A DNA stretch of 43,113 nt from Planctomycetaceae bacterium (GTDB taxonomy: Bacteria > Planctomycetota > Phycisphaerae > Phycisphaerales > Zrk34), in the NCBI GenBank assembly GCA_002685935.1, contig NYZD01000187.1, positions 1-43,113 on the forward strand, read 5' to 3'. Made by a program: the position numbers and the translations under genes. The notes below the pieces were generated by a model, which saw only the letters and a program-made list of their open reading frames with translations, made no database searches and was not told the DNA's origin. Below are positions 1-43,113 of the stretch, piece after piece. The stretch's first letter is position 1; each line of letters opens with the position of its first letter.

Positions 1-39
1 ATCAAACTCAAACGTCTATACCCGAAAGTCGTAGAATGA
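1..39 (+). CDS. IS630-family-like transposase, C-terminal fragment (left copy)
   Basis: Frame 1 reads IKLKRLYPKVVE and then stops. The fuller right-hand copy adds IGVDRQFTTDDAR in front. A C-terminus of the form FTTxDARIKLKRLYP is typical of one group of IS630-like DDE transposases. Only 12 codons are present because the gene is cut by the window edge, so nothing can be said about its catalytic residues or whether it is intact. Confidence 0.65.
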   Translation: MKLKRLYPKVVE

Positions 40-51
40 CGCGCCACTAGT
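1..51 (+). mobile_element. Right-hand end of an IS630-like insertion sequence, cut by the window edge
   Basis: These 51 bases are repeated exactly and inverted at 43024-43074, after which the two copies diverge at once. The segment holds the last 12 codons of a transposase, its TGA at 37-39, and about eight more bases. It then reaches CTAG at 47-50, whose central TA (48-49) fits the TA target duplication of IS630-type elements. The element body lies outside the window to the left. Family assignment rests on a short C-terminus, so it is likely but not certain. Confidence 0.75.
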
Positions 52-94
52 CTGCGGGATTTCCGCAAACGTCACCGGCGCCAACGTGTCACCG

Positions 95-166
95 GTGCCA
101 CACGGCCCGGCTCGCGGTGCCAAGGCGGTGCAATAGCAGTGCCAACGCGCCGTTGGCCCGGTGCCA
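95..166 (+). repeat. Four GTGCCA direct repeats at exact 22-base spacing
   Basis: GTGCCA occurs at 95-100, 117-122, 139-144 and 161-166. Each start is exactly 22 bases from the last, close to two helical turns. Three of the four are preceded by G (GGTGCCA). The bases between are not conserved, so this is not a CRISPR array or a simple tandem duplication. Sites on one face of the helix fit a cooperative protein-binding array, but no binding protein is suggested by the sequence. An inverted copy, TGGCAC, lies at 308-313. Confidence 0.5.
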
Positions 167-201
167 TCCGAGAAATGCCTCGTCACGTCGCGTTCCGGAG
201 G

Positions 202-224
202 CGTCTCAAACCGCGATTGAGACG
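202..224. other. Perfect inverted repeat (8-base arms, 7-base loop)
   Basis: CGTCTCAA (202-209) pairs perfectly with TTGAGACG (217-224) around ACCGCGA. No run of T follows on either strand, so it does not look like an intrinsic terminator. It could be an operator for a dimeric regulator or a chance palindrome. Confidence 0.35.
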
Positions 225-383
225 TGGGAAGGGCAGGTTTTGATCTGCCGGGGCTGCAGAACTGCCGAGTTATGGCGGCTGTTCCGCCGCGGTTACGTGT
301 CCCGCCATGGCACTCCCGCCAACCGACCGATGACACCCCCGTCCCGGCCCCGCCCCGCGCGCAGCGGCGCGTCGGCCGCTACA

Positions 384-412
384 TTGTCACAATCTGACCG
401 GTCGGATAGAGT
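384..412 (+). promoter_or_regulatory. Candidate sigma-70-type promoter for the ABC transporter operon
   Basis: TTGTCA (384-389) is followed after 17 bases by TAGAGT (407-412), matching five and four of six consensus positions. A short palindrome, ATTGTCACAAT, covers the -35 element at 383-393 and could be an operator. Transcription would start near 419, leaving a leader of about 90 bases before 508. Confidence 0.4.
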
Positions 413-507
413 GTCGCGGCTCTGAAGATTGATCCGCGGCAGGAGCAGCCCGGAATCGACGGCAGTGGCGGCAAAACAAAGGAATATCAGTACCTCTCCC
501 CAGACGC

Positions 508-1386
508 GTGAACCTCATGGTGTCCGGCTCTCCCCCCGAACAAACCAGCCGCCCAGCCGACGCCAACGTCGATGTCCACAGGGGCCGTGACGACCTGCGA
601 AACTACGCTCGCGGCAAACGCGTCATCGTCTCCGCCCGCAATGTCTCGCGCGTCTACAAGGTCGGCGCCGAAACCGTCCACGCCCTCCGCGATGTCTCAG
701 TCGATATCTACGCCGGTGAATACGTCTCCATCATGGGACCCAGCGGCTCAGGCAAATCCACCCTCTTCAATCAGGTCGGCGGACTCGACCATCCCACCGC
801 CGGCACCGTGGAGGTCCAGGACGTCCTCGTCTCCCAACTTAGCCGAACCCAGCAGGCGCGATTCCGAAATTACTGCATCGGCTACATCTTTCAATCCTAC
901 AACCTTATCCCCGTGATGAGCGCCACCGACAACGTCGCCCTGCCCATCATCCTCGGCGGCACGCCCGTCGATCAGGCCAAGACGCGCGCCGCCGAACTGC
1001 TCGACGCCGTCGGCCTCGGCAATCGCCTCGATCATCGCCCCGACGAACTGTCCGGCGGACAGCAGCAGCGCGTCGCCATCGCCCGGTCCTTTGCCAACGA
1101 TCCCGAAATCATTCTCGCCGACGAACCCACCGGCAACCTTGATACCCACACCGGCGAGGAAATCATCGACAAGCTCAGCGGCCTCAGCCGCGAAAAAGGC
1201 ACCACCATCATCACCGCCACCCACGATCACAAAATGCTCTCCGTCTCCGATCGTGTCGTCAGCATCACCGACGGTTCCATCGCCAAGATCGAACTCCGCA
1301 GTCAACTCAATATTCAGGTCGGCACCATCGAGTCCCGACCCACCGACCCCGGGCCCGACGGTGACCGAGGCGAGGCCGCCCAGTGA
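508..1386 (+). CDS. ABC transporter ATP-binding protein, LolD/MacB type
   Basis: A 292-residue ATPase that should power the FtsX-type permeases encoded just downstream. Walker A (GPSGSGKST) is at residues 77-85, the Q-loop region FQSYNL near 129-133, the signature LSGGQQQ at 181-187, Walker B IILADEP at 201-207 and the switch His near 239. It has an N-terminal extension of about 40 residues. Its C-terminal tail contains IELRSQLNIQVG, a form repeated in the second ATPase of the operon. The GTG start at 508 has no clear ribosome binding site, and ATG at 517 is an alternative. The 3' end overlaps the next gene through GTGA, indicating translational coupling. Family membership is secure; the substrate is unknown. 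Confidence 0.93.
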   Translation: MNLMVSGSPPEQTSRPADANVDVHRGRDDLRNYARGKRVIVSARNVSRVYKVGAETVHALRDVSVDIYAGEYVSIMGPSGSGKSTLFNQVGGLDHPTAGTVEVQDVLVSQLSRTQQARFRNYCIGYIFQSYNLIPVMSATDNVALPIILGGTPVDQAKTRAAELLDAVGLGNRLDHRPDELSGGQQQRVAIARSFANDPEIILADEPTGNLDTHTGEEIIDKLSGLSREKGTTIITATHDHKMLSVSDRVVSITDGSIAKIELRSQLNIQVGTIESRPTDPGPDGDRGEAAQ

Positions 1387-2882
1387 GCCCTGATAGCCAA
1401 TACGCCGAACGCCGACGCGGCTTGCAGGGCCCCGAACTGCAATCGCTGTTGCGCCGCGGCTGGGCGCCCATGCCGCAGAAAACCATCGTCACCCTTGTGC
1501 TCAGTGGTCTCCGCGTCCGACTCATGCGCAGCGTCGTCACGATGGTCTCCATCATTCTCGCCATCGCCTTCCTGACCTACATGGGCCTCAGCCAATTCCT
1601 CTACATCAATGTCGCGCGCGACGCCGAGCAGCGCGGCGATTACACCCCCGTCCCCGCCGACCAGGTCCGCGCCGCCGCCATGGACCTCGCCCAGCGAGAC
1701 ATCTTCACCGGCCTGTCCGTCGAACAGCAGCAACAGATCGCTGAGGACCTCGGCTACGGCAACGTCGACCAGCAAATCGCCGAACGCGCCGATCTGCGCA
1801 ATCAGCGGCGCGCCGCCAAGGAAACGCTCGAGAAATCCAAGACCAAACTCAACACCGTCAACGAGAATCCCAAAGCGCTCGCCGGCGACAAGATCGCCGC
1901 CCGGAAACGCGCCGATGACGCCCAGACCGCGCTGATCGGAATCGATGCCGAAATCACCGCCCTGTCCATTCAAATCGACCTGGGCCAGTGGATGCAGCGA
2001 GGCGATCGTTACTTCGATCAGGATCTCGAACGCCTAAACGAACTCCTCGCCGCGTTCGACGCTGAGGCCGCCGATTCCGCCTCCCGCTCACAGCGACGTG
2101 ATGTCGAAGCCGCTCGCAAGGAAGGCAACAGCCGCGCCGCGACCGCCAAGTCCATCGAGAGCAGGGATCACAGAAAACAGACCATGCCCGCGATCCTGCT
2201 CACCACCCTCACCCGACACATCCACAACCCCGCCAACCTCGATCAGCCCGGCGTGCTCGACATCGTGCACACGCCCTCCCGCCTCGAGGACGATCAGTTC
2301 CAGCAGCTCTCAGTCATACTCGACACCGCCGAACAACAGGGCCACACCGGCGCCGCTCTCGCCACACTGCGCGAAATGGTTCGGCAGGAACAGCACAAGC
2401 GCGATGCCAGACAAATGCTCACCATGCTTCGCCGCGCAAACATCAACGTTCAGGAACTGCTCAGCGGCCAGGACGCCATGGGCGCCTGGCTCATCTTCAT
2501 GGCACTGCTCACCTGCACCGTCGGCATCGCGAACGCCATGCTCATGAGTGTCACCGAACGCTTCCGCGAAATTGGTACGATGAAATGCCTCGGCGCGCAG
2601 GATTGGCTCGTCGTCAAGCTCTTTCTCCTGGAATCCGGCTTCCTCGGCGTCATCGGCGGGGCCATCGGAATCGTCCTGGGAATCATCGTCGCCTTCGTCG
2701 GAGCGCTGATTCAATTCGAGCGATTTGGCGTCACGAACTTCCCATACCAGGTGAACCAGGCACTATTGGTGATCGGGCTTTCGGTCCTCGCCGGCATGGT
2801 GCTGTCGGTCATCGGCGCCGGCTACCCCGCACTCGTCGCCGCTCGCATGCAGCCCGTCGATGCCCTGAGAGTTGAGGAATGA
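1383..2882 (+). CDS. FtsX-like ABC permease with coiled-coil external domain
   Basis: A 499-residue inner-membrane permease. One membrane segment lies at about residues 50-72. A long charged, helical, mostly coiled-coil region runs from about 80 to 360. Three further segments at about 367-390, 418-443 and 458-483 carry the FtsX core, with an ERFREIGTMKCLGA coupling motif between the first two. It ends VAARMQPVDALRVEE, as MacB/LolC-type permeases do. The external domain has no beta-rich MacB periplasmic fold that I can recognise; the coiled coil takes its place. It starts at GTG inside the stop of the upstream ATPase and ends inside the start of the next ATPase (ATGA), so it should be made with both. 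Confidence 0.88.
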   Translation: MSPDSQYAERRRGLQGPELQSLLRRGWAPMPQKTIVTLVLSGLRVRLMRSVVTMVSIILAIAFLTYMGLSQFLYINVARDAEQRGDYTPVPADQVRAAAMDLAQRDIFTGLSVEQQQQIAEDLGYGNVDQQIAERADLRNQRRAAKETLEKSKTKLNTVNENPKALAGDKIAARKRADDAQTALIGIDAEITALSIQIDLGQWMQRGDRYFDQDLERLNELLAAFDAEAADSASRSQRRDVEAARKEGNSRAATAKSIESRDHRKQTMPAILLTTLTRHIHNPANLDQPGVLDIVHTPSRLEDDQFQQLSVILDTAEQQGHTGAALATLREMVRQEQHKRDARQMLTMLRRANINVQELLSGQDAMGAWLIFMALLTCTVGIANAMLMSVTERFREIGTMKCLGAQDWLVVKLFLLESGFLGVIGGAIGIVLGIIVAFVGALIQFERFGVTNFPYQVNQALLVIGLSVLAGMVLSVIGAGYPALVAARMQPVDALRVEE

Positions 2883-3682
2883 ACGAAACCGCGGCCCCAC
2901 CCCATCCCGCCGACAGCGACATGCGCCGCGACACCGTCGTCCGCGCCCTGGATGTCAGCCGCGTCTACGAGTTGGGCGGTGAAACCACCCACGCCCTCCG
3001 CAGCGTCGACCTCGATATCTTTCGCGGCGAATACATGGCCATCATGGGCCCCTCCGGATCAGGCAAGTCCACCCTCTTCAACATGATTGGCGGTCTCGAC
3101 AAGCCCACCGCTGGCATGGTCTTCATCGACGAAGTCGATATCGCCGCCCTCGATAGCTTCGAACTTGCCTGGCTCCGCTGCCGGAAAATCGGCTATATCT
3201 TCCAGTCCTTCAACCTCCTGCCTATGCTGACCGCCATGGAAAACGTGGTCATGCCCATGACCTTCGCCAACACCGACCCCGATGAAGCACGTGATCGTGG
3301 CTACGACCTCCTCCAGAAAGTCGGCATCGGCGATCGATGGTCGCATCGGCCCGGCCGAATGTCAGGCGGACAGCAACAACGCGTCGCCATCGCCCGCGCC
3401 CTCGCCAACGAGCCCGCCATCGTCCTCGCCGACGAACCCACCGCAAACCTTGACCTTAAAACCGGCGCCGACATCATCACCATGCTCAAACAGCTCTGCG
3501 CCGAGATCGGCGTCACCGTCATCAGCGCCACACACGATCACAAAATGCTCGACATCTGCGATCGCGTCGTCTGGATTCGTGACGGCGCCATCGAACGCAT
3601 CGAACTCCGCGAAAATCTCGATATCCACGTCGGCGTCTTCGAAGAAGATCGCACCAATGAAGATGAAGGAGCCGGCACCTGA
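2879..3682 (+). CDS. Second ABC transporter ATP-binding protein, LolD/MacB type
   Basis: A 267-residue paralogue of the ATPase at 508-1386. Walker A GPSGSGKST is at residues 57-65, FQSFNL near 109, signature MSGGQQQ at 161-167 (Met replaces the usual Leu), Walker B IVLADEP near 181-187 and the switch His at 219. The C-terminal tail repeats the pattern IELRxxLxIxVG seen in the first ATPase. The start ATG overlaps the preceding stop (ATGA), and its own TGA shares one base with the next ATG. Two ATPases beside two permeases suggest either two homodimeric transporters or one mixed complex; the sequence does not decide this. Confidence 0.93.
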   Translation: MNETAAPPHPADSDMRRDTVVRALDVSRVYELGGETTHALRSVDLDIFRGEYMAIMGPSGSGKSTLFNMIGGLDKPTAGMVFIDEVDIAALDSFELAWLRCRKIGYIFQSFNLLPMLTAMENVVMPMTFANTDPDEARDRGYDLLQKVGIGDRWSHRPGRMSGGQQQRVAIARALANEPAIVLADEPTANLDLKTGADIITMLKQLCAEIGVTVISATHDHKMLDICDRVVWIRDGAIERIELRENLDIHVGVFEEDRTNEDEGAGT

Positions 3683-6600
3683 TGCGCCTCGCCTTCCTCT
3701 TCAACATGATCCTCATCGGCGCCATCCTTGGCGCGCTGCCAACTCCCGCCGGCGGTCAGCCGACCGATGCCCCGACCCTCAGTCCCGAACAACGCCAGGC
3801 CCGCGACACGCTGCTCGATCCCACCGCCGACGATCTAACCCGTCTCGAAGCCCTGCTCACCTTCGCCCCGTCGCGCGAGGTCGGACAGCCCGGCAATGCC
3901 GCGCTCGAAGCCCTGTTCGCCCAACGCCTCGCCCAGGCCGCCGAAACACACAACCAAAGCCGCGACCCCACTCAATGGCAGCAAGCGCAGGTCCTCCTCG
4001 CCCGCGCCGACGCTGCCGACCGGCGCATCATCGAGTTGATCGACGCCACCCAGGTCCAGAGCGCCGCTACCACACTGCAATCCCCGTGGTACATCCGCTA
4101 CCCCCTCGAGGATGCTGGTGTCCTGATCTCCGCCCTTGTCGTCGTCGCCATCCTCTTGTGCCTCACCTGGTACTACCAGCGCCGACCCGCCCTCGTGATC
4201 GCCACGGTTGTCGTCGTTGGCGCCGCGATCGCGCTGTTCGTCGTTTCCGTCACCTGGAACACGCCGATCGAAGACATCAATCGTGCCGGCCGACTCCAGC
4301 AAGACCTGATCGATGCCCAGGCCGCGAAAGATAATTTTGCCGCCCGCATCACCACACTCACCGAACAGCGCGGCCAAGCCACAAAGCAACTGGCCGAACC
4401 CGCCGACGACACGCCGTCTCCCGAAATCCTCCAGCAGCGCATCGACACGATTGATCGGGACCTCGTCGAAGCCAACGAAGGCCTCGCCGAACGCCGCGAA
4501 TTCATCACCAATACCCAGTTGCACATCGCTGAATGGGAAACCCAACTCCAGGCCGACCTCGCCGCCATCACCCCCGACATCGAAGCGCTCGATCAGGACA
4601 CCGCGCGACTGACCGAGCAGCTTCAACCATTCGAAGACCAACTTTCCGTCCGCAAAGGCGAATTGGCCGAATTGCGGGCCGCCGAAGAAACCGACGACCA
4701 GCGCATCAGCGATCTCGAAGCACGCATCTTGGAAGTCGACGAGCAGGCCGAGCCCCATCGCCAAGCCCTCGAAGCCCACGAAGACCAGGCCCGCCCGCTC
4801 CGCCGGCAACATCGATTCCTCAACGCCACCCTCGCCGCGCTCACCGGCGGCGAAGGCATCCAGACCGTTGAGAAAAAACAACGCGACCTCGCCGCCGCTC
4901 GTCGACAAGCGCTGGTCGCCGATCTCCGCGCCGCCTCAGCCGCGCGCGGCATGTGGCTGTCCGGCGAAATCCAACACGCCGCCGCCGCGTTCGTGCCCGG
5001 CGCCGGTCGCCTGACCACCCAAAACAAGGTCGACGTCCCGCTCTTCCAACTCGCGCCCAATCTTGTCGAGCCCGGCAACCTGCCCGAAACGGGGTTCACC
5101 GGCCCCATCGTCTACGTCGGCAAAGCCACGCCCGCCGATCTTGCCGGTCGGAATCTCGAAGGCGCCGCGGTCCTCGTCGATGCCGATTGCGACCGCCGCT
5201 GGCTCTCCCCCGTCCAACTCGGCGCTCAGGTTGTGATCGTCCGCGAGCCGACCCATCGGCCCATGGAATACATTCAGGCCGCCCTCAAACGCACCACCTC
5301 GCCCGTCAGCATTCCCCGCTTCTACCTCCGCCACGCCGACCTCCTCGCCGCGTTCGGGCCCGACTGGGCCACCGCGCTCAGCCAGGCCCCACAGATCACC
5401 GTCCAACAAACGCCCGGCCGATGGGTCGATCACAACGTGCGCACCAGTTGGCTGTTCATCCCCGGATCGACCCCGTCCACCCCCGACGCCACTGTCGGCA
5501 AAGACCCTGCCCGACAGCTCGTGCACCTTCAGACCTATCTCGACGCCGCCTCCATCGTGCCCGATCTGTCCCCCGGGGCCAACAGCGCCACCAATCTCGT
5601 GCTGATGCTCAGGCTCCTCGAGCAGTTTGAATCAGCCCCGCCCATCCGACCTGTCCTCATCAGCATCGTCAACGATCACGCCAACGCCCTGTCCGGCGAA
5701 GAGATGTTCGCCCACGTCGCGTTCACCGATGTTAAGTCCGTCCTCGCCGAACTCGAGAACATCGATCTGGATCTTGCCGCCTGGGCCTATATTCACGATC
5801 TCTACAAACACCCACCCACCCGCAAACTGATCGAAGACATTCGATTCCGCGAGGAAATGGTCGGCGGTAAGAACCTCAAGGCCAAGGCCGCCATCGCCGA
5901 CGACTACCTCACCCACATGCGCAATATCACGCGCGAACGCCTCAACGGGATCGAAGCGCAACTGCGAGAACTTCCCGAAGGAGAGAATCCCGACCCGCTC
6001 GAAGCACAGAAGAAACAGACTCTCAAGGAAGCCGACGACCTGGTCACCTTGTTGAATTTGTTCAAGAAGATCGGCGCGCCGCAGCAATTCGATGAGCTCA
6101 CCGCCGCTCACCACGCGCAGCTCGACCAGACGTTCGCCAACATCGCCGAGGAGGCCGGCCGCGAACGCGACGTCCTCGATCGCACCCGTCGTCAACAGCG
6201 CCGCAACCTGCAACTGCGCCGCCGTCTGCTCGTGTTGAATCCCGAGCTGATCGATCAGGCCGACCGCGGACAGCTCACCGAAATCAGCGATGACGATGTC
6301 GTCGCCACTCGATTGACCCCCCTGACCGCCATCGCCATGTTGTCCCTCGACCTGACCGTCGGCACCGATCAGGTCGGCTTCTTCCATACCGGCAATCAAT
6401 ACGCGCTCGCCGGCACCCTGACCGAAGTCGTCGCCAACAGAGGCCGCGTGAAGCGATTGGCCGTCGAAACGCTCAGCGTCGCCCATGACTGGGCCACATC
6501 CCGCGACCAACCCAGCTTGCTCGTCGACACCATCCGCGGCACCAATTGGCCGTGGGGCGCGTACATGGGCGGCGGATTCGCCATCGCGGCCAACGTCACC

Positions 6601-9600
6601 CATCAACATCTCCAACCTGCCCTCACCCTCACTGGTGTCCGCGATCAGCGCGCCAATACCTTCACCCCCCACGATGATCTGACCAACCTCAACATCGACA
6701 ACTACGGCCGGATCATGGCCTTCACGTCGTCCTACCTGCCCCTCCTGGTGAACTCCAAAGACCTCGGCACCACGCTGGAGACCGCCGGTACCGCCGCGCC
6801 CTACACCCTCGAACTCACCGTCCGCCTACTCGATAAATACGCCGTCACCATCCCCAAGATCCGTGTTTCGGGTGCCGTCGTCGTCGCCCCCATCGGCGCC
6901 CCGCCCCTGGGAACCATCAATCATTGGATGCTCGGACAGGTGCGCCCCTGGCACGTCTCCCTCACCGATGAAACCGGACGGACCTGGCTGCGCGGCGCCA
7001 CCACCGCCGGCGCTTCACTCCAGGTGTTCAGCTATTCAGATGACTTCCGATCCGTCGAAACCGCCCTCGATCTTGGGACCGAAGGCGAATCCCGATTCCC
7101 CTCAACCGTCGCTGGCAGCACCACCGCGTTCTTCAAAACCGCGTCCGTCCTCGCCTTCCCCTGCAAGAAGATCGATCTCATCGGACTCACCAGCGCCCTC
7201 ACCCTCGACGCCGAAAAGAGCGTCACCATCCTCGACGCCCGCCAGGACAGCACCCCGCGCTTCTATGGCATCTCCGGCATGCTTGCCACCGCCTCGACAA
7301 AGGTCGTCCCCAACTCACTCGACGGCACCGCCTCGATTTTCATGGACCCCGGCACGCCCTTCAAGCTTCGAATCGGACCCATCACCGCCGCCCAGACGCC
7401 CGCCATCAACGCCACCGACGACGACCCCGAAGGCGTCGGGTTCCCCGCCGACATCGGCATCGTCCGAGACATCACCCTCACCAGCGCTCAGGACATGTAC
7501 CGGCTCACCGACTCTCGCCTCCGTCTGCTCAAGTCCAAAGGCGTCGAGAACAAAACCGCCCAGAATTTCCACGAGGAAGCCAGGAAAGCCATCGATCAGC
7601 TCGAAGATCCCGCAATTGCCAATCGCAACGATCTGCGCCTCAACCTCGGCGAAAAAGCCCGTGGCCTCGAATATCAGGCCTACACCCGAGGCCTCGGCAC
7701 CATCAACGATCTCATCCGCGCCGTCATCATCTTCCTCGCCCTGGTCATTCCCTTCTGCTTCTTCACCATGAAGCTCATCACCCCGTTCACTGAGGTCTCC
7801 CGCCAGCTCTTCGGGTTTGCGCTGATCTTCCTGGTCATGGCCATCACCCTGCAGATCGTGCATCCGGCGTTCAAAATCGCGCAGACCCCCTACATCGTCA
7901 TCCTTGCCTTCGTCATCCTCGGCCTGGCCGGCTACGTCGCGATGGTCGTCATCGGGCGATTTAACGCCTCCATGAATCAAGCCGTCGAAGAATCCCAGAT
8001 GGCCGAATCAGGCGATGCCCCCCAGGGTCGCCTCGCCGGCGCCGCGTTCATGGTCGGCGTCAATAACATGAAACGACGACGCATCCGCACCACCCTCACC
8101 TGCGTCACCATCGTCCTCGTCACCTTCACCATGCTCTCCGTGATCTCCGTCGGTCAGAACACCGAACCCATCAAACTCAGACGCACCAGCGAAGCGCCCT
8201 ACAACGGCTTCATCTTCACCATGCCCGGCCTCGCGCCCATCCCCGTCAATCGCGTTGAACGGCTTCGCGCTCACTTCGCCGAGCAAACCACCGTCGCCCG
8301 CGCCTGGGGACAGCGTCAGGGCGCCAAGAAAGATTACCTCCCCTACGAGATCAGGCCCCACAACCCGATCCCCGGCGCCGACGCCCGCAAACTCGACGCT
8401 ACCGTCCTCGTCGGTCTCGAACAGGCCGAGGACGGATTTCTCCGATCCCTCAGCGGCGTCGACGGCATCCTCACCGCCGGACGATGGTTCTCCAGCAACG
8501 ACGCCCCCGAACTCATCCTCAGTGCCAAAGCCGCCTCCGTGATAGGCCTCGATGACTCCAATTTCAATGACGCTCGTTTTGATCTGCACGGCCGAGCCGT
8601 CGAACTCATCGGCCTGATCGATGACGAGCGCATGACCAAGCTCGAAGACCTCGGCGAAGTCCAGATCCTGCCCATGCTCGTCGATCCCAAACGCGAAGGC
8701 GGCGCCGACGCAGCCACCGATGCGACCGCCAGCGATATCGCCCTCGAAGGACGCAGCCTGTCCGACATCGTCGGCGCCAATCCCGCCGAACCCAAGAACG
8801 TCGCCTTCCTGCCCATCGACTTCGTTATGGACACCGGTGAAGCGTCCTACCGCACCCTCTCGGTCAAATACGAAACACCCGTCGATGCCGGCCTCACCGC
8901 CTCCGAAGCCGCCAAACTTGCCGCCGAGCAGGCCTGGGCCGACACCTCCGACATGATTCAGTTCCAGACCATCCGCCTCATCGTTAGCCTCCAGCAGCAG
9001 GTCATCTACGGCGAGCAGCAAACCAAAATGTCCGCCGGACAATACGCCGTCGCCTCCAGCAACTCCGCCCAGGTCGGCGGCGTCGTCAAGGTCGCCATCC
9101 CCGTCATCCTCGCCGCCACCATCATCCTCAACACCATGCTCGGCTCCGTCATGGAACGCCGCCGCGAGATCAGCATCTACAACGCCATCGGACTCAACCC
9201 CTCACACGTCATGGTCTTCTTCCTCGCCGAGTCCCTTGTGTTTGGCGTCGTCGGCGCCGTCGCCGGCTACCTCATCGGACAGATCCTCAGTGTCGTCATC
9301 GCCGCCCTCTGGCCCAATACCCTCAACCTCAATTACTCCTCCCTCAGTGTCATGGTCGTCATCTTCCTGTCGATCGGCACCGTCCTCGCCAGCACCATCT
9401 ACCCCGCACTCATGGCCGCCCGTGCCGCCGTGCCCAGCGGACAGCGCCGATGGTCACTGCCCCAACCCGATGGCGACGAAATCACCATCAAGTTCCCGTT
9501 TAGCTACGATGCCGAACGCGTCCTTGGCATCTGCGCTTACCTGCGCGACTACATGCGGCAGAATTCCGATGCGTCAACCGGCAAATTCCTCGCGCGACTC

Positions 9601-9975
9601 GGACCCGTCGGTAAAGTCCCCGTCCCCGACGCGCCCCCCAACGCCGACCCCGCCGCAAGCGAAGCCTATGTCATGCTCTTCGATATCGCCCCAGCCCCAT
9701 TCGACCTCGGCGTCAACCAGTCGATGGAGGTCTACGCCTATTACGATGCCCACATCCGCGCCCACATGCTCTCCGTCCATCTGAAACGCATCAGCGGCGA
9801 ACGCAGCAACTGGGTCACCGTCAATCAACCCTTCCTCGAATCCCTGCGCAAACGCCTGCTCAACTGGCGCTCCCAAAGAACGGACACTCAGCGCACCTTC
9901 TTCGAGATCGGTGAACAACTTTTCCGAAACGCACGCGTGTTTCACGCAGAACCTGAGCCCCAGACGAGATCGTAG
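3682..9975 (+). CDS. Giant FtsX-like permease with coiled coil, PA-like and degenerate M28 peptidase-like domains
   Basis: A 2097-residue membrane protein, several times the usual size of an FtsX permease. In order: signal-like segment (1-25); membrane hairpin (about 144-192); coiled coil (about 195-415); PA-like domain (about 471-570, beginning GPIVYVGK); M28 peptidase-like fold (about 580-1015) split by a helical insertion (about 685-860); beta-rich region (about 1040-1330); three membrane segments (about 1345-1430); FtsX core with first segment near 1470-1490, an external domain, then segments near 1804-1822, 1840-1878 and 1888-1916; and a C-terminal cytoplasmic domain of about 180 residues. 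The M28 metal sites look lost: GANSATN at 632-638 replaces the usual GADDNASG type, and FTPHDD at 994-999 replaces HTPHDT. GEE at 672-674 is kept. Translation is coupled to the ATPase upstream. Confidence 0.85.
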   Translation: MRLAFLFNMILIGAILGALPTPAGGQPTDAPTLSPEQRQARDTLLDPTADDLTRLEALLTFAPSREVGQPGNAALEALFAQRLAQAAETHNQSRDPTQWQQAQVLLARADAADRRIIELIDATQVQSAATTLQSPWYIRYPLEDAGVLISALVVVAILLCLTWYYQRRPALVIATVVVVGAAIALFVVSVTWNTPIEDINRAGRLQQDLIDAQAAKDNFAARITTLTEQRGQATKQLAEPADDTPSPEILQQRIDTIDRDLVEANEGLAERREFITNTQLHIAEWETQLQADLAAITPDIEALDQDTARLTEQLQPFEDQLSVRKGELAELRAAEETDDQRISDLEARILEVDEQAEPHRQALEAHEDQARPLRRQHRFLNATLAALTGGEGIQTVEKKQRDLAAARRQALVADLRAASAARGMWLSGEIQHAAAAFVPGAGRLTTQNKVDVPLFQLAPNLVEPGNLPETGFTGPIVYVGKATPADLAGRNLEGAAVLVDADCDRRWLSPVQLGAQVVIVREPTHRPMEYIQAALKRTTSPVSIPRFYLRHADLLAAFGPDWATALSQAPQITVQQTPGRWVDHNVRTSWLFIPGSTPSTPDATVGKDPARQLVHLQTYLDAASIVPDLSPGANSATNLVLMLRLLEQFESAPPIRPVLISIVNDHANALSGEEMFAHVAFTDVKSVLAELENIDLDLAAWAYIHDLYKHPPTRKLIEDIRFREEMVGGKNLKAKAAIADDYLTHMRNITRERLNGIEAQLRELPEGENPDPLEAQKKQTLKEADDLVTLLNLFKKIGAPQQFDELTAAHHAQLDQTFANIAEEAGRERDVLDRTRRQQRRNLQLRRRLLVLNPELIDQADRGQLTEISDDDVVATRLTPLTAIAMLSLDLTVGTDQVGFFHTGNQYALAGTLTEVVANRGRVKRLAVETLSVAHDWATSRDQPSLLVDTIRGTNWPWGAYMGGGFAIAANVTHQHLQPALTLTGVRDQRANTFTPHDDLTNLNIDNYGRIMAFTSSYLPLLVNSKDLGTTLETAGTAAPYTLELTVRLLDKYAVTIPKIRVSGAVVVAPIGAPPLGTINHWMLGQVRPWHVSLTDETGRTWLRGATTAGASLQVFSYSDDFRSVETALDLGTEGESRFPSTVAGSTTAFFKTASVLAFPCKKIDLIGLTSALTLDAEKSVTILDARQDSTPRFYGISGMLATASTKVVPNSLDGTASIFMDPGTPFKLRIGPITAAQTPAINATDDDPEGVGFPADIGIVRDITLTSAQDMYRLTDSRLRLLKSKGVENKTAQNFHEEARKAIDQLEDPAIANRNDLRLNLGEKARGLEYQAYTRGLGTINDLIRAVIIFLALVIPFCFFTMKLITPFTEVSRQLFGFALIFLVMAITLQIVHPAFKIAQTPYIVILAFVILGLAGYVAMVVIGRFNASMNQAVEESQMAESGDAPQGRLAGAAFMVGVNNMKRRRIRTTLTCVTIVLVTFTMLSVISVGQNTEPIKLRRTSEAPYNGFIFTMPGLAPIPVNRVERLRAHFAEQTTVARAWGQRQGAKKDYLPYEIRPHNPIPGADARKLDATVLVGLEQAEDGFLRSLSGVDGILTAGRWFSSNDAPELILSAKAASVIGLDDSNFNDARFDLHGRAVELIGLIDDERMTKLEDLGEVQILPMLVDPKREGGADAATDATASDIALEGRSLSDIVGANPAEPKNVAFLPIDFVMDTGEASYRTLSVKYETPVDAGLTASEAAKLAAEQAWADTSDMIQFQTIRLIVSLQQQVIYGEQQTKMSAGQYAVASSNSAQVGGVVKVAIPVILAATIILNTMLGSVMERRREISIYNAIGLNPSHVMVFFLAESLVFGVVGAVAGYLIGQILSVVIAALWPNTLNLNYSSLSVMVVIFLSIGTVLASTIYPALMAARAAVPSGQRRWSLPQPDGDEITIKFPFSYDAERVLGICAYLRDYMRQNSDASTGKFLARLGPVGKVPVPDAPPNADPAASEAYVMLFDIAPAPFDLGVNQSMEVYAYYDAHIRAHMLSVHLKRISGERSNWVTVNQPFLESLRKRLLNWRSQRTDTQRTFFEIGEQLFRNARVFHAEPEPQTRS

Positions 9976-9978
9976 CCC

Positions 9979-12015
9979 ATGGCCCGAATGGACCGGGAAA
10001 TCGAGCAGTATCGCAACTTGATGGAAGTCCCCGAGCACTTCGAGGAGGGCTTCGGTCTCAAGGCCGTCATCGGCGCGCTATTCCTCGGCTTCCTCATGGT
10101 CCCCGGCTCCATCTACATGAGCCTCTTCATCGGCGCCGGACTCGGACCTGCCGCCCGATGGGTCACCGTCATCCTCTTCGCCGAAGTTGCCAAGCGATCC
10201 ATGAAATCGCTTAAGCAACAGGAAATCTTCATCCTCTTCTACATGACCGGCATTGCCCTCGGCGGCGGCATGCAGGGCGGCGTCATGAGCGGACTGCTGT
10301 GGAATCAATACTACGTGCAGTCCGCCGCCGCCGTTGGCATGGGCGTCTCGCCCGAAATCCCCTGGTGGTTCGCCCCGCAACCCGAGGTCCTCGCAGAGAT
10401 CGGCTCACGCACCTTCTTCCACATGGCCTGGCTGGGACCCGTCCTGTTCCTCGTCGGCATGATGATCATCGAACGCATCGATTACTTCGGCCTGGGCTAC
10501 GCCCTTTACCGCATTACCTCTCACATCGAAAAACTCCCCTTCCCCATGGCTCCCGTCGGCGCCATGGGCGTCACCGCACTCGCCGAATCACACGACCCCT
10601 CCGAACGATGGCGATGGCGATGTTTCTCGTTGGGAGGTGTGCTCGGGCTTATGTTTGGTTTCATCTACGTCGGCGTCCCCGCCCTGTCTCAGACGCTGTT
10701 CGGACAAACCATACAGATTATCCCCATCCCCTGGCTCGACCTTACCTCGTCGATCTCAAAAGACACCTTCATGCCCGCCGTCCCGTTCAACATCGTCTTG
10801 GACATCACCTTCATCATCTCCGGCATGGTCCTGCCCTTCTGGGCCGTCGTCGGCGGATTCGTCGGCCTGCTGTTTACTTGGATCCTCAACCCGCTGTTAT
10901 TCAGCAACGGTGTGCTCACCAGTTGGACCGAGGGCATGGGCGTCGTCGACACCATGTTCTCAAACCAGATCGACTTCTATCTCTCGTTCGGCATCGGCCT
11001 CGCCGTCGCCATCTTTCTGGTCAGCCTGGCGCCCATCATCCGATCGCTTATCCGCATGGCGTTATCGCGCACCCCCGATGACCTGTCACTCGATCGACCC
11101 GAAAAACGCGGATTCATCAAGGAGCTGTTCCATCGTAATCGCGAACGCGGCGACATCTCCATCTTCATCGCCTTGGTCATCTACTGCTTCACCACCGCCC
11201 TCTATATCTCCATCTGCCTCATCCTCATGCCCGGCAATCCCGAGACCGGTGAGCCCCGCTTCCCCTGGGCCTTCTTCCTGATCATCTCGCTCATCTATCG
11301 GCCCCTCATCGGTTACGTCAACGCCAAACTCGAAGGGATCGTCGGCCAAAACGTACAGATCCCCATGTTCCAGCAGGTCGCCTACATCCTCTCCGGCTAT
11401 CAAGGCGCCAAGATCTGGTTCGCCCCCGTCCCCTTGATCGACCACTCCATCGCCGTCCGCGGCTTCCGCGAAATGGAACTCGTCGGTGCCCGCCTCACCG
11501 GCATCATCAAAACCGAACTCCTCACCATTCCCATCCTCCTGATCTGTTCCTTCCTCTTCGCCGAGGTCATCTTCCGACTCGGCAAAATCCCCGGTGAAGC
11601 CTACCCCTACACCCTCGAAGTCTGGCGCCTCAACGCCCTGGGCAGCGCGCTCACCCACACCGCGACCATGGAAGGCTCAAGCCCCTTCATGGAGGCCCTC
11701 AAGCCCGGCGCCATCGGTGGCGGCCTCGCCGGTGGTCTCGTCGCGTTTGTCCTCCTCAGCTTCCTCCACCTGCCCACGTTCCTCATCTACGGTGCCGTGC
11801 GCGGCATGAACCAGACCGTCCCCGGCGGCATCTTCTTTGAATTGCTCGGCGCACTGATCGGCCGCTTCTATCTCGAAAGGAAATTCGGACATCAGGCCTA
11901 CAAGAAATATGTCATGGTGCTCGCCGCCGGTTGGGCCGCGGGCATGGGACTGATCGCGATGGCTTCCGTGGCGATCGCGTTGATCGCCAAGAGCACCACC
12001 ACACTCGGCTATTAG
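9979..12015 (+). CDS. OPT-like multipass membrane transporter
   Basis: A 678-residue protein with roughly fifteen hydrophobic segments and short loops. It has glycine-rich membrane stretches such as GIALGGGMQGGVMSG and the pair PFPMAPVGAMG, which recall oligopeptide transporter (OPT) superfamily proteins. It would move a solute, possibly peptides or metal chelates, across the inner membrane; the substrate cannot be read from the sequence. It begins three bases after the giant permease ends, so it is almost certainly in the same transcript. A second large membrane protein of similar size and possibly related fold follows. The start ATG at 9979 has no clear ribosome binding site, in keeping with coupling to upstream translation. 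OPT assignment is by pattern recognition only. Confidence 0.65.
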   Translation: MARMDREIEQYRNLMEVPEHFEEGFGLKAVIGALFLGFLMVPGSIYMSLFIGAGLGPAARWVTVILFAEVAKRSMKSLKQQEIFILFYMTGIALGGGMQGGVMSGLLWNQYYVQSAAAVGMGVSPEIPWWFAPQPEVLAEIGSRTFFHMAWLGPVLFLVGMMIIERIDYFGLGYALYRITSHIEKLPFPMAPVGAMGVTALAESHDPSERWRWRCFSLGGVLGLMFGFIYVGVPALSQTLFGQTIQIIPIPWLDLTSSISKDTFMPAVPFNIVLDITFIISGMVLPFWAVVGGFVGLLFTWILNPLLFSNGVLTSWTEGMGVVDTMFSNQIDFYLSFGIGLAVAIFLVSLAPIIRSLIRMALSRTPDDLSLDRPEKRGFIKELFHRNRERGDISIFIALVIYCFTTALYISICLILMPGNPETGEPRFPWAFFLIISLIYRPLIGYVNAKLEGIVGQNVQIPMFQQVAYILSGYQGAKIWFAPVPLIDHSIAVRGFREMELVGARLTGIIKTELLTIPILLICSFLFAEVIFRLGKIPGEAYPYTLEVWRLNALGSALTHTATMEGSSPFMEALKPGAIGGGLAGGLVAFVLLSFLHLPTFLIYGAVRGMNQTVPGGIFFELLGALIGRFYLERKFGHQAYKKYVMVLAAGWAAGMGLIAMASVAIALIAKSTTTLGY

Positions 12016-12070
12016 CGTCGACCGGCCCCGTCACCGGCCGCCGCAGCGCACTGACTGATCATTCGTTTCC

Positions 12071-14518
12071 ATGAGCCAAACGCCCTACCAACGCGTCGAT
12101 CCCAATCAGGCCGATCAATCGCGTCGGCCCGACGCCACCCCCGACGACCCCCACCTCCCCCGGGTGCCGAATCAGCACCTGCGCATTCGCTGGGCCATCC
12201 TCCCGCTTGGCATCATCCTCTGCATCGCCCAGGCCGTCTTCACCATCGTCGCCGAGAATCAACTCGCGGCGATCGTCACCTCCACGCTCATTCCCGTCAT
12301 CGCCTTTGCCCTGCTCTTCGCGTGCGTCCTGGTGATCAATCCCTTACTCCGACTGATCTTCCGTGGCGTCATACTTCGACCGTTCAGCCGCGCCGAACTC
12401 ATGACCCTCTTTGCCGTCCTGCTCGTCACCTGCGGCATCTCCACGTTCGGTCTCACTTCCCAGTTGATCCCCATCATCGGCGCGCCGTTCAATCCCCAGT
12501 GGAACACCGCTCAGCGCGGATGGAGCGAGGAACTGCTGCCTCACATCAATCCCCAGCTCTATCTGACCGTCAGTCCCGATGCGACCCTCGACGAGAAGAC
12601 CGATGCCGTCAATGCCCTCAAGTCGCTCTGGTCCGACGACGACGCCGGCGATCACGGTCCCGCCGTCACGCACCTCATCAACGTACTCACCGACGATAGC
12701 ACCTACGTCGTACCCGAAAAAATCGCCGCCCATCGCGCGCATCTCCGATCCGCTCTCACCGGCGCCGCCGACCGGCGCCTCCAGCAATTCGACGAAGCCG
12801 CCACGACGCTTGACACCGTCGTCGCCCACAGAATCAGCACCCAGAATATGACCGCCTTCCATGAAGGCGTCAGCAAAACATCCGACGGGCGCCCCATCAC
12901 CAAGCCCCCCGAGGGCGCGCCCTTCGCCGAGCGCTACGCCCATTGGAAAAAAGTGGCCGCCGCCATTCCTTGGGATGCCTGGGCAAAGCCCCTCGCCTAT
13001 TGGGCCATCTTCATCCTCGCCTCGTACGGGTTGTTCTATAGCCTCACCCATATCGTCATGGGCTACTGGTCCAGGCGCGAAAAACTCATCTTCCCCCTCG
13101 CCCAACTCCCTGAAGCCATCCTGCCCGACGCCGACGACGCCGGCAGTTGGGTGCCCCGCATCTTCAAGACCACCGGCTTCTGGGCCGGATTCGCCGCCAG
13201 CTTTTTCGTGCTCACCTGGAACGCCGCCGTCTCCTTCAAATGGCTCACCCTCGGCGCCTTCCCTCTCGGATTGCCCGGCAACACCGTCAACAAAATCGTC
13301 GCCAACACCGGCCTCGCCGGCCTCGGCGGCGGCCTGGAATACAACCTCGCGTTCCTCGTCATCTTCACCGCCGTCGGCGTCGCCTTCCTGCTCCCACTTG
13401 AAATCAGCTTCTCGACATGGTTCTACTGGCTGGCCGGTAAGTGCGTCGTCCTCGCCCTCGTCTGGATGGGCTACGGCACCAACATGGCCGACTTCCACAC
13501 CGACTGGCTCTGGATGAACAACCCCATGTCCGGCATGGGCGCCGGCGGAATCATCGTGTTTTCCGCGATCAGTCTCTATCGTTCGCTGCGCGAATACTTC
13601 CGCCTCGGCGCCGGACGCTCCGCCGCCCAGCGATGGCGCCTCGCCCTGCCCGTCATCGCCCTCGTCATCTGTTTGGGCGTGTTGATCGGATGGATCTGCT
13701 GGAACTGGCAGGCCACCGGCAACCCCCTCTCCCTCAGCCAGGTCCTTTGGGCATTCCTGTTTGTGCTCGTCACCACACTCCTGTCCCTCGGACTCATGCG
13801 CATCGTCGCCGAAGGCGGAATCTATTGGATTCAGGCCCACGCCAGCTTCTTCCATCTGTTCAAGGTCTTCGGCCTGGGCAAAGTCATGTCCACCGCCATG
13901 CTTGCGCCGCTGCTGCCCATCTATTCCGTCCTTTTCCTCGATATCAAAACATTCATGGCCCCGAATATGCTCAACGCCGAAAAAATGCGCGAGAACATCG
14001 GCGGCAGTCGCGCCAAGTTCCACATCAATATCGTCACCTGCCTCCTCGTCACCCTCGTTGTCGCCATCGGCTTCACCGTGTTCTTCGCCCACCTCCGCGG
14101 CGGACGCGACATGCAGGAATGGTTCTACAAGACCGGGCCCCTGACCACCATCGACACCGCCTACCGAGCCGTCACCGATACACCCGAAGTCGATGGCGTC
14201 ACCGCCGGCTGGTACGGCGTCGGCGCCGGATGGGTCGGACTCACCATCTTCCTTCGCCGCGCGCTGTTCTGGTTCCCCCATCCCATCGGTTTCCTCATGA
14301 TGATCAATCCGTTGATGACCTACTTGTGGTTCAGCTTCTTCATCGGATGGCTCTGTAAGAAACTCGTCGTCAAATACGGCGGCAAGGCCACCTTCGACAG
14401 GGTCCGCGTCATCTTCATCGGACTGATCCTCGGAGAATTGATCGGGGTGTTCGTCTGGCCCACCGTCGCCATGATCCTCGGCCAAACCATGAACGCCGTC
14501 ACGCTTAACCGATACTGA
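12071..14518 (+). CDS. DUF6785/DUF6784-type multipass membrane protein
   Basis: An 815-residue protein with about twelve to fourteen hydrophobic segments. After two N-terminal segments there is a stretch RPFSRAELMTLFAVLLV, then an external loop of about 150 polar residues (about 140-290), then RREKLIFPLAQLPEAIL, all as I recall from DUF6785 proteins of Planctomycetota. The C-terminal half, including RIVAEGGIYWIQ, fits DUF6784. No biochemical function is established for these families to my knowledge; a transport role is inferred from topology and from the OPT-like gene 55 bases upstream. No terminator is visible between the two genes. Confidence 0.7.
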   Translation: MSQTPYQRVDPNQADQSRRPDATPDDPHLPRVPNQHLRIRWAILPLGIILCIAQAVFTIVAENQLAAIVTSTLIPVIAFALLFACVLVINPLLRLIFRGVILRPFSRAELMTLFAVLLVTCGISTFGLTSQLIPIIGAPFNPQWNTAQRGWSEELLPHINPQLYLTVSPDATLDEKTDAVNALKSLWSDDDAGDHGPAVTHLINVLTDDSTYVVPEKIAAHRAHLRSALTGAADRRLQQFDEAATTLDTVVAHRISTQNMTAFHEGVSKTSDGRPITKPPEGAPFAERYAHWKKVAAAIPWDAWAKPLAYWAIFILASYGLFYSLTHIVMGYWSRREKLIFPLAQLPEAILPDADDAGSWVPRIFKTTGFWAGFAASFFVLTWNAAVSFKWLTLGAFPLGLPGNTVNKIVANTGLAGLGGGLEYNLAFLVIFTAVGVAFLLPLEISFSTWFYWLAGKCVVLALVWMGYGTNMADFHTDWLWMNNPMSGMGAGGIIVFSAISLYRSLREYFRLGAGRSAAQRWRLALPVIALVICLGVLIGWICWNWQATGNPLSLSQVLWAFLFVLVTTLLSLGLMRIVAEGGIYWIQAHASFFHLFKVFGLGKVMSTAMLAPLLPIYSVLFLDIKTFMAPNMLNAEKMRENIGGSRAKFHINIVTCLLVTLVVAIGFTVFFAHLRGGRDMQEWFYKTGPLTTIDTAYRAVTDTPEVDGVTAGWYGVGAGWVGLTIFLRRALFWFPHPIGFLMMINPLMTYLWFSFFIGWLCKKLVVKYGGKATFDRVRVIFIGLILGELIGVFVWPTVAMILGQTMNAVTLNRY

Positions 14519-14556
14519 TGATGCGCGTCCCTGCCCATCCCATACGCGCCCGCGCC

Positions 14557-14562
14557 TACAAT
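14557..14562 (+). promoter_or_regulatory. Candidate -10 element TACAAT
   Basis: TACAAT stands in a short AT-rich island (TACAATAATCA) within GC-rich sequence, 70 bases before the ATG at 14632. No good -35 hexamer is seen at 16-18 bases upstream. If real, it gives the unknown protein and PqqD-like gene their own promoter and argues against starts at 14518 or 14521. Confidence 0.35.
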
Positions 14563-14631
14563 AATCACCGAACCCGCACCGACCCCATCGGCGATCCGAG
14601 GATCCTCTCAGACCCCGCAACTCCTCCCACC

Positions 14632-15642
14632 ATGACCGACGCGTCAGACATCGCCCCCGCCCCCCACTCCGCACCGCCGACCACCCCCGTCGGCATGCGC
14701 CCGTTCGGGTGGGCCGGCTGGCTCATCCACCTGCCCCTCACCTACCGCCCGTTGAAGTTCGATGGCGCCGCAGCCCGCGGCAGCGCCGCGCTCGGCGATG
14801 ACCGCGCCTCCCGCTTCTACGTCGTCTGGGGCACCGTGCGAAAACGCAAGTTCGATCCCGCCGCCCTCGCCCTCAAACGCTTCGCCAAGGCCGTCGGCCG
14901 AACCCGCGCCCCCAACATTCAGGCCAACCTCGAATTGATCGATCATCCCAATTTCCAATACTTCGGACGCGTCGTTGATCGCGTCGTTCAATGTGATCGC
15001 TACTTCGCCTACTGCGCCAACACCCGCCGTGTTTTTGACATGGTCTATCACCACGACAACACCGACGCCGATCGCACTTTCAATCAATCCGCCATGCGAT
15101 CACTTCTCAGTCAGCCCGCCGACGCGCCCCACTACTGGTCATTCTTCACCAACAGCTTCGCCACGCCCCCGGGCTATGCGTATGCCAAGTCGGTGATCAA
15201 CATCGGCGACATGGCCGTCACCACCCATCTGCCCCGTCGGTTCAGACGCCGTCGCGAAATCACCGTCCGCCAGATCTATCCCGCCCGCCTCGCCCTCGCC
15301 CGGCAGCCGATCGAAGACTGGATCAAATCAATCACCGTCCACAAAAAACTCATCCACAAGCCCCGACACCAGCGCTGGTTCAAACGCGGCGGCCTGCGCA
15401 TGGACCCCGTGCAAACCCCCGTCGGCGCCGGATTCGTCATCGACACCCGCGTCCCCTGGCAACTGCAGATGTGGCGCGGTCGCAAGTTCCGACGCACGCG
15501 CACCTGGTTCGTCCACGATGAACTCCAGGATCGTCTCGCCGTCGTCAGCATCAGCGCCGCCAATGCCGAATTGCCCGATCTGATCGACACCATCTGGGCG
15601 AACTGGCAGTGGGCCGCCGACTCCGCCCCCAACGCCGACTGA
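14632..15642 (+). CDS. Unrecognised protein of 336 residues, partner of PqqD-like gene
   Basis: I do not recognise this family. The open frame extends back to 14518, but the first 38 residues are low-complexity and cover the candidate -10 element, so I place the start at ATG 14632. The protein is soluble-looking, rich in Arg, Trp, Tyr and Phe, with no signal peptide or membrane segment. Visible features are FGWAGWLIHLPLTYRPLKFDG near the N-terminus, a basic middle (HLPRRFRRRREITVRQIYPA) and a C-terminal part rich in aromatic residues. The PqqD-like gene starts four bases after its stop, so the two products probably work together. Short beta-strand-like segments in the C-terminal half suggest a compact globular domain. 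Confidence 0.75.
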   Translation: MTDASDIAPAPHSAPPTTPVGMRPFGWAGWLIHLPLTYRPLKFDGAAARGSAALGDDRASRFYVVWGTVRKRKFDPAALALKRFAKAVGRTRAPNIQANLELIDHPNFQYFGRVVDRVVQCDRYFAYCANTRRVFDMVYHHDNTDADRTFNQSAMRSLLSQPADAPHYWSFFTNSFATPPGYAYAKSVINIGDMAVTTHLPRRFRRRREITVRQIYPARLALARQPIEDWIKSITVHKKLIHKPRHQRWFKRGGLRMDPVQTPVGAGFVIDTRVPWQLQMWRGRKFRRTRTWFVHDELQDRLAVVSISAANAELPDLIDTIWANWQWAADSAPNAD

Positions 15643-15646
15643 TCCC

Positions 15647-16009
15647 ATGGCCAAACGACCCAAATTCACCCGCGAGCAATCACTCGACGCAAAACCCATT
15701 GGCATCGAGATCACCCGCCGCGAGCCCCTCCGCGACGGCGGACAACGACTCGTCATCACCGTCCCCTCACGCGGATGGACCAAACGCATCCTCCGCATGC
15801 CCGACAACACCATCCGCAAGTTCGATCTCGATCCCTTCGGCGTCGACCTCTTCGACCTCTGCGACGGCCAAAAGTCCGTCCGCCACATCATCAAACGCTT
15901 CGCTCGCGACCACGACCTCGATCCCATTGAAGCCGAACAGGCCGTCGCCACCTTCCTGCGCACCCTCATCCGCAAAGGCCTCGTCCATATGATGATGCCC
16001 AAACGGTGA
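15647..16009 (+). CDS. PqqD-like protein (RRE-type winged-helix domain)
   Basis: A 120-residue protein. The part from about residue 55 (RKFDLDPFGVDLFDLCDG, then VRHIIKRFARDH and VATFLRTLIRKGLV) follows the PqqD pattern: beta hairpin, LxxxGxxLWxLxDG-like turn, and helical segment ending in RGLI. In known systems such domains bind leader peptides of ribosomally made peptides or act as partners of radical SAM enzymes. No radical SAM enzyme, cyclodehydratase or short precursor gene is seen nearby, so its role is open. It is translated right after the unknown 336-residue protein. The next gene follows after 125 bases. Confidence 0.75.
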   Translation: MAKRPKFTREQSLDAKPIGIEITRREPLRDGGQRLVITVPSRGWTKRILRMPDNTIRKFDLDPFGVDLFDLCDGQKSVRHIIKRFARDHDLDPIEAEQAVATFLRTLIRKGLVHMMMPKR

Positions 16010-16040
16010 CCCGCCCCCCTAACTCCCCCGTCACATTACG

Positions 16041-16120
16041 TTGACAATCAACCCCCGCCCGGTGAGCATGAACACGCGATTCGCCCATCGGACCCCAAAC
16101 CCTTGTCTTTTGGATATATC
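16041..16120 (+). promoter_or_regulatory. Possible promoter elements before the MoxR operon
   Basis: A perfect TTGACA lies at 16041-16046, but no good -10 follows at 16-18 bases. Separately, GGATATATCC (16112-16121) is a ten-base palindrome that contains TATATC, a possible -10, only 14 bases before the ATG at 16135. These two do not form one promoter at normal spacing. Transcription may start in this 125-base gap, but the exact site is unclear. Confidence 0.25.
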
Positions 16121-16134
16121 CAGGGCCGCCGAGC

Positions 16135-18399
16135 ATGCCCAACCCACGCACCTTCCAGTTCCAGCGATTCGGTTCCTCCTACCATCTCGTCATCCAATCC
16201 GCCGACGACCTGCAAAGCGTCCTCGAACTCGACGACGCCCACTGGATCGCCACCAGCGCCCCGGTCGACGGCCTCCGCTGCGATCCGGTCTTCCTGTCCT
16301 ACATCGAAGAACGCATCGACGGCCGCATCATCTGCGATGAACTCCGCGATGCCATCCGCTGGGCCCTCGACATGTTCCGCGATCGCTCCGGACTCGAGCG
16401 CCACGACACCGTCGTCCAACTCGAAGCGATCAACCCCGACGCGCCCGACGGCCACCGCGCTCTCGAGGCCGCGCGAAAAATCCTCCTCCGCAACGGCACC
16501 GACGATCACGCCACCGTCTCACTCGCCCAGGTCCGCGCTATCAAACAGGAAGTCGAAGACCGACCCGTCAGCGAGGCCTGTGTCGTCCTGCCCGATGCCG
16601 CCGATGATCCCGACATCCGACAGTGCTTAACCGATATCGTCGCCACCCTTGGCGGGTCACCCCATCCCGCCGGAACCAACGGTGTTTCACTCGACAATCT
16701 CGATCAGTTTCTCACCCAGGCCCGCGCCTACCTCGATTGGCACGCCCGCGGTCAAATCCCAGATGGCGCCGCCAACACCGATGTCCAACCCCTCGGCGCA
16801 CAAACCGCCGCCGCCTACGCCGCGCTCCTCGCCGTCCGCGACAAGATCGATCAGTTCTTCGCCCACTGCCGCGCCGTCGCCCACGACCCCGCCCTCGCCG
16901 CCCGCTTCGCCCCAAAGCCTGACGAACTCAACGCGCTCGATCCCCGGGATCCCGCTTCCATCGATGCCGTACTCCGCAGCGCCCCCCTCGCCCCCGCCGT
17001 CGCCGAGCGCACCCTCGATCTCACCACCCACATCAATCCCGCCGACATCGACGCCCTCGCCGCCTTCAAGGATCAGGTCCTCCAACCCGCGCTCGAACAA
17101 TCACTCACCCACCTGACCGAAGCCCAATGGCTTCAGGTAAAACAATACTTCGCCGCGCACGATGCATGGGCCGCCGCCCCCGCCGGCGCCGCCGTCGCCC
17201 GGCTCGGCATCGAGAAACTCAATCAATACCTCGAACCCCGCTTCGCCGAAGCCGTCCGCCAACTCGAAACCGCTGGCCACGCCACCGCCTTCGACCTGGA
17301 AAACGTCCGCCTCCTCGAAAAACTCATCCTTTTCCAGGCCCATCTCATCCCCGTTGCCGCCAACTTTGTCAGCTTCCCCGAACTCTACGACACCTCCCGC
17401 CGCGCCATGTTCGAGATGGGCACATTGGTCATGGACGGCCGTCGCTTCAATCTCGCCGTCCGTGTCAGCAACCGCGCCGAACACGCCAAGATCGCCGCCG
17501 CCTCCAGCATGTACGTCATGTACCTTCAGGTCTCCCCCGCCGACGGCGCCGCCAAGTACGAGGTCGCCGTCCCCGTCACATCCGGCACCAAGGGCAACCT
17601 TGCCCCCGGCAAACGCGGCGTGTTTAACGATCTTAAAAGCCACCTCTGCGACGCGCGCGTCATTCAGATCATCGACAACCCCGTCTCCCTCGGCGAAGCC
17701 ATCATCGCCCCCTTCCAACGCATCGCCCGTGTCCTCACCGGCAAGATCGAGGCGATGACCACCTCCGCCGAGAAAAAACTCGACACCGCCACCTCTTCCG
17801 CGTTCGGACAGGTCGAGTCCGCCGTCGCCCAACCCGCAGCCACCACCCCGCCTCCCGCCCAGGCCCCGCCCCAGCAATCACGCGCCGCCATGACCGGTGG
17901 CCTGCTCATGGGCGGCGGCGTCGCCGTCGCCGCCCTCGGCTCCTCCGTCGCCTACATCACCAAAACCCTCTCCGGCCTCGATTGGAGGTGGATCATCGGC
18001 GGCATCGGTGCCGCCATCCTCGCCGTCATGGCGCCCGCCGCCATCGTCGCCATGGTCAAGCTCCGCAAACGCGATCTCGCCGCCATCCTCGAAGGCTCCG
18101 GCTGGGCCATCAATGCCCACATGCGCCTCACCCTGCCGCAGCGCCGCTTCTTCTCGAAAAATCCCAGATTCCCCAGCGGATCACGCGGACTCCAACGCTG
18201 GCGATTCTGGGTCGCCATCGCCATCGTCGTCGCCGTCATCGCCGGTGCCGTCGTCGGCACCATCAAACTGCGCCGCATGCAAGCCGAAAAAGCCGCGCAG
18301 ATAGAAGCCGACAATGCCGCCGACGAAGCCGCTGATGATGAAGCGGACAAGAAGGATGCCTCCCCGCCCCAGACCAACACGCCCCCATCCACTCAGTGA
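16135..18399 (+). CDS. Conserved membrane-anchored protein of unknown function preceding MoxR
   Basis: A 754-residue protein I recognise only as a conserved uncharacterised type. The first 570 or so residues are soluble and largely helical. A well-ordered core (about 415-540) includes FPELYDTSRRAMFEMG, VMDGRRFNLAVRV, YEVAVPVTSGTKGNL and IQIIDNPVSLGEAI. A Pro/Ala/Gln linker (about 560-580) leads to three membrane segments (about 583-610, 622-646, 680-704) and an acidic, low-complexity tail. No enzyme motif is visible. It overlaps the ATG-alternative start region of the MoxR gene and heads the operon, so it may be a client or partner of the MoxR-DUF58-transglutaminase module. Confidence 0.8.
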   Translation: MPNPRTFQFQRFGSSYHLVIQSADDLQSVLELDDAHWIATSAPVDGLRCDPVFLSYIEERIDGRIICDELRDAIRWALDMFRDRSGLERHDTVVQLEAINPDAPDGHRALEAARKILLRNGTDDHATVSLAQVRAIKQEVEDRPVSEACVVLPDAADDPDIRQCLTDIVATLGGSPHPAGTNGVSLDNLDQFLTQARAYLDWHARGQIPDGAANTDVQPLGAQTAAAYAALLAVRDKIDQFFAHCRAVAHDPALAARFAPKPDELNALDPRDPASIDAVLRSAPLAPAVAERTLDLTTHINPADIDALAAFKDQVLQPALEQSLTHLTEAQWLQVKQYFAAHDAWAAAPAGAAVARLGIEKLNQYLEPRFAEAVRQLETAGHATAFDLENVRLLEKLILFQAHLIPVAANFVSFPELYDTSRRAMFEMGTLVMDGRRFNLAVRVSNRAEHAKIAAASSMYVMYLQVSPADGAAKYEVAVPVTSGTKGNLAPGKRGVFNDLKSHLCDARVIQIIDNPVSLGEAIIAPFQRIARVLTGKIEAMTTSAEKKLDTATSSAFGQVESAVAQPAATTPPPAQAPPQQSRAAMTGGLLMGGGVAVAALGSSVAYITKTLSGLDWRWIIGGIGAAILAVMAPAAIVAMVKLRKRDLAAILEGSGWAINAHMRLTLPQRRFFSKNPRFPSGSRGLQRWRFWVAIAIVVAVIAGAVVGTIKLRRMQAEKAAQIEADNAADEAADDEADKKDASPPQTNTPPSTQ

Positions 18400-18413
18400 G
18401 GCCGCAAATTCGT

Positions 18414-19340
18414 ATGGACCCCACCCTCCAGCGCATTCGGGACAACATCCGCACCGTCATCCGAGGCAAAGACGATCGCGTCGACCTCCTCATCGCCGCC
18501 ATGCTCGCCGGCGGACACGTCCTCATCGAAGACCTTCCCGGCGTCGGCAAAACCACACTCGCCAAAGCCCTCGCCCTCAGCATCGACGGCAAGTTCAGAC
18601 GCATCCAGTTCACCCCCGACCTGCTGCCCACCGACGTGCTCGGCGGATCCATCTACAACCCCCAAACCGGCGCCTTCACCTTCCACCAGGGCCCCATCTT
18701 CGCCAACATCCTCCTTTCCGATGAGATCAACCGCGCCTCACCCCGCACTCAGTCCAGCCTCCTCGAAGCCATGGCCGAACGACAAGCCACCATCGAAGGC
18801 ACCAGTTACCCGCTCCCCGAGCTGTTCATGGTCATCGCCACCCAGAACCCCGTCGAGTTTCACGGCACCTATCCCCTGCCCGAGGCACAGCTCGATCGCT
18901 TTCTCATCCGCATGGACCTCGGCTACGCCACCCCCGCCGACGAACAATCCATCCTCTTCGAGCAGAACCTGACCCATCCCATCGACACGCTTCAGCCCGT
19001 CACCGATTGCGATCAGATCACCGCCCTGCAACACAAGGTCCGCCAGGTCCACGTCGCCGAGGAACTCGGCGCCTACATCGTCGATCTCGTCGTCGCCACC
19101 CGGGATCATGCCCGCATGGAAATCGGCGCCTCCCCCCGCGGCGCGCTCGGCCTGTTCCGCATGGCCCAGGCCGTCGCCCTCATCGACTCCCGGGACCACA
19201 TCATGCCCGAGGACATCCAGCAGATCGCCGTCCCCGTCCTCGCCCACCGTGTCATGCTCGAAACAAAAGCCCGGCACAGCGGACTCGACAAACCTACAAT
19301 GATCAAAGAGGTCATTCAGTCGGTGCGCGTGCCGCGGTGA
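18414..19340 (+). CDS. MoxR-family AAA+ ATPase
   Basis: A 308-residue MoxR ATPase. Walker A PGVGKTT is at residues 42-48, Walker B ILLSDEINR near 99-107, then the RASPRTQSSLLEAM sensor region, TQNPVEFHGTYPLPEAQLDRF and a C-terminal lid. MoxR proteins act as chaperone-like ATPases that mature or assemble partner complexes, often with DUF58 proteins as here. ATG 18414 is chosen because GAGG at 18398-18401 stands 12 bases before it; a GTG at 18396 overlapping the previous stop would add six residues. The stop overlaps the start of the DUF58 gene (GTGA), showing coupled translation. Confidence 0.95.
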   Translation: MDPTLQRIRDNIRTVIRGKDDRVDLLIAAMLAGGHVLIEDLPGVGKTTLAKALALSIDGKFRRIQFTPDLLPTDVLGGSIYNPQTGAFTFHQGPIFANILLSDEINRASPRTQSSLLEAMAERQATIEGTSYPLPELFMVIATQNPVEFHGTYPLPEAQLDRFLIRMDLGYATPADEQSILFEQNLTHPIDTLQPVTDCDQITALQHKVRQVHVAEELGAYIVDLVVATRDHARMEIGASPRGALGLFRMAQAVALIDSRDHIMPEDIQQIAVPVLAHRVMLETKARHSGLDKPTMIKEVIQSVRVPR

Positions 19341-20617
19341 CACGATTACAAAACATCCTGCGCGTGTTGAAGAAGATCAACACCCTCGGCGTCCCCGAGC
19401 CGCGCCGGATTGAAATCCGCATCTTCCCGTGGATCTACCGACAGTATCGCGAACGCCTCACCCACTCCGGTCGATATGTCCTCATCGGCGCCGTCGGCAG
19501 CATCATCGCCGGCAGCTTTCCTGAATACATGGTCGGGTCGTACCTCTTTTCATTCTTCGTCGCCCTCCTCGCCGTCGCCCTCGCCGTCAGCCTATTCATC
19601 CGACCCCGCGCCCGGCTCCAACGTGACCTGCCCCCGCGCTGTGTCGCCGGTGCCACCGTTCCCTACCGCATCCGCGCCACCAACACCACCAAGCGCGATG
19701 CCCACGACATCGGCGTCGCCGAATTGAGGCCGCCCCATGGCATCCAAGTCTCCAAACCCGCCCAATACGTCGGACACATCCCCGCCGGCCAGTCCCATAC
19801 CTTTGATTTTGAACTCACCGCCGCCGACCGCGGCAGCTACTCCCTGCCCGGCCCCGCCGTCACCTCCGCATTTCCCTTCGGCCTCACCCAGGCACGCCGC
19901 TTCTCACCTCACCACCAGGAACTCCACGTCTACCCCGCCTTCCACCCGCTAACTGAACTCAACATCCCCGCCGGACTCCGCTATCAGCCCGGCGGCCTCG
20001 CCCTCACCTCCCAGGTCGGTCAGTCCATGGAGTTCATCGGCACCCGCGAATACGAAACCGGCGACCGCCTCCGCGATCTCCACCCCCGATCCTGGGCCCG
20101 CGTCGGATACCCCGTCGTCCGCCAGTATCAGGAAGAATACCTCACCCGCATCGCCATGATCGTCGACACCTACGCCCCGCGCAAACGCGATCGCCCCGCC
20201 CTCGAAGCAACCCTCTCCACCGCCGCCGCCATTGCCGACTACCTCTCCCGGCAGGAATACATCGTCGACCTCTTCGCCGCCGGCCCCGAACTCTACGTCT
20301 TCCAGGCCGGCCGGTCCCTCGGATACCTCGACAACATCCTCGACATCCTCGCCTGCATCGACCCCTGCGATCACGATCCCCTCGACCGCATCGCCCCTCG
20401 CCTCTACGCCGAACTCCGGCAGACCTCCACCGTCATCTCCCTGTTCATGCGCTGGGACGATCCCCGACGCAATCTCGTCCGCGACATTCGAGAGCTCGGC
20501 GTCGCCACCCACACCATTGTCATCAACAACGATCACGACGACGCCCGCGCCGCCGCCGCCGATGACGCCCAACACCTCACCGTCGCCCAGGTTCAGCACG
20601 GCGTGGAGCAACTGTGA
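19337..20617 (+). CDS. DUF58 domain protein
   Basis: A 426-residue protein with two N-terminal membrane segments (about 48-90), a beta-rich region, and the DUF58 hallmark REYETGDRLRDLHPRSWAR at about 237-256. A von Willebrand-like fold follows (IAMIVDTYAP and on). DUF58 proteins are usual partners of MoxR ATPases at the membrane. The open frame continues back to 19007 inside the MoxR gene, but that part is the MoxR gene read in another frame. The GTG at 19337, which overlaps the MoxR stop, is the sensible start. Its own TGA shares a base with the next ATG. Confidence 0.93.
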   Translation: MTRLQNILRVLKKINTLGVPEPRRIEIRIFPWIYRQYRERLTHSGRYVLIGAVGSIIAGSFPEYMVGSYLFSFFVALLAVALAVSLFIRPRARLQRDLPPRCVAGATVPYRIRATNTTKRDAHDIGVAELRPPHGIQVSKPAQYVGHIPAGQSHTFDFELTAADRGSYSLPGPAVTSAFPFGLTQARRFSPHHQELHVYPAFHPLTELNIPAGLRYQPGGLALTSQVGQSMEFIGTREYETGDRLRDLHPRSWARVGYPVVRQYQEEYLTRIAMIVDTYAPRKRDRPALEATLSTAAAIADYLSRQEYIVDLFAAGPELYVFQAGRSLGYLDNILDILACIDPCDHDPLDRIAPRLYAELRQTSTVISLFMRWDDPRRNLVRDIRELGVATHTIVINNDHDDARAAAADDAQHLTVAQVQHGVEQL

Positions 20618-22557
20618 TGGGCGAACACCGCGCCACATTCCCCGTCGCCCTCGCCGCCGCCGTCGCCGCAATCTCGCTCGGCGTCGCCGCTGAATCATGG
20701 CTCTGCCCCGCCATCCTCATCGCCGTCCTCCTGCTCCATGCCGTCGGTGGCGTCATCCTCAAAACCAAGCCACGCTTCTTCATCGGCCTGCTCATCCTCA
20801 TTCCCTACGCCATCTGGTGGCGCTACAGCGCCGATCGGGGGCCCACCCTCGTTTACCCCACCCATCTGTTCCTCATGGGGTTCTGCCTTCTGTCCCTCGG
20901 CATCTATTACCTGCTTTGCTATCGAAACGGCGGCAGCGTTCACATGGCCCACGGTGCGATCATCTTTGCCTTCGCCCTGTCCGGCACCGCCAGCGAGAAC
21001 GTGATGTTCAACCGCCTGCTCGTCATCTTTGTCCTCATCACCCTCTGGCAACTGCGCCATGCCTTGTCACTGCCCGCGATGAAGTTCGGTCGAAGTTGGA
21101 TCACCCGCGCCACCATCCTTCTGATCGTCCTCGCCTGCACCCTCGCCACGCAGAACTATGTCGTCGCCAACTTCCCCACCGTCGGCCGATGGATCAACAA
21201 CCGGGTCCGAGGGTTCGCGCTCTCCGCCGCCCGCGGTTTCGACGACACCGCGCGCCTTGGATCGATCCGCGGCGTCTGGATGTCCGAATCCGGACAACAG
21301 GTCATGCTCCGCGTCTGGTCCGATCAGTTGCCCGGCTACCTCCGCGGCGCCCTCTTCGATGCCTACCTCCAGGGCACCTGGGCCGCCGCCGCAGACTCCC
21401 AAACCCTCGAACCCGCCGACACCCATCACGGCCGCAACGTCTTTTCATTCACCGCCCGACAGCCCGACCGGATCAACGGTCACGTCTACGCCGATTCATC
21501 GTTGCGCCATGTCTTCTTTCTGCCGCTGGGAACCCATCAGATCAGCTCGTTCGCCGACTCCGTGAACGTCGCCCGCGGCTGGACCGCCCGACCCAACTTC
21601 CCCGGCGCATCAGGTGGCTACGGATACTACCAGCCCGTCTCCCCCATGCGCGGACCCACCGATCTTGATCTCGCCGTTCCCCCTCTGCTCCAATCCAAAC
21701 TCCAATCCATCGCCGACCAAATCGTCGGCGACACCGCCGGCCCTGCCGCAATCATCAAACGCATCGAACAGCACTTCCACCAGAATTACGAATACGAATT
21801 CAACATGGAGCTGCGGACCAACAAAGACCCCGTCATCGAGTTCCTCGAAGACAAAGACGCCGGATACTGCGAATACTTCGCCTCCGCCGCCACCCTCCTG
21901 CTCCGCACCCAGGACATCCCCGCCCGTTACGTCACCGGCTTCGTCGCCCATGAGCCCAGCCTCGACAATAACTACTGGATCGCAAGAAACCGCGACGCTC
22001 ACGCCTGGGTCGAAGCCTACCTCCCCGACCAGGGCTGGGTCATCGTCGAACCCACCACCCCCGCCGCCCGGCCCCAATCCAACACCTCCTCCACCCGCGC
22101 CCAATTCGCCGACTGGTTCGCCGCGCAATGGCAACGCCTCCTTCAGTTCATCACCCGCGGTGGCCTCGGCGGGATGATCGCCGCGCTGTGGGACGGCCTC
22201 ATCGTCCTCATGACCCAGATCATCCCCCTTTGGGCTTGGGGCGTCCTCATCGCCGCCGCCGCCCTGTGGTCCACGCGCAGCCGCATCAGAAAATGGTGGG
22301 CCCGCAAACGTGCCGCCCCGCAACCCCCTCACATCCTGGCGCTGCAACGCAAACTCACACTCGCCCAAAACCTCTTGGATCCCCACGGCCTCACCCTCGC
22401 CCCCGGCGATACCGTCGCTGACTATCTCGACGCCGCCGCCGCTGCCGATATCCCAGAACCCGCCCGCATCGAAGCCGTCCAGCTCCTCACCGAGTATCAA
22501 CACGACCGATTCCATCCGCCCACCGACGATTCGCCCCCCGCACCAGATATTGGATAA
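20617..22557 (+). CDS. TgpA-like membrane transglutaminase-like cysteine protease
   Basis: A 646-residue protein with about six N-terminal membrane segments, an external transglutaminase-like domain, another membrane segment (about 530-550) and a C-terminal DUF4129-like tail. The catalytic Cys is C418 in DAGYCEYFA and the His is H462 in RDAHAWVE. The third position is E478 in WVIVEPTTP, where the family usually has Asp. Together with MoxR and DUF58 it forms a widespread membrane module whose substrates are largely unknown. ATG 20617 overlaps the DUF58 stop; a GTG one codon earlier is also possible. Confidence 0.93.
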   Translation: MGEHRATFPVALAAAVAAISLGVAAESWLCPAILIAVLLLHAVGGVILKTKPRFFIGLLILIPYAIWWRYSADRGPTLVYPTHLFLMGFCLLSLGIYYLLCYRNGGSVHMAHGAIIFAFALSGTASENVMFNRLLVIFVLITLWQLRHALSLPAMKFGRSWITRATILLIVLACTLATQNYVVANFPTVGRWINNRVRGFALSAARGFDDTARLGSIRGVWMSESGQQVMLRVWSDQLPGYLRGALFDAYLQGTWAAAADSQTLEPADTHHGRNVFSFTARQPDRINGHVYADSSLRHVFFLPLGTHQISSFADSVNVARGWTARPNFPGASGGYGYYQPVSPMRGPTDLDLAVPPLLQSKLQSIADQIVGDTAGPAAIIKRIEQHFHQNYEYEFNMELRTNKDPVIEFLEDKDAGYCEYFASAATLLLRTQDIPARYVTGFVAHEPSLDNNYWIARNRDAHAWVEAYLPDQGWVIVEPTTPAARPQSNTSSTRAQFADWFAAQWQRLLQFITRGGLGGMIAALWDGLIVLMTQIIPLWAWGVLIAAAALWSTRSRIRKWWARKRAAPQPPHILALQRKLTLAQNLLDPHGLTLAPGDTVADYLDAAAAADIPEPARIEAVQLLTEYQHDRFHPPTDDSPPAPDIG

Positions 22558-22564
22558 TCATTCC

Positions 22565-24271
22565 ATGATCCAGACCTCCAAAACCATCGGTCATGGCCTC
22601 GCCCTCGCCATCCTCCTGGTCGCCGCCTCCGCCTGTGGTGCCGCCGATCCCATCTACGATCTCGACGCCATCCTCGCCCCTCCGCTCGATGCCCGCGTCC
22701 TGAAGGTCGACGAAGCCGACGACATCGTCATCGAACAAGTCATGTTCCACTCCCACGTCGACCCCCACGTCGACGGTGGCAACAAAGTCGACATCTTCGC
22801 CCTCTTCGCCTACCCCAAAGGCGCCCGCGATCTGCCCGCGTTCATCTGGAACCAAAGCGGGCTCGCCCAGGCTTCCGACTACTTCCCCAAAATCGGCGCG
22901 AAACGCGGCTACGCCGTCCTTTGCATCGATTTCCCCCAGGCCGGATACCGTTCCACCGGCGGCTACCTGATCAACGGCGGCCTCTCCGTCCCCGAAGATC
23001 CCCAACGAGCCCCCATCTATCACGGCGCCGTCGCCCTCCTCCGCGCCGTCAGCTATCTCGAATCCCGTGACCAGGTCGATCCCGACCGCATCGGCATGGC
23101 CGGCAGCTCCTGGGGCGGCTTCTACACCACCATGATGGCCGGCATCGACCCCCGCCTCAAAGTCGCCTCCGCCATGTTCGGCTGCGGCTCACTCCAACTC
23201 GGCAACTCATGGTGGGACGGCCAGGGACCCGGCCACGGTCCCGACCCCGCCACCCGAGAACGCTGGCGCACCACCCTCGACCCCGCCTGGCGCTTGCCCA
23301 CCTCCAAAGTCCCCATCGGTTGGTTCACCGGCACCCAGGACGGCTTCTACCGAATGCCCGCCCTCATGAAAACCTACGAAATGGCCGGCGCACAAAAACC
23401 CCTCTCCCTCACCCCCAACTGGGACCACGGCCTCCCCCCCCAAATCGACGAACAAGTCTTCGCCTGGCTCGATGTCCACCTCAAAGGCGCACCCGGATTC
23501 CCGAAGTTCCAGCTCTGGGAGGTCAAAATCAAACGCTCGGACAAAGACGGGTTCCCCCGCCGGCCCACCGTATCCGTACTGTGGGAAGTCGTCGGCCCCC
23601 GCAAAATCGTCGCCGCCGAAATCAATTACAGCTATGGCGAAGCCGGCAGTTGGTCCTCGCGCTATTGGATCACCAAACCCGTCCAGGGCGACATCCTCTA
23701 CTACGACTCATACTTCCACCGTAACCTGCCCAGCCACGTCTTCGGCTCCGTCATAGATGAAGACGGATTCCGATACTCCACCCCCATCCGCCGCGTCGAA
23801 CCCTACCAACCCCAACCCGACGACCACTTCACCCTCCCCCCCCTCAAATACGACGGCGTCTCACAATGGGGCGACTTCGAACCCCCGCACGTCGACTACC
23901 TCAGACGCATGGCATACATGAACGCCGTCACGAACACCGACGCCCACACCGGCGCCCAATCCGCTCAACTCAAACCTGGTTCCCACCGGCTCGGCCCCCT
24001 GCTCTACACCCCAGGCCTCCCGCACCGATTCACCGCCTACCTCAAATCCGAAACCCCCGCCGAGGTCACCATCAAACTCGCCGGCCATTTCGACGGCCAA
24101 CCCACCACCATCGAGCGCACCATCACCGTCAATCAAACCTGGACCCCCGTCTCTCTCGATATCACCCCGCCCGTCGCCGTCTCCGCCCACCTTAGCCCCC
24201 ACGTCACCGTCCCCGCCGGCGCGACCGTGCTGATCGATGCCGTCACGTTCCAACCCCATCACACCGAATAA
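22565..24271 (+). CDS. Secreted alpha/beta hydrolase (acetyl-xylan-esterase-like) with C-terminal beta domain
   Basis: A 568-residue exported protein. An N-terminal signal (to about residue 26) ends in ASACGAADP, which may be a signal peptidase I site or a weak lipobox. The hydrolase domain has nucleophile S182 in GSSWGG, likely acid D259 in GTQDGF and H288 in NWDHG. From about residue 440 a beta-rich region including DAHTGAQSAQLKPG resembles carbohydrate-binding or CARDB-like modules. Probable role: ester or glycoside-linked substrate hydrolysis outside the cytoplasm. The open frame runs upstream to 22310, but that part shadows the transglutaminase gene; ATG 22565, seven bases after that gene, is preferred. 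The 3' end overlaps the convergent gene by 13 bases. Confidence 0.85.
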   Translation: MIQTSKTIGHGLALAILLVAASACGAADPIYDLDAILAPPLDARVLKVDEADDIVIEQVMFHSHVDPHVDGGNKVDIFALFAYPKGARDLPAFIWNQSGLAQASDYFPKIGAKRGYAVLCIDFPQAGYRSTGGYLINGGLSVPEDPQRAPIYHGAVALLRAVSYLESRDQVDPDRIGMAGSSWGGFYTTMMAGIDPRLKVASAMFGCGSLQLGNSWWDGQGPGHGPDPATRERWRTTLDPAWRLPTSKVPIGWFTGTQDGFYRMPALMKTYEMAGAQKPLSLTPNWDHGLPPQIDEQVFAWLDVHLKGAPGFPKFQLWEVKIKRSDKDGFPRRPTVSVLWEVVGPRKIVAAEINYSYGEAGSWSSRYWITKPVQGDILYYDSYFHRNLPSHVFGSVIDEDGFRYSTPIRRVEPYQPQPDDHFTLPPLKYDGVSQWGDFEPPHVDYLRRMAYMNAVTNTDAHTGAQSAQLKPGSHRLGPLLYTPGLPHRFTAYLKSETPAEVTIKLAGHFDGQPTTIERTITVNQTWTPVSLDITPPVAVSAHLSPHVTVPAGATVLIDAVTFQPHHTE

Positions 24272-25059
24272 TCATCTGTGTCGCGCGGCCGGCCGAGCCC
24301 CTTCCCGTAAACCAGCGCCACCGCGCTCAGCGTCGTGCCCCAGCCGATCACCAGCGGCCACAACGCGTTGGGCTCGAATCGGTCCTGCAACATCCAGATC
24401 GTCAACATCATGATCGTCAGGCCGATCGTGTTGATCGACAGCTGACCCGCCAGCGTGCGCAAGCTGTGACGCAACTCGTAACTCGCGAACACACCCGCAT
24501 AGGGAAACGTCGTCACCGCGCCGCCAAGCAACGCCGTCGCATTGAACATGCACAAGCCGATCAGAAACACCCCCGGCGCCTTGATCCACCATGGCGTGAT
24601 GCTGCGATAGCTCGCCTCCATCGTCCCTCGGTACAACGATACGAATACGACCCAGACCCCAACCAGCGCCCCGCCCATTACCATCGGATGGACCACATCA
24701 CTGATCCACGGGCGCGTCGCCGCCGCCACCCCCACGAACCACACGATCCCCGCCGTGATGCTCGCCGCCAGCGGCCAGCGCCACCGAATGCGCGTCCAAT
24801 ACACACTCCAGTGGTAGATCACCATCACGATCAGCCCGAAAAAGTGAGTCGTGTCGATCTTCGGCAATTGGTACTCGTCCCCCAACATCGTTCCGCTGCT
24901 CAGATACGCGCACGTGAACGGGATCGGCAGCGCCAAAACGAACGCCTTCGCCCGCGGGTGACTCAAATACGCGAACGACGTGACAAACAACGTCAGCGTC
25001 CCCGCTGACAGAATCAGCCGCGGCGCCTCCGCAACCAGTTGCTCCATCCAATCCGGCAT
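24259..25059 (-). CDS. Multipass membrane protein, family not recognised
   Basis: A 266-residue protein with about eight hydrophobic segments and conserved-looking histidines and tryptophans (IDTTHFFGLIVMVIYHW). I do not recognise the family. The open frame extends to 25158, but GGGAG (complement at 25066-25070) and a promoter at 25084-25112 place the start at 25059. It is convergent with the hydrolase gene, overlapping its end by 13 bases, and divergent from the heparinase-like gene. No catalytic motif can be named. Confidence 0.8.
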   Translation of the reverse strand: MPDWMEQLVAEAPRLILSAGTLTLFVTSFAYLSHPRAKAFVLALPIPFTCAYLSSGTMLGDEYQLPKIDTTHFFGLIVMVIYHWSVYWTRIRWRWPLAASITAGIVWFVGVAAATRPWISDVVHPMVMGGALVGVWVVFVSLYRGTMEASYRSITPWWIKAPGVFLIGLCMFNATALLGGAVTTFPYAGVFASYELRHSLRTLAGQLSINTIGLTIMMLTIWMLQDRFEPNALWPLVIGWGTTLSAVALVYGKGLGRPRDTDDYSV

Positions 25060-25083
25060 CGACCGCTCCCAACAAGGCTCGGC

Positions 25084-25112
25084 ATGATACCCGCGCCGTC
25101 CGCCGTTACGAA
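25084..25112 (-). promoter_or_regulatory. Candidate promoter for the 24259-25059 membrane protein
   Basis: On the - strand TTCGTA (25107-25112) is followed after 17 bases by TATCAT (25084-25089), a good -10. It stands 24 bases before the start at 25059, with GGGAG between. It decides against the longer reading frame, whose first codons would lie upstream of the promoter. A weaker + strand candidate, TTGACG (25137-25142) 17 bases before TGTCAT (25160-25165), may serve the divergent gene. Confidence 0.45.
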
Positions 25113-25180
25113 TCAATCCGCCCCACACCCCGCCGCTTGACGCCGCCCGCCGATTCACTTGTCATCATGCCACACCCACC

Positions 25181-27361
25181 ATGACCGCCCAGCCCCCACC
25201 CCATCAATGTGACCTCAACTTCGATCCCCACGCCCTGATGCCCCGCGCCTTTCCCCCTCACCCCCGTGTGCTTTGCACCCCCGCCGACCTGCACCGCACC
25301 CGCGAGTTGATCGCCCAAAACACCTGGCACGCCGACGCGCTGCAACAGCTCATCACCGAACTTGCCGAAGCGCCCCCCATCCCCGACGCGCTCGGCGACA
25401 CCCCCGACCTCGAACAAAACAGCAAACTGCTCGCCCACGCCCGCGCCGCCGCGCTCGTCTCCCTGCTAACCGACGCACCCCAACACCGCGACACCGCCCG
25501 GCGCGCCATGCGCGTCCTCACCCGTCACTACATCAACTGGCCCATCATCGAAGGCTGCCGCGCCCTCCCCCCCAACAACCTCAGCGAAGCCCGCTTCATG
25601 CTCGGCCTCGCCGAGGTGATCGACCTCCTCGCCGCCGACCCACTCGACGACTCCGACTTGGCGCTCTTCCAATCCACTCTTGATGCCGCCATCCCCGCCT
25701 GCGACGCCGCCCCCCACGCCTCCTGCGGCAACCACAACACCTGGCAGATCGTCGCCCGACTCGCCGTCGGAATCGCCCGCGCCAACCCACAAGACATCCA
25801 TGATGCACTCTACGGCTGCCCCTGGACCGGCCACAACCCATGGCGACACGGACTCATTCACCAACTCCAACACGACTTCCTCGCCGACGGCTTCCACTGG
25901 GAACGCGCGCCCGGATACCACTACTACACCCTCATGGCCGTCACCGAATCCGCCATCCTCCTCCAGAACGTCGGCGTCGATCTCTGGCATGCCGACCTCC
26001 CCGCCCAACTCGATCCCTACGAAGTCGACCTCCACCGCGCCTATGGCCCCGAGGGCACACGCAACCTCAAAGCCGCATTCGACGCGCCCCTCTATCAAAC
26101 ATTCCCCAACGGCGACTTCTCCCTCCTCCACGACTCCGGCCTAGCCCACCTGCGCGGCACGCACATCTGGGGCATGCTCTACCAAGCCGCCTATCAAGCC
26201 TACAACGACCCCCGCTACGCTTGGCTCATCAACTTAAATGAACAACACATCCCGCCCGATCAGCGCCGCCACCCCGCGCTGCCCAACTTCTGCCAGGATC
26301 GCGCGCACCTGTTCGTCCGCACCCACCAAACCGACTGGCCCGCCGGCGCACCACCCCTCGATGATCCCGACCGCCAAATCTCGCAGACTGGCGCCCACCA
26401 GCGCGGCTGCACCCTCTTCCCCGCCACCGGCCTCGCCATCCTCCGCGCCCACGCCGCAGACGACCGCGCCCCATCCGTCTCACTCAACTTCGGCCCCCAC
26501 TCCGCCGGCCATCAGTCCCCCGCCATGCTCCACGTCGATCTCCACGCCAACCATCATCGTCGCACCGATGCCGCCCGCTCCGAAGGCTACGGCGACCCGA
26601 CCCATCTCACCTGGAACCGCACCACCATCGCCCACAACACCGTCACCCTCGATCACCAGTCTCAGTTCCCCTACGACTTCGAAACCGATTCCATCTGGGA
26701 AGCAGACCTTTGGCGCGATCACCCCTCCGACAGCACCCTCGACTTTTTCCAAACCGAAGACCAATTCAAAGCCGTGCGCGCCCACAACGACGCCGTCTAC
26801 CCCGACGCCCGACTCGACCGCACCATCATCCTCACCACGCAATTCATAATCGATGTCTTCCGCGTCATCAGCGCCGACGCACGCACTTGCGATTGGGCCG
26901 TCCACGGCGTCGGCCGCGTCGATCCCCCCAACACCGCCCAACCCATTAACCTCGGCGCCCAACGCGGCTACCGACACTTCATCAACCCGCAACGCTGGCC
27001 CGTCAGCGATCCGCGCATCGATCTCACCTGGCGCCTCACCACAGGTCAATCGACCCGCGCCCAAATCATCCTCCCAACCCGCGCCCAGCTCATCACCGCC
27101 ACCGACCCCGCTTGCCCGCACCCGCACCTCTTCGGCGTCGACCCCGATGAAGACTCCCGCCGCACCACCGCCATCGTCCGCGCCAAATCCGATCGCGTCG
27201 TCTTCATCTCCCTCTGGCAATTCGATGCCGAAACCCCCGCCGACTTCACCGCCGATCCACCCCACGCCGACGCCGACATTGTGCTCCATGCCCGCATCAA
27301 CGACGATACCCGCACCTGGCGATTGCCTTACCCCCCCGATCCCGTAACCTGCGATCCCTGA
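25181..27361 (+). CDS. Heparinase II/III-like polysaccharide lyase
   Basis: A 726-residue protein with an alpha-helical toroid-like first half (to about 360) and a beta-sandwich second half, the layout of heparinase II/III and alginate lyases. Supporting motifs are the helical-domain pattern GNHNTWQIVARLAVG, then WERAPGYHYYTL, which supplies a candidate catalytic Tyr and His. Further on come HVDLHANHHRRTDAARSEGYGDP and NTVTLDHQSQ. No signal peptide is seen at the ATG start, unusual for this group, so it may act in the cytoplasm on imported oligosaccharides or the start could be misjudged. It likely belongs to uronic-acid polysaccharide breakdown, but the substrate is not visible. Confidence 0.8.
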   Translation: MTAQPPPHQCDLNFDPHALMPRAFPPHPRVLCTPADLHRTRELIAQNTWHADALQQLITELAEAPPIPDALGDTPDLEQNSKLLAHARAAALVSLLTDAPQHRDTARRAMRVLTRHYINWPIIEGCRALPPNNLSEARFMLGLAEVIDLLAADPLDDSDLALFQSTLDAAIPACDAAPHASCGNHNTWQIVARLAVGIARANPQDIHDALYGCPWTGHNPWRHGLIHQLQHDFLADGFHWERAPGYHYYTLMAVTESAILLQNVGVDLWHADLPAQLDPYEVDLHRAYGPEGTRNLKAAFDAPLYQTFPNGDFSLLHDSGLAHLRGTHIWGMLYQAAYQAYNDPRYAWLINLNEQHIPPDQRRHPALPNFCQDRAHLFVRTHQTDWPAGAPPLDDPDRQISQTGAHQRGCTLFPATGLAILRAHAADDRAPSVSLNFGPHSAGHQSPAMLHVDLHANHHRRTDAARSEGYGDPTHLTWNRTTIAHNTVTLDHQSQFPYDFETDSIWEADLWRDHPSDSTLDFFQTEDQFKAVRAHNDAVYPDARLDRTIILTTQFIIDVFRVISADARTCDWAVHGVGRVDPPNTAQPINLGAQRGYRHFINPQRWPVSDPRIDLTWRLTTGQSTRAQIILPTRAQLITATDPACPHPHLFGVDPDEDSRRTTAIVRAKSDRVVFISLWQFDAETPADFTADPPHADADIVLHARINDDTRTWRLPYPPDPVTCDP

Positions 27362-27378
27362 TGTTTCCCTCAAAACTG

Positions 27379-27486
27379 TTGAACCAATCCGCCCCGCTCA
27401 CGTCTAAACAAGATGTCAGGCAAACCCACCCACCCCCGGGCCGCCGCCGATGACGTTGATCGGCCCAACCCCGCTCAACCGGAGGA
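27379..27486 (+). promoter_or_regulatory. Promoter candidate, leader hairpin and strong ribosome binding site before DUF4139 gene
   Basis: TTGAAC (27379-27384) is followed after 18 bases by TCTAAA (27403-27408). In the leader, GGGCCG (27438-27443) can pair with CGGCCC (27461-27466). A clear Shine-Dalgarno, GGAGGA (27481-27486), lies six bases before ATG 27493, one of the best in the window. It suggests independent expression of this gene. Confidence 0.4.
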
Positions 27487-27492
27487 CCACCC

Positions 27493-29052
27493 ATGATCCG
27501 CCCCCTGCCCCTGTCTCTCGCCGCGCTGCTCGTCACGACCGCACTCCACGCCGCCCCGCCTCAGGACCCCGACGTCAGCCTCACCGTCTACTCCTCCGCC
27601 GACCCGCGCGGCTTCGACCCCCAGCAGTTCATCGCTCAGCAGCGCGCCGGCTACAACCCCAACTTCGCATCGCAGGTGCCCGGATTCGGCGTCATCCGTG
27701 ATACCCGGACCATCTCCCTCAAACCCGACGTCAACACCGTCCGTTTCACCGACGTCGCCGCCTTTATCGATCCCACCACCGTCAGCTTCGCCGACGTCTC
27801 ACCCCATGCCCGAAATGCCAAGCCTGACAAACTGCCCAGCATCATCGAACAAAGCTTCCAGTTCGATCTCGTCAGCCCCGAAAAACTGCTCAACAAATAC
27901 ATCGATCGGTCCATCACCGCCCGTATCCTCCTTGCCGACGGCGGCCACGAGGACGTCACCGGTAGCCTCCTGTCCAACACCCAGGGCCAACTCGTCATCC
28001 AAACCGGCGCCGGCCTGCGCATCCTCCAACGCTCACAAGTTCAACTCAAACTTGCCGACCTCCCCGGCGGCCTGATCACCCGGCCCACCCTCGAATGGCT
28101 CGTCCAGTCCCCCGACGACGCCCCTCGCGACCACCGCATCCGCACCACCTACCAGACCGGCGGCATCACCTGGCGCGCCGACTACAACCTCCTGCTCAAC
28201 CAGGACGACACCAAAGCCGACATCAGCGCCTGGGTCTCCCTCATGAACCTCTCCGGCATCGCCTACGAAAACGCTAAACTCAAACTCATCGCCGGCGACG
28301 TCCAACGCGTGCCGTCCGCCGGACAGTACGATCGCCGTCGAATGGAGAAAAGCATGATGATGGCGGCCGAATCCGCCGCATTCGAAGAAAAGGAATTCTT
28401 CGAATACCACCTCTATACCCTCCCCCGACGCACCACCGTCCGCAACAACGCCACCCAGCAGATCGCCTTGTTCCCTGCCGTCCCCGATGTCAACGTCGAC
28501 AAAGTCCTCCTCTACAACGGCCTGCCCGATGCCGCCCACTGGTCCATCGCGCGAAATCCCCATCTCGATAAGAACTTCGGCAACCAGTCCAACAAGAAAG
28601 TGGACGTCTACATTCGCCTCGACAACTCAGAAGAAGACGGCCTCGGCAAACCACTGCCCAAAGGCAAGGTCCGCGTCTACAAACGTGACGACGCCGACGA
28701 CTCGCTCGAATTCGTCGGCGAAGATCTCATCGATCACACCGCCAAAGGCGCTCAAATCCTCATCCGCGTCGGAAACGCATTCGACGTCACCGGCGAACGC
28801 ACCCAGACCGATTTCAGCATCGACAAACGCGGACACGTCATCACCGAGTCCTACCGCATCAAACTCAACAACGCCAAGGACAACCCCGTCAACGTCGTCG
28901 TCAAGGAATTCCTCTACCGCTGGCACAACTGGCGAATCACCCGACAAAGCGACGACTTCAAGAAGATCGATTCCCGTACCATCGACTTTGAAGTCCAGGT
29001 CCCCGCCGAGTCCTCACGCCAGATCGAATACACCGTCCGCTACACCTGGTAA
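27493..29052 (+). CDS. Exported DUF4139 domain protein
   Basis: A 519-residue protein with a signal peptide (about residues 1-20, ending ALHA). It has the DUF4139 layout: an N-terminal segment that reads VIRDTRTISLKPDVNTVRF, a middle part with LLSNTQGQLVIQT, and a C-terminal beta domain beginning RTTYQTGGITWRADY that ends in EFLYRWHNWRIT and a final RQIEYTVRYTW strand. Family members are exported proteins without settled function. It stands alone between the lyase and lgt with its own ribosome binding site. Confidence 0.85.
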   Translation: MIRPLPLSLAALLVTTALHAAPPQDPDVSLTVYSSADPRGFDPQQFIAQQRAGYNPNFASQVPGFGVIRDTRTISLKPDVNTVRFTDVAAFIDPTTVSFADVSPHARNAKPDKLPSIIEQSFQFDLVSPEKLLNKYIDRSITARILLADGGHEDVTGSLLSNTQGQLVIQTGAGLRILQRSQVQLKLADLPGGLITRPTLEWLVQSPDDAPRDHRIRTTYQTGGITWRADYNLLLNQDDTKADISAWVSLMNLSGIAYENAKLKLIAGDVQRVPSAGQYDRRRMEKSMMMAAESAAFEEKEFFEYHLYTLPRRTTVRNNATQQIALFPAVPDVNVDKVLLYNGLPDAAHWSIARNPHLDKNFGNQSNKKVDVYIRLDNSEEDGLGKPLPKGKVRVYKRDDADDSLEFVGEDLIDHTAKGAQILIRVGNAFDVTGERTQTDFSIDKRGHVITESYRIKLNNAKDNPVNVVVKEFLYRWHNWRITRQSDDFKKIDSRTIDFEVQVPAESSRQIEYTVRYTW

Positions 29053-29085
29053 TCACAGAAACATGCTCCCGCTATCCGCCGTGCG

Positions 29086-29134
29086 TTGACACCGCGTCCG
29101 GTTGCCCTAGATTGGCCTGCATCCACCCAAGGGG
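29086..29134 (+). promoter_or_regulatory. Candidate promoter and ribosome binding site for lgt
   Basis: A perfect TTGACA (29086-29091) is followed after 16 bases by TAGATT (29108-29113). AAGGGG (29129-29134) lies 12 bases before ATG 29147, a rather long spacing. Together they give a short leader of about 27 bases and support the start chosen for lgt. Confidence 0.5.
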
Positions 29135-29146
29135 TGACCCCGGCGC

Positions 29147-30277
29147 ATGCTCATCTTGGCCGAAACATTGCACCGCATCGACCCATTCGCCATTCGTATC
29201 TGGGGCGACTTTGGCATCCGATGGTACGGCCTGTCCTATGTCGCCGGATTCTTCGTCTCCTGGCTCATCGTCCGCGCCCTCGCCAAACGCGGACGGTCTC
29301 AATTGCCCGTCGCCCGCGCCGCCGACTTCATCGTCACCATCGCCGTCGGACTTGTCGCCGGCGGCCGGCTCGGCTACTGCCTCATCTACAACCGACCATT
29401 GCTCGTCGATTTCTCCGCCGACTTCCCCTTCTGGGGCGTCTTCGCCATGCACCGCGGCGGCATGGCCAGCCACGGCGGCATCGTCGGCCTCATCCTCGCC
29501 TGCATGTGGTTCGCCCGGCGCAACCGCGTCAGTGCGCTGCACCTGCTCGACCTCACCACCATCGGCGGCACCATCGGCGTGTTCTTCGGCCGCATCGCCA
29601 ACTTCGTCAACGGCGAACTCGTCGGGCGCGCCTGTTCCGACAAACTGCCCTGGGCCATGAAGTTCCCCCAGGACATCACCGAGTGGGCTTCAAGCTCCAA
29701 ATGGTCCGCCGATCATCTGCGCACCCTCGAACCGGTCATGCAGCTCGAGCCCTTCAATCGAATGCCCGGCCAATGGACCGCCCTCGTCGACCAGGCCGTC
29801 GCCAACCCCAACCCCGACACCGGCCAGAAAATACACGACCTCCTCAGCCGCGTCGTCGACGCCACCCAATCTTCCGACCCCACCGGCAACGCCATCGCCG
29901 CCCAACTCACCCCGCTCATCGCCAGCCGCCACCCCTCCCAAATCTATCAGGCCCTCATGGAGGGCCTCGCCCTGTGCATCATCCTCCTGCTCATCTGGCG
30001 CGTCCCCCGCAAGCCCGGCGTCATCGCCGCATGGTTCCTCCTGGGCTACGGCATCTTCCGAATCGCCGGCGAGCAATTCCGCGTCCCCGATTACGACGTC
30101 AACAAACTCGAACAGCTCACCAACATCACGCGCGGGCAATGGCTCAGCAGCATCATGGTCCTCGCCGGCATCGCGCTGCTCTGGCTCTGGGCACGCCGCG
30201 ACGTGCCGAAAATAGGCGGCTGGGGCAAAGCCGGTCGCGATCAAACCCCCCCCCCGCCCGCCCGCCCATCGGACTAA
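29147..30277 (+). CDS. lgt: Prolipoprotein diacylglyceryl transferase
   Basis: A 376-residue inner-membrane enzyme that moves diacylglycerol from phosphatidylglycerol to the lipobox Cys of prolipoproteins. The HGG motif is at 109-111 (GGMASHGGIVG), and GRIANFVNGELVGR at 148-161 holds R149 and N152, the family's lipid-binding and catalytic residues. HPSQIYQALMEG follows near 263. At 376 residues it is longer than the usual 270-300, mainly because of a polar insertion at about 180-258 between PWAMKFP and HPSQ. The hexosaminidase gene begins four bases after its stop. The lipoprotein at 40181 would be one substrate. Confidence 0.95.
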   Translation: MLILAETLHRIDPFAIRIWGDFGIRWYGLSYVAGFFVSWLIVRALAKRGRSQLPVARAADFIVTIAVGLVAGGRLGYCLIYNRPLLVDFSADFPFWGVFAMHRGGMASHGGIVGLILACMWFARRNRVSALHLLDLTTIGGTIGVFFGRIANFVNGELVGRACSDKLPWAMKFPQDITEWASSSKWSADHLRTLEPVMQLEPFNRMPGQWTALVDQAVANPNPDTGQKIHDLLSRVVDATQSSDPTGNAIAAQLTPLIASRHPSQIYQALMEGLALCIILLLIWRVPRKPGVIAAWFLLGYGIFRIAGEQFRVPDYDVNKLEQLTNITRGQWLSSIMVLAGIALLWLWARRDVPKIGGWGKAGRDQTPPPPARPSD

Positions 30278-30281
30278 CCCC

Positions 30282-31667
30282 ATGTCCCTCGACAAACTGT
30301 TCACCAATCCAAATCCCCCCATCCCAATCCGCGGCATGCACCTTGATCTCAAAGGCTCCCCGCCCACCCCGCAGCGCCTCCTCAGCCTCCTCCGCCTCTT
30401 CGCCCAACTCCGCATCAATGCCGTCCTCATTGAATTTGAAGACATGTTTCCCTGGACCGTTGATCCTCGCTTCCGCTGCGAGACCGCTTACGCCGCCGAT
30501 ACCGTCCGCGCCTTCGCCGCCGAAGCCGCCGCCCTCAACATCCAGGTCATCCCCCTCGTCCAGTGCCTCGGCCACTGCGAAGTCCCCCTCAGCGGGCCCG
30601 GCAACGAATCACTCCGCGAAATCCCCCACCGCGCCCAGGATCTCAACCCCCTCGCCCCCGGCGCGCGAGACCTGATTGAAAGCATGGTCGAAGATGTCCT
30701 CGCCCTCTGTCCCGACATCCAATACTTCCACCTCGGCGGCGACGAAGCTTGGCACTTCGGCACCCACCCCGACACCAAAACATTCATCGAGCAAAACAGC
30801 CCCGGCGCGCTCTACCTCCATCACGTCCAGCCCATCCTCGACAAACTCAACGCCCGCGGCGTCACCCCCATCCTCTGGCACGACATGATGCGCCAATGGG
30901 ATGATCGCGCCCTCGACCAACTCGCCCCCAACGCCCACCTCATGTGCTGGGGCTATGCCCACCCCGATCGGCTCGGCGATCTCATCACCCCCGATCACAT
31001 GCAGCGCTTCACCGACCACGGCATCCAGCTCTGGGGCGCCGGCGCCTACAAAGGCGCCAACCATCACACCGCCGATCGCCCCGCGCTTGCCGCCCACGTC
31101 GCCAACGCCCTCTGGTGGACCCGACAAGCCGCGCAATTCAACATGCATGGCGTCATCGCCACCGCATGGAGCCGCTACGCCACCCACCGCGTCCAATGTG
31201 AAACCATCGAGGCCAGCCTCGATTCCCTCGTCCACGTCGCCCGCATCCTTCACGATGCCGCCGCCTGGCCCGACCCCGAACAATCAAGCCGCGCAGCCCT
31301 CGCCGCCCTCGGCCAGGCCGACCACTTCCAGGCCTGCGCCGACGCCGCCCAGCGCCTCGCCGACCTCCGCACCAGCGCCTGGATTGAGATCCAGTTCGTA
31401 CGCGAACTCATCTGCACCGCCACCATCGATGCCCGCCGTCGCACCTCCGGCACCCTCATCGACGTCACCCGGGGACTCGGCGCCATCGTCGACGAAGCCG
31501 ACGCCATTGCCCGCGACTTCGCCGCCGCCCATCACAACCACATCGATTCCCTCTGGGTCCGGCGCTACCTCGCCGAGCGCATCGAACCCATCCGCGAAGA
31601 ACACGCCGCCCTCGACGCCCGCGCTCGACAACTTAATCCCGTCGGCTACGCCGCCAACCCCGGCTGA
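30282..31667 (+). CDS. GH20-like beta-N-acetylhexosaminidase
   Basis: A 461-residue protein with a (beta/alpha)8 barrel resembling glycoside hydrolase family 20. The catalytic pair is D154-E155 in FHLGGDEAWHFG, where Asp orients the acetamido group and Glu is the general acid. The N-terminus, IRGMHLDLKG, begins the barrel; ILWHDMM and ATAWSRY mark later strands. There is no signal peptide and no separate N-terminal GH20b domain, so it resembles cytoplasmic HEXDC-type enzymes. The C-terminal 130 residues are helical. It is cotranscribed with lgt by position, though no shared pathway is evident. Confidence 0.85.
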   Translation: MSLDKLFTNPNPPIPIRGMHLDLKGSPPTPQRLLSLLRLFAQLRINAVLIEFEDMFPWTVDPRFRCETAYAADTVRAFAAEAAALNIQVIPLVQCLGHCEVPLSGPGNESLREIPHRAQDLNPLAPGARDLIESMVEDVLALCPDIQYFHLGGDEAWHFGTHPDTKTFIEQNSPGALYLHHVQPILDKLNARGVTPILWHDMMRQWDDRALDQLAPNAHLMCWGYAHPDRLGDLITPDHMQRFTDHGIQLWGAGAYKGANHHTADRPALAAHVANALWWTRQAAQFNMHGVIATAWSRYATHRVQCETIEASLDSLVHVARILHDAAAWPDPEQSSRAALAALGQADHFQACADAAQRLADLRTSAWIEIQFVRELICTATIDARRRTSGTLIDVTRGLGAIVDEADAIARDFAAAHHNHIDSLWVRRYLAERIEPIREEHAALDARARQLNPVGYAANPG

Positions 31668-31729
31668 TCGAACGTCACCTTCATGTCCGTTGCATGGAGC
31701 GCCGCATGTCAAGGCGCCCCTCCCCGATC

Positions 31730-32749
31730 CTAGAACGGCAACCCGACCTGACGCCGCATCTCATCCAACACCCGCATGTTTTCCATCGTGTCCGCGCGAG
31801 TCACCCGCGGCGCAGCCCCATCAAGAACCGTCGCCGCGAAATCATCTGCCTCCATCGCATACAGCGGCTCCGGCGCATCCACCGTGAACGTCTCCCGCGG
31901 CTTCGGCGGCGGACCACCCGAGCCCGCGTCCGCCTTCGGTGGCGTCATCCGGCAAACCGTGTACGCCGCCCCCTCAACCGGCGGCTTCCACGGGATCGGC
32001 ACCTCAATGTAACCCGCCGTCCCGCTCACCACCGCCATGTTGTTCGTCTGCGTCTGCATCCCACACACAAACGTCGCCAGCACGTCATTCGCAAACTCCA
32101 TCGTCCCTGCCACCAGATCGTCAACCCCGCATTCGTGCAGATGACCCGCCGCATGCACCGCCGTCGGCTCCGACCCCGCGATCATCCGACTGAAATTGAT
32201 GCAGTAACATCCAATGTCCATCAATCCTCCGCCCGCCAACTCCACGCTGAAACGACTGTTCCCCTCCCATTGCTTCAGCGCATACGAAAAACTCGTCCGC
32301 ACCAGTGTCACGCGCCCAATCGCTCCGTCCGCAATCGTACTCAACACCGCCGCCGTCAGCGGATGCGACCGATACATGAATGCTTCGATCAACACCAGCC
32401 CCGCCCGCTCCGCTGCGTCGAACATCCGCTCTGACTCTTCCCGGTTCACCGCGATCGGCTTCTCACACAACACGTGCTTCCCCGCCTCAAGCGACTTTAG
32501 CGTCCATTCCATATGCATCGAGTTCGGCAGCGCAACGTAAATCGCATCCACCTCCCCATCCGCCAACAGCTTTGCATAGCTCCCATGCGCACGCGCCACC
32601 CCGAATTCCGCCGCGAACGCTTTCGCCTTCTCGCCGCTCCGAGAACCGCACGCCGTGACCCGTCCCCGCCGCGCACCCGCCACGTCTCCCGCAAACTGCC
32701 GCGCGATGTTCCCAACGCCCATGATGCCCCATCGCAATGCGCTATCCAT
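31730..32749 (-). CDS. Gfo/Idh/MocA-family oxidoreductase
   Basis: A 339-residue NAD(P)-dependent dehydrogenase of sugars or sugar acids. GVGNIA at 11-16 is the dinucleotide-binding motif, CEKPIA around 95-100 gives the catalytic Lys, and GGGLMDIGCYCINFSRM resembles the substrate-site segment. The C-terminal domain is the usual beta sheet. GGGAG upstream on the - strand, six bases before the ATG, supports the start. It is the third gene of an operon with the SDR and GNAT genes, 40 bases after the latter. Confidence 0.93.
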   Translation of the reverse strand: MDSALRWGIMGVGNIARQFAGDVAGARRGRVTACGSRSGEKAKAFAAEFGVARAHGSYAKLLADGEVDAIYVALPNSMHMEWTLKSLEAGKHVLCEKPIAVNREESERMFDAAERAGLVLIEAFMYRSHPLTAAVLSTIADGAIGRVTLVRTSFSYALKQWEGNSRFSVELAGGGLMDIGCYCINFSRMIAGSEPTAVHAAGHLHECGVDDLVAGTMEFANDVLATFVCGMQTQTNNMAVVSGTAGYIEVPIPWKPPVEGAAYTVCRMTPPKADAGSGGPPPKPRETFTVDAPEPLYAMEADDFAATVLDGAAPRVTRADTMENMRVLDEMRRQVGLPF

Positions 32750-32789
32750 ACATCACTCCCAATTCATTGCAAGTAACCATGCCGTCGCC

Positions 32790-33257
32790 CTACGTCAGAC
32801 GCTTCACCAATACACGGTGCAGCCCCACGCCCTTCACGTCAAACGCTTCCGACGCCGTCGTCCATCCCAATCGCTCATAGAACCCCACCGCACCCTCGCG
32901 TGCATTGCACCACATCAACCGAATCGGCGACGCCAAACCCAATAACCGTTCCGATTCCACCGCCAGCAGCGCGCCAATCCCGCGTCCCTGATACGCCCCC
33001 AGTACACCCATCCCCCGCAACTGCCACGCCGCCTCCCCGTCTCGTTCCCCGCACAGATACGTCGCGCACCCGACGTTCTGTTCACCGACGAACGCCCCGA
33101 TATGCCTTGTCGTCTCCGCGTCATCCCCGTCAAACGCCCCCGTCGCCCGATCCGTCCCTTCAATGATCACCGCCATCCGCACGCCCATGATCTCATCCAC
33201 CCCAGCCCCGCGCACCACCACCCGCTCGCCATTGATCGTTATCTCGCCGCTGCTCAT
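32790..33257 (-). CDS. GNAT-family N-acetyltransferase
   Basis: A 155-residue acetyltransferase. The acetyl-CoA motif is QGRGIG at 90-95 after RGMGVLGAY, and the C-terminal hallmark is GFYERLGW at 125-132. The acceptor cannot be told. Its ATG overlaps the stop of the SDR gene by four bases (ATGA), so translation is coupled. The Gfo/Idh gene follows. Confidence 0.92.
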   Translation of the reverse strand: MSSGEITINGERVVVRGAGVDEIMGVRMAVIIEGTDRATGAFDGDDAETTRHIGAFVGEQNVGCATYLCGERDGEAAWQLRGMGVLGAYQGRGIGALLAVESERLLGLASPIRLMWCNAREGAVGFYERLGWTTASEAFDVKGVGLHRVLVKRLT

Positions 33258-34015
33258 CGCAGAAACCGTCCCCCGTTGATGTCAATCAACGCCCCGTTCA
33301 CGAACCGGCCCGCATCCGAAACCAAAAACATCACGACCCCCGCCACCTCCTCCGCCGTTCCGTTCCGCCCCACCGGCGTCTCCGTGCGATACTGTGCCAG
33401 CCGCTCCGGACTCGAAAACACCTCATGGTGCCGCGTCTCAATCACACCCGGCATGATCGCGTTCGTCCGCACCGCCGGCGCCAGCTCCCGCGCCAGCGTC
33501 CGCGTCATCACCTGCAGTCCGCCCTTCGCCGCCGCGTACGCCCCCGCCCCGTTCGCGCCCCCCGTCTGAACGCTCAACGAAAGGTTGTTCACAATCACTC
33601 CGTGCCCCGACGCCTTCAAGTGCGGTATCGCCCGCCGCGTCACCACAAACGCGCTCGTCAGATTCGTCGCCAGCACCTGATTCCACAAATCCACCGAGCA
33701 CTCCTCAAGCGTTGCCCGCTCGATCGGTGACCCCGCATTATTAAATAGCACGTCCAGCCGCCCCCGCGCACTCACCAGCCCATCCACCACGCCGTTCGCC
33801 GCCGCTTCGTCCGTCAGGTCAGCCCCCAGCAACATCCCATCACCCCCGCCCGCGCGCACCGCATCCAGCGTTTCGCCCGCCTCATCCTTGCTGCGGTGAT
33901 AGTGCACCCCCACAAACGCGCCGCTCGCGCCCAGCGCCGTTGCCGTCGCGCGACCGATCCCGACCCCCGCCCCCGTCACCAGCGCCACCCGATCCGACAG
34001 GTCCTGATCCCTCAT
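33254..34015 (-). CDS. Short-chain dehydrogenase/reductase
   Basis: A 253-residue SDR. TGAGVGIG at 14-21 binds the cofactor, NNAG is at 92-95, and the catalytic residues are S147, Y160 and K164 (YAAAK). The open frame extends to 34081, but the first 22 residues would lie across the promoter; ATG 34015 has a strong Shine-Dalgarno, GGGAGGG (complement at 34023-34029). The gene heads an operon with the GNAT and Gfo/Idh genes, which suggests conversion of a sugar or a sugar-derived metabolite. Confidence 0.94.
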   Translation of the reverse strand: MRDQDLSDRVALVTGAGVGIGRATATALGASGAFVGVHYHRSKDEAGETLDAVRAGGGDGMLLGADLTDEAAANGVVDGLVSARGRLDVLFNNAGSPIERATLEECSVDLWNQVLATNLTSAFVVTRRAIPHLKASGHGVIVNNLSLSVQTGGANGAGAYAAAKGGLQVMTRTLARELAPAVRTNAIMPGVIETRHHEVFSSPERLAQYRTETPVGRNGTAEEVAGVVMFLVSDAGRFVNGALIDINGGRFLR

Positions 34016-34052
34016 GCCAAGGCCCTCCCACAATTCCTTTAGCTCGATAATG

Positions 34053-34081
34053 ATTCTATCTAAACCCGCCTGGCATCTCAA
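34053..34081 (-). promoter_or_regulatory. Strong promoter for the SDR-GNAT-Gfo/Idh operon
   Basis: On the - strand TTGAGA (34076-34081) is followed after exactly 17 bases by TAGAAT (34053-34058). Each hexamer matches five of six consensus positions. Transcription should start near 34046, leaving a leader of about 30 bases that contains GGGAGGG before ATG 34015. Confidence 0.6.
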
Positions 34082-34154
34082 GTTCCTGATAATAAACAGG
34101 TTACATCCGGCATGCGATCGGGTCCATCACGCGAACCCCACCCCGTCCCTGTCG

Positions 34155-34172
34155 TATTAACTCATGCAGAAA
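34155..34172 (+). promoter_or_regulatory. Candidate -10 and ribosome binding site for the hibernation factor
   Basis: TATTAA (34155-34160) is a possible -10 without a good -35. GAAAGGA (34166-34172) stands 11 bases before ATG 34184. The -10 and Shine-Dalgarno are very close, so the real start of transcription may lie further upstream. Confidence 0.3.
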
Positions 34173-34183
34173 GGACCACATCC

Positions 34184-34510
34184 ATGAAACTCGATGTACG
34201 CAGCGTAAACTTATCCGCGTCCGACCCCATCAACCAATACGTCGATCAAAAACTGGCCGCTGCCGTCGGTCGATTCTTCGACCACGTCCGCGCCGTCACC
34301 GTCCATCTCACCAACGCCCGCGAGCCGCACCGCGGCGCCGATCCCCGATGCCAGGTCTGCATCCGCCTCATCAACGGCTCACAGTTCTGCATTCAGGATC
34401 AGGAGCCCGACCTCTATTCCGCCATCAACCACGCCATGTCGCGACTCAAGCGGACCCTCTCCCGCCGCATCGAACGCCAACGCGATCGCAAGCGACATCC
34501 CGCCGAGTGA
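34184..34510 (+). CDS. Ribosome hibernation promoting factor, short form
   Basis: A 108-residue protein of the HPF/RaiA (YfiA) family, which binds 30S subunits and stabilises inactive ribosomes in slow growth. The fold is visible in MKLDVRSVNLSASDPINQYV, VTVHLTNA and DLYSAINHAMSRLKRTLSRR, with a basic C-terminal end. There is no long-form dimerisation domain. The open frame begins at 34112, but ATG 34184 with GAAAGGA upstream gives the canonical N-terminus. It is divergent from the SDR operon and ends 17 bases before the convergent CPBP gene. Confidence 0.9.
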   Translation: MKLDVRSVNLSASDPINQYVDQKLAAAVGRFFDHVRAVTVHLTNAREPHRGADPRCQVCIRLINGSQFCIQDQEPDLYSAINHAMSRLKRTLSRRIERQRDRKRHPAE

Positions 34511-34527
34511 TCGTCCCCGCCAACCGA

Positions 34528-35205
34528 TCACTGCCCAACCTGCCGTATCACCTCTGCCGCCTGCTCCACCGATGCAGCCGTGCCGTGATAGAAATACGCG
34601 CCCAACCCGATCGTGAACACGAAACATCCAAACAGCGCGTGCTCGATCGACGCCGCCGCCAGCGAGCGCGTCCGATCGTACGTCCACGCGAACAGCAACC
34701 CGCCGATCAGCGTCAGCGCCGGCGCCTGCCAGTTCAAAAACACAATGTGCATCCAGGAAAACGCCAACCCACTCATCACGATCATGAACCACCGCGCGTC
34801 AAACAACGCTCGGTAACGCTGAAACATGAACGCGCGATAGACAAGCTCCTGCGGATAAACCGACAACACCGGATACGCCACCATCACGATCGCCCACACT
34901 TCCGGCTTCGCCCGCACGAAACCGAACAGCCGATCCGGCGCGAACACCCACGTCACGCCCCCCAGCACCGCCGCCAACCCCACAAACCGCAGCATCAGCG
35001 CCCCAATCGCCGGCCCTACCGCCGACCCGCGCCAAAGCTGACGCCGATCAAACTCACGATCCCTCAACACAAGAACCAGACACCCCAGCGCGAATACCCC
35101 CAAAGTCACCAACAACAAACCCCGCCGCGGCAATTCCGTCATTGCCGCCGGCACCCCGACAAACAGAATCAGGAACTCAACCAACAAGTAAACGCGACGT
35201 CCCAT
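34528..35205 (-). CDS. CPBP-family intramembrane glutamic protease-like protein
   Basis: A 225-residue protein with about seven membrane segments and the Abi/CPBP pattern. Motif 1 reads QELVYR at 119-124, with Gln where most members have the first catalytic Glu. Motif 2 gives H153 in SWMHIVFLN and motif 3 H189 in IEHALFG. The PQE.YR form may be a natural subgroup, so activity is uncertain. It is divergent from the RNA methyltransferase gene with 38 bases between the starts. Confidence 0.85.
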   Translation of the reverse strand: MGRRVYLLVEFLILFVGVPAAMTELPRRGLLLVTLGVFALGCLVLVLRDREFDRRQLWRGSAVGPAIGALMLRFVGLAAVLGGVTWVFAPDRLFGFVRAKPEVWAIVMVAYPVLSVYPQELVYRAFMFQRYRALFDARWFMIVMSGLAFSWMHIVFLNWQAPALTLIGGLLFAWTYDRTRSLAAASIEHALFGCFVFTIGLGAYFYHGTAASVEQAAEVIRQVGQ

Positions 35206-35243
35206 GGTCGCACATCCTAGACCCGTGTTAGACTGTTCGCACC

Positions 35244-36062
35244 ATGCCGTTGATCCCGATTGCCGACCTCAACGATCCCCGCCTTCAACCCTTCCGACAG
35301 ATGAAAGACCGCCGCCTCGCCCGATCCGATGGCCTGTTCATCGCCGAAGGCGCCAACGTCGTCGACCAACTCACCACCAGCACCTTTCAGATCCACGCCC
35401 TGCTCACCGCCGAACGCTTCGCCGATCGCTATCACCAACGACTCCCGCCCGACACCCCCATCTACGTCCTGCCCGAGCCGCAGATCGAACACGTCATCGG
35501 CTTCAAGTTCCACCGGGGCGTCATCGCCGCCGGCCGACGCCAGCCCCTCGCCGCACTCGACCACGTCATGGCCCAACACCTCGGCCAAACCACCTGGCTC
35601 ATCTGCCCGCAAATCTACGACGCCGAAAACCTCGGCGCACTCATCCGCATCGCCGCCGCCTTCGGTGTCGACGGCCTCATCCTCGGCCCAACCTGCTCCG
35701 ACCCCCTCTGGCGCCGAACCATCCGCGTCTCCATGGGCGCCGTCTTCCACCTTCCCATCGTCCAGTCCGACGACCTCGAACGCGACCTCCAACGCCTCCA
35801 CGACCAATTCAACCTCACCCGCATCGCCACTGTCCTCGATGACGCCGCCCAGCCTCTCGCCGCTACCCCGAGGCCCGACCGCGTCGCCATCCTCCTCGGC
35901 AACGAAGCCATCGGACTTCCCTCATCCGTCACCGACATCTGCGATGCGAAAGTCACCATCCCCATGAACGTCGGCGCCGATTCGCTCAACGTCGCCGTCG
36001 CCGCCGCCGTCTGCCTCTACCACTTCACCCAGGCCGCGCCGGCCAATAAACATGTGAATTAA
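35244..36062 (+). CDS. SpoU/TrmH-family RNA 2'-O-methyltransferase
   Basis: A 272-residue SPOUT methyltransferase. An N-terminal substrate-binding part has FIAEGANVVDQL. The catalytic knot has NLGALIRIAAAFGVDGLIL (N129 and following), LLGNEAIGL near 215-223, and VTIPMN with SLNVAVAAAV near the C-terminus. It would methylate ribose in rRNA or tRNA; the target cannot be told. The last four bases overlap the convergent DUF4954 gene. Confidence 0.92.
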   Translation: MPLIPIADLNDPRLQPFRQMKDRRLARSDGLFIAEGANVVDQLTTSTFQIHALLTAERFADRYHQRLPPDTPIYVLPEPQIEHVIGFKFHRGVIAAGRRQPLAALDHVMAQHLGQTTWLICPQIYDAENLGALIRIAAAFGVDGLILGPTCSDPLWRRTIRVSMGAVFHLPIVQSDDLERDLQRLHDQFNLTRIATVLDDAAQPLAATPRPDRVAILLGNEAIGLPSSVTDICDAKVTIPMNVGADSLNVAVAAAVCLYHFTQAAPANKHVN

Positions 36063-38116
36063 GCTTCCGCCCCCGCCCCGACCAGCGCATCGATCCGCTG
36101 ATCCAGGTCCGCCATCGCCGCGACAATGCGCGCCACCTGCGGATTGTCATCCAACGTCCCCCGCACCGCCTCGAAGTCTGCCGCCGCGTCTGTCGCATCC
36201 CCGTCCTGTCCGTAACCCACCCGCGACCCTTCATCAAAATCCTTCGCCGCATCTTCCAGCACCGCTCTGAAATGCGCGCCCCGCGCTTTCAAAAACCGCT
36301 GCGCCATCGCCCCCATCGCCGCATCATCCATCGCATCCAGATCCGCCCCCGCATGGGACGCATAAGCGCGCTTCACCCACGCCCACGCATCTTCCCTGCA
36401 CCTCCGTTCAATCCCATCAAGCGCCGCGAAGAACCCATCCACATCCGCGATCGCCCCCGATTCGATCGCCCCGCACAACCCATCCAGCCGCGCCCGCCCC
36501 ATCACCAGTCCTCCCACGTCCACCCACGCATCGCCCGCCGCCGCGCCGTCCGCCGTCTCCAGCGCCTCCGCGACCGTCTCTCCGTTCGCCGCCCCCGCCT
36601 CCAGCCGCGCCACCACCTGCTCCAGCAAATACATCTCAATGCCCACCGCATAAAACCGCCGACCCTTCTCAATCGCATCCCGCGTCAGCTCCGCGCCACC
36701 CACCGTCGTCGTCGCTTCATCATCACCCATCGACGCATCAAGTCGTTCCAGTTCCGCCGCCGCCTCGATCATTCGACCCACCGTGTACGGACCAAACACC
36801 TCACCACTGATCCGATCCCGCCCCCGCGCCCCGCGGCCCGCCGCACACTCCAACCAGCCCGCCTCATGCCGCGCGTGCCCGATCCGCGAAACATTGAACC
36901 CTGGCGCCACGCGGCTCTTCCCCTCCGCCGTGCCCATCACCAGCGAAAACGGAAAGACCGACGTGTCAATGCTCCGCGTGTGCCGCCCCAGCACCGTCGA
37001 GAACGCCCCCAACCGGCTCGGCCAAATCAAATAACTGTCCGACCCGGTCTTGACCCCCCGCTCCAACCTCCCCTCATGCACCGCGCCAACCTTGTACATG
37101 TGATTCGATTGATTCGTCCCCGAGCCCACGTTCAGAAAACTCGTCGCCACCGCGACCAGCAGACTCGACTTGTGATGCGTCACCCCGAACGGCCCGCAAA
37201 ACCAACTGCACCCCTCGCCCTGCGCCGCATGACTATGCGCAAACATCAACGAATGTGACAACGAAAATCCGTGCTCCACACAGCACCCCTGCCCCACGTA
37301 TGAACTGTCCACCATCGCCCCCGTCAACACCGATGCCCCCTCCGCGATCACAAAGTCCGCCGCCCCCACGCCAGCCCCGATCGTCGTCCGCCTCGCCGCA
37401 TCACTCAGCACCGTCCCGTTCACCAGCGATGTCGCCGCCTCCACCACCGCGCCGTCCCCGATGTTCACGTCCACCATCCGCGCCACGCCTCGCACCACCG
37501 CGCCCGCCCCGATCCGTCCCCGATCCGATTTCGCCGCCGCCGTCGCTCGCGCCGCGATTCCTTCAAGCCGCGCCACCAGACCCGGCCGATACCGATACAT
37601 GCACATCAGATAAGCGAACTGCGCGTTCAGTTCGTCAAACAACACCACCTCGCGCCCGCCCCCCTCGTTCAGCACGCGCACTCTCACCCCGTGGCCGAAC
37701 GTCGCCCCCGGGTTCGTCTCGACCCGCCCCACATCCTCAATCAGCGCGCCATCACCAATGTCGTAGTTCGCAACGTGCCCGCCGACGTTCGCGATGCGCA
37801 CGTCATCCCCGATGACGCAATCCCCGATCCACGCACCAAAAAGCCCCGCGCACTTGCGCACCGTCTCTCCCACCTCACCCGTCAGTTTGCCGATCTTCAC
37901 CGCACCATTGAAATGCACATCCCGCACCCGACCCGCGCTAAACCCGTCCGCCACCATCACCCCCGACCAGTCCTGCGCACTGCACCCCTGGCCGATCAGC
38001 TTCGCCCGTTCCCCCTCCCGCAATGCGCGGTATGTCCTGTTGGCCTGCACGCTCCGAATCAACTCATCACCTCGCAACAAGTTCACATGGTTCCCGCGCG
38101 ATCCCCGCCTCCGCAT
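36059..38116 (-). CDS. DUF4954 family protein with hexapeptide-repeat (left-handed beta-helix) part
   Basis: A 685-residue protein. From about residue 55 to 400 it has repeated short strands such as IGDCVIGDDVRI, VNIGDGAVV and TTIGAGVGAADFVIAEGASV, as in sugar-nucleotide acyltransferases and pyrophosphorylases with left-handed beta helices. The central part, GFSLSHSLMFAHSHAAQGE then GPFGVTHHKSS, is rich in His and looks like an active site. The C-terminal 250 residues are helical. I recognise it as the DUF4954 type; the reaction is unknown. Start ATG 38116 is preferred over GTG 38119. A small ORF upstream ends inside this start. Confidence 0.8.
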   Translation of the reverse strand: MRRRGSRGNHVNLLRGDELIRSVQANRTYRALREGERAKLIGQGCSAQDWSGVMVADGFSAGRVRDVHFNGAVKIGKLTGEVGETVRKCAGLFGAWIGDCVIGDDVRIANVGGHVANYDIGDGALIEDVGRVETNPGATFGHGVRVRVLNEGGGREVVLFDELNAQFAYLMCMYRYRPGLVARLEGIAARATAAAKSDRGRIGAGAVVRGVARMVDVNIGDGAVVEAATSLVNGTVLSDAARRTTIGAGVGAADFVIAEGASVLTGAMVDSSYVGQGCCVEHGFSLSHSLMFAHSHAAQGEGCSWFCGPFGVTHHKSSLLVAVATSFLNVGSGTNQSNHMYKVGAVHEGRLERGVKTGSDSYLIWPSRLGAFSTVLGRHTRSIDTSVFPFSLVMGTAEGKSRVAPGFNVSRIGHARHEAGWLECAAGRGARGRDRISGEVFGPYTVGRMIEAAAELERLDASMGDDEATTTVGGAELTRDAIEKGRRFYAVGIEMYLLEQVVARLEAGAANGETVAEALETADGAAAGDAWVDVGGLVMGRARLDGLCGAIESGAIADVDGFFAALDGIERRCREDAWAWVKRAYASHAGADLDAMDDAAMGAMAQRFLKARGAHFRAVLEDAAKDFDEGSRVGYGQDGDATDAAADFEAVRGTLDDNPQVARIVAAMADLDQRIDALVGAGAEA

Positions 38117-38322
38117 CACCCGGCGCCGTCATCACGCTCAGCCGCCTCCCAACCCCACAGATAAAACGCTCCGCCTCTCCACTTTGTTCGCGCCGCCCCG
38201 CATCCAACTTGATCCGCAGCAGATCCATAGCTCATCCATCCCGCACCGTCGCGACCGGACAACCATTTCCCGAAATCCATCTTGATGCAATAGGTGTTAT
38301 CGGCCCGAAAGGCGACCATCTT
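38116..38322 (-). CDS. Possible small protein (68 residues) coupled to the DUF4954 gene
   Basis: An ORF starting ATG 38322 with GGAGAAGG about nine to ten bases upstream. Its TGA shares one base with the ATG of the DUF4954 gene (TGATG), the usual sign of coupled translation. It includes YCIKMDFGKWLSGRDGAGW and TKWRGGAFYLWGW, with five Trp residues. I do not recognise it. It could be a real small beta-rich protein or chance open sequence on a G-rich strand. The codon bias is less marked than in neighbours, which argues for caution. Confidence 0.35.
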   Translation of the reverse strand, partial: KMVAFRADNTYCIKMDFGKWLSGRDGAGWMSYGSAADQVGCGAARTKWRGGAFYLWGWEAAERDDGAG

Positions 38323-38498
38323 CACCGCCTTCTCCGCCGCCCGCCGATGCCACATCCTCAGCAATCCCACACCGCCGTATCCCCCGCCGCTTCGCCCCTC
38401 CCCGTGCCCCAGCCCGCCCCCGCTCCGTCTGTTACACTGCCCGCCGGCCGCGTCCGGATTCAAATCCCGTCATCGTTCTCGCTCCCGGAGTATCCCTC
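38323..38498. other. Intergenic region upstream of the aldolase gene
   Basis: No convincing gene. TACACT (38433-38438) is a possible -10 for the + strand aldolase gene, about 60 bases before its GTG start, without a clear -35. If the small ORF ending at 38116 is not real, the gap is longer, 38117-38498. Confidence 0.4.
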
Positions 38499-39284
38499 GT
38501 GAACAGCATCAACAACATCGAAGTCATCCGCAAACACATGGCCGACGGACACGTTGCCATCGGCACCGGCGTCACCCTCGCCGACCCCGCCGTCAGCGAA
38601 CTCAACGCCGAAGTCGGCTATGACTTCACCTGGATCGACACCGAGCACAATCCCCTCGATCTGTCTGTCGTCGATCATCACATCATGGCCCATCGCGGCA
38701 CCAGCACCGCCCCCTTCGTCCGCGTCCTGCAAAACGAAGTCAACACCATCAAGCCCATCGTCGACATGCACCCCGCCGGCATCATCGTCCCCCAGGTCAG
38801 CACCCGCGCCGAAGCCGAAGCCGCCGTCCGCGCCTGTCGATATCCACCCGTCGGCGTGCGTGGCTACGGACCCCGCCGCGGCATCCGTTACGGGAAGATC
38901 CCCCAACTTGAGTACCTCGAACAAGTCAAAAACGATCCCATCCTCGTCATCCAGATCGAACACATCGACGCCGTCAACAACATCGACGATCTCCTCGACG
39001 TTCCCGGCATCGATGTCTACTGCTTCGGCCCCAACGACCTGTCCGGCTCACTCAACAAACTCGGACAGCACGACGACCCCGAAGTCGTCGCCGCCATCGA
39101 AACCGCCGCCCAAAAAATCTGCGCCGCCGGACGCACCCTCGGCGCCTCCGTCGGCTACAGCGATGAATCCTTTGAACGCTGGATGAAACTCGGCGTCAAG
39201 TGGATCAACGCCGGCGCCGACTGCGGCAACCTCTTCAACATCAATCAACGCATCCTCCAGGCCGCTCGATCCCGCGCCACCTGA
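38499..39284 (+). CDS. HpcH/HpaI-type class II aldolase
   Basis: A 261-residue metal-dependent pyruvate aldolase, as used for 2-keto-3-deoxy acids from sugars or aromatics. D47 and H50 (WIDTEH), R75 (FVRV), E154 (IQIEH) and D180 (GPNDLSG) match the catalytic and metal-binding residues of HpaI, each offset by five. The GTG start is supported by GGAG at 38487-38490, eight bases upstream. The PhyH gene follows after about 60 bases on the same strand. The true substrate is unknown. Confidence 0.93.
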   Translation: MNSINNIEVIRKHMADGHVAIGTGVTLADPAVSELNAEVGYDFTWIDTEHNPLDLSVVDHHIMAHRGTSTAPFVRVLQNEVNTIKPIVDMHPAGIIVPQVSTRAEAEAAVRACRYPPVGVRGYGPRRGIRYGKIPQLEYLEQVKNDPILVIQIEHIDAVNNIDDLLDVPGIDVYCFGPNDLSGSLNKLGQHDDPEVVAAIETAAQKICAAGRTLGASVGYSDESFERWMKLGVKWINAGADCGNLFNINQRILQAARSRAT

Positions 39285-39343
39285 TCGACGCCCTCTGCCC
39301 CCCTATGATGCTTCGCCGATCCAAGTCAAGGACGCCCGCGCCA

Positions 39344-40141
39344 ATGCAAACTGTCGACGATCGATTCCAATACGGCCCATCCGAACACGCCGCCTACCAG
39401 GACCGCGGCTACTACCTCTTCGATCACTTCCTCACCCCCGAAGCCGTCGCCGACTACCAGGCCCGCGTCCGCGACATGCTTGCCCGCCGACACGAATCCG
39501 TCCCGCCAGAAATGATGATCGGCGTCCACCAGATCGAGCCTTGGATCTTCGACATCGCCGCCCAACCCAAACTCCTGGACATGATCGAACACCAGATCGG
39601 CCCCGACATCCTGCTCTGGGCCTCGCACATGCTCTGCAAACCTCCCCACACCGGCGACGCCGTCCCTTGGCATCAGGATGCGCCCTACTGGAATATCTCC
39701 GGACGTTTCAGCGCCGGCGTCTGGATCGCCTTCGACGACGTCGACGAACAAAACGGCGCTATGTCCGTCCTCCCCGGATGGCACAAAAAAGGAACATTCC
39801 CCGTCCAGGATTCCCATTCCATCAAGGGCTTCCACTCCGAAATCGTCCCCGCCCAGCTCCCCGATGATCTCGATCAGCGCCGCGTCCCCTACATCCTCAA
39901 CGCCGGCCAGATGGGCATCCACGACGTTATGATCCCCCACAACTCGCCGCCCAACACCTCCGATCGCTGGCGCCTCGTCCTCGTATTCCGCTACATCGCC
40001 GCCGACGCACAGCTCGGACCCAACACCTACCACAACTATAAGAACGGCCAACCCTTCGAACGCGAATTCACCCTCATGCGCGGCCGGGACGTCCAGAACC
40101 TCGGCCTCCGCCGAAGCCCGTTCGAAAAATCAACCGCATAA
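39344..40141 (+). CDS. PhyH-family Fe(II)/2-oxoglutarate dioxygenase
   Basis: A 265-residue phytanoyl-CoA-dioxygenase-like enzyme. The metal triad is H110 and D112 (PWHQDAPYW) with H199 (IPHNSPP), and R near 207 could bind 2-oxoglutarate. The frame opens at 39200, overlapping the aldolase gene; candidate starts are 39305, 39308 and 39344. AAGGA (39328-39332) lies 11 bases before ATG 39344, and TATGAT at 39304-39309 could be a -10, so the latest start is preferred. The hydroxylated substrate is unknown. Confidence 0.87.
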   Translation: MQTVDDRFQYGPSEHAAYQDRGYYLFDHFLTPEAVADYQARVRDMLARRHESVPPEMMIGVHQIEPWIFDIAAQPKLLDMIEHQIGPDILLWASHMLCKPPHTGDAVPWHQDAPYWNISGRFSAGVWIAFDDVDEQNGAMSVLPGWHKKGTFPVQDSHSIKGFHSEIVPAQLPDDLDQRRVPYILNAGQMGIHDVMIPHNSPPNTSDRWRLVLVFRYIAADAQLGPNTYHNYKNGQPFEREFTLMRGRDVQNLGLRRSPFEKSTA

Positions 40142-40180
40142 CCAGTCCCCCCGAATCGCCCCGCGCCCCACGCCGCTCGA

Positions 40181-40642
40181 TTACTGCGGATTCGTCTCCG
40201 CCTCCACCCGCGCCGCCACCCGCTTACGCAATTCCCGCATGCGCCGCACCGTCGCGATCTCCGCTTTCAACGTGATCTGATCCCGCATCGTCTGCGCCAG
40301 CCACGCCGGATGATCCTTCGGCTTGTGCACCTCCAGATACGTCTTGTACGGATCGATCAACTTGAACATCACGTAAACCTGTTGACCCGTCGCCGAACGA
40401 ACTTCCATGATCCCGTCCGCCGCCGTCAGACGCTCCTGAATCACGTGAAGTTCCATCTCCGACACCACCTCCTGAATCGCGTCACGCACGTCCCGGCTCG
40501 ACGCGCCAACATGCTGCTGATAACCCCCCGAATAAGGCGAACCCTTCGCATGCTTCACCTGCATCCCGCAGCCCGACGCCATCCCTGCCGCCGCGAGCAC
40601 CGCAAGCACAACACACCGCTGCATCCATTGGCGATTCATCAT
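40181..40642 (-). CDS. Small lipoprotein
   Basis: A 153-residue protein with a lipoprotein signal: basic start, hydrophobic run, and lipobox ASGC with Cys at residue 25. The mature part begins with GMQVKHAKG and carries a small alpha/beta domain including MEVRSATGQQVYVMFKLI, perhaps DUF3568-like, then a basic coiled C-terminal end. AAGGAAGG lies just before the ATG pair at 40642 and 40639, which decides against the longer frame to 40684. It lies downstream of the secreted helical protein on the same strand. Lgt from this window would modify it. Confidence 0.82.
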   Translation of the reverse strand: MMNRQWMQRCVVLAVLAAAGMASGCGMQVKHAKGSPYSGGYQQHVGASSRDVRDAIQEVVSEMELHVIQERLTAADGIMEVRSATGQQVYVMFKLIDPYKTYLEVHKPKDHPAWLAQTMRDQITLKAEIATVRRMRELRKRVAARVEAETNPQ

Positions 40643-40774
40643 GCAAGCCTTCCTTGGCCGTGTGAACGCTTCACCCCGTCGCATCGGCCGTCGCCGACCT
40701 TACGATTCGTATCGGGTCGCGCATTCCAATCTCTCCACCCACGTGACCGATAACCCCGCTCGCCATCCCCCGAC

Positions 40775-42619
40775 TCACTGCTCAAACCGCGCCATCGATT
40801 CGTGCAGCTCCACCACCGCCAGCAGCGCCATCGCCGTCGCGAACAGAGGCTGCTGATTGTCCGTCAGCGATACCCGCACCCCCCCCAAAGACGCCTTCGC
40901 CCTCGGCATGTACCACGTGCTCGTCGGCCCCACCGTCAGTTGTGACAGATACCGCGCCCCCAACCCCGTGTTGATCAGCCATCCCACCCGATCCTCTTCC
41001 GCCACGAAGTTGCGAACCCGCATCGCCCCCGCCATCGTCATCACAATCGATGCCGATCGCCAGTTCGGCTCACCAAACAGATCACTCCCCACCGCGAAAC
41101 CGCCCACCGTGTCCGCAATGTACGTCGGATCCTCCGTCAGATTGATCGGACGGACCTGCTTCTCCCACAACGACTGGCACAACTGCTCCAACGTCAACAA
41201 CCCCGGCGTCGGATGGCCCAGCCGCGCTAGATCGAACTCCGCCATCGCCAGCCACGGCAGTGCCCCCACCAGCCGATCATCTTCAATCCCCTGCCACAAC
41301 GCCTTCAGCGCCGCCTGAGCCTGACGCAAATGCGTCGCATCACGTGTCTGTTCGTACATCCGAACCATCGCCCACGTCCCCAGCGCCTGCTTCGGCACCG
41401 ACGCCCGCGCACTGTCCGGCGACATCGCTTCCCGGAACCACCCGTCCCCCCCCTGCATCGCCCACACCTTCGCATGCAACCGATCACGATCGTTCTTCCG
41501 ACTCGACGCGCCCGGCATCTCCAGCATCGCGATCAGCGCCATCGCACTCGCGCCCAACCGGACCTGCCGCCTCGCCCCGCCCTCGCCCCTCCCGTCCGAC
41601 AACTGATCCACCACGATCGCCGCCGACCGCCGCGCCATGTCCAGCAATGCCTGCCGCCCCTCCGCATCATCCACCGCCACCTTCCCCCACCGCGCCAGCG
41701 CGTAACTCGCCAACGCCGCCTCTTCACTCGATGCCACCGACTGCAGCGTCAGTCCCGAGCTCGGCAGATAGGTCCCAATGAACCGGCCGTTCGGCATCCG
41801 TCGATCGACCAGATGGGCCACCATCGATTCGCCCAACGACAACAGGCCCGCGTCATCCAGCGGCGTCGTCGGCAACACCACGTTCCCCCGCGTCAACTCA
41901 AGCACCGCCGTCCCCGGTTCCTGACGCACCAGATGGATCACGTCAAATCGATGGAGTGGCGGCCCGTTCAACGTGCCGATCATCTCCATCACGTGCATCG
42001 GAAAACCCAACTGCTTCAACAATTGCTTCAACTGACCGGCCGGTGACGTCCGATTCGCGATCGCCGACCCCGGAAAACTCCACGCCCACTGCTCATCCCC
42101 ACCCCGCATCGCCAACCCGTCCCGACCCATCACCGCGTGCTTCGGCAGTTGATCCAGCGATTGCAGATCGATCAGCGTCGGCGTCGTCGCCAACTGCATG
42201 TCCAATACCAGGTCGTCCGCCAGCTTCGGCTCCGTCACCGGCGGCTCCGCGCCCATCGCCACCGTCGACAGCCCCCGGAACGTCCTCACCTTGTTCAGCG
42301 CCGTGTTCACCGCGTGACCCACATGCCACATCATCGATCGCGCCGGGCCTTCCCCGCCCACCGCCGACGTCGCGTACCCCAGCGCCATCCCCCGTTGACG
42401 CAGCGTCACCCGTACCGCCGCGAAGTCCTCCACGTCCAGCGCCACCGTCTCCGCCGGAATCCATCCCGACGCCACCCACCGCTCCGCCAGTCCATATATC
42501 TGCTCTGCCAGCGCCGCATCCAACGGGTCACCCGCCGCACGCCCCGGCAGCACGCTCAACACCGTCAAGATGACCCCCAGCACCAAACTAAACCCCCCCA
42601 TGTCGCGTCCACGCAACAT
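40775..42619 (-). CDS. Secreted helical protein of unknown function
   Basis: A 614-residue protein with a signal peptide (positive start MLRGRD, hydrophobic core, GRAAGDP end). Much of the mature part has repeated helices with motifs such as EEAALASYALARWG, KQALGTWAMVRMYEQT and GALPWLAMAEFDLARLG, the kind of alpha/alpha barrel seen in glycosidases and terpenoid-cyclase-like folds. No catalytic residues can be named. The frame extends to 42667, but the promoter at 42644-42672 covers that part. ATG 42619 gives a positively charged signal start; ATG 42601 would not. Confidence 0.75.
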   Translation of the reverse strand: MLRGRDMGGFSLVLGVILTVLSVLPGRAAGDPLDAALAEQIYGLAERWVASGWIPAETVALDVEDFAAVRVTLRQRGMALGYATSAVGGEGPARSMMWHVGHAVNTALNKVRTFRGLSTVAMGAEPPVTEPKLADDLVLDMQLATTPTLIDLQSLDQLPKHAVMGRDGLAMRGGDEQWAWSFPGSAIANRTSPAGQLKQLLKQLGFPMHVMEMIGTLNGPPLHRFDVIHLVRQEPGTAVLELTRGNVVLPTTPLDDAGLLSLGESMVAHLVDRRMPNGRFIGTYLPSSGLTLQSVASSEEAALASYALARWGKVAVDDAEGRQALLDMARRSAAIVVDQLSDGRGEGGARRQVRLGASAMALIAMLEMPGASSRKNDRDRLHAKVWAMQGGDGWFREAMSPDSARASVPKQALGTWAMVRMYEQTRDATHLRQAQAALKALWQGIEDDRLVGALPWLAMAEFDLARLGHPTPGLLTLEQLCQSLWEKQVRPINLTEDPTYIADTVGGFAVGSDLFGEPNWRSASIVMTMAGAMRVRNFVAEEDRVGWLINTGLGARYLSQLTVGPTSTWYMPRAKASLGGVRVSLTDNQQPLFATAMALLAVVELHESMARFEQ

Positions 42620-42643
42620 CCCCACGATTCGACCAGCTCTGGA

Positions 42644-42672
42644 TTGATAGGGGTGGTATTCGTTCAAGTCAA
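42644..42672 (-). promoter_or_regulatory. Strong promoter for the secreted helical protein
   Basis: On the - strand TTGACT (42667-42672) is followed after exactly 17 bases by TATCAA (42644-42649). Transcription should start near 42637, 18 bases before ATG 42619. This rules out the start at 42667. Confidence 0.55.
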
Positions 42673-43023
42673 GTAATCACAATGGTTTAACGTACTACGC
42701 CGCCGCCCGGTTCCCGCCTTGGCACGGCCATTGATTGTCTTAAACCAGTCACCGGTCAAACGAGGCGATGCCATGTTTGCGATCAGCGATCCCACCATCT
42801 CCAACCGCCGCAAGGTCCTGATGCTCACCCTGTTGCTCTTCGCCGCGCTCTGCTAAGAAAGCATACCCGCCCGAACCGCCCACGCAATACCAGTTCCAAC
42901 CCCGCCTCCGGATCCGACCCGATCATCATAGTCCAATAAATCCGTCGGTCCCGCGAGGCGGTTGCGCCGACCCAACGCTGACGCGTCGTGGCCCCGATCG
43001 TCGTCCCACGGCCTCCAACTCAA
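42673..43023. other. Region between the secreted protein promoter and the right IS copy
   Basis: About 350 bases. Apart from the 27-residue ORF at 42773-42856 I see no gene. From 42857 to the IS end at 43024 there is no family resemblance, strong promoter or terminator. It may be the remains of a gene or plain intergenic sequence. Confidence 0.4.
42773..42856 (+). CDS. Possible 27-residue hydrophobic peptide or signal-peptide remnant
   Basis: ATG 42773 has GAGG at 42762-42765, seven bases upstream. The product has a polar start, two Arg and a Lys (NRRK), then VLMLTLLLFAALC and a TAA stop. This is the shape of a short membrane peptide or of a lipoprotein signal cut off just at a Cys. No frame continues after the TAA. 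It lies about 170 bases from the IS copy, so it may be a broken gene, but no downstream fragment could be recognised. Confidence 0.3.
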   Translation: MFAISDPTISNRRKVLMLTLLLFAALC

Positions 43024-43113
43024 ACTAGTGGCGCGTCATTCTACGACTTTCGGGTATAGACGTTTGAGTTTGATGCGGGCGTCGTCGGTCGTGAACTGCC
43101 GGTCGACGCCGAT
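43024..43113 (-). mobile_element. Right-hand end of a second IS630-like copy, inverted
   Basis: Bases 43024-43074 are the exact reverse complement of 1-51. The element continues to the window edge, with 39 more bases of transposase gene than the left copy. CTAG at 43025-43028 marks the likely TA target at 43026-43027. The body of the element lies outside to the right. Both copies point their transposase ends into the window. Confidence 0.75.
43036..43113 (-). CDS. IS630-family-like transposase, C-terminal fragment (right copy)
   Basis: Read on the - strand from 43113, the frame gives 25 residues starting IGVDRQFTTDDARIKLKR and then LYPKVVE and TGA. The last 12 residues are identical to those of the left fragment. 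The pattern FTTxDARIKLKRLYP is characteristic of a group of IS630-type transposases. The catalytic DDE part is outside the window. Confidence 0.7.
   Translation of the reverse strand: MGVDRQFTTDDARIKLKRLYPKVVE

Follow-up and report, generated by a model that had tools for sequence, protein, structure and literature searches.

The 336-residue protein studied here (X336) and the PqqD-like protein encoded just behind it very likely form a working unit, and this unit is likely tied to a machine made of ABC, FtsX and OPT-like proteins, as indicated by gene adjacency, gene fusion and co-occurrence in genomes. We propose, with about an even chance of being right (close to 0.5), that the pair could work in the cytoplasm as a recognition or chaperone adaptor for a planctomycete envelope transporter. 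PqqD-like proteins are usually taken as markers of modified-peptide pathways. Here a domain of this type is found tied to transporter genes and to a database-unmatched family in genomes across Planctomycetota.

The window, meaning the whole stretch of DNA analyzed, comprises 43,113 nt of contig NYZD01000187.1 (assembly GCA_002685935.1). Eight genes on the same strand, with short gaps or overlaps between them, extend from 508 to 16009:

508-1386, plus strand: ABC ATPase 1, 292 aa (Pfam ABC_tran, 115.2 bits)
1383-2882, plus strand: FtsX1 permease, 499 aa (Pfam FtsX, 63.9 bits)
2879-3682, plus strand: ABC ATPase 2 of LolD/MacB type, 267 aa (Pfam ABC_tran, 121 bits; NCBIfam LolD, 219.2 bits)
3682-9975, plus strand: FtsX2, 2097 aa, with a putative decayed M28-peptidase-like part (Pfam FtsX, 51.3 bits)
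9979-12015, plus strand: OPT678, a polytopic OPT-like protein of 678 aa (no Pfam match; homologues in the cassette)
12071-14518, plus strand: DUF6785/DUF6784 membrane protein, 815 aa (Pfam DUF6785, 203.3 bits; DUF6784, 78.8 bits)
14632-15642, plus strand: X336, 336 aa, predicted tandem Mog1/PsbP fold (alternative start 14518, 374 aa)
15647-16009, plus strand: PqqD-like protein, 120 aa (Pfam PqqD, 36.7 bits; profile matches to PqqD-family chains of the PDB)

The sequence-only reading had singled out the last two genes as a stand-alone PqqD-like gene paired with an unknown one, an interpretation that is partly supported by what follows. Both open reading frames are indeed present, 4 bp apart, with GC contents by codon position of the coding type (0.62/0.51/0.80 for 14518-15642 and 0.64/0.41/0.78 for 15647-16009). 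The two-gene unit that had been suggested from the short gap is too small, as the pair closes the eight-gene run and the neighbourhoods of its relatives show a conserved ABC/FtsX/OPT-like gene set. The -10 element of its own that had been considered for the pair was not recovered either: no sigma-70-like site was found in 9500-16400 where shuffled sequences gave 1.6, a consensus scan of this kind being weak evidence in either direction. Upstream, the reading frame of X336 continues without a stop as far as an ATG at 14518, so that its true start is uncertain; since this ATG overlaps the stop codon of the preceding DUF6785 gene, translational coupling of X336 to that gene is possible. Behind the pair, 16135-22557 encodes a membrane protein of 754 aa, for which no family match was convincing, followed by MoxR, DUF58-like (a name given by eye) and transglutaminase proteins; none of these downstream genes gave a tblastn match in 15 stretches from the class. 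Further on, 25181-27361 encodes a protein matching heparinase II/III-type and alginate-lyase families.

The larger set to which the pair belongs comprises MacB/Lol-type ABC ATPases, two FtsX permeases and the OPT-like and DUF6785 membrane proteins. An ABC or FtsX profile match was present on the same strand of the surrounding sequence for 54 of the 63 X336 loci collected in this work, FtsX1 homologues lie 3' of the PqqD gene in most loci of the class, and OPT678 homologues occur in the cassette of relatives. ABC ATPase 2 is nearest to LolD and MacB and stays under the cut-offs of both, that of NCBIfam LolD being 307.75; FtsX1 likewise reached neither the MacB model (50.4 bits, cut-off 966) nor the LolCE model (40.7 bits, cut-off 362.45). 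Among three full FtsX2 proteins scanned, one (locus L030, 27.6 bits) passed the Peptidase_M28 cut-off. A metal-site motif of M28 peptidases was absent from all 30 FtsX2 homologues longer than 1400 aa, and the M28-like part is therefore probably a pseudo-peptidase. We take OPT678 to resemble OPT proteins; eight rows of the family (one of them a 33-residue fragment) gave no Pfam OPT match at E<=10. Its neighbour passed the cut-offs of both DUF6785 (25 bits) and DUF6784, for which no function was described in the literature searched. These two polytopic proteins, side by side in 9979-14518, may be distant paralogues, judging by eye.

The sequence-only reading had also presented the 336-residue protein as a possible new partner of RRE-type domains, to be refuted if its orthologues consistently lacked a PqqD-like neighbour. 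Such a lack was not observed. A search with the single X336 sequence was positive in 15 of 397 class genomes; with a 13-row profile, 27 of 392 genomes of the phylum were positive. The two sets share the window and genome G017, and together hold 43 X336 genes. A PqqD gene lies directly downstream of 36 of them, four others lie where their contig ends or nearly ends (L031, L073, L081 with 77 bp left, and L082), and three have no PqqD (L075 with 470 bp left, L085 and L088). Searching with the PqqD profile gave 52 positives among 394 class genomes at E<=1e-5, and 39 further places were analyzed, with X336 in 20 and without it in 19. In two of these 20, X336 and PqqD are fused in one reading frame (L146 in G155, L149 in G096). 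In all, the 63 X336 loci, 20 of which came from the PqqD-based search, comprise 54 with a separate PqqD gene, two fusions and seven without PqqD. The gap in the 54 loci has a median of 1 nt and ranges from -14 to 298, with starts chosen by script.

The 19 PqqD places without X336 are of several kinds. Eleven are weak matches (E 1e-8 to 9e-6) and are probably other PqqD-like proteins. Three strong matches (L127, L129, L131) lie in stretches devoid of cassette genes, one (L134) is at a contig end, and two (L135, L138) stand with FtsX1. In the last two (L153, L163), which are variant cassettes, PqqD lies between two ABC ATPases, FtsX1, OPT678 and FtsX2, and X336 was not detected. A second, sub-threshold PqqD match of the window's genome lies within a 743-aa open frame (L126, G000:C100:4674-4814). 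Whole-genome searches covered Planctomycetota. A scan of a contig collection recovered no relative with the window X336 alone, and six Phycisphaerae records (L089-L094) with a 7-row alignment; these were judged to be the same DNA as six class loci already counted, and are thus not independent. A search of plasmids gave no match.

Co-occurrence was analyzed in 248 class genomes with each profile (E<=1e-13 for the PqqD type, E<=1e-30 for OPT678). X336 was detected in 37 genomes, the PqqD type in 38 and OPT678 in 44. X336 was accompanied by the PqqD type in 36 of its 37 genomes, the exception (G057) ending inside X336, and by OPT678 in 36 as well (exception G213). Conversely, X336 was not detected in two PqqD genomes (G129, G182) and in 8 of the 44 OPT678 genomes. 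Fisher tests gave p <1e-33 in each comparison, the genomes being related to one another. Five cassette proteins also diverge in parallel, with correlations (r) of pairwise distances between 0.74 and 0.88 and none of 500 permutations reaching the observed value in any of ten comparisons. Inheritance as an operon could explain these correlations alone, as r does not separate inheritance from contact.

In some genomes the components are present together but at separate places. In G412 and G580, PqqD shares a locus with FtsX1, FtsX2, OPT678 and ABC genes, and X336 lies elsewhere; in G420 and G155, X336-PqqD lies apart from a full transporter set; in G087 and G186, X336 is on a different contig from PqqD-FtsX1. 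We count the continued co-presence in these six genomes in favor of the adaptor proposal. On the other hand, we count against it that X336 is separable from PqqD in four of them (G412, G580, G087, G186), together with the PqqD loci and the OPT678 genomes in which X336 is missing. In G512, a second X336 copy (L075) has no PqqD and an adjacent pair is found elsewhere (L068), and in G036 the pair is present and an OPT678 homologue lies far off, without FtsX neighbours. At L078 (8782-10522), the pair lies behind a gene that looks PTS IIA-like by eye, the transporter set being on another contig. One could also imagine that X336-PqqD helps to assemble or stabilize the membrane complex and recognizes no substrate. 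The genomic association would be the same as for an adaptor, and the fact that the two genes can sit apart from the transporter genes would suit such a role, but the retention of a peptide-gripping fold would then be left unexplained, and we consider this explanation rather unlikely.

What the PqqD-like protein could do was approached from its family. It passes the cut-off of Pfam PqqD (PF05402; 23.4 bits), and a profile of 11 members retrieved from the PDB the lasso-peptide PqqD-family chain 9x90 (E 1.1e-9), 5sxy, 3g2b and 5v1u. RRE domains are described as leader-peptide binders that recruit enzymes (PMC7470986). Such a role would make of the locus a RiPP-like pathway, in which the PqqD-like protein would be a true RRE on a precursor leader, X336 would take part in maturation and the ABC/FtsX proteins would export the product. 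Besides the lasso-peptide and PqqD chains nearest to the profile, this would be consistent with the use of MacB-type ABC exporters in some peptide pathways, DarD being among the NCBIfam matches of the ATPase, and with 13 radical SAM matches elsewhere in the genome. Against it, and in agreement with the sequence-only reading, which saw no peptide-modifying enzyme, no maturase of the two kinds looked for was found beside the pair: radical SAM matches were absent from the window contig, and YcaO matches from the genome, which is about 79% complete. A crude motif scan for radical SAM proteins among 743 predicted proteins of 66 loci gave three matches, of which one (L150) is plausible. As for the short precursor peptides whose presence near orthologues had been raised, nine gaps of seven loci, compared by eye in a limited check, differ in content and showed no common small reading frame. 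We regard a RiPP-like pathway as quite improbable.

The same source notes a likeness between RRE domains and helix-turn-helix domains, look-alikes of this kind being a known source of false positives (PMC7470986). This resemblance would allow a regulatory pair, in which the winged helix of the PqqD-like protein would bind DNA or a regulator and X336 would sense a ligand to control the operon. The structures retrieved are nevertheless PqqD-family chains and not DNA-binding proteins, and no DNA-binding Pfam family was found; we hold such a regulatory role to be a little more improbable still.

As for X336, the homology search that had been suggested recovered its relatives and no meaningful match in Pfam, NCBIfam or the PDB sequences. 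Matches to IL17R, DUF5655, DUF4034 and ribosomal L16 were at chance level and were discarded. Among 13 members, none matched the PsbP, Mog1 or DcrB families of Pfam at E<=0.5, and none matched DUF1795. AlphaFold models computed from 7 sequences each reached a middling pLDDT of 69 (pTM 0.69) for the window protein and a pLDDT of 85 (pTM 0.79) for the orthologue L089. In both models, two domains with a shared topology follow one another in the chain, and their solved fold relatives are PsbP, Mog1, DcrB, SciW/EagT6, Tsi3 and TplEi/Tli4. The best match was 2xb3 for the window model (Z 12.4, 137 aligned, rmsd 3.2) and 3hlz_A for the L089 model (Z 12.0, 128 aligned, rmsd 3.3). The latter also matched 1eq6 (Z 10.8) and, with its second half, 4n7s_B (Z 10.5), and Tsi3 matched the second half of X336 in the two models (Z 9.8 and 10.5). 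The SciW and EagT6 entries gave modest values (Z 6.7-9.2), partly in the range of a mere common arrangement. In these predicted models, each half of X336 thus adopts the Mog1/PsbP fold. For an internal repeat, the sequences gave a probability of 1% with 13 members, and E 1.4e-4 but a probability of 53% with 58 members, so that the proposed duplication rests mainly on the models. Since no membrane-type hydropathy segment was found in 16 X336 sequences or fragments, and since the homologue L023 begins directly at the domain, X336 is likely cytoplasmic.

Foldseek aligned TplEi with both X336 models over almost their whole length (E 3.1e-4 over 323 columns for the window protein, E 2.8e-4 over 354 columns for L089), and one would wonder whether X336 could be an immunity-type protein like TplEi/Tli4. 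With TM-scores of 0.27-0.31, transporter genes as neighbours and no membrane-spanning segment, this is hardly credible.

We therefore return to the adaptor proposal, which draws on the leader binding of RRE domains, on the gripping of helices by Eag chaperones and on a role proposed for PsbP/Mog1-like proteins. The cytoplasmic Eag chaperones, of the DUF1795/DcrB kind and of the same fold, are described in PMC7773334 as gripping transmembrane helices as claw-like dimers, and PMC3482391 proposes PsbP/Mog1-like proteins as adaptors in T6SS operons. The machine would consist of the MacB/Lol-type ABC ATPase, FtsX1, the giant FtsX2, the OPT-like permease and often the DUF6785 permease. X336 and the PqqD-like protein, which are one fused protein in two genomes, would act jointly in the cytoplasm as a physical complex. 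The PqqD-like domain would grip a peptide segment, either in the substrate or in a tail of the machine that lies in the cytoplasm. X336, with its duplicated Mog1/PsbP fold, would hold a second segment, perhaps a hydrophobic one, and the pair would pass its client to the ABC/FtsX-OPT complex. The adjacency, fusions, co-occurrence, parallel divergence and predicted fold are observed; the complex, the binding of a peptide, the adaptor role, its cargo and the direction of transport would follow from the model. The modest fit to Eag proteins and the pLDDT of the window model also count against it. A more daring version, which we advance tentatively and think unlikely as a whole, is that a PqqD/RRE domain has been recruited, away from any peptide maturation, to be the arm by which a transport machine recognizes its substrate, that X336 works like a built-in Eag chaperone dimer, the two loading a peptide or hydrophobic segment onto the ABC/FtsX-OPT complex, and that the M28-like part is a pseudo-peptidase receptor.

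If this more daring version is true, the pair would represent substrate-delivery adaptors of a new class. The tie to transporter genes by itself gives an RRE-type domain a role outside RiPP pathways that can be tested, and suggests a conserved planctomycete envelope transporter. Altogether, we class the locus as an FtsX-type ABC module with an unusual adaptor pair and not as a RiPP cluster, and genome miners should be cautioned that such loci should not be called peptide clusters.

A parallel can be drawn with several known systems, as the individual folds are known even though the X336 sequence family is without Pfam or NCBIfam match. The combination of X336, PqqD and transporter was not described in any paper among the matches listed in our literature search. 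The PqqD-like protein of the window shares the winged-helix PqqD domain with PqqD/RRE proteins (PF05402; lasso B1-type, TbiB1, PqqD), but its N-terminal part is longer, it has no maturase as a neighbour, and it is tied to a transporter and X336. Each half of X336 is predicted to be alike in fold to the Mog1/PsbP/DcrB proteins, including SciW and EagT6, and X336 lacks a membrane segment as the Eag proteins do; it differs by its two domains per chain, the absence of a Pfam match and its ABC/OPT-like neighbours. From the T6SS immunity proteins TplEi/Tli4, with which it aligns over its whole length, it is set apart by the low TM-score and the gene context. The protein encoded by 12071-14518 belongs with DUF6785/DUF6784. 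Finally, the cassette is related to the MacB/LolCDE-type transporters of the FtsX family through its ABC ATPase and FtsX permeases, and departs from them by scores that fall short of the equivalog cut-offs for LolD, MacB and LolCE, by a giant FtsX2 with an M28-like part and by its OPT-like partners.
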